Shown one piece after another: positions 1 to 64,000 of a stretch of 64,000 nt of DNA (positions are counted from its first letter, which is position 1; the number at the start of each line of letters is the position of its first letter). The translations under genes were made by a program, and so were the position numbers. The stretch comes from Erythrobacter ani (GTDB taxonomy: Bacteria > Pseudomonadota > Alphaproteobacteria > Sphingomonadales > Sphingomonadaceae), in the NCBI RefSeq assembly GCF_019204025.1, contig NZ_JAGSPB010000001.1, positions 744,001-808,000 on the forward strand, in the 5' to 3' direction. A model generated the notes under the pieces. It saw nothing but the letters and a program-made list of their open reading frames with translations, did not search any database and had not been told where the DNA came from.

Positions 1-75
1 CACGGCGTAGCCGCCATCTCGGAAGCAACGTATCTGATGCGCGCTTGGCTGGATCGGAAAGCGCCTTCGGCGTGA
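1..75 (+). CDS. C-terminal fragment of an unidentified protein (partial)
   Basis: An open frame enters at base 1 and stops at the TGA at 73-75. It encodes 24 residues, with the end reading WLDRKAPSA. The fragment is too short to recognise. It converges on the isochorismatase-family gene that ends at 128. The interval 76-127 contains a short tandem GCGTCTCC repeat and no gene. The missing regulator of the neighbouring catabolic regulon could lie upstream of the window, but nothing in these residues shows that this is it. Confidence 0.4.
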   Translation, partial: HGVAAISEATYLMRAWLDRKAPSA

Positions 76-127
76 CCCATTCCCTTCGCGTCTCCGCGTC
101 TCCGCGTGATCAATTCAATCGACACAG

Positions 128-811
128 TCAGCGCGCCTCCAGCCAGTCAATCACGGCCTGCACCGGCTCGACATCGGCGTATTTCAGCTGGAGGTCGGTG
201 AGGTTGGCGAAGTGATAGCTTTCGTGCTTGTCGGCGCAGGTCTCGATCGGCACGATCGTGCGGTATCCGTGGCTCAGCGCATCGACTGCGGTGGCGCGCA
301 CGCAGCCGCTGGTAGAGCCGCCGGTCACCACTACCGTATCGACTTTGTGAAACGTCAGATAGCTCGCCAGCGGGGTTTCGAAGAACACGCTCGGCATCCG
401 CTTGGTGAATTGCAAGTCATCGGCATCGATCTCACAGCGCGGGTCGAACTGGTGCCGTTCGCTCTCATACTTGATGTTCTGAAGACTGTCTTCGGTATCG
501 GTGCGCGTGCCCCAGACACCGGCATCGCCTGCATCGGCTTTGTAAGCGACCCGGCTCCAGATCACCGGCATGCCCTTTTCGCGCGCCATCCGACTGATTG
601 TATTGATATATTCGATCTGGCGCGGATCGGTCTCGTAAGCGGTCTTGAACAGATCGGTGCGGGTATAGGCCTGCTGCACATCGACATTGACGATCGCAAG
701 TCTTTCGCCAAACCCGAACTTCTTGCGCGCCGGATTGGCCATCACCTCGTCGAATATCTGGCGGGCGGTCCTGCCGTCCTCGACCATCTTCGTTCCGATC
801 ATTTCGCCCAC
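128..811 (-). CDS. Isochorismatase-family amidohydrolase (N-carbamoylsarcosine amidase / maleamate amidase type)
   Basis: This is a cysteine hydrolase of the isochorismatase fold, expected to cleave a carboxamide or ureido group in the cytosol. Counting from the chosen start, the triad is Asp44 (IVNVDVQQ), Lys137 (FTKRMPS) and Cys170 (GSTSGCVRA). I chose the GTG at 809-811 because GAGGGG lies seven bases before it. An ATG at 845-847 in the same frame would add 12 residues but has no clear ribosome site. The gene is divergent from the alpha/beta hydrolase, with the TTGTCCGGACAA element between them, so it probably belongs to the same regulon. Relatives include N-carbamoylsarcosine amidase and maleamate amidase NicF. 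The real substrate is unknown. Confidence 0.85.
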   Translation of the reverse strand: MGEMIGTKMVEDGRTARQIFDEVMANPARKKFGFGERLAIVNVDVQQAYTRTDLFKTAYETDPRQIEYINTISRMAREKGMPVIWSRVAYKADAGDAGVWGTRTDTEDSLQNIKYESERHQFDPRCEIDADDLQFTKRMPSVFFETPLASYLTFHKVDTVVVTGGSTSGCVRATAVDALSHGYRTIVPIETCADKHESYHFANLTDLQLKYADVEPVQAVIDWLEAR

Positions 812-873
812 GTGAATACCCCTCGATTCTGCTTTGACGCGAACCATAAACTTGCGTAGTGGCTTGTCGAGCA

Positions 874-893
874 AAATTTGTCCGGACAACTTT
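874..893. promoter_or_regulatory. Palindromic operator, copy 1 (TTGTCCGGACAA core)
   Basis: The 20-mer AAATTTGTCCGGACAACTTT has a perfect 12-bp palindrome at 878-889. It lies ten bases before the likely GTG start of the alpha/beta hydrolase and upstream of the divergent amidase. The identical 20-mer, inverted, is at 10085-10104. The spacing and TTGT...ACAA arms resemble sites of FadR/FCD-type GntR regulators, but the cognate regulator is not in the window. Confidence 0.7.
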
Positions 894-902
894 GAGGCGC
901 GC

Positions 903-2264
903 GTGAGCATCCCCATCACTCGGCACATGCTGACGATATCAGGAACCGGTAGACGCGTGCATTATCGCCGGTGCGGCAGTGGTCCGATGCTGCTGATGGT
1001 CCATCAAAGCCCGCGTTCGAGCGCCGAATACACCGCGCTGATGCAGCAATGGGGCGCTCGCTTCACCTGTGTGGCGCCCGACACGCCGGGATTCGGCCAA
1101 AGTGATCCTCTGCCGGAAACCGATGATGCAAAACCCGAAATCGCCGACTTTGCCGATGCATTATGCGAATTTCTCGACGCGCTCGGCGTTGATCGCGTGC
1201 CCGCCTATGGCTTCCATTCGGGCGGGATCATTCTCGTCACCGCGCTGAAGCGCCAGCCGCAGCGTTTCGCTTGCCTTGCGGTCGGCGGCTATGCGATCTG
1301 GAACGAGCAGGAAATGCGCATCTTTGGCGAGCGTTATCTGCCCGAATTTCACCCGAGCGATTACGGCGAGCACCTCACCTGGCTGTGGAACCGTATGCTC
1401 GAACAAAGCTGGGTCTTCCCATGGTTCGACACGCGCGAGGAAGCACGGCTGTCGGTCGCGCATGCCGATATACCGCGCGTGGCGCAGGCCGTCTCCGAGA
1501 TGCTCGATGCGGGCAACGCGTATCAGGCGGGCTATGGAGCCGTTCTGCGCGCACCGCGCGACATTCCGCCCTCCGATGCAGACGTGCCGCCATGCCTGAT
1601 CACCGCCTATGATGGCGATCCGTTGCAGGAGCATATCGACCGACTGGGCGAGATGCCCGCAGGCTGGCAAGCGGAAAAGGTGCGCACTCCCGCCGATCAT
1701 CAGGCGGCAAGCCTCGCGTTTCTTCAGGACCATGCCGCGGATGAAGCGTCACCCGATCTGCCCGAGGACGGCGACGAGGGCTGGCTATCGCTCGATGGCG
1801 GGCTGATCCACTGGCGCGGCGAGAAGGGCGGCAAGCTGGTCCTGCACGGCCCGGCAGGCGAACTCGCAGAACCCGCCGCGGGCGAGATCACTATCGATGT
1901 GCCAGGTCATGGCCAGTCGGACGATTTCGAGGATATGCGGGGCGCAGTCGAAGCAACGGCGCAGGCACTTGGCTCGCCCCAGATCCTGTGGCCTGATCTT
2001 CCGAGCGGCGATCCTGCCAAGCTCTATCCCGACACGATGCCCGATCGTTTTGGACAATACCTCCAGCGCGCATGGGCCGTTGCGCGAGCCGAAGTGTTTT
2101 TCGAACCGTGGTATGAAGCGAGCGCCGCCAGCGCGGTACCGCTCGACGAAGCCGCGCTCAATCCCGCCGCCCTTCACGCCCGAGCGCTCGCCCGTATCCG
2201 AGCCGGCGACGCGGCGCGACGCTGGCACGAAACCCTGATTGCAATCGACGGAGCCACTCAATGA
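903..2264 (+). CDS. Alpha/beta hydrolase with His in the nucleophile-elbow position and a second, degenerate hydrolase half
   Basis: The protein has 453 residues from a GTG start at 903, preceded by GAGG six bases upstream; an ATG at 927 is the alternative. Residues 1-270 form an alpha/beta hydrolase fold with an oxyanion strand MLLMVHQSP and the turn PDTPGFGQSD. The nucleophile elbow reads YGFHSGG. Aligned to the usual GHSMGG, His105 occupies the serine position and Ser106 is shifted by one. Residues from about 300 resemble another N-terminal half (KLVLHGPAG, then DVPGHGQSDD) without a nucleophile elbow. It is the first gene of the seven-gene operon. One candidate role is a NicD-like deformylase or C-C/ester hydrolase; the substrate is not determinable. 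Confidence 0.8.
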   Translation: MSIPITRHMLTISGTGRRVHYRRCGSGPMLLMVHQSPRSSAEYTALMQQWGARFTCVAPDTPGFGQSDPLPETDDAKPEIADFADALCEFLDALGVDRVPAYGFHSGGIILVTALKRQPQRFACLAVGGYAIWNEQEMRIFGERYLPEFHPSDYGEHLTWLWNRMLEQSWVFPWFDTREEARLSVAHADIPRVAQAVSEMLDAGNAYQAGYGAVLRAPRDIPPSDADVPPCLITAYDGDPLQEHIDRLGEMPAGWQAEKVRTPADHQAASLAFLQDHAADEASPDLPEDGDEGWLSLDGGLIHWRGEKGGKLVLHGPAGELAEPAAGEITIDVPGHGQSDDFEDMRGAVEATAQALGSPQILWPDLPSGDPAKLYPDTMPDRFGQYLQRAWAVARAEVFFEPWYEASAASAVPLDEAALNPAALHARALARIRAGDAARRWHETLIAIDGATQ

Positions 2265-2770
2265 CGACCTATGCCGAATTCGCCGAACGAATGCCGCTGC
2301 TTGCCCGCCACGAAGGCGTGTGGGACGGCACATATTCGTACTTCAACGCGCATAACGAGAAGATCGATGAGCATGCGAGCCGCCTGCTGTGCCGTATGAC
2401 GGGCGAAGACGAAATCCCGTATCATCAGACCAATCACTACACCTGGCCAGACGGCAAAACCGAGGTCCGCGACTTCCCCGCCACCTATCGCGACGGGCGC
2501 ATCTGGTGGGACAACGAGCTGATTCAAGGCTGGGCTGCCGAAGTGCCGCTCGACGAGTATAACCGCACCATGATGCTTTACTGGCAGCGCACCGGCGATC
2601 CCTCGCTCTATCTCTACGAGCAGATCCAGATATCCGACGACGGCCAGAACCGCTGCCGCACATGGCATTGGATTCGCGATGGTATGCTGGAGACGCGCAC
2701 TGCCATTCAGGAAACCTTCGTGACGAAGGACTGGCGCGCAATCGATGCGGAGATGAAGGCCTCCGCCTGA
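2261..2770 (+). CDS. DUF3598-like small beta-barrel protein
   Basis: A 169-residue soluble protein with no signal peptide. It starts inside the stop of the preceding hydrolase (ATGA at 2261-2264), so translation is coupled. The sequence is rich in aromatic residues (HEGVWDGTYSYFN, HYTWPDG, IWWDNELIQGW) in a pattern that resembles the lipocalin-like DUF3598 N-terminal domain. No catalytic motif is evident. A ligand-binding or accessory role in the pathway is only an inference from its position between the hydrolase and the hydro-lyase genes. Confidence 0.75.
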   Translation: MTTYAEFAERMPLLARHEGVWDGTYSYFNAHNEKIDEHASRLLCRMTGEDEIPYHQTNHYTWPDGKTEVRDFPATYRDGRIWWDNELIQGWAAEVPLDEYNRTMMLYWQRTGDPSLYLYEQIQISDDGQNRCRTWHWIRDGMLETRTAIQETFVTKDWRAIDAEMKASA

Positions 2771-2780
2771 CCGACCGTTT

Positions 2781-4160
2781 ATGGCAAAGACGCTGTTCGA
2801 AAAGATCTGGGACACACACGCCATCGCGACAACCGCTGGCGGTTCGACCCTGATCGCGATCGACCGCGTCTTCCTGCATGAGCGCACCGGGGCGGCGGCG
2901 CTCAAGCGTATGGCCGAAATGGGCCGCAAAGTGCGCGATCCGGCGCGGGTCTTTGCCGTCATGGATCATATCGTCGACACGCGCATCGGGCGCGGCGACG
3001 GTACGCTTATGCAGGGCGGCGAGGGCTTCATCACCGAAACGCGCGCCGCCTGCTGCGAAGCCGGGATTACCCTGTTCGACGTCAACGATCGCGATCAGGG
3101 GATCGTCCACGTCATCTCGCCCGAACAGGGCATCGTGTTGCCCGGCGTCACGCTGGTCGCGCCTGACAGCCACACCTGCACACAAGGGGCTTTCGGCGCG
3201 CTCGCGTGGGGCATCGGCAGCAGTGAAGCCGAGCATGCGATGGTCACCGGCACGCTGCGGCTCGAACGACCCAAGACGATGCGGGTGCGGATCCACGGCG
3301 CGCTTTCACCGGGGGTGACCGCCAAGGACATGATCCTGACGCTGATCTCCCAGCATGGCGCGGGCGGCGGGGCGGGCCATGTGGTCGAGTTTGCAGGCGA
3401 GGCCGTCACCGCGCTCGACATGGAGGCGCGCATGACGCTGTGCAACATGGCGACCGAATTCAGCGCGATGACCGGGCTGATCGCGCCGGACGCTAAGACC
3501 TTCGAATACCTCTCCGGACGCACCTATGCGCCGGACGATTTTGGCGACCCCTATTGGCGCAGTCTGGCCACCGACGAAGGCGCAGCATTCGACTGTGAGA
3601 TCGCAATCGACGCCAGCGCGATCGCGCCGATGGTGAGCTGGGGCACCAGCCCCGAACAGGCCGTGCCCGTCGACGCATCCGTCCCTCAAGGTCCGGCCCG
3701 CGCCCACGACTATATCGACCTCGATGCAGGCGCGCGGCTCGCCGGAACGCCACTCGACGCCGCCTTTATCGGCAGCTGCACCAATTCGCGGATCTCCGAT
3801 CTGCGCCGCGCCGCGCGCATCCTCGAAGGGCGCCGTATTGCCCCGTCGATCCGCAAAGCACTGGTCGTCCCGGGCTCGCTCGCCGTCAAACGACAGGCCG
3901 AGGCGGAGGGACTGGACAAAGTGTTCGAAGCCGCCGGGTTCGAATGGCGGATGAGCGGCTGCTCGCTGTGCTTTTACGCGGGCGGAGAAGGCTTTCCCGA
4001 AGGATCGCGCGTCATCTCCAGCACCAACCGCAATTTCGAAGGGCGGCAGGGACCGGGCATCCGCACGCACATCGCTTCGCCCGAAACGGTTGCCGCCAGC
4101 GCCATCGCCGGGGCTATCGCCGATCCGCGCGAGTACGCGCGCGAGGAGCAGGCGGCATGA
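2781..4160 (+). CDS. leuC: 3-isopropylmalate dehydratase-type large subunit (aconitase family)
   Basis: A 459-residue aconitase-superfamily large subunit that should carry a [4Fe-4S] cluster. The three cluster cysteines are visible: Cys333 in FIGSCTNSR, and Cys394 and Cys397 in MSGCSLCFY. It begins ten bases after the DUF3598-like gene, and its stop overlaps the small-subunit start. The symbol is by family only. Its neighbours are an HMG-CoA-lyase-type enzyme and a CoA-transferase rather than leuA or leuB, so it probably hydrates or isomerises a maleate/citraconate-like diacid in catabolism instead of making leucine. LeuCD-type hydro-lyases are known to act on maleate and citraconate. Confidence 0.93.
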   Translation: MAKTLFEKIWDTHAIATTAGGSTLIAIDRVFLHERTGAAALKRMAEMGRKVRDPARVFAVMDHIVDTRIGRGDGTLMQGGEGFITETRAACCEAGITLFDVNDRDQGIVHVISPEQGIVLPGVTLVAPDSHTCTQGAFGALAWGIGSSEAEHAMVTGTLRLERPKTMRVRIHGALSPGVTAKDMILTLISQHGAGGGAGHVVEFAGEAVTALDMEARMTLCNMATEFSAMTGLIAPDAKTFEYLSGRTYAPDDFGDPYWRSLATDEGAAFDCEIAIDASAIAPMVSWGTSPEQAVPVDASVPQGPARAHDYIDLDAGARLAGTPLDAAFIGSCTNSRISDLRRAARILEGRRIAPSIRKALVVPGSLAVKRQAEAEGLDKVFEAAGFEWRMSGCSLCFYAGGEGFPEGSRVISSTNRNFEGRQGPGIRTHIASPETVAASAIAGAIADPREYAREEQAA

Positions 4161-4765
4161 GCGCCTTCCCGCAACCGCTGACCGGGCGCGCAGCACCGCT
4201 GCTGGTCGACAACGTCGATACCGACACGATCATCCCCAGCCGCGAGATGCGCAGCACCGGTCGCACCGGTCTTGCCGAAGGGCTGTTCGCCCCGTGGCGC
4301 TATTCCGACGCCGATGCCCGTATCGAGAACCCAGACTTCGTGCTCAACCAGCCGGACTATCGCGGAACGCCGATCCTGCTTGGCGGCGCGAATTTCGGCT
4401 GCGGGTCCAGCCGCGAACACGCCGTGTGGGCGCTCGCCGAATACGGGATCAGGGCGATCATCGCCGAAAGCTTCGCTCCTATCTTCCACGGCAATTGCCT
4501 GCGCAACTTCGTTCTGCCGGTGACGCTCGATCGCGCGGCGGTCGAGGCACTTGCAGGCAAGACCATCGCCGTCGATCTTGCCGCGCAGGAAGTGCGCACG
4601 CAGACCGATGTGCATGCCTTCGACATCGACCCCGAGGCAAAGCAGATGCTCGCCGAAGGGTTGGACGCCATCGACTTGACGCTGGCTCAGGCGAGCGAGA
4701 TTGAACAATGGACCGCCGCCGACCGCACGGCGCGCCCATGGGTGTATCTGGAGCCAACCCGATGA
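4157..4765 (+). CDS. leuD: 3-isopropylmalate dehydratase-type small subunit
   Basis: A 202-residue swivelling domain partner of the preceding large subunit. Diagnostic motifs are NVDTDTIIPS near the N-terminus, GGANFGCGSSREHA around residues 75-88, and SFAPIFHGNC. The ATG at 4157 overlaps the large-subunit stop (ATGA), which fits obligatory one-to-one production. The next gene starts inside its own stop. The frame stays open well upstream of 4157, but that stretch overlaps the large subunit and has no family similarity. Confidence 0.93.
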   Translation: MSAFPQPLTGRAAPLLVDNVDTDTIIPSREMRSTGRTGLAEGLFAPWRYSDADARIENPDFVLNQPDYRGTPILLGGANFGCGSSREHAVWALAEYGIRAIIAESFAPIFHGNCLRNFVLPVTLDRAAVEALAGKTIAVDLAAQEVRTQTDVHAFDIDPEAKQMLAEGLDAIDLTLAQASEIEQWTAADRTARPWVYLEPTR

Positions 4766-5682
4766 CTGAAATTCTCATCTCCGAAGTCGGCCCGCGCGAC
4801 GGGTTGCAATCAATCGAACGGGTGATGCCACTCGAAGCCAAGAAGCGCTGGATCGCGGCCGAAGCGGCGGCTGGCGTGAAGGAAATCGAGGTCGGCAGCT
4901 TCGTCCCGCCCAAGCTGCTGCCGCAAATGGCCGACACTGCCAAACTGGTCGCCTTTGCCAAGGGTATAGCTGGCCTGACAGTGGTCACGCTGGTGCCCAA
5001 TGCCAGGGGCGCGCAATTCGCCATCGATGCCGGGGTCGATGGGATGAGTATCCCGTTCTCGATGAGCGAGACGCATTCGATCAAGAATGTGCGCAAGGAT
5101 CACCCCGCCATGCTCGCAGAGATCGCGGCTGCGGCTGAGATCGCGCGCGGTGCGGGCGTGCATTTCGCCGTGGGCCTCTCCACCGCGTTCGGCTGCACGA
5201 TGGAAGGCGCGGTGAGCGAGGATCAGGTGGTGCGGCTGGCAGAGCAAGCCGCCGAGGCGGGGGCGCAGGAATTCAGCCTGTCGGACACGACCGGCTATGC
5301 CGACCCGGCACAAGTCCGTCGGCTGACCCGCAAGGTGAAGGCGGCGGTCGGCGATGAGATGCTGACGACCCTGCACCTCCACAACACGCGCGGGCTCGGT
5401 CTCGCGAATGTCGTCGCGGGGCTGGAGGAAGGCATCACCACCTTCGATGCCTCGCTTGGGGGTCTCGGCGGCTGCCCTTTCGCGCCGGGTGCGAGCGGCA
5501 ATCTCGTGACCGAAGACCTTGTGCTGATGCTCAATTCGATGGGCTACGACACAGGGATCGACCTCGAAAAATTGCTCGAAGTGCGTGCGATTATCGAGGA
5601 AGCGCTGCCGGGCGAGCCGCTCTACGGCTTCACGCCCGATGCCGGGCCGATGCTCGATTACAAGGACCGCGTAGCAGCATGA
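4762..5682 (+). CDS. Hydroxymethylglutaryl-CoA lyase-type enzyme
   Basis: A 306-residue TIM-barrel lyase that cleaves a 3-hydroxy-3-substituted acyl-CoA to acetyl-CoA plus an oxoacid. The catalytic Arg12-Asp13 (EVGPRDGLQ), the metal ligands in HLHNTRG and the loop cysteine Cys238 (GGCPFAPGASGN) are all present, as is FGCTMEG. The ATG at 4762 overlaps the small-subunit stop. HMG-CoA lyase normally serves leucine breakdown. Here, beside a CoA-transferase and a LeuCD-type hydro-lyase, citramalyl-CoA or a homologue is an equally reasonable substrate. The sequence alone cannot distinguish these. Confidence 0.92.
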   Translation: MTEILISEVGPRDGLQSIERVMPLEAKKRWIAAEAAAGVKEIEVGSFVPPKLLPQMADTAKLVAFAKGIAGLTVVTLVPNARGAQFAIDAGVDGMSIPFSMSETHSIKNVRKDHPAMLAEIAAAAEIARGAGVHFAVGLSTAFGCTMEGAVSEDQVVRLAEQAAEAGAQEFSLSDTTGYADPAQVRRLTRKVKAAVGDEMLTTLHLHNTRGLGLANVVAGLEEGITTFDASLGGLGGCPFAPGASGNLVTEDLVLMLNSMGYDTGIDLEKLLEVRAIIEEALPGEPLYGFTPDAGPMLDYKDRVAA

Positions 5683-6860
5683 GCGCGCCGCAACCTCTCA
5701 AGGGCATCACAGTCGTCGAATTCACTCACATGGTGATGGGGCCGACCGTCGGGCATATCCTCGCAGGCCTCGGCGCTGAGATCGTGCGGATCGAGCCGAT
5801 CGGTGGAGATCGCACTCGGCGGCTGATGGGATCGGGCGCGGGCTATTTCCCGATGTACAATCGCGGCAAGCAATCGATCTGCCTCGACCTCAAAAGCGAG
5901 GATGGGATCGCTGTGGCGAAGGATCTGATCGCTGGCGCGGACATCCTCGTTGAAAACTTCCGCCCCGGTGCGCTCGATCGGTTGGGGCTGGATTACGAAA
6001 GCTGCTCGGCGGGCAATCCTGGCCTGATCTATTGTTGTGAGAAGGGCTTCCTGCCCGGCCCCTACGAACAGCGCACCGCTTTGGACGAGGTCGCGCAGAT
6101 GATGGGCGGGCTTGCCTATATGACCGGCCCGCCGGGCAAGCCACTGCGCGCCGGGGCCAGCGTGATCGACGTCACCGGCGGGATGTTCGGGGTGATCGGA
6201 GTGCTGGCAGCGCTGGAGCAGCGCCACCGCACCGGCAAGGGTCAGAAAGTCACAGCCAGCCTGTTCGAAACGACGATCTACCTCGTCGGCCAGCACATGG
6301 CGCAATACGCGGTCACCGGCACGCCCGCCGCGCCGATGCCCGCGCGCGTTTCGGCTTGGGCGATTTACGATGTGTTCGAGACGAAGGACGAGCCGGTGTT
6401 TATCGGTGTCGTGACCGACGCGCTGTGGGAGAAATTCTGCAAGCTGTTCGGACTGGACCAGCTTTGGGAGGACCAGACGCTGCGTGAGAATAACGCTCGG
6501 GTCGAAGCGCGCGACCGGATCATGCCCCAAATCCGCGCGCTGATCGGCGGTATGACTGCGGGCGAGGTAATCGCCAAGCTGGACGGATCAGGCCTGCCCT
6601 TCGCCCCGATCGGAAAGCCGCAGGACATGTTCGACGATCCGCATCTCAACGAAGGCGGACTGGAGGATGTGACACTCGACAACGGAACCGAGGTGCGCCT
6701 GCCGACGATCCCGCTGGAAATGGATGGCAAGCGGATCGGGTCTCCACAGCATTTGCCAAAGCCGGGCCGCGATGCGCGTGCGGTGCTCGAAGGGCTGGGC
6801 TATGACGCTGGCAGGATCGATGCACTGATCGGGAACGGCGCTGTGGGGGAAAGCACATGA
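5679..6860 (+). CDS. Family III CoA-transferase (CaiB/BaiF type)
   Basis: A 393-residue cytosolic enzyme that moves CoA between carboxylic acids. The N-terminal motif GITVVEFTHMVMGP, the segment VENFRPGALDRLG and the catalytic aspartate Asp136 (TALDEVAQMMGGL) fit formyl-CoA transferase relatives. It starts inside the lyase stop (ATGA at 5679) and is followed by the VOC lipoprotein with the same overlap. In context it should activate the hydroxy diacid made by the LeuCD-like pair so that the adjacent lyase can cleave it. Donor and acceptor are unknown. Confidence 0.93.
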   Translation: MSAPQPLKGITVVEFTHMVMGPTVGHILAGLGAEIVRIEPIGGDRTRRLMGSGAGYFPMYNRGKQSICLDLKSEDGIAVAKDLIAGADILVENFRPGALDRLGLDYESCSAGNPGLIYCCEKGFLPGPYEQRTALDEVAQMMGGLAYMTGPPGKPLRAGASVIDVTGGMFGVIGVLAALEQRHRTGKGQKVTASLFETTIYLVGQHMAQYAVTGTPAAPMPARVSAWAIYDVFETKDEPVFIGVVTDALWEKFCKLFGLDQLWEDQTLRENNARVEARDRIMPQIRALIGGMTAGEVIAKLDGSGLPFAPIGKPQDMFDDPHLNEGGLEDVTLDNGTEVRLPTIPLEMDGKRIGSPQHLPKPGRDARAVLEGLGYDAGRIDALIGNGAVGEST

Positions 6861-7471
6861 GAATGCAGGCGAGGATGTCGGTATTGGCGCTTGGCGCTGT
6901 GGCGCTGGCGGGTTGCACCGTTACCAACAATTACAACGGCACCGCCGCGTCCGCTTCCGACAACCCGCCAAGCGCCGTCGGGGTCGATGCTCCCGCAGAG
7001 CGACTGCCCACCGATGTTCGGCGTACAACCCTGATTGTGCGTTCGATAGAAAACTCGCTGAAGCTCTATCGCGACGTGCTTGGGCTGGAAATCAATTACG
7101 ACACCACCGTCACCACATCAGGCGTTGCCTTGCCAGCAGGCGAGCCAGGTGCGACCGCGCGGCTGGTGCTGCTCAATGCCAACGATGCGTGGGTCGGGTG
7201 GATCGGACTGATGGAATGGGTCGATCCCGCAATCCCGGCAGACGAATATCCCAAGCGAATGGGGCCGGGCGATGTGGTGATTATCCTCAACACAGACGAT
7301 GTCGAGGGACGCTGCGAGGCGGCCATGGCGGTTCCGGGCGTGACCTTCACTGCCGAGGCGCGATTGCAGGTCTATCCGGGGCGCGACGGCGGGCCGGACA
7401 TTCGCGTGATGGGCTGCAATTTCTTCGACCCGGACGGGATCCTGATCGAGCTCAACCAGATCCTGGAATAA
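6857..7471 (+). CDS. VOC/glyoxalase-fold lipoprotein
   Basis: A 204-residue protein with an N-terminal lipoprotein signal ending in LAGC (residues 16-19), a short Ser/Ala-rich linker, then a vicinal-oxygen-chelate domain (RTTLIVRSIENSLKLYRDVL to FFDPDGILIELNQ). The start overlaps the CoA-transferase stop by four bases. VOC enzymes are usually cytosolic; export with a lipid anchor is uncommon. It is the last gene of the operon and overlaps the opposing DUF1330 gene tail to tail by 20 bases. It could bind or transform the pathway substrate outside the cytoplasm. Confidence 0.85.
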   Translation: MRMQARMSVLALGAVALAGCTVTNNYNGTAASASDNPPSAVGVDAPAERLPTDVRRTTLIVRSIENSLKLYRDVLGLEINYDTTVTTSGVALPAGEPGATARLVLLNANDAWVGWIGLMEWVDPAIPADEYPKRMGPGDVVIILNTDDVEGRCEAAMAVPGVTFTAEARLQVYPGRDGGPDIRVMGCNFFDPDGILIELNQILE

Positions 7472-7766
7472 GGTCCGGCCCGTCGATCACCAGCACCTGA
7501 ACATCGGCCAGCCCGTCGCGCAGCTTCTTGGCCTCGGCATATTCCGGGCTGTTCCAGAACGCCTTGATCGCATCGCGGTCCGGCCATTTGGAGATCACCA
7601 TCGACGCGCCGTCACCGAAGTCTCCTTCGAGGCATTCCGCGCCGGGGCCTCGCAGTAGATACTGCCCACCGAACTTCTCGATCAACGCGGCCGCTGCGGC
7701 GCCGTAGCCGGAGACGAACTTGTCGCGATCATGGATGGCGGCGGTGACGATCATATAGGCTGGCAT
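7452..7766 (-). CDS. DUF1330 family protein
   Basis: A 104-residue ferredoxin-like alpha/beta barrel protein of the DUF1330 family (MPAYMIVTAAIHDRDKF at the start, VISKWPDRDAIKAFWNSPEY in the middle). It is the last gene of the minus-strand operon led by the methyltransferase. Its function is unknown. Related dimeric barrels include small oxygenases and isomerases, but no catalytic residues can be assigned here. Confidence 0.85.
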   Translation of the reverse strand: MPAYMIVTAAIHDRDKFVSGYGAAAAALIEKFGGQYLLRGPGAECLEGDFGDGASMVISKWPDRDAIKAFWNSPEYAEAKKLRDGLADVQVLVIDGPDLIPGSG

Positions 7767-7779
7767 GGCGTGGCTCCTG

Positions 7780-8472
7780 TCAAAATGGCTTCACCGCGCC
7801 GAGGAAGCACACCGAAGCGATGGTGATCCAATAGATGTAGGCGGCGATCCGGGCCATGCCTATCTCGCGACTCAGCGCAGCTTCCTGTTCGGCATTCGGC
7901 CCCATCGCGAGGATGCGGAACCGCTCGGTCCAGCGGCGCATCACCAGCCGCAGGAACAGGCCGATGCACAGTGCGAAAGCATAGAGCGCCATCTTCGCCG
8001 GATACCAGTGATTGCCGAGGCCCGACTTGATCGGTCCGCTCCCGGCAAAAGCCATGAAAGACACAACCAGCAGCGCCGCGATCAGTGGGTAGCGCAGCCA
8101 TTCCTCCAGCCGCGTTACAGTGATGCCGATATCGGTCTCGCGCTTGATAAAGGCGGTCCAGGTCATTGCCAGCCACACCGCGAAGAACAGCCACATCAGC
8201 CACACGCCCGCGCCATCCAGCAAGGGGACGAAGCCATAGATCTTGCCCATATGCAGGCCCAGCGGCAGCAGCAAGACGATCCCGGTGCGCGCGAGAATGT
8301 CGATCCGGTAGGCGGTTTCCATATGCCGCTTGCGCTCTTCCAACGACAGGGCAGGATTGGTCACGTGATAGCTCGTCTGGAACACGCCCCACTCGCCGCC
8401 CAGCCAGTAAACCATCGCAAGGATATGAACCCAACGCAGGATGCTGAGTTCGTTCAGATAGAGAAATTCCAT
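7780..8472 (-). CDS. Multi-spanning membrane protein of unknown function
   Basis: A 230-residue protein with about six hydrophobic segments (near residues 10-30, 60-80, 88-108, 128-148, 160-180 and 208-228). The N-terminal part (LRWVHILAMVYWLGGEWGVF) has the WVHI...W pattern seen in DUF2269/CopD-like membrane proteins. It lies 13 bases upstream of the DUF1330 gene and 27 bases after the small coiled protein, in one minus-strand operon. It might be an uptake or redox component of the regulon, but no family is certain. Confidence 0.75.
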   Translation of the reverse strand: MEFLYLNELSILRWVHILAMVYWLGGEWGVFQTSYHVTNPALSLEERKRHMETAYRIDILARTGIVLLLPLGLHMGKIYGFVPLLDGAGVWLMWLFFAVWLAMTWTAFIKRETDIGITVTRLEEWLRYPLIAALLVVSFMAFAGSGPIKSGLGNHWYPAKMALYAFALCIGLFLRLVMRRWTERFRILAMGPNAEQEAALSREIGMARIAAYIYWITIASVCFLGAVKPF

Positions 8473-8499
8473 GATCCCGTTCCCCCAAGCGCGCGGCGA

Positions 8500-8859
8500 T
8501 TATTCCCGAGAAAGCCGCTCCACCACGTCCATGATCGGCGGATCGCTCGCTTCCATCGCTTCGACCTCCTGCTGGAACCCGCGCATGATCCGCGCGACAT
8601 AGGCGCGCGTCGCCAATCCGCGCTCGTCCGCGGCTTCGCGGGTCGGTTCGTAGCGCTCAATATCCTCGCGTTTCACCACGCCATTTTCGTCGAGCAGCCG
8701 CTCGATCGTGTCCTGCCGCTCTCGCAAAGCCGAAACTTCGGCGGCCATGGCGAAGACGGTGGAATAGAGCCGGTCGAGCGCCGGGTCTTCGAAATATTCA
8801 GGACGCTTGCCCTTGGCCCGCTTGCCCGACAGCGCGACCCAGTCCATTTCCTCACTCAC
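8500..8859 (-). CDS. Small charged helical protein of unknown function
   Basis: 119 residues from a GTG at 8857-8859 that overlaps the methyltransferase TGA at 8856-8858 (GTGA), which fixes the start. The sequence is highly charged and mostly helical, with a region EVSALRERQDTIERLLDENG that could form a short coiled coil. I recognise no domain. Position between the methyltransferase and the membrane protein suggests an accessory subunit. Confidence 0.7.
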   Translation of the reverse strand: MSEEMDWVALSGKRAKGKRPEYFEDPALDRLYSTVFAMAAEVSALRERQDTIERLLDENGVVKREDIERYEPTREAADERGLATRAYVARIMRGFQQEVEAMEASDPPIMDVVERLSRE

Positions 8860-10070
8860 GCCGCCACCGCCTGTTCGGATGGCTTCCACGCGCCATAGGC
8901 ATTCCAGATCGCGGCACGTCCAAAATCCTCTTCACCCTCATCGGGCGACGGTGGGAATATCTCCGGATCGACAACCGCGCGGACCCCGGCGACGAATTGG
9001 CTTTCGCGCGGGAAGCCCGCCTCCGCCATCACCTGCTTCAAATCCTGGCCATGCATCGCCGACCAGAACGGCTCGTTGTTGTTGAACGCATCCCAGTCGC
9101 GCATGAATTGTTCGAACAGCGGCATGTCGTCCGAATATTGCGGCTGTTCGATATGAAGGATCAGCCCGCCGGGCGCGAGCACACGGTTCGCCTCGGCCAG
9201 AATGCGCGGCATCGCTTTCGACGATAGCTCGTGCAGAAACATGGTGGTTTGCACCCAATCGAACGATCCATCATCCCAGCGCGACAGGTCTTCGCCCGAG
9301 GCCTGTACGAACTTGATATTGGTAACACCCATCGCAGCGGCGCGCGCCGCGCCATAGCGCAAGGATGCGGCAGCCGTGTCGATTGCGATCACTTCCGCTT
9401 GCGGATAGGCCTGCGCGATCGGCACGGCGTTGTGCCCGACGGTGCAACCGATATCGAGGATGCGCTTGGGCTCCCAATCCGGGCGCTCCTGCTTGGCCCA
9501 GCCGACCACGGCGGTTCCCCCGCCATCGTTCAACCCGCCCAGCGCACCGCCGGTCGTCGCGAACAGACCGACATCGTAATTCGCACCGACCGTCACATCG
9601 TCTTCGCGCTCCTCGCTGTGATAGCCGCCGGGCTGGCAATGGATATCGACCGAGGTCTGGTAATGCGGCTGTTCGACCGAAGGATCGAGTTCGAGCATGC
9701 CCGAATGCTCGTTGAACTGCTTGGCCATGGCGTCGAGCTCATCGAGCTGGCGCAGCACGATCTGGCGACCATTGTGCTGGCGCATCTCCATCGAATTGCG
9801 CTTCAACGCTGACCATACGCGATGCCAGGCGTCCTTGTTCATCCCGTCGCGGATCTCATAGCGGTGTTCGGGATCGCGGCCATGTTCGGCGCGAAATGCC
9901 GGAAGCACGCGTTTTTCATACGCCAGCTTGTTCCCCGCCCCGACCGTGCCCGACAGATAGCGGTTGAAATGGGTCAGGAAATTGAACCGCGCCGCCTCGT
10001 CGTGATTGGTGCGCGGCATCATCGGGTGGCGCGTCAACGCAGTGTACGGGGGGGGCAGATCGGAAGCCAT
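8856..10070 (-). CDS. Class I SAM-dependent methyltransferase
   Basis: A 404-residue protein. Residues 1-190 are a helical extension. The C-terminal half is a Rossmann methyltransferase with motif I ILDIGCTVGHN, the acidic strand EVIAIDTAAAS and the later LAPGGLILHIEQPQ. The ATG at 10070 is preceded by AAAGGG. The shared operator lies 15-34 bases upstream of the start codon, so this is the regulated first gene of the operon 10070-7452. Its substrate is unknown. The long N-terminal extension suggests a specific small-molecule acceptor and not a generic housekeeping enzyme. Confidence 0.88.
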   Translation of the reverse strand: MASDLPPPYTALTRHPMMPRTNHDEAARFNFLTHFNRYLSGTVGAGNKLAYEKRVLPAFRAEHGRDPEHRYEIRDGMNKDAWHRVWSALKRNSMEMRQHNGRQIVLRQLDELDAMAKQFNEHSGMLELDPSVEQPHYQTSVDIHCQPGGYHSEEREDDVTVGANYDVGLFATTGGALGGLNDGGGTAVVGWAKQERPDWEPKRILDIGCTVGHNAVPIAQAYPQAEVIAIDTAAASLRYGAARAAAMGVTNIKFVQASGEDLSRWDDGSFDWVQTTMFLHELSSKAMPRILAEANRVLAPGGLILHIEQPQYSDDMPLFEQFMRDWDAFNNNEPFWSAMHGQDLKQVMAEAGFPRESQFVAGVRAVVDPEIFPPSPDEGEEDFGRAAIWNAYGAWKPSEQAVAA

Positions 10071-10084
10071 GGGTTCACCCTTTA

Positions 10085-10104
10085 AAAGTTGTCCGGACAA
10101 ATTT
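10085..10104. promoter_or_regulatory. Palindromic operator, copy 2 (TTGTCCGGACAA core)
   Basis: The exact reverse complement of the 20-mer at 874-893, with the 12-bp palindrome at 10089-10100. It precedes the methyltransferase operon on the minus strand in the same orientation relative to the gene as copy 1 has to the hydrolase. The identity of 20 bases beyond the palindrome indicates a conserved, functional site. Confidence 0.7.
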
Positions 10105-10207
10105 GCCAGAAGCCTGTGGTTTGTCAACTCAAACGGTACGCTGACCGTTCCGGTGCTGCCATTCATTGACCTAGCGCAAATGGATGCGACTAACGCCTCT
10201 TGATTGC

Positions 10208-10213
10208 TATAAT
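10208..10213 (+). promoter_or_regulatory. Candidate -10 element of putA
   Basis: A TATAAT hexamer lies about 50 bases before the putA start in an otherwise GC-rich leader. No good -35 hexamer is visible at 16-18 bases upstream, so activator dependence or chance are both possible. Confidence 0.3.
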
Positions 10214-10263
10214 GCGCAGGTCCAGATCGCGAGGAACGCGATTCACATGACGAAGGTCTCTGC

Positions 10264-13200
10264 TTGGTGACAACCCCTGATCTGCCTGCCGCAACCGCCC
10301 ACATGCTAGACCGCAGCGATCTGCGCCGGGCGTATCGCGCCTATGAAGACGCTTGCGTGGCCGAGCGGCTGGAACAGGCCAGACCGGCGGCGAAGGTCAG
10401 CGATCGGGCCGCCGCGCTTGCGATCAAGCTGATCGAAGGGGCACGGGCGCGCAAGGCCAGCGGGATCGACGCGTTCCTGCAGCAATTCGGGCTCGACACC
10501 GAAGAGGGAATCGCACTGATGTGCCTCGCCGAGGCGCTGCTGCGCGTGCCTGACCATGAAACCGCCGACGCGCTGATCCGCGACAAGATCGGTGAGATCG
10601 AATGGGGCGAACATCTGGGCGAGAGCTCGTCCACTTTCGTCAACGCCGCGACATTCTCGCTGATGCTGACCGGTGAGGTTCTGGAACAGCCGGATGAGCA
10701 CCAGCGCGGGATGGGTTCGACACTGAAGCGCGCGATGAACCGCATGGGTGAGCCGGTGATACGCACTGCGACCCTGCAAGCGATGAAGATCCTCGGCGGG
10801 CAATTCGTGTTTGGCCGCACCATCGAAGAGGCGCTCAAACGCGCCGCGCCCGAACGCGCAAAAGGCCTGACCCATTCGTTCGACATGCTCGGCGAAGCGG
10901 CGATGACCTATCCCGACGCCGCGCGGTATGCGCGCGCTTACGAAGGCGCGCTCGACCGGCTGGCGAAAGAGGCAAAGGGCGGGATCGGCCCCTCGCCCGG
11001 CATTTCGGTCAAGCTGTCGGCGCTGCATCCGAAATACGATTTTTTTCACGCCGAGAAAGCCCGCGCCGAGATCGTGCCGATTGTGAAGGCACTGGCGATC
11101 AAGGCGCGCGATGCAAACATCCACTTCACCATCGACGCAGAGGAAGCCGAACGGCTCGAACTCTCGCTCGACATTATCGAGACGCTGGTCGCCGATGACG
11201 AGCTGTTCGCCCGCGCAGACGGATCACGCTGGGAGGGCTTTGGCCTCGCCGTGCAGGCCTATCAGAAGCGCGGCGTGCCGCTGTGCGACTGGGTGGCCAA
11301 GCTCGCCCGGCGGCACGGCCGCAAGCTGTTCGTGCGGCTCGTCAAAGGGGCGTATTGGGACAGCGAGATCAAGATCAGCCAGGTGGGCGGGTATGACGAT
11401 TATCCGGTCTTCACCCGCAAGATCGCGACCGACGTGTCGTACCTCGCCTGTGCCGCGCGATTGTTCGAACATGACGATGTGATCCGTCCGGCCTTCGCCA
11501 CACACAACGCTTACACAGTGGCGGCGGTGAAGCAGATGAGTGCGGGTCGCGCGTTCGAATTCCAGCGGCTGCATGGCATGGGTGAGGAAGTCTATGAAGC
11601 CCTGCACAAGCTCGAAGGCAATTCGCCCACGCCGGTGCGCATCTACGCGCCGGTCGGCGGGCACAAGGAATTGCTCGCCTATCTCGTGCGGCGCCTGCTT
11701 GAAAACGGCGCCAACACCAGTTTCGTCAACCGGATGGGCGATGCAGACGTGCCGGCGGAGGAACTGGTTGGCGATCCGGTCAGCGAACTTGCGGCACTGT
11801 CACCCTATCGCAACCCGGCCATCCCACTGCCCGAAGACATCTTCGGCGAGCGCCTGAACAGCGCCGGGATCGACCTGTCCGATCCGCTGGTTCTGGGTCC
11901 ATTGCAGGCGAGGCTCTCAGAACTCGCGCAGCAAAGCTGGAGTGCCGAGCCGACCTTTCCGAGCGACGAGCCCGGAGAAATTGCGCCGATTACCTCGCCT
12001 CAGGACACACGCATCGAAGTCGGCACTCGCCGCGATACCACCCCCGCCGAGGTCGAGGACGCGATCACCCGTGCGATGGCGATCCAGCCGGGCTGGGACG
12101 CACTGGGCGGCGAAAAGCGCGCGCTGCTGCTCGAAGAAGCGGCCGATCTGTTCGAGGATCACGCGCCTGAATTTCTCTCGCTGTGTCAGCGCGAGGCGGG
12201 CAAGACGTTGCTCGACGCGGTGCTCGAACTGCGCGAGGCGGTCGATTTCCTGCGCTTCTATGCGGGCGAGGCCCGGCGGCAATTTTCACAGCCAATGCCG
12301 CTGCCCGGCCCGACCGGCGAGGAAAACACACTGAGCCTGCATGGCCGCGGCGTGTTCGCGACGATCAGCCCCTGGAACTTCCCGCTCGCGATCTTCATCG
12401 GCATGGCCTCGGCGGCGCTGGCGGCTGGCAACACGGTTGTCACCAAACCCGCCGAACAGACCCCGCTGATCGCCGCGCTCGCGGTGAAGCTTTGCCATCA
12501 GGCCGGCATCCCGCCCGAAGCGCTGCAATTGCTGCCCGGCGCGGGCGAAGTCGGTCAGGCGATCACTTCGGACCCGCGCATCGCCGGGGTCGCCTTCACC
12601 GGATCGACCGAGACTGCGCGGCTGATCAATCAGGCGCTGGCCGCACGCGAAGGCCCGATCGCTACCCTTATCGCCGAAACCGGCGGGCAGAACGCGATGA
12701 TCGTCGATTCCAGCGCCTTACCCGAACAGGTCGTGCGCGACGTTGTCGCCAGCTCGTTCCAGAGCGCTGGGCAGCGCTGCTCGGCCCTGCGGGTGCTATA
12801 TCTGCAGGACGACATCGCCGATGAGATGCTGGAGATGATCCGCGGCGGATTCGAGGCGCTGACCGTGGGCGACCCCGCCGACCTCGCAACCGATGTGGGC
12901 CCGGTGATCGATCCCGATGCGCAGGCCGCGCTGGAACGGCATGTGGCGCGCCGCCAGCAGAACGACCGCACCGTCTGGCGGCTCGATCTCGATGGAAGCA
13001 CCGCAAATGGCTGTTTCGTGGCGCCGACAATCATAGAGCTGGATTCGATCCTCGACCTGCGCCGGGAGAATTTCGGCCCGGTCCTCCACGTCGTACGCTA
13101 CGCATCCGAGAATCTCGGGCAGGTGATCGCCGATATCAACGCGACCGGTTACGGTCTGACGCTGGGCCTGCACAGCCGGATCGCTGCGACCCGCAAGTTC

Positions 13201-13410
13201 GTGCAGGCGCGCGCGAAAGTCGGTAACTTCTATGTCAACCGCAACCAGATCGGCGCCATCGTCGAAAGCCAGCCCTTCGGCGGCGAAGCGCTCTCGGGCA
13301 CCGGACCCAAAGCGGGAGGCCCGCACTATCTCGCGCGCTTCGCAACCGAGCGGGTGACATGCATCGACACGACCGCCGCGGGAGGCAATGCGAGCCTGCT
13401 GGCGAGTTAG
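10264..13410 (+). CDS. putA: Bifunctional proline dehydrogenase / L-glutamate gamma-semialdehyde dehydrogenase PutA
   Basis: A 1048-residue enzyme that oxidises proline to glutamate in two steps. The FAD-dependent PRODH barrel carries [25 protein letters not shown] and ATHNAYT. The ALDH domain from about residue 590 carries Glu805 (IAETGGQN) and the catalytic Cys839 ([10 protein letters not shown]). It begins with a TTG (or GTG at 10267) seven bases after GAAGG. There is no N-terminal ribbon-helix-helix domain, so this is the minimal bifunctional type and not the DNA-binding trifunctional type of E. coli. It is transcribed away from the catabolic island. Confidence 0.96.
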
Positions 13411-13535
13411 CGCGGCGCTGTACCCCCCGCAAATCCGGCGTTTCGCCGCATGCCGGGGTCATCGCGGTGAAGACTCCCACACCTAATACCCCGCCTCCGC
13501 TTGCCGCGCTCGCCACAATCGGGAATCACTTCTCT

Positions 13536-14090
13536 ATGGCAATTCTTTCAGACAAGTGGATTCGGGAACAGGCGCAGACGCATGGCATGATCGAGCCGTT
13601 CGTGGAGGCGCAGCGGCGCGAAGGGGTGATCTCCTATGGCCTGTCGTCCTATGGTTACGACGCGCGGGTCGCGCCTGAATTCAAGATTTTCACCAATGTC
13701 AATTCGGCCACGGTCGACCCGAAGAAGTTCGACGCCGAAAGCCTCGTAGACCGGGAAACCGATGTCTGCATCATCCCGCCCAATTCCTTTGCGCTCGCGC
13801 GCACTGTAGAATATTTCCGCGTGCCCGAGGACGTGCTGGTCATCTGTCTTGGCAAGAGCACCTATGCGCGCTGCGGCATCATCGTGAATGTCACCCCGCT
13901 GGAGCCGGGGTGGGAAGGCCACGTGACCTTGGAATTCTCCAACACCACGCCGCTACCTGCAAAGATCTACGCCAATGAAGGCGCATGCCAATTCCTGTTT
14001 CTCAAGGGTAACGAGCGCTGCGAGACGAGCTACAAGGACCGCGCGGGCAAATATATGGGCCAGCGCGGGGTGACTCTGCCGCGGCTTTAG
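13536..14090 (+). CDS. dcd: dCTP deaminase
   Basis: A 184-residue enzyme that deaminates dCTP to dUTP for thymidylate synthesis. The length and the active-site block [20 protein letters not shown] followed by [15 protein letters not shown] are typical. The start is set by the family N-terminus [13 protein letters not shown]; the open frame extends upstream to 13359 but overlaps the end of putA. The 125 bases between putA and this gene contain no other gene. Confidence 0.96.
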
Positions 14091-14301
14091 GAGGCGCGCG
14101 ATCAAGGTTGATTCGCGAGGCACGAGCGTCTGCTTTCGACCTTAATTGCTGTCATCAAGCCACGGAGAATCTGGTGCTAAAAGCGGACGCGCTTTCTGCT
14201 AATTGCATATGTCGTAAACTGGTGGTGGAAGCTGACAGTCCGCCTTCAATCCAAGCCGATGTGATCTGCGCATTCGCTCTTTCAGGAGGCTTTGTACAAA
14301 G

Positions 14302-14341
14302 AAGAGAGAGCACTCGCGCTAGCGCAAGAGCACCCTCTCTT
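14302..14341 (-). terminator. Hairpin downstream of the SDR gene
   Basis: AAGAGAG at 14302-14308 pairs with CTCTCTT at 14335-14341, with an inner self-complementary GCGCTAGCGC at 14316-14325. It lies directly behind the minus-strand SDR stop at 14360. There is no long T tract, so it is a weak or factor-assisted terminator at best. The rest of 14091-14359 shows nothing I can call. Confidence 0.35.
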
Positions 14342-14359
14342 GGATCGGTAGCCCGGAGC

Positions 14360-15127
14360 TCAAACGTTCATCCAGCCTCCGTCTGCGACATAGTCCGCAG
14401 CTGTCACGAAGCTGGCTTCGTCTGAGCCAAGGAACACCGCCACCTCGGCGATCTCGGCCGGCTTGCCTGCGCGGCCCAAGGGAGCCCCATGTCCGGCCAT
14501 TGCTTCAAAGTCGTTGAATAGCTCGGCGGGCGCGTTCGAGTTCTCGAAGAAATTGGTCGGCACGATGCCGGGTGAGAGCGTGTTCACGCGGATACCGCGA
14601 CCACCCAGTTCCGCAGCCATGGTTCGGGCAAAGCTGCGAACCGCGGCCTTGCTGGCAAAGTAAAGCGTCCCACCAGGAGCGCCTTTCTCGTGGACTGCCG
14701 AGGCTGTCAGAATGATGGAGCTGTTGTCAGACAGAACCGGAAGAAGGGCTTGCACTGTGAAGAAAGCGCCTTTGACATTGAGGTCAAACTGGCGTGCGTA
14801 AAGTGCTTCATCCACTTGATCGATAGGAGCGAACATGCCGTTACCAGCATTGGCAAACAGGATATCGACCTTGCCGAACTCGCGTTTCGCAAACTCTGCC
14901 AGAGCGCTAAGATCCGAGATTGAGGTCGAATCCGCTACGAAGCCCAGTGCCCGTTCACCCAGTTCGGCCAGGGCATTGTCGATCCCCTCCTGTTTGCGCC
15001 CCGTGATGATCACTTCAGCACCTTCCTCGACGTAACGACGAGCGGTTGCAAGACCAATGCCGGTAGTACCGCCGGTGATGACGGCTTTCTTTGCGGCCAG
15101 ACGAGCATTGTTGGTTTGATTTGACAT
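14360..15127 (-). CDS. SDR family oxidoreductase
   Basis: A 255-residue short-chain dehydrogenase. The NAD(P) motif TGGTTGIG, the NAG motif (FANAGNGMF), and the catalytic Ser and Tyr-x3-Lys (ASAVHEKGAP, then YFASK) are all present. It is transcribed divergently from a TetR regulator. The 93 bp between the two starts hold three similar palindromes, so this SDR is probably the regulator's target, as in many quinone- or electrophile-responsive TetR-SDR pairs. The substrate is unknown. Confidence 0.92.
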   Translation of the reverse strand: MSNQTNNARLAAKKAVITGGTTGIGLATARRYVEEGAEVIITGRKQEGIDNALAELGERALGFVADSTSISDLSALAEFAKREFGKVDILFANAGNGMFAPIDQVDEALYARQFDLNVKGAFFTVQALLPVLSDNSSIILTASAVHEKGAPGGTLYFASKAAVRSFARTMAAELGGRGIRVNTLSPGIVPTNFFENSNAPAELFNDFEAMAGHGAPLGRAGKPAEIAEVAVFLGSDEASFVTAADYVADGGWMNV

Positions 15128-15143
15128 GGTGATATTCCTTTTC

Positions 15144-15215
15144 TTGACTGATCGGTAAAGTTCAGCTAGGCCACGTTGAACGATCAGTCAAGAACTATTT
15201 TGAACGAAAGGTCAA
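15144..15215. promoter_or_regulatory. Three TetR-type operator-like palindromes between SDR and tetR
   Basis: Three 16-mers share a TTnAnnGAnnnGTnAA pattern: TTGACTGATCGGTAAA (15144-15159), TTGAACGATCAGTCAA (15176-15191) and TTGAACGAAAGGTCAA (15200-15215). In addition, TTCTTGACTGATCG (15141-15154) and CGATCAGTCAAGAA (15181-15194) form a perfect 14-bp inverted repeat. The spacing between site centres is 32 and 24 bases. Confidence 0.65.
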
Positions 15216-15220
15216 AAAAG

Positions 15221-15820
15221 ATGCGTGCCGCCTCCTTTGATCGCGAAGAAACCATCGAAAAGATCATGAACGCCTTCTGGGAACACGGATATGAGGCTAC
15301 TTCAATCCAGGTCCTGGAAGCAGCGACGGGGCTTAAGAGGCAAAGCCTCTACAACGCCTTCGGCAATAAGGACGCGATGTTTGAACTGGCCAGCAATCGT
15401 TACGACATGGCAGTATCGCGTAAGCTCTTTGCCACTCTGGACCATGCCGACCCCGTAATCGCCCTTCGCGAATTCTTTGCGGCCCAACTCGCCGTGTTAG
15501 TCGATGCGGACCAACCCGCTGGCTGTTTCGTTGCTGGAGGGCAGCAAGAGCTCGCTAATCGGTCTGAAGGGCAGCTAAGCGAGCAGATGAGAGCGATGAT
15601 CGAAGAGCAGCATGATCAGCTCGTCGCCGCATTCGAACGATGGAAGGCGGATGGCAAGATTGCTGATGAGACGGATACTCACGCACTTTCCGCAATCGTG
15701 ATGGCGTTGGTGCGAGGTCAAGCCGTTCTAGGCCGCTCTTCTTTATCGTATCCTATCATCGAGCAGAGCGCAGCGCTAGCGCCGGGCTTGATCGAAAGAT
15801 ATCTGGCCGCGCCAACTTAG
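15221..15820 (+). CDS. TetR/AcrR family transcriptional regulator
   Basis: A 199-residue repressor. The N-terminal helix-turn-helix reads HGYEATSIQVLEAATGLKRQ followed by SLYNAFGNKDAMF, and the C-terminal ligand domain is of the TetR_C type with a conserved GCFVAGG segment. The ATG at 15221 follows GAAAGG by nine bases; a TTG at 15176 in the same frame would start inside the operator region and is less likely. It is divergent from the SDR gene and probably represses both genes. Confidence 0.9.
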   Translation: MRAASFDREETIEKIMNAFWEHGYEATSIQVLEAATGLKRQSLYNAFGNKDAMFELASNRYDMAVSRKLFATLDHADPVIALREFFAAQLAVLVDADQPAGCFVAGGQQELANRSEGQLSEQMRAMIEEQHDQLVAAFERWKADGKIADETDTHALSAIVMALVRGQAVLGRSSLSYPIIEQSAALAPGLIERYLAAPT

Positions 15821-16284
15821 AAGCTGTTGACGACGAGTTATGCGAACGACCGCAACGGGGTCGTTCGCAGTCGCAAGGACCTCAGCATTAGAGAGTTCGC
15901 TATTCTGATGTTCTTTTCCAAAAGCAGGCATTCCGCTCCCCACCCACATCAAGACCTTCGCCATTTCCTACACCGCGCCCACCTGACATGGTCGCACCAC
16001 CATGATGGCGAACCTCATCCTCAATCTGCCCAAGGCGATCCGTGTTGGAAAAGTGTCAACCGGGCGCATTTGCCTCAAGGCACTGAAGACAAAAGATAAA
16101 GACCTTCTTGAGCCGCTTGACACGGTGTCAACTTTGTCACCCTTCTTCGCGAGTGCCGCACTTATCCCGGAACAAGCCGCCAGCCGCATGATTGAAAGCA
16201 CAAGCTGGCAGTCGCGGCCAGAATGACTAACTAGGCTGCATCCGGAACCGGCCTTCGCCGGACACCCGATCAACGGAGAGACAC
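15821..16284. other. Gene-poor interval with a TTGACAC/GTGTCAA palindrome
   Basis: This 464-bp stretch holds only short open frames without recognisable similarity on either strand. It contains a perfect 15-bp palindrome TTGACACGGTGTCAA at 16117-16131 and a matching half site GTGTCAA at 16053-16059. A GGAGAG ribosome site for the next gene ends the interval. It may contain a decayed gene, but I cannot show one. Confidence 0.4.
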
Positions 16285-17460
16285 ATGGCTGAACCCGAAT
16301 TCGACATCATCATCTACGGCGCAACCGGATATACCGGGCGTCTCGTCGCCGAACATTTCGTGCGTCAGTACGGCGGCAAGGCGGACGCGCCCAAATGGGC
16401 GATGGCAGGGCGCAACAAGGCCAAGCTGGAAGATGTTCGCACGCTGATTGGCGCGCCGGACGATACTCCGCTGGTCGTTGCCGATGCAGACAGCCGCGAA
16501 GCGGTCGAGGCGATGTGCAAGCGGACCAAAGTCGTCATCACCACGGTCGGTCCGTACCAGCTTTACGGAGATGAACTGGTTGCCGCCTGCGCGCGCACCG
16601 GAACTGACTATACCGATCTTTCGGGCGAGCCTGCCTGGATGGCGGAGAAGATTGAGGAACTCGAAGACATTGCGAAGAAAAGCGGCGCGCGGATCTGTTT
16701 CTCCAGCGGCTTCGATTCGATCCCGTTCGATCTGGGCGTGCTGATGGCTCAGAAAGAAGCGAAGAAGCGCTTCGGCAAGCCCGCCCCCCGCATTCGCGGC
16801 CGGGTGCGCGCGATGCAGGGCACGTTCTCGGGCGGCACCGCGGCCAGCCTGGGCGCGACAATGAAAGCGGCGGCAAAGAACCCGAGGCTGATCAACGTCC
16901 TGCGCGATCCCTTTGCTTTGACACCCGGTTTCGAAGGGCCGGATCAGCCATCCGGCATGGTCCCGAGGCATGAAAAGGATCTGGACAAATGGGCCGCGCC
17001 GTTCGTGATGGCGCCGATCAATACGAAGAACGTGCACCGGACGAACTTCCTGCTCGGTCATCCCTATGGCGAAGATTTCAAGTACGATGAAATGGTCCTC
17101 ACCAGCCCGGGCGAAGCGGGCAAGAAGATGGCCGAGGCCGCGACCGAGATGATGAAAAATCCCTTCGGCGCGAAACCTCCCAAACCGGGTGAAGGCCCGA
17201 CCGAAGAGGAGCGCGAGAACGGATTTTACGATGTGCTTTTCGTTGCCGAAATGCCCGACGGTCAGGCGCTGCATTACAGCGTCAAGGGCAAGTACGATCC
17301 GGGATATGGTTCGACCAGCCGGATGATCGCGGAAACCGCAATCGCGCTCAGCGAAAGCGACGCACCGGGCGGTATCGGAACGCCGGGATCGTTCCTCGGC
17401 GAAACGCTGGTCAAACGGCTGGAGGCGAACGCCGAACTGACTTTTGCTGCCGAAAACTGA
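16285..17460 (+). CDS. Saccharopine dehydrogenase-like NAD(P)-binding oxidoreductase
   Basis: A 391-residue protein of the saccharopine dehydrogenase/trans-acting enoyl reductase family. The N-terminal Rossmann motif IIYGATGYTGRLVAEHF and the following VGPYQLYGDELVAACA and TDYTDLSGE segments are characteristic. Relatives act as oxidoreductases in membranes or on polyketide lipids, and many remain uncharacterised. It is a single gene with its own ribosome site and ends at a strong bidirectional terminator shared with the TonB receptor. Confidence 0.9.
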   Translation: MAEPEFDIIIYGATGYTGRLVAEHFVRQYGGKADAPKWAMAGRNKAKLEDVRTLIGAPDDTPLVVADADSREAVEAMCKRTKVVITTVGPYQLYGDELVAACARTGTDYTDLSGEPAWMAEKIEELEDIAKKSGARICFSSGFDSIPFDLGVLMAQKEAKKRFGKPAPRIRGRVRAMQGTFSGGTAASLGATMKAAAKNPRLINVLRDPFALTPGFEGPDQPSGMVPRHEKDLDKWAAPFVMAPINTKNVHRTNFLLGHPYGEDFKYDEMVLTSPGEAGKKMAEAATEMMKNPFGAKPPKPGEGPTEEERENGFYDVLFVAEMPDGQALHYSVKGKYDPGYGSTSRMIAETAIALSESDAPGGIGTPGSFLGETLVKRLEANAELTFAAEN

Positions 17461-17476
17461 TCCGGCAGCTCGCATG

Positions 17477-17553
17477 AAAAAAGCGGGGTTGATCGGTTGG
17501 TTGGTCGAACGGTTCGAACCAGCCAGCCAACCCGCCCCGCCTCTCACATTTTT
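17477..17553. terminator. Bidirectional terminator hairpin
   Basis: A long imperfect hairpin (GCGGGGTTG... to ...CAACCCGCCCCGC) with TTCGAA-containing loop lies between convergent genes. It is flanked by AAAAAA on one side and ATTTTT on the other, so both transcripts end in a T tract. Confidence 0.75.
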
Positions 17554-17563
17554 CAGCAGTCGA

Positions 17564-19744
17564 TCAGAAACTCAGACGAACGCTTGCCCGGATATTCTGC
17601 CCGGGGAGCGGCACGAAATCCTTGGTAAAGCTGGAATGGCGGCGACCGGTGGTGTCAAAAAGGTTCTCACCGGCCAGCTGCAGCACAACGTTCCGATTGT
17701 TTTCGAGTGGGCGCCACGAGACATACAGATTGACCAGCGCGAAATCGTCGGTCGGCGTTTCGAAAGTGGCAATTTCGTCCTGCTCGGCAAACCACTGGAC
17801 CTCGCCGCGAACATCGAATTGGCCCATTTCCGCATCGAGCGCGCCGAGGAGGCTGAACGGCGGGATGCGCGGGACATTGGTATCATCGTCGAGCTCGGCT
17901 TCGACATATTCCGCGCGCAGATCGGCGCTGAGTCCGAACGTGTTGGTCTCGACTAGCGGGAAGGTGACCTGTCCTTCGAAACCGAAGAAGTTGGCGTCCT
18001 CTTGCAGGAACAGGAACACCGGCAGGTCGTCCTCTTCCTCGCCATTGGGCTGCAGGAAGATGAAATCGTCGAACCATTGCGCGTACACCGAAGCGCTGAA
18101 CTGCACTTCGCCGACCTCGCCGCGGGCGAAAGCCTCAAGGCCCCAGGCACTCTCGGTATCGAATGTCGGGTCGCCGATTTCGAAAGCCTGCGTGGCGATG
18201 TGCGGTCCGTTGGCAAACAGCTCTTCACCTGCTGGAGCGCGCTCGGACCGTGAACCGGTCAGGCCCAGGCGGACGTCGCCGTCACCTGGTACCGCGACAA
18301 AGGACAGAGCTCCTGAGAAGAGATCGAAATTGCGGTCGACACCCACGACATCCGAACTGACGTCGACATTCTCGTAACGCGCAGCGCCTTCTATCTGGAA
18401 ACCGTCGAAGTTCACTTCCTGCGCAGTAAAGATCGCGAAAGAAGTCGTTTCGTTGGGAGCGACGAAGGCTTCCTCACCGACCGCAGCAAAATCGCGCGAC
18501 ACGAATTGGGCACCGATCACCCCGCCCTGCTGCTGCAACAATTCGGCCCGAACTTCGACCGTTTCCGTCTCGAACACCGTTCCGACCTCGGCACCTTCGA
18601 ACTCGGTGTGCTCATAGTCCGAATAAACGCCGCGCAATTTCAGTCGGGACAGGAAACCGCTTCCCAGCGCAATATCGCCGCGGAAATCCACGCGCAGCTG
18701 TTCGAGACCGATCGTGACGACCTCTTCGCCCTCCTCTTCTTCCTCGGCGTCTTCGCCCTCTTCTTCGCCATGAGCATGCTCGGCGCCAGGGCGACCCACT
18801 ACGCCATAGTCGGTGTCGAAATAGCCGACGGACGCGCCAATCGTTGAATCGCCAAAGAAAAAACCGACCCCGCCATTCACTGTCCAGGTTTCGGTCGCGC
18901 TGTTGGGTAGGAACTCGGTCTGATTGGCCGCATCGCGAATCTCGGCGGCTTCTTCAAACTCACCCTCCGCTTCTTCCTCGGCAACCTCTGCGAGGAGCTC
19001 TGCCCGCAGTTCTGGCGCAATCTGGAAGCCCGGAATTTCCAGATCGTTGGTTTCGCGGAACGACCCGTCGAGATGGAAGACCACGCTTTCGCCGGCGGCC
19101 ACGTCGATCGATGCTCCGCCGCTGCGCAGATCGCTTACCGTATCGAAGGCGGTCAGCGCGTCGACGTGAACTCCGTTCTCGGGAACCTCGATAGGGATTC
19201 GCCGGTCGATCACGTTCACGACACCGCCGATTGCCTGACTGCCGTAGAGGAGCGCGGTCGGCCCTCGCAACACCTCGACGCGCGCTGTCGTAAGCGGATC
19301 GATCGGGGTCGCATGGTCTGCCGAAGTGTTTGCGACGTCAGCCGTTCCCACACCATCGATCAGAACCCGGACACGCTCTGCATCGAGCCCGCGCAGGATC
19401 GGTCGCGAGGAACCGGGGGCAAAGCTGGTTGCAGAAACGCCGGGGATCTTGACGAGCAGGTCGCCGATCTGACCGGTCAGATCGCGCTGGATAACATCTG
19501 GTCCGATAACGTCTTGACCCGCAATGAAGTCCAGTTCCTGAAGCCCGTCGGCGGAAACGAGAATATCGCTGCGATAGTGCGGATCGCCTTCCTCAGCCTC
19601 TTGGCGATCAGCCTCTCGCTGGGATTGCTGCTCTTCAGCAGAAGCAGTCTCGGCGTCAGTCGTTGTGCCAGCCAAAGCGGCGCTGGCGCCAAACGCACAC
19701 GACAGCGCTGTCGCAAGCGCAATGCGAGAAGTAATGATTTTCAT
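17564..19744 (-). CDS. TonB-dependent outer membrane receptor, ZnuD-like
   Basis: A 726-residue receptor with a signal peptide (MKIITSRIALATALSCAFGA), a plug domain (GLDAERVRVLIDGVGTADV, then VEVLRGPTALLYGSQAIGGV) and a C-terminal barrel strand ending in SVRLSF. A loop encoded near 18719-18786 is very rich in Glu with His (AEHAHGEEEGEDAEE). Such His/acid loops occur in zinc receptors like ZnuD. The start at 19744 is chosen over an upstream ATG because it begins the signal peptide. A 13-bp palindrome precedes it. Zinc uptake is the favoured inference; other metals are possible. Confidence 0.9.
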   Translation of the reverse strand: MKIITSRIALATALSCAFGASAALAGTTTDAETASAEEQQSQREADRQEAEEGDPHYRSDILVSADGLQELDFIAGQDVIGPDVIQRDLTGQIGDLLVKIPGVSATSFAPGSSRPILRGLDAERVRVLIDGVGTADVANTSADHATPIDPLTTARVEVLRGPTALLYGSQAIGGVVNVIDRRIPIEVPENGVHVDALTAFDTVSDLRSGGASIDVAAGESVVFHLDGSFRETNDLEIPGFQIAPELRAELLAEVAEEEAEGEFEEAAEIRDAANQTEFLPNSATETWTVNGGVGFFFGDSTIGASVGYFDTDYGVVGRPGAEHAHGEEEGEDAEEEEEGEEVVTIGLEQLRVDFRGDIALGSGFLSRLKLRGVYSDYEHTEFEGAEVGTVFETETVEVRAELLQQQGGVIGAQFVSRDFAAVGEEAFVAPNETTSFAIFTAQEVNFDGFQIEGAARYENVDVSSDVVGVDRNFDLFSGALSFVAVPGDGDVRLGLTGSRSERAPAGEELFANGPHIATQAFEIGDPTFDTESAWGLEAFARGEVGEVQFSASVYAQWFDDFIFLQPNGEEEDDLPVFLFLQEDANFFGFEGQVTFPLVETNTFGLSADLRAEYVEAELDDDTNVPRIPPFSLLGALDAEMGQFDVRGEVQWFAEQDEIATFETPTDDFALVNLYVSWRPLENNRNVVLQLAGENLFDTTGRRHSSFTKDFVPLPGQNIRASVRLSF

Positions 19745-19774
19745 GGTGACCCCGTCAGTCAGCTGCACAACATG

Positions 19775-19787
19775 TGATAACGTATCA
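19775..19787 (-). promoter_or_regulatory. Candidate metal-regulator (Zur-like) operator
   Basis: TGATAACGTATCA has TGATA/TATCA arms about a 3-bp centre and lies 30 bases before the ZnuD-like receptor start. It is AT-rich in a GC-rich setting, as Fur/Zur-family boxes are, but the match to a specific consensus cannot be verified here. Confidence 0.4.
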
Positions 19788-19988
19788 TTCCCCTAGCAGG
19801 ATGATTTCAGATCGCAACCCTGTTTTGGAGATTTCAAGCGCTGGTTTCGACAAGCGGCACATCGGCGGCGACCGATTGCGCCGAACACCCGTCAGAAGTT
19901 TCCGCACCATCGCCTGCAAACTTGCCAAGGTGCGCTTTTACCGTCACCTCCGGCGAGACGCGATTGAAGCAAAGGGGGCGCACGCGCG

Positions 19989-21692
19989 ATGCAGGGCAGT
20001 ATCCTATTCACGCTGGCGTCCTGTGTGTTCTTCATGGCTCTTGTGGGCTGGATCAGCTGGTATAAAACGCGCGGTACGGTTGACGACAAGGACGGCTATT
20101 TCCTCGCCGGTCGCGGACTAGGCGCGACCTTCATCGCCGGTTCGCTTTTGCTCACGAACCTGTCCGCAGAACAGCTCATCGGGCTGAATGGTTCTGCGTA
20201 CGGGCACAACATGTCGAGCATGGCCTGGGAAGTCACCGCCGCCGTGGCGACGATCGCGATGGCGCTCGTTTTCCTTCCGCGATATCTCGCAGGCGCCTTC
20301 ACCACACTGCCGCAATTCCTCGCCGACCGGTTCGATGACGGGGTGCGGCGCATGTCGGTTGTCCTGTTCATGCTCGGATATGGCCTCGTGACGATCCCCT
20401 CGGTGCTGTATTCGGGATCGATCGCGGTGATGCAGCTGTTCGATGTTCCCGCGCTCACCGGGCTCGATTACGTGCCCTCGCTCGTGACCACGGTGGTTGT
20501 GATCGGCGTCACAGGCGCAATATATGCGGTGCTCGGCGGGCTGAAGGCAGTTGCAATCTCGGACACGGTCAACGGTATCGGGCTGCTGATTGTCGGCATA
20601 CTGATCCCGGTTCTCGGCCTCGTAGCACTCGGCGACGGTGAGTTCACTCGGGGTCTGGCGAGGCTGACGACAGAGCATCCCGAAAAGCTCAACGCTATTG
20701 GATCGAGCAGCGATCCGACTCCCTTCGGCACACTCTTCACCGGAATGATTTTCGCCAACCTCTTCTATTGGTGCACCAACCAGTACGTGATCCAGCGCAC
20801 ATTGGGCGCGAGATCGCTGGCAGAGGGGCAGAAGGGCGTGCTCGCGTCCGGCTTCTTCAAGATCATGGTGCCGTTCATGATGATGATACCGGGCGTCATC
20901 GCCTACCACCTCTACGGCCCCGGTTTCGCGACCATCGACCAGGCCTACCCGCGGCTCGTCAACGACCTGCTGCCGATCTGGCTCACGGGATTTTTCCTCG
21001 CCGTCCTGCTGGGCGCCGTGTTTAGCTCGTTCAATTCACTGCTCAACAGCGCCGCTACGCTGTTCGCGCTCGATGTCTATGCGCCAGCGCGCGGGGGCAA
21101 GGTGGACGACAAGGCACTGGTACGAATTGCCAAGATCGCCAGCGTGGTCATCGCGCTATTCTCTTTCGCTGTCGCGCCGCTATTGCATTTCGCCGAAGCG
21201 GGATTGTGGCAGGTCATCCGCATCTTCACCGGCTTCTACAACATACCAACCATCGCGATCGTCATCGTCGGTCTGTTTACCGCGCGGGTCCCCGCGCTCG
21301 GTGCAAAGATCGCTATAATCTTCCATGTCATCACCTACGGCCTGCTGCGCTTCGTCTTCGATGATGCCGTGACTCTGCATTTCATCCATCAATATGCACT
21401 GCTGTTCATCGCCGAAGTCGTGATCATGCTGGCGGTGGGATATTGGAAACCGCTGGCACAGGCGTGGACCTTTACCGTGCGTGACGAAGTGGATTTGACC
21501 GAGTGGCGATTTGCCAAGCCGCTGGCGATCACTCTCTTTTCATGCGTCGTGGCGCTATACCTGCTGTTCTCACCCCTGGCACTGGCCTCGACCGGAGGGT
21601 TCAGCGGCGCGTTTTACGTGCTTGGCAGCGGGCTCGTAGTGATCAATCTGGTAATATGGACGATCGTTCGCCGCCGGGTTGGAGAGGCATGA
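19989..21692 (+). CDS. Sodium:solute symporter (SSS/SLC5 family)
   Basis: A 567-residue inner membrane protein with about 14 hydrophobic segments. The family blocks GYFLAGRGLGATFIAGSLLL near the N-terminus and the GGLKAVAISDTVNGIGLL segment in the middle match SSS transporters of the sugar/inositol branch. It would import a small organic solute with Na+. The stop overlaps the start of the YeiH gene, so the two are co-translated. The upstream 244 bp to the divergent receptor contain only the operator noted above. Substrate cannot be read from the sequence. Confidence 0.92.
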   Translation: MQGSILFTLASCVFFMALVGWISWYKTRGTVDDKDGYFLAGRGLGATFIAGSLLLTNLSAEQLIGLNGSAYGHNMSSMAWEVTAAVATIAMALVFLPRYLAGAFTTLPQFLADRFDDGVRRMSVVLFMLGYGLVTIPSVLYSGSIAVMQLFDVPALTGLDYVPSLVTTVVVIGVTGAIYAVLGGLKAVAISDTVNGIGLLIVGILIPVLGLVALGDGEFTRGLARLTTEHPEKLNAIGSSSDPTPFGTLFTGMIFANLFYWCTNQYVIQRTLGARSLAEGQKGVLASGFFKIMVPFMMMIPGVIAYHLYGPGFATIDQAYPRLVNDLLPIWLTGFFLAVLLGAVFSSFNSLLNSAATLFALDVYAPARGGKVDDKALVRIAKIASVVIALFSFAVAPLLHFAEAGLWQVIRIFTGFYNIPTIAIVIVGLFTARVPALGAKIAIIFHVITYGLLRFVFDDAVTLHFIHQYALLFIAEVVIMLAVGYWKPLAQAWTFTVRDEVDLTEWRFAKPLAITLFSCVVALYLLFSPLALASTGGFSGAFYVLGSGLVVINLVIWTIVRRRVGEA

Positions 21693-22774
21693 TGGCCAAG
21701 CGTGATGAGCGTGATCCATTCCTTGCTGCAGGCGATCTATACGGCGAGATATACATCGCGGACCAGCACGGCGCTGGCGCGGCAAAGCCTCGGCTGGCTT
21801 CCCTGCTGCCCGGCCTGGCGCTCGTGGCGACCTCGGCCGCCGCGGCGGGGTGGCTTTCGACTTACTATTCCGTCCCGCTTGTCCTTGCCGGATTATTGAC
21901 AGGCTCTGCCCTGAACTTTCTTTCGGGCGTCCGGACAACCCAGCCCGGCCTCGAATTTTGCAGCTCAACCTTGCTGCGCCTGGCGATAGTGCTGCTGGGT
22001 TTTCAGGTCTCGCTCGAGGCCCTCGGCGCACTCGGCGTGACTGGATTGCTGTCCTTGCTGGCGATAATGACCACGGCGTTGGTCGCGGCGGTTGTCGCCG
22101 CCCGCCTGACGCGGCTCTCGGGCGAATTCGGCCTGATAGTCGGCGGCGCGACAGCGATATGCGGCGCGTCGGCCGCGCTGCTCCTTTATGCGTTGATCGG
22201 TAAAAACAAGGTCGGGCCAGACCAGTTCGCGGCAATCATCCTCGGCATCCTGCTGGCAAGCGCCTTGGCTGCAATCGCATATCCCGTTCTTGCCGCTGCC
22301 TTGAATTATTCGGACCTCGAAGCGGGATTTCTGACCGGCGCGACGATCCACGACGTCGCGCAAGCGCTGGGGGCGGGCTATGGGATTTCGGACAATGCCG
22401 GTCAGACAACGACCGCGATCAAGATGACCCGTGTCATGCTGCTTGCTCCCATTGCGTTTGCAATAGCGGCTTGGGCAGGCCGTCGTAGCGAGAGCAGACC
22501 GGGCGGCGCCACGCGGGCTTTGAAGCTGCCGATCTTCGTGCTCGCCTATATCGCGGTCGTGATCGTGAATTCCGTTGCCAGCATCCCTGCGCCGGTGAGC
22601 GAAGCGGCGCTCGACTCCGCGAAGATCCTGATCTTGGCCGGCATTATCGCCACTGTCCTCCGCGCGAACCTGCGGGTCGCCCTAACCCAGGGCTGGCGCC
22701 CCATCGCACCCGTAGCCGCCGCGACGCTTGCATCGTTGCTAGCCGCATTGCTGATAATTCCCGCGATTTTCTGA
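21689..22774 (+). CDS. YeiH family putative sulfate exporter
   Basis: A 361-residue membrane protein with about ten hydrophobic helices. Conserved features are LVLAGLLTGSALNFL, LLRLAIVLLGFQVSL, IVGGATAICGASAA and GATIHDVAQALGAG. It starts at ATGATG (21689 or 21692) within the symporter stop. YeiH proteins are annotated as putative sulfate exporters; related genes sit beside sulfonate and taurine pathways. The coupling to an SSS importer suggests that the imported solute might release an oxyanion, but this is only inference. Confidence 0.9.
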   Translation: MMAKRDERDPFLAAGDLYGEIYIADQHGAGAAKPRLASLLPGLALVATSAAAAGWLSTYYSVPLVLAGLLTGSALNFLSGVRTTQPGLEFCSSTLLRLAIVLLGFQVSLEALGALGVTGLLSLLAIMTTALVAAVVAARLTRLSGEFGLIVGGATAICGASAALLLYALIGKNKVGPDQFAAIILGILLASALAAIAYPVLAAALNYSDLEAGFLTGATIHDVAQALGAGYGISDNAGQTTTAIKMTRVMLLAPIAFAIAAWAGRRSESRPGGATRALKLPIFVLAYIAVVIVNSVASIPAPVSEAALDSAKILILAGIIATVLRANLRVALTQGWRPIAPVAAATLASLLAALLIIPAIF

Positions 22775-22809
22775 AGCTTCAAGGTCTGCAAACTTACTGA
22801 CCCAGCCCG

Positions 22810-22871
22810 CAATAAGCGGCGCTGAAGCCACACCCATGCGCCAATTTCGGGATCGGGATCGCCGCTTATTG
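22810..22871. repeat. 12-bp perfect inverted repeat before the TonB receptor
   Basis: CAATAAGCGGCG (22810-22821) and CGCCGCTTATTG (22860-22871) are exact reverse complements, separated by 38 bases. The pair occupies the leader between the yeiH-like gene and the large TonB receptor. It could be an operator pair or a large stem-loop; no T tract follows. Confidence 0.5.
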
Positions 22872-22921
22872 ACTACTTATACAATTCCTGTCACTTCTCC
22901 GACATCAAGGGGAGAGGTTTC

Positions 22922-25273
22922 ATGAGGTTCAATCACACAGCACCGCTGTGCTCGCTTGCTGCGCTTGGCGCGGCCATGGCTTGTGCGCCGGCCAGTGCGC
23001 AAGACTCAGATACAGGCGCCACGGATTTCGAAGATGACAATGTCATCATCGTCACCGCGCAGCTGCGCGAGGAAGACATCCAGGACGTTCCGATCTCGAT
23101 CACGGCGATTACGAGCGACACTCTTGCCGCTGCCCGGATCGAGGATGCCCAGGATTTGCAGTTCAACGCGCCCAACGTAATCCTGTCGGCCAACCGCAAT
23201 TTGACGATCCGCGGCGTCGGATCGCAATCTTTTGGTGGCAGCGCTGACACAAACATCGGCGTGCTCATCAATGGCGTCTTCCTCCAGGCGGGAAGCACTT
23301 TCGGTGAATTCTTCGATCTCGAACGGATCGAGGTGCTGCGCGGTCCGCAAGGCACCCTGTTCGGCCGCAACACCACGGGCGGCCTCATCAATATCGTGAA
23401 CAAGCGCCCGACCGACGAGTTCGAAGGCTATGTAACGGTGCAGCTCGAAAACTTCGATGGTCGCCGCGCCGAAGGTGCGATCAACATCCCCATTGCCGAA
23501 GGATTCTATCAGCGCTTTTCTGCGCATGTACTCAACCGCGATGGCTACACGCTCAATCTCGTAGATGGCAATCCGATCGATGGCCGCGACCAGTACAGCC
23601 TGCGGTCAAGCACCCGGTTCGAGCCGACGCCGACCACTACCGTCGACCTAGTGCTCAACTATTTCAACGAAGACAGCAACCGCGCCAATGCAGTGAAAAG
23701 CCTGTGCACGCCCGATCCGACGTTCGTCTGTTCGTCCGAGACCGTCGACACCCTGTTCCCGAATTTCTTCCCGCTCGACTTCGGCCTGCTCAGCACCGCG
23801 GTGCGGGTGGGATCGTTTGGCGAAAACCCTTCCGATCTTCGCGAAGTGCGGATCGATATCGACCCCGAGCAAGATAACGACGACTTCCTGGCAACGCTCG
23901 AGATCAATCAGGATGTCGGCTCCCTGCGACTGACATCGGTCACCGGTTATCGCTCTGGAGAAAGCGAATCCTTTCGCGACTTCGACCAGGGCATAAGGCC
24001 GAATGCCTTCAATCCCGGGACTTTCGCCACCGCTTTCGGCCCGCTGACCATCAATGATGACGGCAACGGTAACGGAGTGCTGACCTACAATATCCGCGCT
24101 GGCGGTGAGACAGTCACGACAACCGACTACATCACGACGCAGGAAGCGTTCGGCACGCGCGAACAATTCAGCCAGGAATTGCGGCTCGGATCGGATTTCG
24201 ATGGCCCGTTCAACTTCATCATCGGCGGGTATTACCTGTGGGCCGATTTCTCTGGCGAAGTGACGACCTATCTGCCGGTCAATCGCACCTTCGGCTTTAC
24301 CGCGAGCGGCAAGACCGACGATGCCGATGTGGAAAGCACCGCAATCTTCGGTGAGGTCTATTACGACATCACCCCCGAACTGAGCGTTCTGGGCGGGCTG
24401 CGTTACACAAATGACGACAAATCGATCACGACGGCGAGCGGGTTCATCACGCTCGGAACTCCGTTCTCGGATTCGACCGACTTTGACGACGTGACCGGGC
24501 GCGCCAGCATCAGCTGGCAGCCGACGCCAGACAACAACGTGTATTTCACCTATTCGCGCGGCTTTAAATCGGGCGGCTTCAACCCGGGCAACGCCGAAGT
24601 GCCGACTTTCAAATCCGAGACAATCGACTCGTACGAATTGGGCACCAAGAACACTTTCTGGAACAACCGAGTGACGGTTAATGCAGCGATTTTTCGCTAC
24701 GATTATTCCGACCTGATCGTCGGCAACATCGTCGGGACCCTTGCAACGAACGTCAACATCCCGTCATCGCGGGTGCAAGGCTTCGAGCTCGAAACGATCG
24801 CGGAGCCGATCGACGGCTTGAGGTTGGAGGGGGCGCTCGGCCTGCTCGATACGGATATCCGTTCGGATTTCGAATCGTCCGACCCGTCTCGCGGAGGGGC
24901 GTTTTTTCAATTGCAGGGCAACGATTTACCCAACGCTCCCGATTATACGCTCAAGCTTGCAGGCGAATACACCTTTGACGGTGGCAGCAACTGGACCATC
25001 CGTCCGCGTGTGGACTTCTATATTCAGGACGAATTCTTCAGCCGCGAATTCAACGTGCCGGCCGACCTGGTCGACGGCTGGGAACAGCTCGACCTGTCTG
25101 TCCAGGTCGCGCTCAAGGACCGCGACTGGAGCGTGACCGGGTTCGTCAAGAATGTGACCAATAACGACGACATCACCTTCCTCGAAGTGAACTCCAATCT
25201 CGTCGGAAGCTTCCGCAGCGCGTTCCTGATCGACCCTCGGATCTACGGCGTGGCGCTTCGCGTCGGGTTCTAG
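22922..25273 (+). CDS. TonB-dependent receptor
   Basis: A 783-residue outer membrane receptor of the sphingomonad type. It has a signal peptide ending ASAQ, a TonB-box-like stretch NVIIVTAQLREE, a plug (FDLERIEVLRGPQGTLFGRN) and a barrel ending in GVALRVGF. The ribosome site AGGGGAGAGG is strong. It follows the SSS/YeiH pair and may serve the same nutrient across the outer membrane. It ends at a clear intrinsic terminator. Confidence 0.93.
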   Translation: MRFNHTAPLCSLAALGAAMACAPASAQDSDTGATDFEDDNVIIVTAQLREEDIQDVPISITAITSDTLAAARIEDAQDLQFNAPNVILSANRNLTIRGVGSQSFGGSADTNIGVLINGVFLQAGSTFGEFFDLERIEVLRGPQGTLFGRNTTGGLINIVNKRPTDEFEGYVTVQLENFDGRRAEGAINIPIAEGFYQRFSAHVLNRDGYTLNLVDGNPIDGRDQYSLRSSTRFEPTPTTTVDLVLNYFNEDSNRANAVKSLCTPDPTFVCSSETVDTLFPNFFPLDFGLLSTAVRVGSFGENPSDLREVRIDIDPEQDNDDFLATLEINQDVGSLRLTSVTGYRSGESESFRDFDQGIRPNAFNPGTFATAFGPLTINDDGNGNGVLTYNIRAGGETVTTTDYITTQEAFGTREQFSQELRLGSDFDGPFNFIIGGYYLWADFSGEVTTYLPVNRTFGFTASGKTDDADVESTAIFGEVYYDITPELSVLGGLRYTNDDKSITTASGFITLGTPFSDSTDFDDVTGRASISWQPTPDNNVYFTYSRGFKSGGFNPGNAEVPTFKSETIDSYELGTKNTFWNNRVTVNAAIFRYDYSDLIVGNIVGTLATNVNIPSSRVQGFELETIAEPIDGLRLEGALGLLDTDIRSDFESSDPSRGGAFFQLQGNDLPNAPDYTLKLAGEYTFDGGSNWTIRPRVDFYIQDEFFSREFNVPADLVDGWEQLDLSVQVALKDRDWSVTGFVKNVTNNDDITFLEVNSNLVGSFRSAFLIDPRIYGVALRVGF

Positions 25274-25291
25274 AAACTCTCCAGACTTTCA

Positions 25292-25330
25292 GCCCGCCGT
25301 CCGCCTTCGCGCGACGGCGGGCTTTTCTTT
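25292..25330 (+). terminator. Intrinsic terminator of the TonB receptor gene
   Basis: GCCCGCCGTC (25292-25301) pairs perfectly with GACGGCGGGC (25313-25322), followed by TTTTCTTT. Confidence 0.9.
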
Positions 25331-25343
25331 GTGAATCGGAATT

Positions 25344-26726
25344 CTATTGATCGTAGATAGCGCGGACCATCTCGATGAAATAGCTTTTGACGTCCCCGCC
25401 GAACACCTGCGTCATGAACACGCCGGACGTGCGCCCATCAGGATCGATCCAGAAATAGGTCGAGGCCGCCCCGCCCCAGAACAGTCCGCATTTGGGGAAC
25501 ACGGGATGATCGGTTGTCGGGCGCATTTTGAGCGCGAATCCGTAGGTAAAGGCCAACCCGTCAAGATATTGTGCATCCGCGCGAGCGGCACGCGTCAGAT
25601 GGTTTGATCGTGTGAGCCTTGCGATCTCCGGCGTGAGCAGCGGATGCCCTGCGCGGTCCAGTCCGGTACGCACACCGCGCATGAACTTCAGATAATCGCG
25701 CCCGCTCCCCACGAGCCCGGCCCCGCCATATTCGATCGCCGGTCTGGTCAGAAATATGCTGCTCTCGTCGTCGTCCACCTTCGTCAACTTTGCTGGACCA
25801 AGTCGCTCCCGATCGACGCCGGACAGCACGGCGCGCGTTTCCTCCGGAAATTGCGAAGCGGCTGTATAAGCGCTCGTCAACAAGTGCCAGCGGTCTTGCG
25901 GAACATAGAACGCCGTATCGGTCATACCAAGCGGCACAAAAACCAGATCGTCCAGCGCCTCGCCAAGGCTTTGGCCGGTAACCACTTCGATCACGTGGCC
26001 CAGAACATCGGTGGCATTGCCATAGGTAAACGCCTCACCAGGATCATTTGCCAATGCGATACCTGCAATTGCGCCCGACAGATCTGCTGATGTTGTGATC
26101 GGAGCACCTCCGTCAGTGGGAGGCGCGTCCACGCCGGGGCCGGCGGGAATACCGCGCGCACGGTATAACTCGCCGCCACTGCGTTCGGTATCGGTGCGAT
26201 AGATGATACCGGCCTGATGGGTCAGCAGGTCGGCAATCGTCACGGGGCGGCTGACGGAGCCATTGGCAGTCCGCACAGCCGCGAATTCCGGGATAAACTT
26301 TGAAACCGGATCGCGCAGGTGCAACGCTTCACTTGAGGCAAGCCTCAGGGCGGCAATTGACGTGACAGGCTTCGTCATGGAATAGAGTCGGAAAAGGGCG
26401 TCATCGGCCATTGCGCGGCCGTCCTCCGCATCGGCCAGGCCGCTCGCATGAGAATAGACTAACACGCCGTCCTGTTCGATCATTAGGACTGCACCCGGCG
26501 CTATTCCGTGGTCAATCATCTCATCCGTAAGTTCGGTAAGGCGCAAGTCCAGCCGCCGGTCGAATTCCGGAGGCAGTCGCAGCTCGTCCGTCTCGCATAC
26601 AGTAGGCATGGTATGGTTGGTCGCTGCGGCTACGGAGCCTGCGGTCGCCTCACCCGCTCCTGCGAGCAGAAGCGCGATGAGCAACGCCCCCAGAAATGCA
26701 GCCCCAGGGTCCTGTGCCACTCGCAT
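25344..26726 (-). CDS. Class C beta-lactamase-like serine hydrolase
   Basis: A 460-residue exported protein with an N-terminal hydrophobic signal and a serine beta-lactamase/esterase domain. The SxxK motif is YSMTK, and the Tyr-x-Asn motif is TYGNATD. The third motif appears as FWGGAAST. Such proteins act as esterases, peptidases or amidases more often than as true lactamases. The start follows GGGGAGG by six bases. It is divergent from an SDR gene, with the CTACAATAGTTGTAG palindrome in between. Confidence 0.9.
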   Translation of the reverse strand: MRVAQDPGAAFLGALLIALLLAGAGEATAGSVAAATNHTMPTVCETDELRLPPEFDRRLDLRLTELTDEMIDHGIAPGAVLMIEQDGVLVYSHASGLADAEDGRAMADDALFRLYSMTKPVTSIAALRLASSEALHLRDPVSKFIPEFAAVRTANGSVSRPVTIADLLTHQAGIIYRTDTERSGGELYRARGIPAGPGVDAPPTDGGAPITTSADLSGAIAGIALANDPGEAFTYGNATDVLGHVIEVVTGQSLGEALDDLVFVPLGMTDTAFYVPQDRWHLLTSAYTAASQFPEETRAVLSGVDRERLGPAKLTKVDDDESSIFLTRPAIEYGGAGLVGSGRDYLKFMRGVRTGLDRAGHPLLTPEIARLTRSNHLTRAARADAQYLDGLAFTYGFALKMRPTTDHPVFPKCGLFWGGAASTYFWIDPDGRTSGVFMTQVFGGDVKSYFIEMVRAIYDQ

Positions 26727-26756
26727 TCCAGCCTCCCCTCAATTAATTGACGTTTT

Positions 26757-26771
26757 CTACAATAGTTGTAG
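26757..26771. promoter_or_regulatory. Palindromic operator between serine hydrolase and SDR
   Basis: CTACAATAGTTGTAG has perfect 6-bp arms (CTACAA/TTGTAG) about a 3-bp centre. It lies 31 bases from the serine hydrolase start and 42 from the SDR start, within an AT-rich patch that also holds AATTAATT. No regulator gene is adjacent. Confidence 0.5.
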
Positions 26772-26813
26772 TTATTGTTCAATCTTGGTTGATGCGGGAC
26801 ATGGGGACTACGG

Positions 26814-27578
26814 ATGCGCGGCTTTTTCGATTTGGCGGGACACGTGGCGCTCGTGACCGGGGGCAATGGCGGTCTTGGCCTTGGTATGGCCCGGGGCCTT
26901 GCAAAGGCGGGAGCCGATATTGCGATCTGGGGTCGCAATGCGAAACGCAATCATGCTGCGGCCGAAGAATTGCGATCCATTGGCATACAAGCTGCTGATT
27001 TTGCGTGCGATGTTACCGATCCGGAAGAGGTCGCCTCGGCCATGGATAAGACCCTGGAGCGGTTCGGCAGGCTCGACAGCTGCTTCGCCAATGCGGGCGG
27101 ATCGGGCGTGCGCAAACCCTTCACCGAGCACACGCTCGATGACTGGCAATCGACTATGGACCTGAACGTGAACAGCGTCATTTCAACCATGCAGGCGGCG
27201 GCCAAGCAGTTCATCGCGCAGGGCTCTGGCGGGAAGTTAATAGTAACATCGTCGATAGCAGCGCTCATGGGTATTCCCGGGGGCGGCTATTCGGCAACGA
27301 AGGCCGCGGTATCCGGCCTCGTCCGCAGTCTCGCAGTCGAGCTTGCGCCCGCGGGGATCCAAGCCAACGCAATCCTACCGGGATTTATCGAGACCGAAAT
27401 GTCGATGAGTACTCCTCAAGCATTCCGCGACGCATGCTTGCGCCGCACGCCATCGGGGAAGCTTGGCACGCTTGAAGATATGGAAGGTGTCGCGGTATTT
27501 CTGGCGTCGCAGCAGAGCAATCTGGTGACCGGCCATTCGCTCGTGATCGATGGCGGTCAGTCAATCTTTCCGATGTAG
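26814..27578 (+). CDS. SDR family oxidoreductase
   Basis: A 254-residue short-chain dehydrogenase with the cofactor motif TGGNGGLGLG, CFANAGG, the catalytic serine block VTSSIAALMG and YSATK. The C-terminal end GHSLVIDGGQSIFPM is like that of gluconate 5-/2-deoxygluconate 3-dehydrogenases, but the substrate is not certain. It is divergent from the serine hydrolase and probably shares control with it through the palindrome at 26757. Confidence 0.9.
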   Translation: MRGFFDLAGHVALVTGGNGGLGLGMARGLAKAGADIAIWGRNAKRNHAAAEELRSIGIQAADFACDVTDPEEVASAMDKTLERFGRLDSCFANAGGSGVRKPFTEHTLDDWQSTMDLNVNSVISTMQAAAKQFIAQGSGGKLIVTSSIAALMGIPGGGYSATKAAVSGLVRSLAVELAPAGIQANAILPGFIETEMSMSTPQAFRDACLRRTPSGKLGTLEDMEGVAVFLASQQSNLVTGHSLVIDGGQSIFPM

Positions 27579-27665
27579 GCCAGGCCTCACAGCTGGCCTC
27601 ACAGACGCTGCGAGCATGATTGCCGCGCGCGGGCGAGCCGAGATCATCGCATCTGTCGAAAATAA

Positions 27666-27740
27666 TGGAGCGGGCGAGGCGATTCGAACGCCCGACCCCA
27701 ACCTTGGCAAGGTTGTGCTCTACCCCTGAGCTACGCCCGC
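27666..27740 (-). tRNA. tRNA-Gly (anticodon GCC)
   Basis: The minus strand gives a complete cloverleaf: acceptor GCGGGCG/CGCCCGC, D arm GCTC...GAGC, anticodon loop CTTGCCAAG with GCC, T arm with TTCGAAT, and an encoded CCA end. No integrase or attachment repeat is seen beside it. Confidence 0.95.
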
Positions 27741-27969
27741 TCACTGGCGCTCAGCAGATTCGGGCAAAAGCCACTCCATCCGCTGGGGAGGCGGGCAATT
27801 AACAGCGGGGCGCGCACGCTGCAAGCCCAAAGTTCACGCAAATTTGCCTTGATCGCCCCTCCGCAACCCGCCAGCAATTCGGGCAAGGCAAAAGCGCGCT
27901 TCAAATCGGGCCGAAACGCCCCACATAAGGCACGTATAAACTCAACCGAGCAGTTTCAGGAGCGTACAC

Positions 27970-28908
27970 TTGGCCAGCATGGGTCTGAATATCGAAGAGC
28001 AGAAAGCAGTCGAGCGGTTCCGTACGGAGGTCGTCGACCCGTCGCAGACCAAGCTGGTGATCCTGGATTTCTGGGCGGAATGGTGCGGGCCGTGCAAGGC
28101 GCTCGCCCCCATGCTCGAAAAGGTTGCGGCCGAATACGCGGATAAAGGCGTCGTCCTTGCAAAGCTGAATGTCGATGAAGAACAGTTCATCGCCAGTCAG
28201 TTTCAGGTCAAATCGATACCCACCGTCTACGCCATGTTTCAGGGACAACCCGTGGCCGACCTGACGAGCGCTCGCAGCGAATCCCAGCTGAAGCAGGCGC
28301 TCGACCAATTGCTTTCGCAGCTTCCTGTCGCGGGAGGCGATGCGAATGCCAATGGCCAGCAGGGACCGTCGGCTGAGGAGATCGAACAGTTCGTCAAGAT
28401 GGGCGAGGACGCGCTTGCCGAGGGAGACGCCCAGCGCGCTTCGGGCATTTTCGCGCAGGTGACTGAATTCGCTCCTGACCATGGTCCTGCCCACGCCGGC
28501 CTTGTCCGCGCCCTCGTCCAGCTTGGTCAGGTCGACGAGGCGAAACAGGTGATGTCGGCGATCGAGGCCAATCCGAAATTGGCAGAAGACCCCGCAATTG
28601 CGGCGGCCAGGAGCGCGCTCGAACTGGCCGGCACGCAGGTCGATGACAGCGAGCTGGCGAACCTGAAAGCCGCTGCCGAAGCGGACGGTGCAGATATGGA
28701 TGCGAAGCTTGCCTACGCTGAAGCGGCCTTCGCCGCGAGGGAGCGCGATGTCGCTGCCGATACACTTCTGTCCATGGTCCAAGACGACCGCGAATGGAAT
28801 GAAGGCGCCGCGCGGGCAAAGTTGCTCCAGATTTTCGAGGCTGTCGGGCTCGAAGACGAATGGGTGGTTGCGACCCGCCGCCGCCTTTCGAAAATCCTGT
28901 TCGGGTGA
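27970..28908 (+). CDS. Thioredoxin-TPR protein (CnoX/YbbN-like co-chaperone)
   Basis: A 312-residue protein with an N-terminal thioredoxin domain holding the active site WAEWCGPCKAL and the cis-Pro loop SIPT, followed by TPR-like helices from about residue 125. This architecture matches YbbN/CnoX, which protects proteins during oxidative stress. Unlike E. coli CnoX (SxxC), the CGPC pair is complete, so it can act as a redox enzyme. The TTG start is chosen because AGGAG lies seven bases before it; an ATG at 27979 is too far. A Lon-N gene follows by 17 bases. Confidence 0.92.
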   Translation: MASMGLNIEEQKAVERFRTEVVDPSQTKLVILDFWAEWCGPCKALAPMLEKVAAEYADKGVVLAKLNVDEEQFIASQFQVKSIPTVYAMFQGQPVADLTSARSESQLKQALDQLLSQLPVAGGDANANGQQGPSAEEIEQFVKMGEDALAEGDAQRASGIFAQVTEFAPDHGPAHAGLVRALVQLGQVDEAKQVMSAIEANPKLAEDPAIAAARSALELAGTQVDDSELANLKAAAEADGADMDAKLAYAEAAFAARERDVAADTLLSMVQDDREWNEGAARAKLLQIFEAVGLEDEWVVATRRRLSKILFG

Positions 28909-28925
28909 GCGCGCGACCTCCAGCC

Positions 28926-29537
28926 ATGAAAACCCGTCTTTCGATCTTTCCTCTTCCCGGCGCGGTCCTTTTCCCCGGACTGCAATTACCGCTACACATT
29001 TTCGAACCGCGCTATCAGGCGCTTATCGGTGACTCGCTGGTGCGTGACCGCCAGATAGCGATGATCCAGCCGCAAAAACCTGTCGAGGGCGCGCCGCTCT
29101 ACACGGTGGGATGCGTCGGGCGGATCGGTGAGATCGAAGCGATGGATGATGGGCGCTACAATCTCATCCTGGAAGGCCAGAGCCGTTTCAAGTTGCTCCG
29201 CGAACTCGATGTGGCGACCGCATTTAGGCAGGTCGAAGGCGAGCTCATCGAGGACGATGAGAATGAAACGCTCAGCTATGCGCAGCGCGGCGGGTTCGAG
29301 AGCGAGGCGCGCAAATTCGCCGACCGGCAGGGGTATTCAGTCGATTGGGATTCAGTGGAACGTCTCGACGACCAATCGCTTATCAACGGAGTGTCGCAGA
29401 TTGCGCCGTTCGACCCGGCCTCGAAGCAGGCGCTGCTGGAGGCGGAGAACTTGTCTGTACGGTGCGAATTACTGGTCCAGCTGATGCAATTCTTCGGTCG
29501 CAGCGATGGCGGCGAAGAGATCATGACACTGCAATAA
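28926..29537 (+). CDS. LON peptidase substrate-binding domain protein
   Basis: A 203-residue stand-alone Lon N-terminal (PUA-like) domain. The opening IFPLPGAVLFPGLQLPLHIF and FEPRYQALI are characteristic. There is no ATPase or protease domain. The pair with the thioredoxin-TPR gene suggests a shared role in protein quality control, which is common for this gene order in sphingomonads as far as I recall. The start is the ATG at 28926 with the family N-terminus; the frame is open upstream over the end of the preceding gene. Confidence 0.92.
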   Translation: MKTRLSIFPLPGAVLFPGLQLPLHIFEPRYQALIGDSLVRDRQIAMIQPQKPVEGAPLYTVGCVGRIGEIEAMDDGRYNLILEGQSRFKLLRELDVATAFRQVEGELIEDDENETLSYAQRGGFESEARKFADRQGYSVDWDSVERLDDQSLINGVSQIAPFDPASKQALLEAENLSVRCELLVQLMQFFGRSDGGEEIMTLQ

Positions 29538-29596
29538 CGGACGATCGGCAGATACCGCGACAATCTGTCGCATGAGAGCGCTTTGCCGAAGGGCAA

Positions 29597-29618
29597 TAAG
29601 TAACTATCCAGTTACTTA
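29597..29618. promoter_or_regulatory. TetR operator overlapping the tetR start codon
   Basis: TAAGTAACT (29597-29605) and AGTTACTTA (29610-29618) are perfect inverted arms about ATCC. The last base is the A of the ATG, so bound repressor would block its own gene. Autoregulation is the natural reading. Confidence 0.75.
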
Positions 29619-30265
29619 TGAACATCGCCGCCTTCCCGACCAAAGGTGAACGCACCAGGGCACACATCGTTGCTGCGGCTTCTGGCCTGTTCTGGCGCCA
29701 CAGTTTCCACGGCGTTTCGGTGGACCTGGTCGCTGAAGCGGCCGATGTGAACAAGGCGACGGTCTATCGCTATTTCGCCGACAAGCGCGATCTCGCCCTC
29801 GCAGTGATCCGGTACAATGGCGAAATGACTATCGCCGAAGTCTTCGAGGCGAATTTCGAAAATCTTGCGGAGCCTCAGGATTGTCTCGCTGCCATCTACC
29901 GAATGGTCTACGGCGCGCATCTTGGAATGCAGCAGGACACCGGCGATCTCCATGGCTGTCCGATCGTGGGTCTGGCGCTCGAACTGGGCCAGGACATGCC
30001 GGAGATCCGAGAGGAAGCGCAGCGCATTTTCGATCAGGTCGAAATCTATCTGAGCCGGATTGCAGCGGCTGCAGCAGCGCGCTTGAACCGCGACGCCAAC
30101 GCAGAATCGCAAGGGCGCACGCTGACTCAGCTGCTGCACGGAGCATTCGCGTCGGCCCGTGTGGCATCCGATCCGTCGAGGATCCTGGATGCCGGTCATG
30201 CGTCGCTTGAACTGATCGGATTCCCCGAAAAATCGATCCTCAATAAGGAACAGTCAGGCTCATGA
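29618..30265 (+). CDS. TetR/AcrR family transcriptional regulator
   Basis: A 215-residue repressor with the helix-turn-helix SVDLVAEAADVNKATVYRYF and a C-terminal domain with the GCPIVGLALEL segment typical of the YcdC/TetR_C group. A perfect palindrome covers its start codon. Its stop overlaps the MAPEG gene start (ATGA at 30262), so regulator and membrane protein are made together. The inducer is unknown, possibly an electrophile handled by the MAPEG protein. Confidence 0.9.
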   Translation: MNIAAFPTKGERTRAHIVAAASGLFWRHSFHGVSVDLVAEAADVNKATVYRYFADKRDLALAVIRYNGEMTIAEVFEANFENLAEPQDCLAAIYRMVYGAHLGMQQDTGDLHGCPIVGLALELGQDMPEIREEAQRIFDQVEIYLSRIAAAAAARLNRDANAESQGRTLTQLLHGAFASARVASDPSRILDAGHASLELIGFPEKSILNKEQSGS

Positions 30266-30684
30266 ATTTGCCCGTATACACCGCCGCCTTGGGCGCGTTT
30301 GTCATAGTCCTTCAGGTCGCACTGATGCTGAGCGTGGGCTTACACCGATCCAAGGGGCAATTCATTGGCATAGGCGAGGACCGCGACCTTGAACGCAAGG
30401 TGCGGCGCCATGGCAACCTTGCCGAGAATTCCGGCCTTTTCCTGGTCGTGATCGCGCTGTTCGAAATGCTGGTTGGGCAGACGACCTATGTGTTGGTTCT
30501 GTGCCTGGTGTTCGCAGCCGCCCGCTTGCTTCACGCGCTCGGCTTCTCCTCGCTCGCCGGGTCGCACGGCGATGACCTCACTGGCGCGCGCAAAGCCTTT
30601 GCCGGAATGCGCGCGATGGGCGCTTTCGGCACGCTCGGCGTTGCGCTTGGGTCGGCCTTTGGTATCGCGAGCACTCTGGCCTGA
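30262..30684 (+). CDS. MAPEG family membrane protein
   Basis: A 140-residue inner membrane protein with four hydrophobic segments and the MAPEG signature RKVRRHGNLAENSGLF. Family members are glutathione-dependent transferases or peroxidases, though many bacterial ones are uncharacterised. It is translationally coupled to the upstream TetR gene and converges on marC with 20 bases between. Confidence 0.9.
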   Translation: MNLPVYTAALGAFVIVLQVALMLSVGLHRSKGQFIGIGEDRDLERKVRRHGNLAENSGLFLVVIALFEMLVGQTTYVLVLCLVFAAARLLHALGFSSLAGSHGDDLTGARKAFAGMRAMGAFGTLGVALGSAFGIASTLA

Positions 30685-30704
30685 ACCTGGCCGAGAGCGG
30701 CCCG

Positions 30705-31331
30705 TCAGACTCCGAAGCTGCCGCGCAATCCGTCGATAACATATTGCGCGGCAAGCGCGGATAACAACACGCCCAGCAACCGGGTGATGACAGCCTCTAC
30801 CTTGTCCCCGAGCAGCCGGATGAGCGGCCCCGCCGCCACGAGCGCTACGGCGGTGATGATCAGGACGGCGGCAAGCGCGGCGAAGACTTCGATCGTCTGT
30901 TCGACCCCGTCTGCCTCGTTCATGAGCAACATGATGGCCGCAATCGCGCCCGGTCCTGCGAGCATCGGCATGGCCATCGGGAAAACCGACACGTCCTCGA
31001 CTTCGGAAGCGGTCACCCTTTCCGCACGTTCGGTGCGGCGCTGTGTGCGCTTTTCGAACACCATCTCGAACGCGATGAAGAACAGCATCAGGCCCCCGGC
31101 AATGCGGAAGCTGTCGAGCTCGATATGCAGCGCCTTAAGCAGATCCTCGCCAAAGAATGCGAAGATGGTGAGGATGATCGTCGCGATCCCGGTTGCCCGC
31201 AAAGCCATGTTGCGCGCCTGTGCAGGCGGCGCTGACTTGGTAAGGCCGGCATAGATCGGCGCGCAGCCGGGCGGATCGATCACGACGAACAGCGTGATAA
31301 AGGCGGAAATGAAGAGTTCGGTCAGGACCAT
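30705..31331 (-). CDS. MarC family membrane protein
   Basis: A 208-residue membrane protein with six hydrophobic helices. FVVIDPPGCAPIYAGLT at the N-terminus and VFPMAMPMLAGPGAIA in the middle are the two repeated MarC motifs. The function of the family is unsettled; early links to multidrug resistance were withdrawn. It stands alone. Confidence 0.9.
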   Translation of the reverse strand: MVLTELFISAFITLFVVIDPPGCAPIYAGLTKSAPPAQARNMALRATGIATIILTIFAFFGEDLLKALHIELDSFRIAGGLMLFFIAFEMVFEKRTQRRTERAERVTASEVEDVSVFPMAMPMLAGPGAIAAIMLLMNEADGVEQTIEVFAALAAVLIITAVALVAAGPLIRLLGDKVEAVITRLLGVLLSALAAQYVIDGLRGSFGV

Positions 31332-31380
31332 GTGCCGGGCTCACCCGAAAAATTGCGCTAGGAAAGTCGCGCCGCCCTCA

Positions 31381-32151
31381 TCACTCTTCGGCGGGCGATG
31401 CAAGCACTTCTTCAACTGCGGTGACCCATTCCCCGTTGTAAAAGTATTCAGCTGCGACGTATTTCTCACCGTCCCCGCGATGCTGAAAGCGCCAACGCAG
31501 CGTGCCGTCACCCGAAAGCCTCGCGTCCTGCGCGCGTATCCCTACTGCCGAATCCGAAGGCGGCGGCGGAATGGCAGTCCCCGCTCTTGGACAAGTTGCA
31601 ACCAGCCCTTCCACAGCGTCGATTGCAGTCACGACGATGTCTCCGTCCTCGAATTGCCTGCGCGGAGGCGGCTGCGGGACATCAGGCCCTGCAACATCGT
31701 AAACCCAGCGATAGGCAAGGTCCGGCTGTCGTTCCCATACCGTCACGAAATCGCCGACAATCCCTTCCGGATCCTGATATCGGCCGAGGCTGACGGCCGT
31801 TGAACCATCGCAGCTCATGACCACAGTTTTGGGAGCCCATTGGACGGCCTTTTCAGGGTCGCTCAGCGGAGCGAGCCACGAGGCGGCGTCGATCGCTCCG
31901 CTGCGACCGTGAAGGAGTGCGCCCGGCGCGGCGAATTGGCGAAAAGCCGTCCATTGCCCCTCTTCTCGCGCGGCTCTCGCAAAGGCAAGCTCGGTTTTCA
32001 CGACGGCGCTGGGCTGAGCCGCGCCGGGTGCGGTTTGCAGCACGCGATTGATGACCTGAGTGGGAGGACCGATGGGACGCTGGCCGCCTCCGCACGCGGT
32101 CAGAACAAGCGTGAGGGCACCAGCCGTCAGGGCAAGGGACAGTTTCTTCAT
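31381..32151 (-). CDS. Predicted lipoprotein of unknown function
   Basis: A 256-residue protein with a signal ending in LTAC (lipobox, Cys20). The mature part has a region around residues 50-140 (VVKTELAFARAAREEGQWTA, then GALLHGRSG) that resembles the NTF2-like/SnoaL fold used by DUF4440-type proteins. I recognise no catalytic residues. It lies upstream of marC in the same direction with a 49-base gap, so the two may be cotranscribed. Confidence 0.85.
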   Translation of the reverse strand: MKKLSLALTAGALTLVLTACGGGQRPIGPPTQVINRVLQTAPGAAQPSAVVKTELAFARAAREEGQWTAFRQFAAPGALLHGRSGAIDAASWLAPLSDPEKAVQWAPKTVVMSCDGSTAVSLGRYQDPEGIVGDFVTVWERQPDLAYRWVYDVAGPDVPQPPPRRQFEDGDIVVTAIDAVEGLVATCPRAGTAIPPPPSDSAVGIRAQDARLSGDGTLRWRFQHRGDGEKYVAAEYFYNGEWVTAVEEVLASPAEE

Positions 32152-32232
32152 CGAACCTCCAGATGAACGTTGCCGCAGGGATGCAGCCCACCCGATTTAC
32201 CCGAGCTGACCCGCGGTGCAACCTGCCCGCGT

Positions 32233-33126
32233 CTAAAGGTCGTCCGGAACGTCCAGGCCCGCATTTCGGTGAGCGGCGACCAATGTGTTGCGCAGCAGGA
32301 CGGCGATGGTCATCGGTCCGACCCCGCCGGGCACAGGCGTGATCGCAGCGGCGACTTCGCTGGCCTCGTCGAAGGCCACATCGCCGACGAGCTTGCCCTT
32401 GTCCTGACCCGGTTCAGGAGGCAGCCGATTGATACCCACGTCGATCACTGTCGCGCCATCCTTGAGCCAATCCTTGCGGATCATTTCAGGCCTGCCGACC
32501 GCGGCTACCACGATGTCCGCGCGGCGCACGACAGCAGCAAGATCTTTGGTCCGGCTATGCGCAATCGTGACAGTCGCATTGGCATCGAGCAGGAGCTGCG
32601 CCATCGGCTTGCCCACGATATTCGAACGCCCGATGACCACCGCTTCGAGGCCCGACAGATCGCCCAGGCGATCGGTGAGCAACATCATGCAGCCAAGCGG
32701 TGTGCACGGTACAAAGCCGCTTTGCCCGACGCTGAGACGCCCGGCATTGATGACGTGGAAACCGTCAACATCCTTTTCCGGGCTGATCGCTGCGATGATG
32801 CTTTGTTCGTCGATATGATCCGGCAAGGGCAGTTGCACGAGGATGCCATCGACGTTGTCATCGTTGTTGAGCCGCTCGACCAGCGCAAGCAGCGCGGCAG
32901 CGGACGTATCTGCAGGCAGCCGGTGCTCGAAACTTGCCATGTTCGCAGCGAGCGTCGCCTTGTTTTTCGCGCCAACGTAAACCTGACTTGCCGCATCATC
33001 GCCGACGAGCACGACGGCCAGCCCCGCGCGGCGCCCCGCGGCCTCGGCGAAGCGCGCGGCGTATTCACCCACGCGCTCGCGCAGACGGGCCGCGAACGCT
33101 TTGCCGTCAATCCGGGTTGCGCTCAT
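32233..33126 (-). CDS. folD: Bifunctional methylenetetrahydrofolate dehydrogenase / methenyltetrahydrofolate cyclohydrolase
   Basis: A 297-residue one-carbon enzyme. The catalytic Tyr-x3-Lys (YVGAKNK), the GRSNIVGKP cofactor motif and the C-terminal [13 protein letters not shown] are all present. Its start abuts the yggT stop (both at 33126), so the two genes form an operon. Confidence 0.97.
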
Positions 33127-33425
33127 CAGTAAGCAGCCGAACTGACCACCGAACCGATCACGATCTGCAGAATCTGCAACAGGATGATGAGCACCAAGGG
33201 TGAGAAATCGATCGCGCCCGTGTTGGGCATCAGGTTGCGGATCGGGCGCAAGACCGGGTCGAGCAGGCGGTTGATCGATTCATACACCTGCATCAGGAAC
33301 TGGTTCGAGGTGTTAACAACGTTGAACGCGAACAACAGCCCGATCACGAACTGGATAATAATCAGCATGATGAACGCGCTGGTTATCAGGCTGATGATCT
33401 GTTGAACTGCAACCAATCCGGACAT
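33126..33425 (-). CDS. YggT family membrane protein
   Basis: A 99-residue protein with two hydrophobic hairpins and the YggT motif [14 protein letters not shown]. Family members are linked to osmotic tolerance, cell division or photosystem assembly. It is the first gene of a two-gene unit with folD. A 22-bp palindrome (33475-33496) lies 50 bases upstream. Confidence 0.92.
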
Positions 33426-33474
33426 TCGTGAATTCCCAGTCTTCTATTTCGCTACTCAAGTGCACCGCCCCTAG

Positions 33475-33496
33475 GCGTGTTACCGATGTAATACGC
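33475..33496. repeat. 22-bp imperfect palindrome upstream of yggT
   Basis: GCGTGTTAC-CGAT-GTAATACGC pairs at eight of nine positions per arm. It lies between the argB stop and the yggT start, and could be an operator or the argB terminator stem. No T tract follows. Confidence 0.4.
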
Positions 33497-33528
33497 TAAA
33501 ATCCAGTATCAAGCCTCTAGCAGCGCGA

Positions 33529-34449
33529 TCAGGCGCGCACCAGAGTACCGGCACCGCGCGCAGTGAAGAATTCGAGCAGCATGGCATGGGGCACGCGCCC
33601 ATCGAGCACGACCGCCGCTTCGCAGCCCGATTCGACAGCAGAAACGCATGTTTCAAGCTTGGGAACCATTCCGCCCTTGATCACGCCATCTTCGCGCAGG
33701 TTTGCAATGTCGGCGGGCGACAGATCAGACAGCAGATTTCCCTCCCCGTCGAGCACGCCTGCAACGTCGGTAAGCAGGAACAGACGCGCCGCACCCAGAG
33801 CGGCGGCGATCGCGCCCGCCATCGTATCGGCGTTGATGTTGTACGTCGCGCCGTCCTCGCCGCCCGCTATCGGCGCGATCACCGGGATCATGCCCGCGGC
33901 AACCGCCGTATCGATCACACTGGTATCGACGTGGGCGGGCTCTCCGACAAAGCCGAGATCCACCACGCTTTCGATCAGGCTTTCGGGGTCGCGCGTGGTG
34001 CGCTCCACCTTGCGAGCGGTTACCAGCCCGCCGTCTTTCCCCGATATCCCGATGGCTTTTCCGCCAGCACCCGAAAGCCAGCCGACCAGCTCCTTGTTGA
34101 TGGCGCCCGACAGTACCATTTCCGCGATCTTCGCAGTGGCTTCATCGGTCACCCTCAAACCGTCGACGAACGTGCTCTCCACGCCAAGCCGGGATAGCAT
34201 ATCGCCGATCTGCGGACCGCCGCCGTGCACCACCACGGGATTGATGCCGACCGCCTTGAGCAAGACGATGTCCTCCGCAAAGTCGCGCGCGGCCTTGGGT
34301 TCACCCATAGCGTGGCCACCGTATTTCACCACGAAGGTCCGCCCCGCATAACGCTGAAAATACGGAAGAGCTTCGATGAGCGTCTCTGCCTTGGACAGGT
34401 CGAGCGCCCGGGGATTCTCCTCGGCGGGCGGGTCGGTTTTCTTCGTCAT
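33529..34449 (-). CDS. argB: Acetylglutamate kinase
   Basis: A 306-residue amino-acid kinase in arginine synthesis that phosphorylates N-acetyl-L-glutamate. The motifs [21 protein letters not shown] and the nucleotide segment [15 protein letters not shown] with KGGMVPKLE are typical. The start at 34449 gives the expected alphaproteobacterial N-terminus; the open frame extends 27 codons upstream without family similarity. Confidence 0.96.
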
Positions 34450-34587
34450 TCGGGCAATCCTTCGGCGTTGAGGTGCAACAGCATGCTTCGAACACGCCGG
34501 GCGCTTAGCCGCTTCGTCCGCCGACTGCAAAGTGCAAGGGCATCACGCTGCACTTCAGGCACCATTCAACATTTTGCGCTTGGCAGT

Positions 34588-34613
34588 GTAACCTTTTGCC
34601 TGTTCAGTACGAA
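34588..34613 (+). promoter_or_regulatory. Sigma-F-type ECF promoter of the bufferin-like gene
   Basis: GTAACC (34588-34593) and CGAA (34610-34613) are separated by exactly 16 bases. This is the arrangement I recall for Caulobacter ECF sigma-F promoters, which drive DUF2282 genes there. The gene starts about 53 bases after the predicted transcription start, behind a GGAGGA ribosome site. Confidence 0.6.
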
Positions 34614-34671
34614 TCGCTTGGTGGAGGCGCTGTTTGCGCTCTCATCGAGATCTTGAATTGGAGGAATTTTT

Positions 34672-35010
34672 ATGAACACCGCACGTCTCAAAGGCACCAT
34701 CACCCTGGCCGCAGCAGCCGGCCTTGCCGCAGCATGCTCCGGCGGTGCCGATGCACCTGCCGAAGGCACTGCCGCTGAAGCCAACACCGAAGAAGCCGCT
34801 CTTGCAGCAGCCGGCACCGGCGAAAAGGAAAAATGCTACGGTGTTTCCAAAGCCGGCGAAAACGATTGCGCCGCAGGTCCGGGCACCAGCTGTGCGGGCA
34901 CCTCGGTCGTCGATTATCAGGGCAATGCATGGACATATGTCGATGCGGGCACCTGCCTCGACATCACCACGCCAAACGGCACCGGCTCGCTTGAGCCGAT
35001 CGAAGCGTAA
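34672..35010 (+). CDS. DUF2282 / BufA1-like bufferin precursor with a lipoprotein-like signal
   Basis: A 112-residue exported protein. The signal region ends in LAAAC (Cys22), which resembles a lipobox. An Ala/Glu-rich linker follows, then the DUF2282 core with four cysteines at 55, 66, 74 and 95 ([22 protein letters not shown]). Bufferins are copper-binding peptides whose core cysteines are modified by DUF692/DUF2063 enzymes. Neither enzyme gene is adjacent: argB lies upstream and a nuclease downstream, so this precursor is an orphan. The ECF-type promoter upstream fits metal-stress control. Copper binding is inferred from the family. Confidence 0.85.
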
Positions 35011-35053
35011 GCTTTATATTCGATAGCGCAGCACCTGCTGCGCCGACAATCAG

Positions 35054-35085
35054 GCCGCTCGGGGGAATACCTCGGCGGCTTTTTT
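35054..35085 (+). terminator. Intrinsic terminator of the bufferin-like gene
   Basis: GCCGC..CGGGG pairs with CCTCGGCGGC, followed by TTTTTT (35080-35085). A smaller GCGCAGCA/TGCTGCGC stem lies just before it at 35028-35045. Confidence 0.85.
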
Positions 35086-35162
35086 GTTGACCGTGAGCGA
35101 GATCATCGCAGGCGCTTTTCCCGAGGTCAGGCGTTTGGGTTGAATGCCGATGCTGCTACGCT

Positions 35163-35717
35163 GTGCAGCCAATGGTCAGGCGCCGCCCAATCCGACATAG
35201 CACCCTCCGTCATGCGAGATTGCGCTCGTGGTGGATGCTCTGGCGCACGCCCGCGCTGCTCGTGATCGTGAGCGCGGCGTGGTGGTTTCTTTATCGTCCT
35301 TACGTGCATGAGCAAGGTTGGGTGAAAGTCGCGGATGAATTCGCACTCTGCGGCGAGCCTTGGTCAGGTGCCGCAGGCTGTGTCGTCGATGGCGACACAA
35401 TCGTCATCGGCAATGGCCGAGACCGCCGACGCGTCAGGCTCACAGGGTTTGACGCGCCCGAGCTCAACGGAGCCTGCGCTGCCGAGACGGAGCGCGCTCA
35501 AGACGCGCGCCGCGCGCTTCACGACTGGCTGTCACGCGGCCCATTCGAATGGAACGGCGACATCGATCCCCCGCGCGATCAATATGGCAGGGAATTGCGA
35601 GAGGTCCGCCGGGTGCTGCCTGACGGATCGCGCGAATATGTCGGGCGAGTTCTGGTGGATCGCAACCTTGCCTCAGATAACGGCTGGGAAGCGATCCCTA
35701 CCGACTGGTGCAGCTAG
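35163..35717 (+). CDS. Membrane-anchored thermonuclease-like protein
   Basis: A protein of 184 residues (GTG at 35163; an ATG at 35172 is equally possible). A single hydrophobic anchor at about 28-45 is followed by a staphylococcal-nuclease-type domain: CVVDGDTIVIGNG, RRVRLTGFDAPEL and, later, DQYGRELREV. The Asp and Arg of the SNase active site appear in place. It would act in the periplasm. The stop lies 33 bases from the converging sulfotransferase stop. Confidence 0.85.
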   Translation: MQPMVRRRPIRHSTLRHARLRSWWMLWRTPALLVIVSAAWWFLYRPYVHEQGWVKVADEFALCGEPWSGAAGCVVDGDTIVIGNGRDRRRVRLTGFDAPELNGACAAETERAQDARRALHDWLSRGPFEWNGDIDPPRDQYGRELREVRRVLPDGSREYVGRVLVDRNLASDNGWEAIPTDWCS

Positions 35718-35749
35718 AAATTGCAGGCTTTCTGAAAAGCGTCGGGGTT

Positions 35750-36664
35750 TCAACCGGCGCCGTGGATTGCATCGACCTCCGCTGCAAGCGAGGCGAAATC
35801 CGCGTGCCCGGTCGCTGGTTCGACGCGTTCTGACCACAGCGCATCAATCGCCTGCGCCACCGAACCGGGTAACGCGTCTGCACTGCTGCCCGAGGACTGC
35901 ACCTTGCTCGAGTCGCTTGCCGCAGGAATCCCGCACTTTTCATCAAGCACGCGGCAGATCATGCCGTCATCGAACTTGTCCTTGTGTTCGTGCATGAACT
36001 CGCGCGTCGTCCGCTGCATCACGAGCGCCTCGATTTCAGGCGTCAGTTCAATCTCGCAGAGCTGCGCCAGCGCGCGGATTGCTGCAGGCTTGTGCGTGAC
36101 TGCCCAGCGGTAAGTCATGACAAGGCTATCGGGTTCGCGGCGCCTGTCATACCAGCTCAAGAGATGCGTGAAGTAGTCGCAACCGCCGGGCCCTCCGCTC
36201 ATCCATAGCGGCATGAACTCCTCCATCGAGACAGCGCCGCGTTCGAGATGCCAGCCATCGATGAAGCGGTAGAACGAGACGAACGTCTCCTTCGGATCGC
36301 GCACGGTGACGACGTAGCGCATCCTCCGTGGCAGTCGCTCATATTCGCGGTGAGATTTGAAACCGCGCGGGGCGGCAGGCTGCTCGGAATTCATGTCAAA
36401 ATCGAGCAGGTAGGCCGTGTCGTCCCACGGCACGACCCGGCTGATATCGTCGAACTGCATGTCGCCGCCATCCGCACCGGTTCGCAGCTGATGAAACATC
36501 TGCTGCATCAAGGTCGTGCCGCTCTTCGCCCAACTGGTGATGAAGGTATCGCCTGTCTGCGGTTCGTAGGGCCGGTGATTGGGCCGTTCGCCTTGCGACG
36601 CGGCGCCCATCACTTCGCCAAAGCCTTCGATTGTGCGTGCCTGGCCGATTTTCTCGCTACTCAT
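35750..36664 (-). CDS. Sulfotransferase family protein
   Basis: A 304-residue cytosolic-type sulfotransferase that would use PAPS. The 5'-phosphosulfate loop is FITSWAKSGTTLMQQM and the 3'-phosphate motif is VRDPKETFVSFYRF, with a histidine in the PRGFKSHREYERL segment as a plausible base. Bacterial members sulfate lipids, polyketides or glycans; the acceptor is unknown. No PAPS-synthesis or export genes lie beside it. Confidence 0.9.
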   Translation of the reverse strand: MSSEKIGQARTIEGFGEVMGAASQGERPNHRPYEPQTGDTFITSWAKSGTTLMQQMFHQLRTGADGGDMQFDDISRVVPWDDTAYLLDFDMNSEQPAAPRGFKSHREYERLPRRMRYVVTVRDPKETFVSFYRFIDGWHLERGAVSMEEFMPLWMSGGPGGCDYFTHLLSWYDRRREPDSLVMTYRWAVTHKPAAIRALAQLCEIELTPEIEALVMQRTTREFMHEHKDKFDDGMICRVLDEKCGIPAASDSSKVQSSGSSADALPGSVAQAIDALWSERVEPATGHADFASLAAEVDAIHGAG

Positions 36665-36782
36665 ATTCTGTCCCCAAACTCGCGTCCCGTCCGCCGGTAT
36701 AAGGCCTGCCCGGTGAGCAGCAAGTATGGCCTCTTTGATCTTGCGAGTATGAATGCCCGTGGGCAGGCGCTACACCGCACCA

Positions 36783-37439
36783 ATGATAGGGAAACATTTC
36801 ATATTGTCGGCCTCGGCCGTTGCGCTCACTCTTGCCGGGTGCGCCGACGCGCCATCGGAACCAGCAACCGCAGAGTCGGAAAGCCCGCAGGATGAATTTT
36901 GGGAAGCGCTCTCAAGCCATTGCGGGAATGCCTATGCCGGCAGCCTTGTCAGCGATGATGAGGCCGATGCCGATTTCGCTGACGCCGACATGGTCATGCA
37001 TGTGCGCGAATGCTCGGACAATCGGATCGCCATCCCCTTTCATGTGAAAACGGGCGATGAGTGGGACCGGTCGCGCACGTGGCTGATCACGCGCAGCGAT
37101 ACAGGCCTCCGTCTCAAACATGACCACCGCCATAAGGATGGAGAGAGAGACGCGGTCACGATGTACGGCGGCGACACCGCGCAGGAAGGAACGGCGCGCG
37201 CGCAAGACTTTCCGATCGACGCGGAAAGCATCGCGCTGTTCCAGCAGGAAGGGCTGACCGCGTCGGTCACGAATGTCTGGAGCGTGGAGGTGGATCCGGT
37301 CGAAGCCCGGGACGGCATCTTCGCTTACCAGTTACGCCGCACGGTCGCGGGCGGCGCTCCCGAACCGCGCTTTTTCCGGGTCGAATTCGATGTGACGAAC
37401 GCGGTCGATGCGCCTCCGTCTGCCTGGGGGCATGAGTGA
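36783..37439 (+). CDS. Predicted lipoprotein of unknown function
   Basis: A 218-residue protein starting MIGKHFILSASAVALTLAGC (lipobox LAGC). The mature part has a pair of cysteines and a His-rich patch (LKHDHRHKDGERDAV) around residues 118-130. I recognise no domain with certainty. It starts at 36783 because that codon opens the signal peptide. It belongs to a run of small lipoproteins in this part of the window. Confidence 0.85.
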   Translation: MIGKHFILSASAVALTLAGCADAPSEPATAESESPQDEFWEALSSHCGNAYAGSLVSDDEADADFADADMVMHVRECSDNRIAIPFHVKTGDEWDRSRTWLITRSDTGLRLKHDHRHKDGERDAVTMYGGDTAQEGTARAQDFPIDAESIALFQQEGLTASVTNVWSVEVDPVEARDGIFAYQLRRTVAGGAPEPRFFRVEFDVTNAVDAPPSAWGHE

Positions 37440-37458
37440 CGCGGCAAGCCCGCTAGCG

Positions 37459-37746
37459 TCAGCTTCCCGGAGGATTGGGCGCTTCGGCCCCGGAGCCCAC
37501 CTCTCCCGAGACGGCGTCTGCGCCAACAGCGGGCTGATCGGTTTCCGCGCTCTTGGCGCCATTGCCATCGACGGGCAGGGGCGTTTCACGCGCGACCGGT
37601 TGTTCGATGTCGAGATCGCCTGACGTCGCATCGATGACTTCGTCGCTCACCTCGTCTCCGCTATCGGGCATCGTCTCGCCGGTGCACGCGGTCAGGCCGA
37701 GGATGGTGAGGCACAAGGGTGCGGCATATCGCAGATGAGTTCGCAT
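37459..37746 (-). CDS. Small acidic lipoprotein
   Basis: A 95-residue protein with a lipobox LTAC and a low-complexity mature part rich in Asp, Glu, Pro and Gly. No fold is predicted by eye. Similar acidic lipoproteins lie at 36783 and 39066. The following 395 bp (37747-38141) contain no gene I can support. Confidence 0.65.
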   Translation of the reverse strand: MRTHLRYAAPLCLTILGLTACTGETMPDSGDEVSDEVIDATSGDLDIEQPVARETPLPVDGNGAKSAETDQPAVGADAVSGEVGSGAEAPNPPGS

Positions 37747-38141
37747 GGTCGGGCTTTCGTAATGGTTTCGATTTCACCTCAACAATGCGCAAAACCCGGT
37801 CGGGGTCCGAAGAAATTCACAACCTCGCGCCGCATGGGGGCGGGACGTGGCGCAGGCCATGGCGGGGGCAGCGCATCGCCTCATGCACTGCCCCCATAGG
37901 TCCGCGCCTCTCTCCCACGGGCCTCGGCCCGGCGCGGATGACGCCCTTTCCTGCGAGGAGGCGACAGGGCGGTTATCCTTCAATTCAGCCCATTCTGCGC
38001 GCCAGCATCCGAGCCGCCTTGGCCGCCCTGCGCGCCGCAATCACCGCGCCGATCGCTGCGACGCCCGCATGCCGCAATCGCCGCCGCCGCGCGAGCTGAG
38101 TGATGGGATTTGCGCGGCGGCGACCGGGGGAAACGAACCCT

Positions 38142-38405
38142 CTACGCACGGATCGGCTCCGGCTCTGTATCTTCGAGCATCACCGCGATTTCATCGAGCA
38201 GGTTGAGCCGCTGTTTCTTCAGCCGCTCGACATGGAAATCGCTGCACCGCTCCACTTCGGTTTCAAACCGGTGGATCGCGCGGTTGAGCGCATGGTAATG
38301 GTCGGCAAGCTTGCTGAAATGAGCATTGCCGAGTTTCAGCCAATGCATCGCTTCGATGTCGTGCGGAAACTCGTCATGCAGTTCATGCGGCGTGTGAGCG
38401 GACAT
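38142..38405 (-). CDS. YdcH family (DUF465) protein
   Basis: An 87-residue helical protein with the DUF465 pattern HDIEAMHWLKLGNAHFSKLA and the C-terminal LKKQRLNLLDEIAVML. The ATG at 38405 is preceded by AAAGGAGA. The function of the family is unknown. An FNR/FixK-like palindrome lies 58 bases upstream, suggesting oxygen-linked control. The open frame continues upstream to 38618 but without similarity. Confidence 0.9.
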   Translation of the reverse strand: MSAHTPHELHDEFPHDIEAMHWLKLGNAHFSKLADHYHALNRAIHRFETEVERCSDFHVERLKKQRLNLLDEIAVMLEDTEPEPIRA

Positions 38406-38462
38406 ACGGGCGTTCTCCTTTGCTTTCGAAGGAGAGCTTATGGCGCGCTGCCGGACCTGTCT

Positions 38463-38476
38463 TTGATGTGGGTCAA
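38463..38476. promoter_or_regulatory. FNR/FixK-like box upstream of the YdcH-like gene
   Basis: TTGATGTGGGTCAA differs from TTGAT-N4-ATCAA at one position, and the wider CTTTGA...TCAAAG arms are perfect. Confidence 0.5.
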
Positions 38477-38527
38477 AGCGCGCGCGATGCGCCGCCGTGA
38501 CGGGGTCAGCCGATCTGGAGCCGCGCC

Positions 38528-38605
38528 TTACATGACATAGGCAAACACGCACAATCCGCCGATCAGGCCGAGCACGCATCCGCCGACTGCTTCCAGAAAA
38601 ACCAT
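38528..38605 (-). CDS. Possible 25-residue membrane microprotein
   Basis: The ATG at 38605 opens a 25-residue frame that is almost entirely hydrophobic (a single helix: FLEAVGGCVLGLIGGLCVFA). GGGGG lies about six bases before the start. It precedes the YdcH-like gene in the same direction. Small size makes this uncertain. The upstream interval 38606-39065 has no other gene; it holds a TGACAC...GTGTCA inverted repeat at 38826-38847. Confidence 0.4.
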   Translation of the reverse strand: MVFLEAVGGCVLGLIGGLCVFAYVM

Positions 38606-39065
38606 TGAAGACCCCCATTGAATTAACGAGGCCACCCTATCGCGGCCGGACATGAAAAAAGCGTTATCGCGCCGCGCAAGAACCGCTGTTCGGCAATGTT
38701 TTTTGCGCAAGAGGCGTGCAGGCCCGGCGGGCGGGGCTGAAAGCCGCCGCCCGAATATATGGGCGACGCTCCGGTCATCATGCTGACCATGTGCCGGGCA
38801 CCTGGCCGAATGGGCCCAAACCGCTTGACACATTTGCCAGAGTGTCATGCAGTTTTTTGGGCGGTTATCGTTTGGTTTGAGCGGGTTAGGCATGCCGCGC
38901 ATGGGTGACACTTTTCCAACAGCAAACGCCCTTCCGCGCGGCGGGGACGCGCGCGAAGGGGGGCAGGGGTCCGAAGTCAATGGCGCCAGCATGGCCTGCC
39001 GCGATATCACGGCGGCCCGGCTGTAGGAAAATCCGCGAAGGAGCGCCCGCAACGGCGCGCCCGGA

Positions 39066-39365
39066 TCAGTCGCGGGCGGTATCGGCTGCGCGGTTGCTGT
39101 CGGGATCGTCGGTGTATTCGACGTTCTCTTCCTCGCCGAGATCGGCGGTCACGCCGGTATCGCCTTCGGGATCGGCGTCTTCGATACCGGGCACGGCCTG
39201 CTCGATTTCGGCGCCGGTCAGATCGGCACCTTCTGCGGGAGCGGTGACGCCCGCATCCGTATCGGCGGTTCTGTCATCGGTTTCGGCGGTGCACGCGGCG
39301 AGGGCGAAAGACGCCGCCGTGGCGGCGGTCATCAGCTTGGCGGTAAGGGGAAAACGAGTGGTCAT
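39066..39365 (-). CDS. Small acidic lipoprotein under an EcfG-type promoter
   Basis: 99 residues from the ATG at 39365. The signal ends in LAAC and the mature part is strongly acidic (Asp/Glu/Ala/Thr). It has no recognised domain. The sequence GGAACA-N16-CGTT upstream (39399-39425, minus strand) matches the alphaproteobacterial general-stress sigma EcfG pattern, so expression under stress is likely. Confidence 0.75.
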   Translation of the reverse strand: MTTRFPLTAKLMTAATAASFALAACTAETDDRTADTDAGVTAPAEGADLTGAEIEQAVPGIEDADPEGDTGVTADLGEEENVEYTDDPDSNRAADTARD

Positions 39366-39398
39366 GGTCAGCCTGTCTGTTGTGTCTGTTTGCCCGTT

Positions 39399-39425
39399 CA
39401 ACGCGGAGAGCCGGGGTGATGTTCC
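39399..39425 (-). promoter_or_regulatory. EcfG (general stress) type promoter
   Basis: On the minus strand, GGAACA and CGTT are separated by 16 bases, about 30 bases before the acidic lipoprotein start. The -35/-10 pair fits the GGAAC-N16/17-CGTT consensus of sigma-EcfG. Confidence 0.55.
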
Positions 39426-39497
39426 GAGAAGGGGGCTTTGGGCCGTGCAAAGCACGGGCTTTTGATGTGCCTGCGATGAGGGCGTATGCGGGGAGCC

Positions 39498-40007
39498 ATG
39501 GCAAAGGTAATCGCCTGCAAAGTGCCCGAAGGCAGCCTGCTCGCCCAGTTCGGCGGGCCGGGTGATTACCGCGATTGTTTTGTCCGAGACGTTCCCAACA
39601 TTGAAGGGCGCGAGGTGACGCTCGCGCGGTTTATCGAGCGGTTTTATTGCAGCATGGCATTCCTGCCCGAGCGCCTGATCCTGAAGGCCCTCGGCACCCC
39701 CGCCTCCCGAGCCGACGCCCGCGCGCTGGCGAGGGGTGAGATGGAGCGGTTCGGCGCGTGGAAGCTGGTGGAGCGGCAGGACGCGCGCTCAAGTAGCGGA
39801 GCGGTAGCGCGAAAAAACGCGCAAGCGCTTTTGGAAAGCAAGGACACCAACACTGCGAGCTGGTTTTGCGTGGAGCCGAGAGAGGGCGGGACGCGCCTTT
39901 ACTTTGGATCGTGGGTTGGAGGGATCGACCAGTCGGGCTGGCGCGCGATGTTAGCCGCGCATGTGTGGTACTCGCGGATGCTGTTGGGTGGGATAAAACG
40001 TCGTTAG
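39498..40007 (+). CDS. Hypothetical protein
   Basis: A 169-residue soluble protein with no signal peptide. It has regularly spaced Trp/Phe residues near the C-terminus (TASWFCVEPR, LYFGSWVGG) and resembles unassigned proteins of sphingomonads. I do not recognise the family. The ATG at 39498 is preferred over one at 39486 by the family-like start MAKVIACKVPEG. It converges on the DUF262/HEPN module, with 72 bases between. Confidence 0.75.
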   Translation: MAKVIACKVPEGSLLAQFGGPGDYRDCFVRDVPNIEGREVTLARFIERFYCSMAFLPERLILKALGTPASRADARALARGEMERFGAWKLVERQDARSSSGAVARKNAQALLESKDTNTASWFCVEPREGGTRLYFGSWVGGIDQSGWRAMLAAHVWYSRMLLGGIKRR

Positions 40008-40079
40008 GTATACATCACAAAGTCTGCCTACACTCAGAGTAGCTAGCCTTGAGCATCTAGGCTGCACCTGACACTAACG

Positions 40080-40679
40080 CTAGGCGGCGCAGGCAGTTGC
40101 AATAAGCCGAAGCTCATCAATCCAAAACTCAATGTTTCGTCGCCCGTCCGCTCGGAGAAAATTACCAATCCTATAAGCGTCGTAATTCATGCGACTATCA
40201 TAAGCGGAATGAGCACCGAGCCTTTCGCGGCAGTTCGACCTTCGATGACAGAAGTAATTCCTGACCGTATTTATAAATGGAGCAGGCGATGAAGTTGCAA
40301 ATAGTGCCAATTGAATCTGGGCGCTCTTGTTCGAATCGCATTTTTTCTCGGCTTTGACAGCCGCTTTAGCCGAATGCCATTTGGGTTCGTGTCCAAGATT
40401 GTTGGACACAGCATTCAAGATGTCGCGCCGGCCAAAGCGGTTAGTAGGATGCACCCGGACTCCGGAGAGATCGGTCGCGTGCCCCGATGCGTTGTCAATG
40501 ATAAGCTCGCGACAGAAGTCCCCCCAAAGATCGTTTAGATCAATGATGCAATATGCCGCATTATGCTGAACGTCTTTGGGAGTATCACGATTCCACGCAG
40601 CCAATGAAGGACTGCTAGGAAATACTGTCAGCAGCTTATGCGTTTTCCTAAGGAATTCTTGAGCCACTCGGGCACTCAT
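40080..40679 (-). CDS. HEPN-type protein (MAE_28990-like), partner of the DUF262 protein
   Basis: A 199-residue helical protein (ATG at 40679; a GTG at 40682 adds one residue). The region DLNDLWGDFCREL and the motif RNYFCH near residues 140-145 give the RX4H signature of HEPN ribonucleases. It starts in the TGATG of the DUF262 stop, so the two are translated together. Base composition is visibly AT-richer than the neighbours, as is that of the DUF262 gene, which points to recent transfer. Toxin or RNase activity is inferred from the motif only. Confidence 0.75.
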   Translation of the reverse strand: MSARVAQEFLRKTHKLLTVFPSSPSLAAWNRDTPKDVQHNAAYCIIDLNDLWGDFCRELIIDNASGHATDLSGVRVHPTNRFGRRDILNAVSNNLGHEPKWHSAKAAVKAEKKCDSNKSAQIQLALFATSSPAPFINTVRNYFCHRRSNCRERLGAHSAYDSRMNYDAYRIGNFLRADGRRNIEFWIDELRLIATACAA

Positions 40680-41725
40680 CACTCACCAGAGATAGCTTCA
40701 ACAAAGTGAGGAAATCTTACCCTGCGGCTTGCTATTCTCTGAGTTGATGACGACGAAGCGCTCCAAAATTCGGCGAGATCTTCAGGCTCATCCTCTGCCT
40801 CAATCGCAACAGCGAGATCGTTCAATCGAGCCCTGATAGCATTTATATCGGCATCGGTTTCCGCGTCTTCATCAAATTCGTCATCCTCCAACGCACCTTG
40901 GGGAATTCCGACCTCACAGTGCGCCACAGCAGCAAAGAGCATAATAAAATGTGCCGGGCGCAATAGTGCAGACCCTTCGATGTCCTCCAAAACATTCTCT
41001 TTTATCCAATTAAGAGTTGTGTCGAATTCGCCCTCAACTTCTTCCCTGTCGAAGTCTTTATGATCATCGTATTGGCTGTAGAGTTTGCGAACGTTCGGCT
41101 GCCCGCCGTCTTGAACACCCCGCAAAAGCAGGCCGTACAATTCAGCTACAAATGAGGTATGGTACATGCGCACCATCCTAGCTTTGCTAAACAGCCCTGT
41201 TTGCTCCCAAAAAGCATACAGTTCGTTCGCCTTTTCGTGAGCAGACCATTTGAATTCGCCCTGAAATTCGGCATGGCGAAGTTCCGGTGCATTTAGTTTG
41301 ACGTTATAGGAATTGAGGCGAGCAAATATTTCCAAGACAAGCTGATCATCAGCATTCGCAAGATGGTCTACTGAGAGAGCATATTGAAGAAATCGATCTT
41401 TTTTCTCGTCATCCAATGTCGAGAACTTTTTGCCAGCAAACTCTTTTGCACGACTGCTCAGAGTAATCTTATCTGCGGCAAAATCTATGATTGCTCGGAG
41501 CCTTTGCTGACCATCGACAACTTCGCGGCGTGTGCGCTTTGAGTCACGATCAATGAAGGATCTCATGTAGATTTTTGGAACCGGTAGATCTCTCAAAATT
41601 GTGTCAATCAGCATGATTTTCGCAGCGGCCGACCATACTGACCCCCGCTGAAATTCGCGGTTAATCAGAAGCGCCTTGTTGTCGTGCCACTCCAAAAAAT
41701 CGGAAACCCGGAATTGCTCGAGCAC
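40679..41725 (-). CDS. DUF262 domain protein (ParB-fold nuclease/NTPase-like)
   Basis: A 348-residue protein with the DUF262 motifs FQRGSVW (25-31), DGQQR (71-75) and FARLNSYNVKLNAPELRH (134-151). There is no DUF1524 HNH domain, so it is the short form and not a full GmrSD-type enzyme. It starts with GTG at 41725, only six bases after the nrdB stop and with the ribosome site overlapping that stop, so it can be made from the nrdB mRNA. The downstream HEPN gene is coupled to it. DUF262/HEPN pairs occur in defence or toxin-antitoxin loci. Confidence 0.85.
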   Translation of the reverse strand: MLEQFRVSDFLEWHDNKALLINREFQRGSVWSAAAKIMLIDTILRDLPVPKIYMRSFIDRDSKRTRREVVDGQQRLRAIIDFAADKITLSSRAKEFAGKKFSTLDDEKKDRFLQYALSVDHLANADDQLVLEIFARLNSYNVKLNAPELRHAEFQGEFKWSAHEKANELYAFWEQTGLFSKARMVRMYHTSFVAELYGLLLRGVQDGGQPNVRKLYSQYDDHKDFDREEVEGEFDTTLNWIKENVLEDIEGSALLRPAHFIMLFAAVAHCEVGIPQGALEDDEFDEDAETDADINAIRARLNDLAVAIEAEDEPEDLAEFWSASSSSTQRIASRRVRFPHFVEAISGE

Positions 41726-41731
41726 AATCCC

Positions 41732-42772
41732 TCACTCCGCCGCTTCAAACATATCCGGGCCGTCCTCGCCCTCGGCGTCTTCGTTGACCGCTTTCGCTTT
41801 CTGGCGCTTGTCGAAGCTTGACCACACGTCGTTCCAGTTGCCGGTGGTTGCGCCTTTCGAATATTCGGTTGCGCGGGTTTCGAAGAAGTTCGCGTGCTCC
41901 ACGCCGTTCAGCAGCGGGGCGAGCCATGGCAGCGGGTGCTCTTCGATCATGTAGACCGGCTGCAGGCCCAGCTGTTTCAGCCGCCAATCGGCGATGTAGC
42001 GGATGTAGCGCTTGATCTCGGTCGCGGTCATCCCGTTCACCGGGCCCATTTCGAACGCGAGGTCGATGAAGGCATCTTCCAGCCGCACGGTCTTCTGACA
42101 GACATCGATGATGTCTTCCTTCACCGCCTTGGTCAGGCAGTTGCGTTCCTCGCAGAAGGTGTGGAACATCTTGATGATGCCTTCGCAGTGGAGGCTTTCA
42201 TCGCGGACCGACCACGATACGATCTGGCCCATGCCCTTCATCTTGTTGAAGCGCGGGAAGTTCATCAGCATCGCGAAGCTTGCGAACAGCTGCAGCCCTT
42301 CGGTGAAGCCGCCGAACATGGCGAGCGTGCGGGCAATATCCTCGTCGCTGTCGACGCTGAATTGCTGCATGTAATCGTGCTTGTCCTTCATCTCCTCGTA
42401 ATCGAGGAAGGCGCTGTATTCGCTTTCGGGCATGCCGATCGTGTCGAGCAGGTGCGAATACGCCGCGATGTGCACCGTCTCCATGTTGGAGAACGCGGTG
42501 AGCATCATCTTGATCTCGGTCGGCTTGAACACGCGGCCATATTTGTCGTGGTAGCAATCCTGCACCTCGACATCGGCCTGGGTGAAGAAGCGGAAGATCT
42601 GGGTGAGCAGGTTGCGCTCATGCTCGGTGATTTTCTGCGCCCAGTCGCGGCAATCCTCACCCAGCGGCACCTCTTCTGGCATCCAGTGGATCTGCTGCTG
42701 GCGTTTCCAGAAGTCGTAAGCCCACGGATATTCGAAGGGCTTGTAGGTCTTTCTGGCTTCGAGCAACGACAT
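41732..42772 (-). CDS. nrdB: Ribonucleoside-diphosphate reductase, beta subunit (class Ia)
   Basis: A 346-residue diiron-tyrosyl radical subunit. The metal ligands in FFTQADVEVQD, the METVHIAAYSHLLD helix with the radical tyrosine, and the RDESLHCEG segment are present. It supplies the radical to NrdA for dNTP synthesis. Unusually, nrdA lies two kilobases away behind its own terminator, with three small genes between. The stop is followed directly by the DUF262 gene. Confidence 0.97.
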   Translation of the reverse strand: MSLLEARKTYKPFEYPWAYDFWKRQQQIHWMPEEVPLGEDCRDWAQKITEHERNLLTQIFRFFTQADVEVQDCYHDKYGRVFKPTEIKMMLTAFSNMETVHIAAYSHLLDTIGMPESEYSAFLDYEEMKDKHDYMQQFSVDSDEDIARTLAMFGGFTEGLQLFASFAMLMNFPRFNKMKGMGQIVSWSVRDESLHCEGIIKMFHTFCEERNCLTKAVKEDIIDVCQKTVRLEDAFIDLAFEMGPVNGMTATEIKRYIRYIADWRLKQLGLQPVYMIEEHPLPWLAPLLNGVEHANFFETRATEYSKGATTGNWNDVWSSFDKRQKAKAVNEDAEGEDGPDMFEAAE

Positions 42773-42921
42773 GTTGTGGTCCCTTTGTCTGGCGTGAACG
42801 ACTCATATAGGGAATCAGAGCCCGGATTCGAAGGCAAGCACACAGATTCATGCGGGGATAAACCGTGCAAAATCCGAGTCGGGCCGATGGCCGCCGTTTC
42901 CTCCGGCGAGAACCTCTCGCC

Positions 42922-43221
42922 CTATCCCGATCCGCGCTTTTTCGATCCGAAGAAACTGCCCCCGCCCAGCACGGTGACGCCCACGAAAAAGCCGAAATCA
43001 TACCAGCCGCCGGTGTTGGGGACGGCGTAGACCGCGATGTCCGGGCTGAACAGCGATCCGATCCAGGCCCACGGGAATACGAACCCGTGCCACAGCCCCC
43101 ACCAGAAACCGGGCACATCCGCGCCCGCGCCGACACCGGCATCGATCTGCGACGCGCAGGCCGATACCAGCAGGGCGAGCGCGCAGGCCGCCCCGATCCG
43201 TACGGTCGCCGGGCGGCTCAT
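42922..43221 (-). CDS. Small lipoprotein with Trp-rich hydrophobic segments
   Basis: A 99-residue protein with a signal ending in VSAC and a mature part with a Trp/Phe-rich patch (GFWWGLWHGFVFPWAWIGSL) and a glycine-rich C-terminal helix. It starts in the stop of the upstream 63-residue membrane protein (ATGA at 43218-43221). Function unknown; the hydrophobic part may insert in a membrane. Confidence 0.8.
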   Translation of the reverse strand: MSRPATVRIGAACALALLVSACASQIDAGVGAGADVPGFWWGLWHGFVFPWAWIGSLFSPDIAVYAVPNTGGWYDFGFFVGVTVLGGGSFFGSKKRGSG

Positions 43222-43409
43222 CCGGAGAAGTATTTCACCGCGACGATGAACCACAGCACCGGCAGAAACATGATGACCACCGGTATGTGAATGCGCGCGG
43301 CATTGGCGGCGTGGCCGTGAATGCTCACGCGCAAGGTGCGGTATGCGTTGATGAGGAATGCCAGGCCCAAAACGGTCCCGGCGAGCCCGATCCAAAGTGT
43401 GGACGTCAT
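43218..43409 (-). CDS. Small two-helix membrane protein
   Basis: 63 residues from the ATG at 43409 with two hydrophobic segments (LWIGLAGTVLGLAFLINAY and IPVVIMFLPVLWFIVAV). The frame is open further upstream but that part is charged and unlike a leader. It is coupled to the lipoprotein gene. I recognise no family. Confidence 0.7.
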   Translation of the reverse strand: MTSTLWIGLAGTVLGLAFLINAYRTLRVSIHGHAANAARIHIPVVIMFLPVLWFIVAVKYFSG

Positions 43410-43518
43410 GTCTGTTTGCCCTCCCTCTCCGTGTGTCGAGGGGGAGGTTATGCCACAGATTGGTGCGATGTGCGAGAGGCGCGGACGGCCTCGGATCGCC
43501 GGCTCCCGGCAGGCGCGA

Positions 43519-43878
43519 TCAGCAGAACCGGTGCGGCCTCGCACCGGGCAGTTCTTCGAATTCATCGGCACCGGTCTTGCCGGAAAATGCGGGGAGATCG
43601 CTGCTGTCGAACTCGCTGATTTGCTGCTCGGTCAGCGGGACTGTGAAGGTCACGCCGACTTCACCATTTTCCGCCCACCGGATATTCGCGCGGTGCGGAC
43701 CGGAGGTGCCGACATAGATCTGCAGCGGCGCACCGGGGATCAGCTTCTTGCCCGAAGCCGGAAAGCGGCACCCGCCGACGGAAAGCTCGGTCAGGATCAC
43801 ATCGACAGGACTTCCGAGCCCGGTGAAATACCGGCCGGGAAGGGTAATGGTTTTGCGCGGTTTCTTGCGGGTCTGCAT
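43519..43878 (-). CDS. PilZ domain protein
   Basis: A 119-residue single-domain protein. The N-terminal basic stretch (RKKPRK) and the TELSVGGCRF segment correspond to the RxxxR and D/NxSxxG c-di-GMP-binding motifs, here with Glu in place of the usual Asp/Asn, so ligand binding is uncertain. It lies between nrdA and nrdB, separated from nrdA by a terminator. Confidence 0.75.
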   Translation of the reverse strand: MQTRKKPRKTITLPGRYFTGLGSPVDVILTELSVGGCRFPASGKKLIPGAPLQIYVGTSGPHRANIRWAENGEVGVTFTVPLTEQQISEFDSSDLPAFSGKTGADEFEELPGARPHRFC

Positions 43879-43938
43879 GGTGCCCGCTGGCTTAGCGCGC
43901 GGTGCTTAAATCGGCGTAAACGCTGGAGCCTGGCAAAG

Positions 43939-43969
43939 AAAAACCCCGCGAGACCAGCGCCTCGCGGGG
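43939..43969 (-). terminator. Intrinsic terminator of nrdA
   Basis: On the minus strand CCCCGCGAG pairs perfectly with CTCGCGGGG and is followed by TTTTT. It lies 25 bases after the nrdA stop, so nrdA does not read into the PilZ and nrdB genes. Confidence 0.9.
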
Positions 43970-43993
43970 TTTCTCAGATGTTCCTAGACCGGC

Positions 43994-46054
43994 TCACTGA
44001 CAGCTCAGGCATTCCTCGTAATCGGTCTGCTGTTCGCCCAGTTCGGCTTTCAGCGCGATTTCGGGAGCGTCTTTGGTGTTGTCCGCTTCGACGCCGCCGG
44101 CAAAGCCTGCGCGCTGCACCGATTTCGAGCGGAGGTAATAGAGCGATTTGATACCCTTCTCCCACGCCTGGAAGTGCAGCATCATCAGATCCCACTTGTC
44201 GACATCAGCCGGGATGAACAGGTTCAGCGACTGCGCCTGATCGATGTATGGCGCGCGGTCGGCAGCGAATTCCAGCAGCCAGCGCTGGTCGATTTCGAAG
44301 CTGGTCTTGAAGCTCGCCTTTTCCTCCGCGGTGAGGAAGTCGAGGTGCTGGACACTGCCGCCCTGCTCCAGGATCGAATTCCACACATTGTTCGAATTCT
44401 TCGATTTCTTGTCGAGCACCTTCTCCAGATACGGGTTCTTCACGATGAAGCTGCCCGACAGGGTCTTGTGCGTGTAGATGTTCGCCGGGATCGGCTCGAT
44501 ACAAGCCGATGTGCCGCCGCAGATGATCGAGATCGACGCGGTCGGCGCGATCGCCATCTTGCAGGAAAAGCGTTCCATCGCGCCCATTTCCGCCGCATCG
44601 GGGCATGGGCCGCGCTCCTGCGCGAGCAGCATCGAAGCCTCGGACGCCTTGGCCTGAATATGCTTGAACATTTTCAGGTTCAGCGCCTTCGCCATCGCGC
44701 TTTCGAAACCCAGCCCCTTTTGCTGGAGAAAGGAGTGGAAGCCCATCACGCCAAGTCCAACCGAACGTTCACGCTCGGCGGAATATTTGGCGCGCGCCAT
44801 CTCGTCGGGTGCGCGGTCGATATAATCCTGCAGGACATTGTCGAGCATGCGCATCACGTCTTCGATGAACTGCTTGTCGCCGTTCCACTCATCCCATTTT
44901 TCCAGGTTGAGCGAAGAGAGGCAGCACACGGCGGTGCGATCGTTGCCGAGGTGATCGACACCCGTTGGCAGGGTGATTTCGCTGCACAGGTTGGAGGTCG
45001 AGACCTTCAGGCCGAGATCGCGGTGATGCTTTGGCATCATGCGGTTCACGGTATCGTTGAAGACGATGTAGGGCTCGCCGGTGGCAAGGCGGCATTCGAC
45101 CAACTTCTGGAACAGCGAACGCGCATCGACCTTGCCGCGAACTTCGCCGGTCTTGGGCGATTTGAGTTCGAATTCGGCGCCGTCGCGCACCGCTTCCATG
45201 AACGCATCGGTCAGCAACACGCCGTGGTGCAGGTTCAATGCCTTGCGGTTGAAGTCCCCGCTCGGTTTGCGGATCTCGAGAAATTCCTCGATCTCCGGGT
45301 GCGAGACATCGAGATAGCACGCCGCAGACCCGCGCCGCAGCGACCCTTGCGAAATCGCGAGGGTGAGCGAATCCATGACGCGCACGAACGGGATGATGCC
45401 GCTGGTCTTGCCGTTGAGGCCCACCGGCTCGCCAATACCGCGGACATTGCCCCAATAGGTGCCGATGCCGCCGCCCTTGGAGGCGAGCCAGACATTCTCG
45501 TTCCAGGTGTTGACGATCCCGTCGAGGCTGTCGGACACGGAATTGAGATAGCAGCTGATCGGCAGGCCGCGCGATGTGCCGCCATTCGAAAGGACCGGCG
45601 TTGCCGGCATGAACCACAGGTTCGAGATGTAATCGTAGAGCCGCTGGGCGTGCTCCTGATCGTCGGCATAGGCATCGGCGACGCGCGCAAACAGATCCTG
45701 ATACTTCTCGCCCGGCAGGAGATAACGATCGGTCAGCGTTTCCTTTCCGAATTCGGTGAGGTTCGCATCGCGGCTTTCATCGATCGTGATGTCGAACCGG
45801 CGATCGTTGACTTTCTTGCTGCTGCTGTCGGCAGCGCTTTTGGCCGCTTCGCCGATTGCACTGGCGAGCGCTTCCCCGGCCTTTTCCGCGACCAGCTCTT
45901 CGCTGCCCTTGTCGCTCGTCTTCATGCTTACAGCCTTTGTTTGCTTGGCGCGCGCTTTCGCGGCGGGGGCATCGGTTGCCGCGGCCGTGTCTGATTCGGT
46001 CAGCACGTCGCCTGTTGCTTCGTTCGGCACGCTATCACTCGCTTTAAATTCCAT
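43994..46054 (-). CDS. nrdA: Ribonucleoside-diphosphate reductase, alpha subunit
   Basis: A 686-residue catalytic subunit that reduces ribonucleoside diphosphates. The active-site cysteines lie in LPISCYLNS, TSNLCSEI (with the N-x-C-x-E set) and TAVCCLSSLNL; the C-terminal redox pair is CLSCQ. The N-terminal ATP-cone is absent. In its place is a 90-residue Ala/Lys/Glu-rich stretch before RRFDITIDESR. Allosteric activity control by dATP through an ATP-cone is therefore not expected. The start could also be the internal ATG at residue 44. Confidence 0.96.
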   Translation of the reverse strand: MEFKASDSVPNEATGDVLTESDTAAATDAPAAKARAKQTKAVSMKTSDKGSEELVAEKAGEALASAIGEAAKSAADSSSKKVNDRRFDITIDESRDANLTEFGKETLTDRYLLPGEKYQDLFARVADAYADDQEHAQRLYDYISNLWFMPATPVLSNGGTSRGLPISCYLNSVSDSLDGIVNTWNENVWLASKGGGIGTYWGNVRGIGEPVGLNGKTSGIIPFVRVMDSLTLAISQGSLRRGSAACYLDVSHPEIEEFLEIRKPSGDFNRKALNLHHGVLLTDAFMEAVRDGAEFELKSPKTGEVRGKVDARSLFQKLVECRLATGEPYIVFNDTVNRMMPKHHRDLGLKVSTSNLCSEITLPTGVDHLGNDRTAVCCLSSLNLEKWDEWNGDKQFIEDVMRMLDNVLQDYIDRAPDEMARAKYSAERERSVGLGVMGFHSFLQQKGLGFESAMAKALNLKMFKHIQAKASEASMLLAQERGPCPDAAEMGAMERFSCKMAIAPTASISIICGGTSACIEPIPANIYTHKTLSGSFIVKNPYLEKVLDKKSKNSNNVWNSILEQGGSVQHLDFLTAEEKASFKTSFEIDQRWLLEFAADRAPYIDQAQSLNLFIPADVDKWDLMMLHFQAWEKGIKSLYYLRSKSVQRAGFAGGVEADNTKDAPEIALKAELGEQQTDYEECLSCQ

Positions 46055-46258
46055 ATCAGCCCCGTTCGTCTCCCCCGAATCGGCGCTACGCGACCTTCTA
46101 GCGAAGAATTGCGCATGTTCCGATTCTGTTCTCTACAGACCGATCAACAGAATATCCGCAAGAAAGCCACAGCCTGTCCCGCTTCTTATCCCCATGATCT
46201 CCCCGTCCAGTGCTGCATCGCCCCACAATTGAGACTCCGATCCCCTGCGCAAAAGCCC

Positions 46259-46305
46259 CATTAGGTCATATGGGGTCGATGCGCTGCGATCACTAGGTCT
46301 TGTGG
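46259..46305 (-). promoter_or_regulatory. Tandem NrdR-like boxes upstream of nrdA
   Basis: CATTAGGTCATATGG (46259-46273) and CACTAGGTCTTGTGG (46291-46305) agree at 12 of 15 positions and are 32 bases apart, about three helical turns, which is the usual arrangement of NrdR boxes. They lie 205-250 bases before nrdA. The rest of 46055-46653 shows no gene. Confidence 0.55.
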
Positions 46306-46653
46306 GTGTGCAGCCCCGAACAACCACTAAATGATGAATCAGGCGCCGCTCGCGCGCAAGAGGGTAAATGCCAAATTCATAAAAGTTTACGTGGCGGAAT
46401 GCAGTGTATTACCCAAGTGCAACGCCGCGACGCGGCAGAACTCCTAGGCTTGTCGAACGCGCAACCCCAAAAAGGAATCTGCGAAAAAATTTTGGCGGGC
46501 AAAAGGTGTTTGGCGGACTTGTGAATCAATCGAATCTCGGCGCGCAACAATCGAATCCGGATTGGTTCGGCGGCAGCTCGCAAACCTCTCCCGCAAAATG
46601 GCGCTGCGATGAATTGAGGCGACGGCGCCCGGCATTGCAGGTAACCTCGCGGC

Positions 46654-47244
46654 ATGCTCGAATCGGTCCCGCCCGAACTGCTCAGCGATCTGCGCCGGCG
46701 CCACGGCGAACCGCAGCGGCGCTATCACGACTGGTCGCATATCGAAGCGCTGCTCGGCCGTTTCGAGTCCGTCGAGGATCGGATCGGTGATCGCGCGGCG
46801 GTCCTCTATGCGATTCTGTTCCACGACGCGGTCTACGATCCGCGCGCAAACGACAATGAACGGCGCAGCGCAGCGCTCTTGACCGAGATATCGCCGCCGA
46901 TGCCGATCTCCAGCCTGTCGAACGCGCGCCGCATGATCGAGGCGACGGAGGGTCATCATCTGCCGAACGACCTTTCAGGCGCCGCCCGAGACGACTGCGC
47001 GCATTTCCTCGACATGGATCTCGGCATACTCGGCGCGGCTCCGGACCGGTTCGACATTTACGAACAGCAGATCCGCGCCGAATATGCCCACGTGCCCGAT
47101 GATGCCTTTCGCACTGGTCGAGCGAAGGTTCTGCGCCATTTCTCGCAGCGCAAACGGCTTTATTTCAGTGCGTGGGGGCAGGACCGCTTCGAAAGCCAGG
47201 CGCGCGCCAATCTGGCCCGCTCACTCGCCCTGCTCGAAGGTTAG
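46654..47244 (+). CDS. HD-domain metal-dependent phosphohydrolase-like protein
   Basis: A 196-residue protein with the histidine motifs RRYHDWSHI and ILFHDAVYDP near the N-terminus and TEGHHLP and FLDMDLGIL further on, in the order of HD-superfamily metal sites. Related predicted proteins are common in Proteobacteria but uncharacterised. The stop overlaps the converging hydrolase gene by four bases. Confidence 0.85.
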   Translation: MLESVPPELLSDLRRRHGEPQRRYHDWSHIEALLGRFESVEDRIGDRAAVLYAILFHDAVYDPRANDNERRSAALLTEISPPMPISSLSNARRMIEATEGHHLPNDLSGAARDDCAHFLDMDLGILGAAPDRFDIYEQQIRAEYAHVPDDAFRTGRAKVLRHFSQRKRLYFSAWGQDRFESQARANLARSLALLEG

Positions 47245-48149
47245 GCCGCGACCGCCTTCTGCTGGGCCGCAGCCTTGGCATGGGCCGCTATCTCTTCAGC
47301 CAGCCGGTCGATCAGTTCCGGCGGCAGGTCGTGGCCCCAGCCCGGCAGCGTTACCAGCTTCGCACCCGGAATATGCGCGGCGGTGTCCTTACCACCTTCA
47401 AGCTTCACCAGCGGATCATCCTCTCCGTGCAACACGAGGGTCGGCGTGGTCACGGATTTCAGACGGTCTCGCCTGTCGCCATCGTCGATGATCGCTGCGA
47501 GCTGGCGCGGAAGGCCTGCGGGATAGACGCTGCGCCTGACGAGCCTCGTCACGCGCTCACGCCGGCGCTCGGGATCGGCGGGAAAGCCGGGGCTGCCGAT
47601 CGCCTGCTGTACCTTGATCCCGTGCGCCACCAAGTCTTCTTCCTCGAGCGAGGGGAGCGGCGCGATGAGCGCATCCATCGCGGGCTTGTCTGCCTGCGGG
47701 AGCTTGCGGTTACCGGTGGTCGACATGATCGAGGTGAGCGAGTGCAGCTTGTCCGCGTGATTGATCGCCATCAGCTGCGCGATCATTCCGCCCATCGATG
47801 CACCGACCACATGCGCGCGCTCGATCTGCAAAGCGTCGAGCAACCCTGCGCCGTCTGCGGCCATATCGGCGAGCGTGTAAGGAACCTTTGCGGGCCAGCC
47901 GATAAGCTTGCGAAGAACCTGTGTCTTGAGACCCGGAGCCTTCGCACCGTCGAATTTCTGCGAAAGACCGATATCGCGGTTGTCGTAGCGGATGACGCGG
48001 TAGCCATGGCCCCTCAGTGCTTCGACAAATTCGTCGGGCCACAGGATCATCTGCGCACCCAATCCCATCACCAGCAGGATCGGATCGTCGTTCGCATTCC
48101 CCTGCTCTTCGTAAAACAATTCGACGCCATTGGCGGTGATGGTCGGCAT
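47241..48149 (-). CDS. Alpha/beta hydrolase
   Basis: A 302-residue hydrolase with the complete triad: serine in VVGASMGGM, aspartate in LHGEDDPLV and histidine in LPGWGHD. The oxyanion segment is VMGLGAQM. Unlike the first hydrolase of the window, the nucleophile elbow is canonical. It starts at the ATG at 48149 (MPTITANGVELFYEE); the frame is open farther upstream without similarity. The substrate is unknown. Confidence 0.92.
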   Translation of the reverse strand: MPTITANGVELFYEEQGNANDDPILLVMGLGAQMILWPDEFVEALRGHGYRVIRYDNRDIGLSQKFDGAKAPGLKTQVLRKLIGWPAKVPYTLADMAADGAGLLDALQIERAHVVGASMGGMIAQLMAINHADKLHSLTSIMSTTGNRKLPQADKPAMDALIAPLPSLEEEDLVAHGIKVQQAIGSPGFPADPERRRERVTRLVRRSVYPAGLPRQLAAIIDDGDRRDRLKSVTTPTLVLHGEDDPLVKLEGGKDTAAHIPGAKLVTLPGWGHDLPPELIDRLAEEIAAHAKAAAQQKAVAA

Positions 48150-48355
48150 GCATTCACTCCGTAAATTGGTTCTTCCAGAGGAGGGATGCCCGAAAAATGC
48201 CGATGACCCAAGTCCCCGAATGAACAGCGGACACCAAAACGCGCCGCACCCGCCCTGCCCCTCGGTACTTACCAAGCGGGACTGGAGGCAGAGAGATGCG
48301 GCGCGCAGGCCCTGATTAGGGGGCCGGCCTCGGCGTCAGGAGATTGGTACCTCCC

Positions 48356-48868
48356 TCAACCGCCAAGCAGGATGTATTTGCTCTTTCCAGCAGCGAAGCG
48401 CTCCGGCTGGGATCTCTTCATCTCGGCATAGAGCTGCTTCTTGATCTCAAGATTGTCGGCGAACACGATCCGCGCGAGAAACTTTTTGCCTTCGGGATTG
48501 ACCACCGGGACGTCCGACAACGTATCGAGCTTGCCGACGGCATGGCGGGCGACACGGCGCGCCGCCCAGTTCCCTTTCCCGTCGAGCACCCGGATGTCTT
48601 CGGCACTTCCGTCCGCACCCATGGTGAACGCCACATCGACAATGGCATTATTCGGACGCACTTTCCTGGAAATGGGCTCTCTTTCGAGCGCGCGGTTCAA
48701 ATCCTGCGTGGTTTCCTTCTGCCATTGCTCCATCGCGCTTGCCGACCGGACGACGATATCATCGGATGCAGCGGCAGGCTTGTCGCCAGCATGGGCAGGG
48801 GCGGAGAACGGCAGCGCAAGGGCGGCAGCCAGCGCAGCAGCGGAGATGGTTTTCGTGACGGCTTTCAT
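48356..48868 (-). CDS. Exported TonB-C-like protein
   Basis: A 170-residue protein with a cleavable signal (ALALPFSAPAHAG) and a C-terminal region resembling the TonB C-terminal domain (IVDVAFTMGADGSAEDIRVL, then ARRVARHAVGKL). There is no transmembrane anchor beyond the signal, so it is probably a periplasmic TonB-like protein. The interval 48869-49159 downstream of its start shows no gene. Confidence 0.8.
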   Translation of the reverse strand: MKAVTKTISAAALAAALALPFSAPAHAGDKPAAASDDIVVRSASAMEQWQKETTQDLNRALEREPISRKVRPNNAIVDVAFTMGADGSAEDIRVLDGKGNWAARRVARHAVGKLDTLSDVPVVNPEGKKFLARIVFADNLEIKKQLYAEMKRSQPERFAAGKSKYILLGG

Positions 48869-49159
48869 TGGATCATCCTCTCAAAAAAAACTCGAAGATG
48901 ACCGATCGCAAAGACTTGCCGAACACCAGTCCCGTTCACTCGTGCAGTGGCTCTGTCGGTCGATCAGACGCGGTGAGCGGATGTCGCACTTTCACCTTAA
49001 GGGGTTTCAAGGTGCCGCTCACCGCGTCGATAGGAGGGATGCCAGATTGGACGAAAATTACAATTATGCATCGCCAGAAGGCTTTTTATGTCGCCTCAAC
49101 AGCTTCGTGCATCGATAAACTGCTCACCGGCCTCGACCGGCGTAATCGCAGAAATTGGC

Positions 49160-50098
49160 TCAACGCCAGTTCGGACCGCCGATTTCAAATCCGCGATTTT
49201 CCAGTTCATCCAGCACGCCGTCCTGTTCAGCGAGGACCCGAAGGGGGACGACAGCCAGAGTGGTGCCGTCCGAGCGCGCGGCATTCTCGATCGCATCGCT
49301 CCAGATGCCTCTGATCTCCTCGCCCAATTGCCGATCAGCCCACGGCCAGCACTGGCCGAGCGCGATTTCGAGCGGATTGGCCATTACCGCGGGGACGTCC
49401 AGGCGGCGCCAGTCATCGCCGCGCGCTTCGATGATGCTCTGTCCTGCTTCGGTAGCGGTCATCGCTGCCTCGAGACAGGGTATGTGGCTTTCGGGTTCGG
49501 CTTCGGCGAGATTGTCGAGCAGGTCCTCACCGCGAAACCGGGCGGGTCGTTCGATCGGGACATCCGCATCTTCGGCCGCCTCCCTGACGATATCGGTCGC
49601 ATCATCGCCGGTGTCGTCGTCGAAATCGAGCCGCCGCGCAAGCAGGTCAAATGCCGTCATCAGGAAGCTGCCGCGCGAATAATCCTTGTCGTACTCGGCT
49701 TCGAGCGCGGCCAGCCGTTCGAGCTGCGCCGCATCGAGATAGTCGGCAGCGACAGTCTTGTCCGGCAATTTGGTGAAGCGCCCACCTCGGAAAATCAGAC
49801 GGAAAATGTCGCCGGGGGAGATTTTGGGCTGCGAGCGGATGATGACCCGCTGCGCTTCGCCAGTCGCTTCCTCAAGCCGGTCCGGCTGCCACGGCGTGCT
49901 TTTGGGAACGGCACGGATTTCCCCGACGAGAACGACGGTGCCGGTTTCGGTATAGATCGTCCACATCGGCGCACCGGATCGCTGAGCCGTGACGACGATC
50001 TGGTTTTGGGTGGGCGGCGCGGGTTCGTCCTGCGCCGAAGCGGGTGCAGAAGCCAGTGCGGCTGCGACGCCCGCGAGGAATTTCTTTCGAGCCAACAT
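49160..50098 (-). CDS. TraB/GumN-like exported protein
   Basis: A 312-residue protein with a signal peptide (MLARKKFLAGVAAALASAP, cleavage after ASAQ). The mature part begins with APMWTIYTETGTVVLVGEIR, the arrangement of TraB/GumN-family proteins, which usually have two GxH-like motifs; those are not obvious here. Possible periplasmic peptidase fold, activity unproven. It stands downstream of the AAA ATPase, 46 bases from it. Confidence 0.8.
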   Translation of the reverse strand: MLARKKFLAGVAAALASAPASAQDEPAPPTQNQIVVTAQRSGAPMWTIYTETGTVVLVGEIRAVPKSTPWQPDRLEEATGEAQRVIIRSQPKISPGDIFRLIFRGGRFTKLPDKTVAADYLDAAQLERLAALEAEYDKDYSRGSFLMTAFDLLARRLDFDDDTGDDATDIVREAAEDADVPIERPARFRGEDLLDNLAEAEPESHIPCLEAAMTATEAGQSIIEARGDDWRRLDVPAVMANPLEIALGQCWPWADRQLGEEIRGIWSDAIENAARSDGTTLAVVPLRVLAEQDGVLDELENRGFEIGGPNWR

Positions 50099-50144
50099 AA
50101 GTGAGGGCGATAGGGCGGGCCGCCTTGCTCCAGTCTGTACCGAT

Positions 50145-50927
50145 CTACTCGATCATCGCCTCAACGGTGTCATGCGGATAAAGCATGAATTCGCGGTAGA
50201 TGCGAAAGTGTTCGGTATCCTCCAAAGTGATCGGTTGGAGGCCGAAACGGCTGATATCCCACAAGGCGGCGTCAGGCAGCGCCATCAGGATCGGTGAGTG
50301 GGTTGCCATGATGACTTGCGTTTTGCCCTCGCGCTGCATTCGCCGCAGAATCTTCAGGAAGTCGAATTGCCGCATAGGCGAGAGGGCGGATTCCGGTTCG
50401 TCGAAAAAATAGATACCCTGATTGTTCAATCGCTCCTCGAAAAAGCCCAGAAATCCCTGCCCGTGCGAAGCCTTTAGAAACTGAGGAGGTGTCTTTCCAG
50501 ATTCGATCGACGCCTCGTCAAGATACCGGGCGACATCGAAGAACGTTTCGGCGCGAAAGAACCAGCCATTGCGGACCTGCGGAAGCCAAGAGGTTTTGAG
50601 CAACTCTCCCAGGGCACCGCCATCTGTGTCGTGAGCAATGGATTGGGAGACCGCACCCATTTGCTGCGCGCCGCCTTTGTCGCTGAATCCGCAAGCATGA
50701 GCGATCGCCTCCAGAATGGTCGATTTGCCGGAGCCGTTTTCGCCGACGATGATCGTGATCGGGCTATCGAACGCTATATCAATCCCCGAATTACCGATCA
50801 TCGGCAGATTGAAGGGATAGCGGTCCCAGTCGACCTCGTCCGGCCCTTCCTGCTCCTCGCGCTCGGGAAGCCAGACACGCTTGAGGAATGGCGGGGGTAA
50901 AGCGGTATCGCGACGCCGACGAGCCAT
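50145..50927 (-). CDS. AAA family ATPase (ABC-type, single protein)
   Basis: A 260-residue ATPase with Walker A GENGSGKST and Walker B YFFDEPESALS, then the switch ATHSP. It is a compact SMC/RecF-like head without a long coiled coil. Two bases separate it from nadB, so both genes probably share a transcript. Related small ATPases are often found in defence loci, but no partner nuclease is adjacent, so its role is open. Confidence 0.88.
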   Translation of the reverse strand: MARRRRDTALPPPFLKRVWLPEREEQEGPDEVDWDRYPFNLPMIGNSGIDIAFDSPITIIVGENGSGKSTILEAIAHACGFSDKGGAQQMGAVSQSIAHDTDGGALGELLKTSWLPQVRNGWFFRAETFFDVARYLDEASIESGKTPPQFLKASHGQGFLGFFEERLNNQGIYFFDEPESALSPMRQFDFLKILRRMQREGKTQVIMATHSPILMALPDAALWDISRFGLQPITLEDTEHFRIYREFMLYPHDTVEAMIE

Positions 50928-50929
50928 AG

Positions 50930-52516
50930 TCAGGGCACCAGCACCGTATCTCGCGGCTTTTCATCGGTTTCCGGGTAGTCGAGCGTGTAGTGCAGGCCGC
51001 GGCTTTCCTCGCGGTTGAGCGCGCTGTCGACGATCAGCTCGGCTGATTGAAGCAGGTTTCTCAGCTCGATCAGATCGGTCGTCACCCGAAAACTGCCGTA
51101 GTAATCCTCGACCTCCTTTTTCAGGAGCGCGATGCGATTGCGGGCGCGTTCCATCCTTTTCGTGGTGCGCACGATCCCGACATAATTCCACATGAAGCGG
51201 CGGATTTCCGTCCAGTTCTGCTTGATAACGACCTCCTCATCGGAATCGGTCACGCGGCTTTCATCCCACGGGAGGATCGCGGGCGGCTCTTCAAGCTCGT
51301 CCCACATGGTCAGGATATCGCTGGCTGCGGCCTCGCCAAAGACGAAGCATTCGAGCAGGGAATTGGACGCGAGGCGGTTTGCGCCGTGCAACCCGCTCTC
51401 GGTCACTTCGCCTGCCGCCCATAGGCCCGGCAAGTCGGTGCGGGCGTACAAATCGACCACCACGCCGCCACAGGTATAATGCTGCGCCGGAACGACCGGG
51501 ATCGGCTCCCTGGTCATGTCGATGCCAAGCCCGGACAGCTTTTCGTGGATCGTGGGGAAATGCTCGGTCACAAACTCGGCGGGCTGATGGCTGATATCGA
51601 GGTGGACGTAATCGAGCCCGAACCGCTTGATCTGATCGTCGATCGCGCGGGCGACGACATCGCGCGGGGCGAGTTCCATCCGCTCGGCATCGTAATCCTG
51701 CATGAACCGGTGTCCTGTCTCGGGATGCAGCAGATGTCCGCCCTCGCCGCGGACGGCCTCTGTGATGAGGAAATTCTTGACCTCGAGATTGTAGAGGCAG
51801 GTCGGGTGGAACTGCATCATCTCCATGTTGGAGACCCGTGACCCTGCGCGCCATGCCATTGCGATGCCGTCTCCCGTTGCGCCGCGCGGCGCGGTGGAGA
51901 ACTGGTACACGCGCCCTGCTCCGCCTGCGGCAAGGATCGTGGCTCTCGCAATGTGCCGTTCGACCCGCCCCGTTTCCTCGTTGAGTGCATAGACGCCCCA
52001 GACCCGCCCGGCGGCCGAGAATTTCTCCCGGTGGCGATCGGTGATGAAATCGATGCAGGTGCGCCCGGCGAGCATGGTGATATTGGGGCTCGCATCGGCA
52101 GCTTTCAGCAGCGCTTCCTGCACAGCCCAGCCGGTCGCATCATCGACATGGACGATGCGGCGGTGCGAATGGCCGCCTTCGCGGGTGAGGTGCAGCGAAT
52201 CCTCGTCGCGGTTGAAGGGTACGCCGAGTTCGCACAGCCGATCGATACTGGCAGGCGCGCGCTCGATCACGAATTCGACCGTCTCAAGGTCATTGAGGCC
52301 CGCGCCCGCCACCATAGTGTCGCGCACATGGTTGTCGAACGTATCGCCCGCATCGAGCACGGCAGCGATCCCGCCCTGCGCCCACGCCGTCGATCCGCCC
52401 GTCAACGTCCCTTTCGCCAGCACGAGGACGCGTTTCGATTCCGCCAGTTCGAGCGCTGCGGTTAGGCCGGCAGCGCCGGAGCCGATAATGACGACATCGT
52501 ATTCTGCGTGGTTCAT
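50930..52516 (-). CDS. nadB: L-aspartate oxidase
   Basis: A 528-residue flavoenzyme that oxidises aspartate to iminoaspartate for NAD synthesis. The FAD motif VIIGSGAAGLTAAL, TGGSTAWAQGGIAA, the HPTCLYN block and the C-terminal GLHGANRLASNSLLE are family hallmarks. The start at 52516 gives the normal N-terminus. No nadA or nadC gene lies beside it in the window. Confidence 0.95.
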   Translation of the reverse strand: MNHAEYDVVIIGSGAAGLTAALELAESKRVLVLAKGTLTGGSTAWAQGGIAAVLDAGDTFDNHVRDTMVAGAGLNDLETVEFVIERAPASIDRLCELGVPFNRDEDSLHLTREGGHSHRRIVHVDDATGWAVQEALLKAADASPNITMLAGRTCIDFITDRHREKFSAAGRVWGVYALNEETGRVERHIARATILAAGGAGRVYQFSTAPRGATGDGIAMAWRAGSRVSNMEMMQFHPTCLYNLEVKNFLITEAVRGEGGHLLHPETGHRFMQDYDAERMELAPRDVVARAIDDQIKRFGLDYVHLDISHQPAEFVTEHFPTIHEKLSGLGIDMTREPIPVVPAQHYTCGGVVVDLYARTDLPGLWAAGEVTESGLHGANRLASNSLLECFVFGEAAASDILTMWDELEEPPAILPWDESRVTDSDEEVVIKQNWTEIRRFMWNYVGIVRTTKRMERARNRIALLKKEVEDYYGSFRVTTDLIELRNLLQSAELIVDSALNREESRGLHYTLDYPETDEKPRDTVLVP

Positions 52517-52647
52517 GGGCGCGTCATGCCGAGAACCGCCGAACCGGGCAAGCAAAGAGCGTGAATTGCGAAGACCGGTCCGGTTTTGCAAACCTGCTTT
52601 GGCAGAGAGCACTTGAAACGAAGCGGATTGCGCGTCAGGCCGCTGCG

Positions 52648-53172
52648 ATGGCCAAATCGCATCCCCCTTCGAACCGTCAGGCGCTGATTGCGCGGCTTTC
52701 GGGATATTGGAAAATGGAGGCGGGTAACGTGGTGTTCGTGCCTGGGATCATGCTGTTCCTGGCGGGCGGCAAGATCGGCATTCTTTCGATCATCGCCATG
52801 GCTCCGATGATGGCGTTGCTCGCTATCGGAGCAATCTATTGGCGCGCGAAGCTGCACCACATTGAACATGGCGCATCACCGGACCAGACGATCGAAAGGA
52901 TCGCTGCGCTTGATAGGCCCATGCTTGTTGCCAGTGCGCTGGCGATCGCATGCGCTATAGTTGCATGGACTATCGAAGGTCTCGCTCTTGGCCTCGCAGA
53001 TAGATGGGTCGCGACCGCTTCCGCTACCCTCGCCGCGCTCGAATACGTCAATTACTATCATCGCCAATTGCAGCATTTCGACCACCTTTCCGACTGGAAG
53101 CGACTGATATCGGGCGGAGGCTTTCGCAAGAGCCAGCTGCGTCAGGATATCGAGCGCCTGCGCGGCGATTAG
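52648..53172 (+). CDS. Small membrane protein of unknown function
   Basis: A 174-residue protein with three hydrophobic segments (NVVFVPGIMLFLAGG, ILSIIAMAPMMALLAIGAIY, ALAIACAIVAWTIEG) and a charged C-terminus ending in RQDIERLRGD. The ATG at 52648 is one choice; the frame is open from 52561, divergent from nadB. I do not recognise the family. Confidence 0.65.
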   Translation: MAKSHPPSNRQALIARLSGYWKMEAGNVVFVPGIMLFLAGGKIGILSIIAMAPMMALLAIGAIYWRAKLHHIEHGASPDQTIERIAALDRPMLVASALAIACAIVAWTIEGLALGLADRWVATASATLAALEYVNYYHRQLQHFDHLSDWKRLISGGGFRKSQLRQDIERLRGD

Positions 53173-53216
53173 CTCGCAGCTGCCAGCTCAGATTGGTCAG
53201 ATCGCCGCGTTCCCCG

Positions 53217-54188
53217 TCAAAACGGGTAGCAATCGAGGTCAGCAGCGACGCTGATGTTTCCCGAATAGCTTTCTCCAATGGCAGCGCGGCTGTCATCGAT
53301 CCGGCTGAGCGACCGGTTCATATTGTGGGTAAGAACCAGCTGATCGGGTTCCATCACACCTGCCAGCTCTCCGATTTCAGAAGGGGTACGGTGCAGGCCG
53401 CGCGGCTGCCCCTGCTCACCGTTGATCACATGATGCGCGAACAGGATCGCTGGCCGGGTGGCCGCAAGGCGTTCAGCAAACAGGGTGCTCGCCGCGCTTT
53501 GATCGCCTGTGATCACAACGGACTTGCCGCCCGCTTCTATGACGTATCCCAGCGCGGGCACCACTCCGTGATTGACCGGGTGCGCCGTCACAGAGAAGTC
53601 GTCGGAGATATCGAGCACTGACGCTTCGCCGCTGCCGTCTGCCGTGGTAATGTCGCGCGCTCGCAGCAGCGGCTTGTTCTCCGTTCCGTCGAGATAACCG
53701 CCATTGTAGGCGAATGCGCCGCCTTCCTTGGACATCAACCGTTCGAGGAACTCGCTCGTGCCGGGAAACCGCGGCGCGGCATCCGGGCCGATGACGGGCA
53801 GCGGATCGGTACGCCCCTCGAACCCGCCCGAATTGAGAATGCCCGCGAGGTCTCCGGCATGATCCGCATGAAGATGGGTGAGGAGTATCGCATCGAGCGT
53901 GGCCAGATTGCCGCCCGCTTCGGCGAAACGCAGGAAACTGCCGGCGCCTGCGTCAATCAGCAGGCGCGGCTCCCCGTCGATCCAGAGCAGGTAAGATGTG
54001 CCCGCCCGGGCCGCTTCGGCAATCGGACCGCCGCTGCCCAGAACTTGCAAAGCTACACCTTCGGATGGGCATTCATCGGCCGCGAGCTGTGACGCCGCGA
54101 CGCTTTGATCGGCTGCGTCCGTCCCGTTGCACCCTGCCAACACCGCCGTGCTTGCAGCGAACATTCCCAACCAACCGGCAAATTGCAT
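53217..54188 (-). CDS. Metallo-beta-lactamase-fold lipoprotein
   Basis: A 323-residue lipoprotein (lipobox LAGC near residue 20) with an MBL domain. The metal motif is THLHADHAGD; later ligands appear in VNHGVVP, VITGDQ and FAHHVINGE. Family members are arylsulfatase- or phosphodiesterase-like hydrolases. The start at 54188 opens the signal peptide. It is transcribed in the same direction as the upstream acyltransferase, with a 56-base gap. Confidence 0.88.
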   Translation of the reverse strand: MQFAGWLGMFAASTAVLAGCNGTDAADQSVAASQLAADECPSEGVALQVLGSGGPIAEAARAGTSYLLWIDGEPRLLIDAGAGSFLRFAEAGGNLATLDAILLTHLHADHAGDLAGILNSGGFEGRTDPLPVIGPDAAPRFPGTSEFLERLMSKEGGAFAYNGGYLDGTENKPLLRARDITTADGSGEASVLDISDDFSVTAHPVNHGVVPALGYVIEAGGKSVVITGDQSAASTLFAERLAATRPAILFAHHVINGEQGQPRGLHRTPSEIGELAGVMEPDQLVLTHNMNRSLSRIDDSRAAIGESYSGNISVAADLDCYPF

Positions 54189-54244
54189 GCGTTCGCTCCC
54201 TCCTGGCCGAGCAGCATCTCGAATTGCTGCCCAAGGCATGAGCA

Positions 54245-55543
54245 TCACCTGATGGAAAAGCGTTTTTCTTGCAACACTCCGTTGAAAAGCAGCTCAAGCA
54301 AGGCTGTCCGCCGGATAATCGCGTCGATCGCCAGCGTTACCAGAAGTGTGACCATCACGATCGTGACGAATTCCAGATGGATCGGGAGATCGATCCGGAG
54401 GAAATACACACCGAGCCCGACGACGATCGGATAGTGAAAGAGATAGACATTGTAGGAGGCGCGGACGAAGTAATCGGTCACGGCGGAGCGGCGCGATATC
54501 ACTCCGCGCAAGACGTCGAGTACCAGGATCGATCCAAGGACACTAAACGGCCCAAGCACGATGTATTTCATGACACGTGCCGGCACCTCCGGTGTCATCC
54601 ATACGGACGCATAGACAGCGCCGCACACCGCCAAGAGAGCCCAAGCGGCCGCTGTCTTGCCGGACTTCATGATCGGTCTTCCGGCGAGGATGAGTCCGAT
54701 AATGAAATAGGGCGTGTATTCGAGCAGGGCTTCAAGCCGCACGGTCTCGTGCAGCCACCCGCCCAGTCCAAGCCGGGTTTCGCCGAAATAGAAAACGCCG
54801 TTCACGCCCAGCCGCCAGAGCGAAACCGCAACACCGGCCAAGAGGAAAAAGCCGAGAGTCGGTCTGATCGATTGGAGAAAGCCAAGTTTGCTGGACGCAT
54901 CCTCGCCCTGGCTGTCGCCCCGGCCTTTTAGCAAAGCCAGAACAGCTGCCAGAGCCGAACAGCCGATCAGCACCTGCAGGAACCAGAGGTGCCCTACCCA
55001 GTCTTTCCCCGGCGTCGACATGAGGGCGATCCACCGATCGAAAGCGCCCGGTGATGGGTCTATGTTTGCTTTGGCCAGCATGACTGCGGGGCCGATGAGC
55101 AAGGTCGCCGCGAGCAGGGGGAGCCCGAGGCGGAAGAACCTTTTGCGCAGCCATGCGCGCGGATCGCGCTGCTCGAGAACAATCGCGCTGAGCATGCCTG
55201 CAACACAGAAGAAAAGCGGCATGCGCACGCCGCTCGAAATGCCGCCGAAATAGCTATAGGCGACATGGCTGACATCCGACGAAACGAACCAGCTCGGGCC
55301 TGCCGCGTAGATCAGCGCCGCATGAAACGGGATGCCCAGGAGCATAGCGGCCGCTCTGATCGTGTCGAGGAAATGCAGTCTCGACCCGTCTGCCAGGCGC
55401 GCAGCGATTATGGCACCATCGGCGCCAGCTGCTCTGCCAGCGCCATGGCGACCGCCTGCATTCCGGAAGGTTTGCGGCTTGTTCAAGATGTTCCTGCGAT
55501 GACCATCAGGCGCAATCCTAGCGCCCGGCAGCAGGAGAATCAC
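54245..55543 (-). CDS. Acyltransferase family 3 (OpgC/OafA-like) membrane protein
   Basis: A protein of up to 432 residues with about ten hydrophobic segments. The motif RLHFLDTIRAAAMLLGIPFH is the typical N-terminus of this family, so the first 50 residues of the open frame may be non-coding. A TTG at 55486 with AGGAA upstream is a reasonable alternative start (413 residues). Such proteins acylate cell-surface glycans or glucans in the inner membrane. Confidence 0.85.
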   Translation of the reverse strand: MILLLPGARIAPDGHRRNILNKPQTFRNAGGRHGAGRAAGADGAIIAARLADGSRLHFLDTIRAAAMLLGIPFHAALIYAAGPSWFVSSDVSHVAYSYFGGISSGVRMPLFFCVAGMLSAIVLEQRDPRAWLRKRFFRLGLPLLAATLLIGPAVMLAKANIDPSPGAFDRWIALMSTPGKDWVGHLWFLQVLIGCSALAAVLALLKGRGDSQGEDASSKLGFLQSIRPTLGFFLLAGVAVSLWRLGVNGVFYFGETRLGLGGWLHETVRLEALLEYTPYFIIGLILAGRPIMKSGKTAAAWALLAVCGAVYASVWMTPEVPARVMKYIVLGPFSVLGSILVLDVLRGVISRRSAVTDYFVRASYNVYLFHYPIVVGLGVYFLRIDLPIHLEFVTIVMVTLLVTLAIDAIIRRTALLELLFNGVLQEKRFSIR

Positions 55544-55569
55544 ATGCGATTTGGCAGTAATACCTTGAT

Positions 55570-56520
55570 TTATTGAGTGCCCGTGAGCTGGACGAACACG
55601 TCTTCGAGATCGGCTTCCCGCGTGGTGACATCCTCGATCGTCAACCCTTGGTCCTGAAGGATGGCGAGCACCTGCCCCGCGCTCAGTCTATCCTTGTCGT
55701 AGGTCACCTCGAGAGCGCGGTCGTCCAGCCGTTCGACCTTGGTGAAGGTCTCGTGAGCGGGCGTGACGGCAATATCGGCCTCGGTTTCCACCCGGACGAT
55801 CTTCTCACGCGCCATCTCGATCAGTTCGCGGGTCGGCTTGTTCGCGATCAGCTCGCCGTGATTGATGATCGCGATCCGATCGCACAGTTCCTCGGCCTCT
55901 TCGAGGTAATGCGTTGTCAGCACCACCGTCACGCCCTCGCGGTTCATCTCGGTGACCAGCTCCCACAACTGGCGGCGCAATTCGACATCGACGCCTGCGG
56001 TGGGTTCATCGAGGACGAGGATCGGCGGCGAATGGACCATCGCCTTGGCCACCAGCAGCCGACGCTTCATCCCGCCCGACAATGTGCGGGCATAGGCGTT
56101 GCGCTTATCGGCAAGGCGCACGGCGGCGAGCAATTCTTCACTGCGTCGATCTTTGCCCGGAATGCCGTAAAACCCGCCTTGGTTTTCAAGCACTTCGTAT
56201 GGCGTGAAAAACGGATCGAACACGATTTCCTGCGGGACGATGCCAATCGCGCGGCTCGCATTGCGCCGCTGGGTATCGATGTCAAAGCCCCATATCTCCG
56301 CCGATCCGCCCGTCTTGTTCACCAATCCGGCCAGAATGTTGATGAGCGTCGATTTGCCTGCGCCATTTGGACCCAGAAGTCCGAAAATCGAGCCTTCGGG
56401 AACATCGAAGCTCACACCATTGAGCGCCAGCTTTCCTTCCGCCTCTTCGCCCTTGGCGCCCTTCGGCGCGGCATAGCGTTTGACGAGGTTGTTGATGCGG
56501 ATTGCGGGCGGTGTCGGCAT
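55570..56520 (-). CDS. ABC transporter ATP-binding protein (ABC-2 exporter type)
   Basis: A 316-residue ATPase with Walker A LLGPNGAGKST, signature TLSGGMKRR, Walker B ILVLDEPTAGVD and switch His TTHYLEE. A C-terminal extension of about 70 residues resembles the regulatory part of ABC-2 exporters such as those for drugs or surface polymers. No permease gene is adjacent; it may lie elsewhere. Confidence 0.92.
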   Translation of the reverse strand: MPTPPAIRINNLVKRYAAPKGAKGEEAEGKLALNGVSFDVPEGSIFGLLGPNGAGKSTLINILAGLVNKTGGSAEIWGFDIDTQRRNASRAIGIVPQEIVFDPFFTPYEVLENQGGFYGIPGKDRRSEELLAAVRLADKRNAYARTLSGGMKRRLLVAKAMVHSPPILVLDEPTAGVDVELRRQLWELVTEMNREGVTVVLTTHYLEEAEELCDRIAIINHGELIANKPTRELIEMAREKIVRVETEADIAVTPAHETFTKVERLDDRALEVTYDKDRLSAGQVLAILQDQGLTIEDVTTREADLEDVFVQLTGTQ

Positions 56521-56599
56521 GATTGCCGCCCTAGGATGGGAGGCGATTTAGCGCAAACAGCAATTGAATTCGGCCGCGCTCGCGATTATCCGCCTCCCT

Positions 56600-56860
56600 A
56601 TGAACATACCTCCTCCCGAAGTGCTGATGGTCGAAACCAGACGTGTGAGCTGCGACGGTGCGAGTGGCATTCGCGGCGGCAAGGATTATCGTCCCGCCGC
56701 GCTCGGCCATCCGCGCATCTATCTGGAGATCGACGAACACGGATATGTCGATTGCGGATATTGCGACCGCCGGTTCGTGTTGAAAGGCGGTCCAGCCGAC
56801 GGTGTCGACCAGTCGCAGCTACCCGATATCTCCGAGGGCGCAGATCCCGGCCACCGTTGA
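56600..56860 (+). CDS. Zinc-finger CHCC domain protein
   Basis: An 86-residue protein with a Cys/His/Cys/Cys zinc-site set (VSCDG, GHPR, DCGYCD). This zf-CHCC domain is the alphaproteobacterial counterpart of the complex I subunit NDUFS6. The ATG at 56600 gives the typical N-terminus. It is divergent from the ABC ATPase gene. Confidence 0.88.
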   Translation: MNIPPPEVLMVETRRVSCDGASGIRGGKDYRPAALGHPRIYLEIDEHGYVDCGYCDRRFVLKGGPADGVDQSQLPDISEGADPGHR

Positions 56861-56953
56861 TCCGGCGCACGGCCGAACGGGCACGCGCCACCGGTCAGCG
56901 TGCATTAAGGCGCGAATTGGTGTATCATCTGAGTCAGACTCAAGGAGAATGCC

Positions 56954-57430
56954 ATGCCCCGCACACGCTTCCTTCCCAAAACCCCGATCGCATCTGCTTG
57001 CGCAGGCACCGCTGCAGCGCTCGCCATGATCGCCAGCGCTCCCGCCGCGGCAGACGAGCCGGTCGAGACCGAAACGCAGGTTGAAGAATTGAGCAAGGGT
57101 GAGAAAAAACTCGCGAAATTGCTCGAAGGGCGCGTGGCGGGTGAGCCTGTGAACTGCATCCGCAACCGCTTGAACAGTCCGCTGCGCACCATCGAAAACA
57201 CGGCCTATGTCTATGGCCGCGGCAAGACGATCTATGTTCAGCGCACGCGGAATCCCGAACAGATCGACCGCAGCGACGTCATCATTTCGCAGCAATTCAA
57301 CGGAACCCGGCTCTGCCGGCTCGATACCGCAACCACGGTCGACCGTCTGACCGGATTTTTCTCCGGCGCGGTGTTTTTCGAGGATTTCATCCCGTACACA
57401 CGGGTCGAGCAGGCTGACGAGGCCAGCTAG
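56954..57430 (+). CDS. Exported protein of unknown function
   Basis: A 158-residue protein with a signal peptide (cleavage near APAAADE) and a mature domain with two cysteines (VNCIRNRL and TRLCRL). Similar proteins are common in sphingomonads but without assigned function. An AAGGAGA ribosome site precedes the start. A disulfide between the two cysteines is likely. Confidence 0.85.
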   Translation: MPRTRFLPKTPIASACAGTAAALAMIASAPAAADEPVETETQVEELSKGEKKLAKLLEGRVAGEPVNCIRNRLNSPLRTIENTAYVYGRGKTIYVQRTRNPEQIDRSDVIISQQFNGTRLCRLDTATTVDRLTGFFSGAVFFEDFIPYTRVEQADEAS

Positions 57431-57453
57431 GCACACTGGCCCCGCCTGCTCTC

Positions 57454-58026
57454 TCACCAGCTGATGCCGACGCTTTCCATCTGCGCGGCTGATTTTGCGG
57501 CGAGATGGTTCTGCGTCCGATTCGGTTCGGGCGTGACTTCTGTTCGCGCAGGCAAGCTTTCGAAGTCGCTCCTTTGCCCGAGCGGAGCAGCTTCTGCGTC
57601 CAATTTCCGGATCGAGCTACGGTAACGCTCGATCACCTGCGCCTGGGCTTCGCCTGATGCGACTTCATTCCACTCCCAGAGGGGCCACGTATCGCTTCGG
57701 CTACGCGAACGGGTGCGTGGCGTCCGCATTTTGCGATGCATCTCATCAAGGCCGGGCAAATCCGATGCCAAGTGTGAACTGGCTTTAGGATTTCGCTGTA
57801 TATTCCCGTAACCGGAAAGCGGTAAGCGCGCCGCCCGCGTTGTTGATGCGACTTTCGAGACTTTCTGTAATATCAGTGTCGAGCCGTCCGAAAGCTGGTC
57901 CGCTTCGATAGCCTCCAGTTGCTTTCCCATGCGCCAGGTTCCGTAGATTTCGCCTGACAAGCAGCTCAAGATATTCACCCCTGCAAACAGCAAGAGCCAC
58001 ATTTCGAGCGATAAATTCTGTACCAT
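57454..58026 (-). CDS. Hypothetical membrane-anchored protein
   Basis: 190 residues from the ATG at 58026, preceded by GGGAG. One hydrophobic segment at residues 5-25 (LEMWLLLFAGVNILSCLSG) is followed by a long polar region rich in Arg and Ser with no recognised domain. I am moderately sure that this is a real gene. The upstream 194 bp to the nitronate monooxygenase stop hold no gene. Confidence 0.55.
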   Translation of the reverse strand: MVQNLSLEMWLLLFAGVNILSCLSGEIYGTWRMGKQLEAIEADQLSDGSTLILQKVSKVASTTRAARLPLSGYGNIQRNPKASSHLASDLPGLDEMHRKMRTPRTRSRSRSDTWPLWEWNEVASGEAQAQVIERYRSSIRKLDAEAAPLGQRSDFESLPARTEVTPEPNRTQNHLAAKSAAQMESVGISW

Positions 58027-58220
58027 AAAGCTCCCTCCCCGGCCCACGCGCACGTGTCCGAATTTCAGTCCCCAAATCGATCCCTACACCCGGAGGGCAG
58101 TCCGTATGACGGCGGCTGTCCGGGTTCGAGAAAACTAGGGAGGGCCGGCCTAAAGAGGTCTTGATACCCTGATAGGTAGAACCACCATGTTGGCGCGGTT
58201 TTACCGAGGGAAGTCCGGTG

Positions 58221-59195
58221 TTAACCTTTCGACATGGCGGTCATTCGTCCAAGGATTTCCTCGGCTTGGCTCATAATATTGTCGATCAATTCCTGGCAGG
58301 TGGGAATGTCGTTGATGAGGCCTGCGACCATGCCGCAGCTCCACGCGCCCTTGTCCATATTGCCTTCCATCATGATCGACGGGTAGACGCCGGCGACCTC
58401 GGGCAGGATGTCCTGGATCGTGATTGCATCGCCCAGCTCTTTCTCCTTTTCGAGCAGACGGTCGACCGCCTCGTTGTGAAGCACCCTTTCGGTGTTTCGC
58501 AGCGGGCGCATCACGAGGCGCGTGTCGAGCTCGGACGCCTCGACGATCGCCTTCTTCACATTCTCATGAACCGGCGCTTCCTTCGTTGCGATGAAGCGAG
58601 TTCCCATGTTCATCCCCTGCGCGCCCATGGCCAGGCTCGCCACGAGGCTACGCCCGTCAGCCATTCCGCCGCTGGAGACGAACGGAATTTCCAGCTCATC
58701 GGCAGCGCGGGGCAGCAGGATGAAGTTGGGAATGTCGTCCTCACCGGGATGGCCGCCGCATTCGAAGCCGTCCACGCTAACCGCGTCACAGCCGATTTCC
58801 TGCGCTTTCAGGGAATGCCGCACACTGGTGCATTTGTGGATCACCTTGATCCCGGCATCTTTCAGCGGGCCGAGCAGCTCGACCGGATTGCGTCCGGCAG
58901 TCTCGACCACTTTCACGCCGCCGTCGATCACCGCCTTCACGAGGCCCGGGTAATCGGGCGGCGTCAGTGTCGGCAGGATCGTGAGGTTCACACCGAACGG
59001 CTTATCCGTCATGTCGTGGCATCGCGCGATTTCGTTCGCGAGCTTTTCGGGCGTGCCTTGAGTCAGGCCGGTGATTATGCCCAGTCCGCCCGCATTGGAA
59101 ACCGCCGCCGCCATTTCGGCAAAGCCGACATAATGCATGCCGCCCTGGATGATGGGATGCTGGATGCCGAACATTTCAGTGATGGCGGTTTTCAT
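58221..59195 (-). CDS. Nitronate monooxygenase
   Basis: A 324-residue FMN-dependent TIM-barrel enzyme. The features HPIIQGGMHYVG, DGFECGGHPGEDD (with the catalytic His) and the FMN-binding VSSGGMADGRS and GAQGMNMGTRF are typical of the nitronate monooxygenase/enoyl-reductase-like group. It detoxifies propionate 3-nitronate or related compounds; some relatives are fatty-acid reductases. It stands alone. Confidence 0.93.
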   Translation of the reverse strand: MKTAITEMFGIQHPIIQGGMHYVGFAEMAAAVSNAGGLGIITGLTQGTPEKLANEIARCHDMTDKPFGVNLTILPTLTPPDYPGLVKAVIDGGVKVVETAGRNPVELLGPLKDAGIKVIHKCTSVRHSLKAQEIGCDAVSVDGFECGGHPGEDDIPNFILLPRAADELEIPFVSSGGMADGRSLVASLAMGAQGMNMGTRFIATKEAPVHENVKKAIVEASELDTRLVMRPLRNTERVLHNEAVDRLLEKEKELGDAITIQDILPEVAGVYPSIMMEGNMDKGAWSCGMVAGLINDIPTCQELIDNIMSQAEEILGRMTAMSKG

Positions 59196-59305
59196 GTCTT
59201 CTGATCTCCCGTGAGTGGCTTTTCAGGCGGGAGAGAAGCGGAGAATGGCTGGCCTTGCAAGCTCGGTTTTGAGGGGGGCGGAAACCGTAGCGTCAGCAGG
59301 GCGAC

Positions 59306-60139
59306 TTACCCCGCCGTCTTCCCCGGCTTCAGCAATGTCAGCACGATCCCTCCGATAATTGCGGCGGCGCCGACGGCCAATCGCAAGGTGAGCGGCTCGG
59401 ATAGCAGCGCCGCAGCGCCGAGTGCGGCCATCACCGGGGTGGCAAGCTGAACTGTCGCCACTGTCCCGAGGCCCAGGCGGGGCGTCACCTTGTACCAGAG
59501 CACATACCCCAGCCCGGATGTCACCGCGCCGGATGTCAAGGCGAGAAGCACACCATGCCAGCTCGGCATCCCGCTATCGAACCACAGCATCGGCAGGACC
59601 AAGGGTGTTGCGAGCAGAAAATTGCGCGCCGTGCTGCCGGTAGCATCACCGCTGGATCGGCCGATGAGTGTGTAAGTGCCCCACGCAATCCCAGCGACAG
59701 CCATGAGCGCTGCGGCGGTGAAGTTCGTCTCCTCGCCTCCCGGTGCGAGCAACACGAACAGACCGGCAGAGGCGAGCATAAGGCCAAGCCATCCCGGCAT
59801 ACTCAGACTTTCCCCGCGGAAATAACCGGCGGCGATGATCGTCGCCTGGACACATGCAAACAGGATGAGAGCACCCACCCCCGCACCGAGGCTGAGATAG
59901 GCGAGAGAGAATCCGGCGACGTAAATGGCGAGCGATACCGCTCCGGGCGCGTCTTTCAGGCCGGGCCTGGTGCCGATCAATGGCAGGAGAACGATCGCGC
60001 CTGCGGCAAGGCGGATCGCCGAATAAGCCCCTGCCTCGATCGCTCCATCGGCAAGGGCTGCCCGCGCGAGCAGAGAATTACCGGCAAATGCCATTATCGC
60101 AAATGTCGCAAGGGTCAAGGTGAGGGGGGCGCCCCGCAT
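59306..60139 (-). CDS. EamA/DMT family transporter
   Basis: A 277-residue membrane protein with ten hydrophobic segments in two EamA repeats (MAFAGNSLLARAALADG... and ...VLWYKVTPRLGLGTVATVQLA). It likely exports a metabolite. It ends 111 bases before the nitronate monooxygenase start and begins 55 bases after the nth stop, all in one direction. Confidence 0.92.
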   Translation of the reverse strand: MRGAPLTLTLATFAIMAFAGNSLLARAALADGAIEAGAYSAIRLAAGAIVLLPLIGTRPGLKDAPGAVSLAIYVAGFSLAYLSLGAGVGALILFACVQATIIAAGYFRGESLSMPGWLGLMLASAGLFVLLAPGGEETNFTAAALMAVAGIAWGTYTLIGRSSGDATGSTARNFLLATPLVLPMLWFDSGMPSWHGVLLALTSGAVTSGLGYVLWYKVTPRLGLGTVATVQLATPVMAALGAAALLSEPLTLRLAVGAAAIIGGIVLTLLKPGKTAG

Positions 60140-60193
60140 CGGGTTTCTCCTGAACAGGACTGCGTGCTTCGCGCAGATCCTTGCGAAAGTTAC

Positions 60194-60865
60194 CTAGCTG
60201 GCCGGATTGCCTTTTGCATCTCGCGTTATCGGGCCGGTCTCGCACAGGTCGCTCACGACGCAGATTTCGCATTTGGGAATACGCGCCCGGCACACTTTCT
60301 TCCCGAACTGGATCAGCCAGAAATGCCCGTCGCGCAGTGCCCATTCGGGGCTCCGCTCTTCGAGTTGCGCGGCGGTCTTTTCCGCAGTCTTGGCCTCTGT
60401 CAGTCCGATCCGGTTGCAGACCCGGTGCACATGGGTATCGACCGCGATCACGTCTTCGCCGAAAGTAAAACTCATCACGATGTCCGCACATTTGCGGCCG
60501 ATCCCCGGCAGGCTCATCAATCCTTCGCGAGTGTCCGGGACCACGCCGCCATGGTCATCGAGCAATGCCGTGCAGAACTTGCGGATATTCCTCGTCTTGT
60601 TGTTGTAGAGCCCGCATGGCTTGATCGCCTGCGCTATCGCCTCGTCGTCGAGCGCCAGCATGTCTTTCGGGGTCTTCGCAAGCTTGAAGAGAGCCCTGGT
60701 CGCCGCCGCCGTATTGCGATCCAGCGATTGGGCGGAGAGCATGCAGGAAATGCAGGAGCGGAATGCGTCTGGCTGGCCCTTGGGGCCCTTCGCATTTTTC
60801 GTGCGGCCCGGCATCGCGTCAGACAATTTGCAATAGACTTCCTCGATCTGCTGTTCGCTGAGCAT
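60194..60865 (-). CDS. nth: Endonuclease III
   Basis: A 223-residue HhH-GPD DNA glycosylase/AP lyase that removes oxidised pyrimidines. The helix-hairpin-helix LPGIGRKCADIVM with the catalytic Lys, the VDTHVHR aspartate and the [4Fe-4S] motif C-x6-C-x2-C-x5-C (CRARIPKCEICVVSDLC) are complete. A divergent paralogue lies six bases upstream. Confidence 0.95.
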   Translation of the reverse strand: MLSEQQIEEVYCKLSDAMPGRTKNAKGPKGQPDAFRSCISCMLSAQSLDRNTAAATRALFKLAKTPKDMLALDDEAIAQAIKPCGLYNNKTRNIRKFCTALLDDHGGVVPDTREGLMSLPGIGRKCADIVMSFTFGEDVIAVDTHVHRVCNRIGLTEAKTAEKTAAQLEERSPEWALRDGHFWLIQFGKKVCRARIPKCEICVVSDLCETGPITRDAKGNPAS

Positions 60866-60871
60866 AGGTAT

Positions 60872-61585
60872 TCAGCGAACGGCCTCCTTGCCGGTTCCCG
60901 TCGCGCAATCGGGGCGCACGGGGCATTCTTCGCAATGCGGTTTGCGGGGGCGACAATAGGTCTGGCCAAGCTTTTTCAGCAACAGGTGATGTTCGTCCAT
61001 ATCCTCCGCAGTCCACTCCTGCGGAAGGACCGGCATCAGCGCATCATAGGTACGCGCGGTATCCGCCTTGGCCGGCACGATCCCCATGCGCTGCATAATG
61101 CGCCGATGATGCCCGTCGATCACCATCGCGCGGCGGTTGAATACGCTCGTATTCATCACTCCGGCGGCGATCTTGCGCGCGACACCTGGCAGGGTTTCGA
61201 GCCATGCGATCGCATCGGCCGTTTCGAGATTGGACAGGTGGCGCAAATCCACGCTGCCGCGCAGTTCGATGATACGGTTCAGGCAGTCTTTCAAACGCGT
61301 CGCCGCGACGCTCGGGAAAGTCTGGCGTATCAGGCGCGCCTTTAGCTCTTCAACCGGTAGCGCAGCCACGGTCTCCCACGATTCGTAGTCGGCGAGCAGC
61401 GCATCCGTCGAAGCATTGGACGCCGCCGTCCTGGTCTGCGCGCCGATCACGCCGTGAACCAGAACCCATTCGGGCGACCTGCGCTTGTCGCCAGGGCGGA
61501 TGATCCGTCCGAACCGCTCGATCAGCGCCGCCTGCGCTATGCGCAGTGTCTCGGTGCGGGGATCGGAGCCGAGGGGAAGTTGCAT
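60872..61585 (-). CDS. Endonuclease III-like protein (second paralogue)
   Basis: A 237-residue HhH-GPD protein. Its motifs are LPGVARKIAAGVM with Lys, VIDGHHRR with Asp, and the same Cys spacing CRPRKPHCEECPVRPDC. All catalytic residues are kept, but the overall sequence differs from the canonical nth gene next to it. The ATG at 61585 lies in the TGATG overlap with the upstream serine hydrolase stop, so it is translated with that gene. The substrate lesion may differ from that of Nth. Confidence 0.9.
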   Translation of the reverse strand: MQLPLGSDPRTETLRIAQAALIERFGRIIRPGDKRRSPEWVLVHGVIGAQTRTAASNASTDALLADYESWETVAALPVEELKARLIRQTFPSVAATRLKDCLNRIIELRGSVDLRHLSNLETADAIAWLETLPGVARKIAAGVMNTSVFNRRAMVIDGHHRRIMQRMGIVPAKADTARTYDALMPVLPQEWTAEDMDEHHLLLKKLGQTYCRPRKPHCEECPVRPDCATGTGKEAVR

Positions 61586-62553
61586 CAGCGCGTGCGGCGC
61601 TCCATCCATTCGGTGCGGGCCGCCTGAATGCTTTCATTCGATCCGCTGGCGGTCATCGCCGCAAAGCCGGTATCGGTCGAAGGATCATAGGTGACGACCG
61701 ATTTGTAGGCACCGTTGCTTCCGCTCTGCCAGCTGAGCAACTGCCCGGCGCTCGTTTGAAGAAACCGGCCGCCGAGGGTGTAGCCTTCTTCAGGCGCCGT
61801 GATGGTCGTCAACTGCTCGAGCGAACCGGCAGTCAGCCCGCCCTTGTGGGGAAACCGTGCCAAGGCGATGAGGTCGCGCGGCGTGCTGGCAAGACCGCCC
61901 GCGCATGTAAGGAACCCCGGCAGTGGGCGCGGCGGCGACGCAGGGGTCTGGGCACCCGGCCCAATTTGCCTGACGAAGACGCGGCTGTCCCCCAGACCTG
62001 CGGGCTGGATGACCAACTCATCCATGACCGAGGCGATCGGGCGGTCCGTTTGCTTCTCGATGACGGCCTGGACGACCACCCAATTGACGAGATCGTAAGA
62101 CCACCGGCTCCCGGAGGCGCCATTCAGATCGCCGGTCGCATACCGTTCAACGGCGGTCGCGGCATCCGGCGTCGACATGACCGCTTGCGGATCCGCCTGA
62201 AGCGCGGGCAGCAAGCCGTCGGAAATTGCACTGCGACTGGCGAGCACATCTCGCAATTTGATCGGAGCGATGGCGGTGTCGGCAAATCGCGGCAGCAATT
62301 GGCCTATCGTGTCGTCGATGGACAAGACGCCTCGATCCGCGAGACGCAGCGCCGCCAGTGTGCAAACGAACTTGCCGATCGACCCGGCCTCGTAAAGCGC
62401 ACCCGGCTCGTCCTCGCCCGCGATATCGCTCGTGATCTGACCGTTGCTGTCCAGCTCGGCGTAAGCAAACGATCCCGCGAGCGATGGTGCTGACAAAGCG
62501 ATCACGCAGGCAGCAACACCCAATTTCGCGATTTTCGACGAGCGGCAAAACAT
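61585..62553 (-). CDS. Serine hydrolase (beta-lactamase-like), atypical
   Basis: A 322-residue exported protein with a signal peptide and a beta-lactamase fold. The SxxK motif is present (EAGSIGKF). The usual Tyr-x-Asn motif is replaced by Tyr-Asp-Leu (WSYDLVNW), so the catalytic set is incomplete by the standard pattern. It lies seven bases after the guaA stop and is coupled to the endonuclease III paralogue. Confidence 0.85.
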   Translation of the reverse strand: MFCRSSKIAKLGVAACVIALSAPSLAGSFAYAELDSNGQITSDIAGEDEPGALYEAGSIGKFVCTLAALRLADRGVLSIDDTIGQLLPRFADTAIAPIKLRDVLASRSAISDGLLPALQADPQAVMSTPDAATAVERYATGDLNGASGSRWSYDLVNWVVVQAVIEKQTDRPIASVMDELVIQPAGLGDSRVFVRQIGPGAQTPASPPRPLPGFLTCAGGLASTPRDLIALARFPHKGGLTAGSLEQLTTITAPEEGYTLGGRFLQTSAGQLLSWQSGSNGAYKSVVTYDPSTDTGFAAMTASGSNESIQAARTEWMERRTR

Positions 62554-62560
62554 GCTCGCC

Positions 62561-64000
62561 TCACTCCCACTCGATCGTGCCCGGCGGTTTCGACGTATAA
62601 TCATAAACTACCCGGTTGATCCCCTGCACCTCATTGACGATGCGGGTCGCGACTCGTGTAAGGAAGCTCGAATCGAACGGATAGACGTCGGCGGTCATGC
62701 CATCCGTCGATGTCACCGCACGCAGCCCGCAAACGCTGTCATAGGTCCGGCCATCGCCCATCACACCGACGGTCTTGACCGGCAGCAGCACGGCGAATGC
62801 CTGCCAGATCGCATCGTAGAGCCCGGCATTGCGGATTTCCTCAAGATAGATCGCGTCTGCTTTGCGCAGGATATCGCAGCGCTCCTTGGTGACCTCGCCC
62901 GGGATCCGGATGGCAAGGCCGGGACCGGGGAAGGGGTGCCTGCCGACGAAACCTTCGGGAAGGCCCAGCTCGCGCCCAAGGTCGCGCACTTCGTCCTTGA
63001 ACAATTCGCGAAGCGGTTCGACCAGTTCCATGTTCATGCGTTCGGGCAGGCCGCCGACATTGTGGTGGCTCTTGATCGTGACGCTTGGCCCGCCGGTGAA
63101 GCTGACGCTTTCGATCACATCGGGATAGAGCGTGCCCTGCGCCAGGAAGTCTGCCCCGCCGACCTTCTTCGCCTCGGCCTCGAACAGATCGATGAAAGCA
63201 CCGCCGATGAACTTACGCTTCTTTTCAGGGTCGGTGACGCCGGCGAGCCCATTCAGAAATGTCTCCTCCGCATCGACCGCAACAAGCGGGATGTTGTAAT
63301 GATCGCGGAACAGCGAAACGACCTGTTCGGTTTCGTTCAGCCGCATCAGGCCGTGATCAACATATACGCAGGTCAGCTGGTCGCCCACCGCTTCATGGAT
63401 GAGGACCGCAGCGACAGCCGAATCGACCCCGCCGGAAAGGCCGCAAATGACTTTTCCGTCACCAACCTGCGCGCGGATTTCTTCCAGCTTGGTCTTGCGG
63501 AATTCCGCCATGGTCCAGTCGCCCGCAAGGCCGCAGACATGGCGCACGAAATTCGCCAGCAACCTGGCCCCGTCGGGCGTATGGACCACTTCGGGATGGA
63601 ACTGGATGCCGTAAAAGCGCCGTTCCTCGTCCGCGGTGATCGCATAAGGCGCGCCGTCGGAGGTAGCCACCGTCGTGAAACCGGGCGCGAGTTCGGTAAC
63701 CTTGTCGCCGTGGCTCATCCAGACCTGGTGGCGCTCACCCGGCTTCCACATTCCGTCGAACAGCGTGCAGTCGCTATCGACATCGACAAATGCGCGTCCG
63801 AATTCGCCCATATCATGGCTAAGCACGCTTCCGCCGAGCTGCTTCGCCATGACCTGCTGACCATAACAGATGCCCAGTATAGGGACTCCCGCTTCGTAAA
63901 ACTCTTCGGGAGCGAGCGGCGGATCGTCGTCGTTCACACTCGCCGGGCCGCCGGAAAGGATGATGCCTTTCGGACTTAATCGGGTGAAGGCTTCGCTCGC
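62561..64000 (-). CDS. guaA: GMP synthase (glutamine-hydrolysing), N-terminus outside the window
   Basis: 479 residues are visible. The amidotransferase part has the nucleophile cysteine ([15 protein letters not shown]) and FHPEV; the ATP-pyrophosphatase loop is [14 protein letters not shown]; the C-terminus ends PPGTIEWE. The frame is open to base 64000, so the first 40 or so residues are cut off. It makes GMP from XMP. Confidence 0.96.

Follow-up and report, generated by a model that had tools for sequence, protein, structure and literature searches.

Genes that are annotated as leucine biosynthesis and breakdown stand in Erythrobacter ani beside amide hydrolases and a CoA-transferase, in a compact locus at positions 128..10104 of the window, i.e., the whole stretch of 64,000 nucleotides analyzed here. 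This raises the question as to which pathway these genes serve. The balance of the sequence evidence tips toward a catabolic regulon in which amide nitrogen would be removed, a 2-substituted maleate hydrated, activated as a CoA ester and split, with an (S)-configured branch encoded upstream.

Gene Content and Layout

The sequence-only reading had counted twelve genes, five four-base overlaps and two copies of one 20-bp operator, all of which are confirmed on re-analysis. On the − strand, an isochorismatase-family amide hydrolase (ISO, 128..802; PF00857, E = 8.7e-30), a probable half-amidase, starts at ATG 802, corrected from the N termini of relatives in a frame open to 928. The + strand operon opens with an alpha/beta hydrolase (ABH, 903..2264; PF00561, E = 3.2e-12), whose start was likewise corrected from relatives to GTG 903; a serine nucleophile elbow, GFHSGG, is seen by eye and the C-terminal part is long. 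It is followed by a DUF3598-like lipocalin-fold protein (D35, 2261..2770), the non-canonical large subunit of a LeuC-like hydro-lyase (2781..4160; PF00330), a LeuD-like small subunit (4157..4765; TIGR00171), an HMG-CoA-lyase-family lyase of the HNT subfamily (4762..5682; PRK05692), a class III CoA-transferase of the CaiB type (5679..6860; PF02515, E = 2e-107) and a protein of the VOC (glyoxalase/dioxygenase) superfamily (6857..7471; PF00903, E = 2.5e-8), whose N terminus appears lipoprotein-like (signal judged by eye). Genes of this operon overlap by four bases (ends/starts 2264/2261, 4160/4157, 4765/4762, 5682/5679 and 6860/6857), and leuC starts at 2781, ten bases past the end of the preceding gene at 2770.

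The remaining genes lie on the − strand and encode a DUF1330 protein (7452..7766; PF07045, E = 6.7e-23), a product that looks by eye like a membrane protein (7780..8472; no Pfam family above cut-off), a small protein (8500..8859) and a SAM methyltransferase (8856..10070; PF13649, E = 1.3e-19). The last two genes, a pair that recurs in relatives, share a sixth four-base overlap (8856-8859). About 200 N-terminal residues of the methyltransferase fall outside the PF13649 domain, and a paralogue 37% identical to it is encoded at C1:738590-739777.

Operator, Regulator and Conservation

The two copies of the operator, at 874-893 on the + strand (core 878-889, in the divergent ISO/ABH promoter region) and at 10085..10104 on the − strand (before the methyltransferase unit), are identical. 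A tandem element, CTTGTCGAG-n-AATTTGTCCGGACAA, the consensus over 43 copies (41 distinct), lies at 863..893 with no strand assigned. The exact pattern TTGTCCGGACAA occurs four times in the genome of 3,153,164 bases, always between C1:722137 and C1:754100 (32 kb), and its reversed control pattern occurs zero times in the same bases; this clustering exceeds chance. With two mismatches allowed, the pattern is seen three times in the window for a mean expectation of 2.2, which is non-significant, and the evidence for the operator thus consists of the exact match and its genome-wide clustering. Two further exact copies lie upstream of the window, at a distance of up to about 22 kb, and near them are found a HutC-like GntR regulator, TonB receptors, oxygenases and two PuuE-like cyclic-amide hydrolases. 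The regulon spans at least 32 kb between operators (C1:722-754 kb), of which the window holds the lower end, and perhaps about 45 kb when neighbors are counted.

The regulator carries GntR and UTRA domains; as it reaches 83 bits against TIGR02018, whose cut-off is 220, it is HutC-like rather than a true HutC. Across a survey of 298 genomes sampled from the family of the organism, at least two operators are present in 28 of the 30 genomes with an orthologue of this regulator versus 10 of the 268 without, and eight of these ten contain the lyase. We infer that regulator and operator form a pair, the HutC-like GntR protein probably acting as the repressor of the regulon.

In the same survey, the lyase is present in 53 genomes, ISO in 54 and both in 52. 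ISO lies at most 10 kb from the lyase in 43 of these 52 and farther away in nine (17 kb in G296, 22 kb in G289, 98 to 448 kb in three and on another contig in four). The exact operator is close to the ABH start in 42 of 47 loci, and the module also occurs in named Alpha- and Gammaproteobacteria, its bearers dwelling in water and soil. Conserved operator and synteny argue against independent expression of these genes, and the earlier suggestion of a co-regulated catabolic set is strengthened by operator clustering, by the co-occurrence of lyase and ISO and by the association of regulator and operator. At many gammaproteobacterial loci, neither ISO nor a PuuE-like gene was found within about 10 kb; together with the nine genomes in which ISO is distant, this indicates that the products of the amide part are not necessarily what enters the acid part.

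Hydro-Lyase, CoA-Transferase and Lyase

The window LeuC keeps the three Fe-S cysteines (GSCTN, GC[SA]xC), followed by a loop that reads CFYAG in place of the CLGMN or CLAMN of canonical copies. It scores 524.6 bits against the TIGR00170 equivalog, under the cut-off of 560.25, in comparison with 765.4 bits for the other, canonical LeuC of the genome, and module LeuCs form a clade of their own, the branch between them and 30 canonical LeuCs having a support of 1.0. The window LeuD lies above the TIGR00171 cut-off (187.1 versus 116.25 bits) and is 41% identical to the other LeuD of the genome. A canonical LeuC is additional to the module LeuC in 51 of 53 genomes; in G105 (99% complete), the module LeuC stands alone at E ≤ 1e-90 and might there serve leucine synthesis. 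Given the failed equivalog cut-off, the canonical copy elsewhere and the separate clade, the window LeuC is not a leucine enzyme. The window pair is not the sole candidate isopropylmalate isomerase, since a second, canonical LeuCD was found in the genome, and nor is the lyase the sole candidate for leucine breakdown, a second HMG-CoA-lyase-type gene being present; both findings favor the earlier claim that LeuCD, CaiB and the lyase are catabolic and stand outside the leucine pathway.

The lyase, a protein of 306 residues with an HMGL domain only, scores 277.4 bits against PRK05692 (cut-off 246), and its RDGLQ, HxH and GLGGCP motifs align with 1ydo and 2cw6. It reads HLHNT where 1ydo, 2ftp and 2cw6 have HDT after HxH, and HxHNT is found in 95 of 96 module members; the annotated HMG-CoA lyase 6nds is also HNT, so that the motif is not exclusive to module lyases. 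By these features, the protein is assigned to a distinct HMG-CoA-lyase subfamily. The CaiB protein scores 359.9 bits against PF02515 (cut-off 23.3); as a succinate-glutarate, mesaconate or formyl equivalog it is rejected (229.5, 183.3 and 205.1 bits versus cut-offs of 750, 700 and 504.2).

Maleate hydratase HbzIJ and dimethylmaleate hydratase DmdAB are LeuCD-type enzymes that hydrate maleate or alkylmaleate in catabolism and are followed by malate dehydrogenase or a free-acid lyase. The window set resembles them in its predicted catabolic LeuCD-type hydration and differs in the steps that would follow, activation with CoA and cleavage by an HMGL-type lyase; a CoA-ester lyase would take the place of malate dehydrogenase because a tertiary alcohol cannot be oxidized directly. 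In Chloroflexus, the D-citramalate transferase is of the CaiB type and the (R)-citramalyl-CoA lyase belongs to the HMG-CoA-lyase family. Succinyl-CoA:D-citramalate CoA-transferase and (R)-citramalyl-CoA lyase are listed as EC 2.8.3.20 and 4.1.3.46 in an excerpt of PMC8307300. The window pair resembles by family this CoA-transferase and lyase for (R)-2-alkylmalyl-CoA, to which the window adds a LeuCD-type hydratase, amide hydrolases and the operator. An extract of PMC6689899 gives (S)-HMG-CoA as the substrate of TIM-barrel lyases and equates the (S) form of citramalyl with the (R) form of HMG; (R)-citramalyl-type esters would therefore suit the window lyase.

Amide Hydrolases

Alignments of ISO with 4l07 and with N-carbamoylsarcosine enzymes extend over about 190 residues and have the catalytic Asp, Lys and Cys in register; those with 3ot4 and 3uao cover about 150 residues, leave out the Asp region and have Lys and Cys in register (3ot4). 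We take 3uao and 4l07 to be maleamate amidohydrolases, with which ISO has in common the isochorismatase domain and the Asp-Lys-Cys register; its activity on maleamate is putative, and ISO is no nearer to maleamate amidases than to N-carbamoylsarcosine amidohydrolase. Beside ISO, two PuuE-like proteins match PuuE (E = 5e-22 and 7e-27), whose relatives are enzymes that open cyclic amides. The one adjoining ISO is rejected as a PuuE allantoinase proper (TIGR03212, 117.4 bits versus a cut-off of 424.6), and the match of both to 3qbu, the closest structure to HxnM, is weak. HxnM opens a cyclic imide and shares 64% identity with a cyclic imide hydrolase homologue from P. putida, as described in part of PMC9304392; the PuuE-like pair is related by sequence to enzymes of such cyclic-amide or imide opening, i.e., PuuE allantoinase and HxnM or the P. 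putida imidase.

The best solved relatives of ABH (best 60 of 103) are generic alpha/beta hydrolases, e.g., epoxide hydrolases and dehalogenases, matched mostly over about 70-180 residues. The earlier interpretation is upheld for co-regulation, for the acid part and, through the alignment of ISO with amidases, for an amide-hydrolysing part; a specific identity of ABH as NicD gains no support from the best 60 of 103 solved matches or from the family scan, both of which give generic alpha/beta hydrolases.

Upstream Unit

The first upstream operator heads a set (Ccl-, Ich-, Mcd- and Ict-like, with MmgE/PrpD nearby) that resembles a known itaconate/methylsuccinate cluster. Its Pfam families are PF02515 (twice), PF19315/PF01575, PF03328, PF00441 and PF03972 (twice), so that CoA-transferase, hydratase, C-C lyase, acyl-CoA dehydrogenase and MmgE/PrpD, all five itaconate/methylsuccinate families, occur together upstream; the two MmgE/PrpD genes sit beyond the GntR gene, on its far side. 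The Ich/RipB-like and Ccl/RipC-like proteins score 227.8 and 221.1 bits, under equivalog cut-offs of 340 and 375, and the first three genes of the unit adjoin an exact operator in all four relatives whose upstream stretch was examined. The itaconate/methylsuccinate cluster of Pseudomonas and Cupriavidus (Ict, Ich, Ccl, Mcd, Msi) is made of these same protein families and, as far as the available portion of PMC12290011 goes, its five genes include neither LeuCD nor an HMGL-type lyase nor any amide hydrolase. Unlike in that cluster, both gene sets stand here under one operator, which lends weight to the citramalate-like intermediate proposed earlier.

Proposed Pathway and Alternatives

In the catabolic regulon that we favor, a sizeable compound would be imported via TonB receptors and undergo periplasmic processing as well as attack by flavin oxygenases. 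PuuE-like hydrolases could then open a cyclic amide or imide, and ISO may strip the amide nitrogen to give a 2-substituted maleate, which the LeuC/LeuD-like pair would hydrate to the (R)-2-substituted malate. The CaiB protein is predicted to form the 4-CoA ester of the latter, which the HMG-CoA-lyase-type enzyme would cleave into acetyl-CoA and a 2-oxo acid, or into another acyl-CoA in place of acetyl-CoA if C3 is also substituted. For a branched diacid that is saturated or isomeric, the unit at the first upstream operator would provide the (S)-citramalyl-CoA-type route established in the degradation of itaconate and methylsuccinate. Against the scheme as a whole, no ring-cleaving dioxygenase was identified with confidence.

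A nicotinate-like pathway, in which a dioxygenase cuts a pyridine ring, ABH deformylates and ISO deamidates, could account for the alignment of ISO with amidases including 4l07 and 3ot4/3uao, and for an upstream FAD monooxygenase whose second-nearest solved relative is 6-hydroxynicotinate 3-monooxygenase. It is nevertheless unlikely: malate formed from plain maleate requires no CoA lyase, ABH does not appear specifically NicD-like, TonB receptors suggest a larger substrate and general family scans recognized no NicX-type 2,5-dihydroxypyridine dioxygenase. Distinctly doubtful, too, is a module for 2-aryl-malates, where a lactam such as dioxindole-acetate would be opened and CaiB and lyase would yield acetyl-CoA and an arylglyoxylate. 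C-N hydrolases and the CaiB/lyase pair are compatible with such lactam opening and CoA-dependent cleavage, yet LeuC, which would be superfluous there, accompanies the lyase at the majority of loci (LeuC family in 88 and lyase in 96 of 103), and the upstream itaconate/methylsuccinate-type set is better suited to short branched diacids.

It is very improbable that these are spare leucine genes, LeuCD serving leucine synthesis and the lyase HMG-CoA from leucine breakdown. While the family names and the solitary module LeuC of G105 speak for it, the canonical LeuCD elsewhere, the sub-threshold score and separate clade of the module LeuC, and an operator common to amide hydrolases, TonB receptors and the itaconate-type set speak against it. 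A synthetic direction, whereby an acyl-CoA and a 2-oxo acid would be joined into a 2-alkylmalate for a secondary metabolite, deserves equally little credence: the HMGL superfamily does include synthases (from the family list), but the window protein has no domain other than HMGL and scores best with the lyase model, and hydrolases, TonB receptors and a transporter indicate breakdown.

Within the favored catabolic scheme, a slim chance is given to the regulon degrading cyclic imides that derive from tetrapyrroles such as chlorophyll, haem and bilins. Unsaturated rings would release alkyl-maleimides and reduced rings alkyl-succinimides, whose opening would fall to the PuuE-like hydrolases and whose deamidation to ISO. 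LeuCD, CaiB and lyase would then process the dialkylmaleate, with an (R)-malyl-CoA as intermediate, and the itaconate/methylsuccinate-type set the dialkylsuccinate, with an (S)-malyl-CoA; acyl-CoA and 2-oxo acids would be the products of both branches. The presence of two acid branches of different stereochemistry behind the same operator would agree with a substrate from which both types of diacid arise and, if true, this would supply a bacterial end to chlorophyll and bilin degradation that has been missing.

Among the papers listed in the literature searches, none describes this gene set, in agreement with the earlier remark that no described pathway is known to have exactly these genes. 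The favored reading offers a coherent, testable function for genes, found in 53 of the 298 sampled genomes, whose mis-naming as leucine pathway distorts metabolic models. Their content suggests an unrecognized nitrogen-containing compound giving branched diacids, and the operator provides a sharp marker for substrate hunting.

Composition and Conservation of the Gene Set

The Erythrobacter ani genome comprises 3.15 Mb in 7 contigs, the window being C1:744001-808000 of contig 1 (C1). The sequence-only reading had described twelve genes between 128 and 10070 (window coordinates) as a probable undescribed catabolic regulon for an amide-containing, maleate-type compound, and all twelve, with their overlaps, are present as it described. 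Family scans identify an isochorismatase-family amide hydrolase (ISO), an alpha/beta hydrolase, LeuC, LeuD, an HMG-CoA-lyase (HMGL)-family lyase (4762..5682), a class III CoA-transferase (CaiB), a VOC protein, a DUF1330 protein and a methyltransferase; for three of the twelve products, they return no Pfam family above cut-off. Based on the N termini of relatives, ISO is shortened to 128-802 and the alpha/beta hydrolase starts at GTG 903. Taken singly, the enzymes belong to known kinds; together they form a real conserved catabolic set, apparently undescribed, and its lower reactions are predictable with moderate confidence.

Among the matches listed, where the organism's own record may be missing, the closest named relatives identified through the lyase are from Erythrobacter (89-92% identical). 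Lyase-bearing relatives listed there include Erythrobacter, Novosphingobium, Blastomonas, Sphingorhabdus, Sphingobium and Sphingomonas, as well as Steroidobacter, Hyphomonas, Henriciella, Kordiimonadaceae and many Gammaproteobacteria; 80 named-relative loci were kept of at least 580. Proteins were clustered on the 103 loci longer than 8 kb, 8 of 111 being left out as shorter. This set is redundant, since some unnamed and named loci are one contig, judged by length (for example, L055 and L097, L054 and L101), and absences partly reflect failures of ORF picking. The lyase family is present in 96 of the loci, CaiB in 93, LeuC in 88, LeuD in 69, PuuE-like proteins in 60, and the alpha/beta hydrolase and ISO in 52 each. 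The search for the same gene order in relatives, proposed from the sequence alone, finds the window's arrangement as one of about three forms: divergent ISO/PuuE and hydrolase/DUF3598-like/LeuCD/HMGL/CaiB units plus the operator; one in Novosphingobium, marked by flavoproteins and a quinone-reductase-like gene; and forms from further proteobacteria that have LeuCD and CaiB/HMGL, the amide hydrolases often not in view.

In 298 genomes of the family, E. ani included, the lyase (E<=1e-90) occurs in 53, at 74-100% identity in 30 (E. ani among them) and 58-65% in 23. ISO occurs in 54, and 52 genomes hold both: 43 of these have the two within 10 kb, two have them 17 and 22 kb apart, and in the other seven the distance is 98-448 kb or the genes are on different contigs. 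At the same threshold, the lyase is absent from all six sampled congeners (G041, G121, G180, G223, G260, G292); the distribution is thus patchy, and the module is perhaps mobile.

In one relative (L065, genome G031), the module is adjoined by a second set (L065:15671-18911, C25 ~72.7-75.9 kb) of isochorismatase-family, arylmalonate-decarboxylase-family and methylisocitrate-lyase-family genes, with a PuuE-like gene recognized by BLAST similarity that has no Pfam hit; this is perhaps a CoA-free version of the module's logic.

LeuC and Lyase Compared with the Leucine Enzymes

The window LeuCD pair might have been the organism's sole isopropylmalate isomerase, a test raised by the sequence-only reading; a second LeuC, 47% identical to that of the window, is present and scores 765.4 bits, whereas the window LeuC (524.6 bits) falls below the LeuC equivalog cut-off of 560.25. 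Because of this score, the canonical copy elsewhere and its separate branch in the LeuC tree, the window LeuC is rejected as a leucine enzyme. In a FastTree phylogeny of 119 LeuCs, a branch with support of 1.0 splits 85 module-type sequences from 34 others, which include all 30 canonical ones; a loop reads CF in the 85 and CLGMN or CLAMN in the 30. A LeuC at least 68% identical to the canonical copy, plus a further LeuC, is found in 51 of 53 lyase-positive genomes, the exceptions being G105 and G267 (76% complete). In G105, which is 99% complete and has the module, the module LeuC is the sole LeuC at E<=1e-90; this organism may be a leucine auxotroph, or the module LeuC may serve leucine there.

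The window lyase carries HNT; the corresponding residues are HDT in the solved HMG-CoA lyases 1ydo, 2ftp and 2cw6 and in the other lyase of the genome (39% identical). HNT is shared by 95 of 96 module lyases and also by 6nds, annotated as an HMG-CoA lyase, so the motif alone does not exclude HMG-CoA as substrate. The gene for that other lyase of the genome (region C1:697508-703744, L013) adjoins a CaiB gene and, by eye, two large hydantoinase A/B-like genes; it belongs to a different CoA-lyase cluster.

Operator Sites and the Upstream Regulon

The exact operator core TTGTCCGGACAA has four copies genome-wide (C1:722137, 726720, 744878 and 754089), all inside 32 kb, and its reversed control pattern has none in the whole genome. 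Of 47 loci in which the alpha/beta hydrolase ORF is long, a redundant set in which the same contig can appear under two locus handles, 42 carry an exact operator between positions -500 and +250 relative to the start of that ORF, and the remaining 901,055 bases of these loci hold 20 more sites. Alignment on the exact core gives the consensus cTTGTCGAGnnnAATTTGTCCGGACAA, where a capital marks a base shared by 90% or more of the 41 distinct sequences (43 in all); in the window, this element spans 863-893 and ends nine bases before GTG 903. TTGTCG could be a -35 box and the following ACAACT a -10 box, in which case the operator would overlie the latter. putA (10264-13410, forward strand) starts 164 bases past the core of the second operator (window 10089) and might also be under its control.

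A membrane-protein-like gene and a TonB-receptor gene flank the site at C1:726720, and after the receptor gene come VOC, esterase, MFS, FAD-oxidase, nitrilase-family, DUF3108-like and monooxygenase genes. The site at C1:722137 lies between a DUF1838 gene and an opposite-strand unit encoding a Ccl/RipC-like lyase, an Ich/RipB-like MaoC hydratase, an acyl-CoA dehydrogenase and two CaiB proteins; beyond it are a HutC-like GntR/UTRA regulator (C1:716413) and two MmgE/PrpD genes. This unit and the MmgE/PrpD genes represent the same families as the itaconate/methylsuccinate cluster (PMC12290011). In all four relatives whose upstream stretches were examined (L076, L079, L082, L084), the first three genes of the unit are grouped next to an exact operator. 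Just beyond the window edge, ISO has as neighbours an aldehyde dehydrogenase gene and a tandem pair of PuuE-like genes (C1:742139-743065 and 743062-743943).

The regulator occurs in 30 of the 298 genomes and at least two exact operators in 38, that is, in 28 of 30 regulator-positive genomes versus 10 of 268 regulator-negative ones, eight of which carry the lyase; Fisher values for gene/operator association ignore relatedness and are descriptive only. One genome, G072, has 36 exact operator 12-mers against a maximum of nine in any other; those listed are scattered and possibly lie within a repeat.

Proposed Chemistry and Substrate

ISO aligns with N-carbamoylsarcosine amidohydrolase (E=2e-29), 4l07 (2e-26) and 3ot4/3uao (3e-20), its catalytic Asp, Lys and Cys being in register with those of the N-carbamoylsarcosine enzyme and 4l07; 4l08 has Ala at the Cys position. 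4l07/4l08 and 3uao are maleamate amidases, and the B. bronchiseptica enzyme is the subject of a published paper. Cyclic amides are substrates of PuuE-like proteins. HxnM, which shares 64% identity with a P. putida cyclic imide hydrolase homologue, acts on a cyclic imide by ring opening (PMC9304392). LeuCD would then hydrate a 2-substituted maleate, giving a tertiary alcohol that CaiB would activate before the lyase cleaves the C-C bond. Enzymes for citramalate activation and cleavage exist (EC 2.8.3.20 and 4.1.3.46; PMC8307300), and the stereochemistry fits the LeuCD/CaiB/lyase chain (PMC6689899). For a saturated or isomeric diacid, the C1:722137 unit would provide the opposite branch, of (S)-citramalyl-CoA type, and the regulon thus appears to combine two branched-diacid routes that complement each other.

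The C-N hydrolases of the regulon (ISO, three PuuE-like proteins, one nitrilase-family protein and one amidase), together with its TonB receptors and flavin oxygenases, suggest a sizeable nitrogen-containing substrate. The nearest solved relatives of one flavin oxygenase are tropone 2-monooxygenase, then 6-hydroxynicotinate 3-monooxygenase, and several upper-pathway proteins have, by eye, signal-like N termini. Alkyl-maleimides and -succinimides are possible substrates because leaves contain mono- and dipyrrolic products of chlorophyll breakdown (PMC7318184); the regulon shows nothing specific to them.

Elsewhere in the window, ORF 40679-41725, which adjoins a ribonucleotide-reductase small-subunit-like gene, has a low third-position GC (0.47) and, by eye, a DUF262-type likeness; it was possibly acquired.
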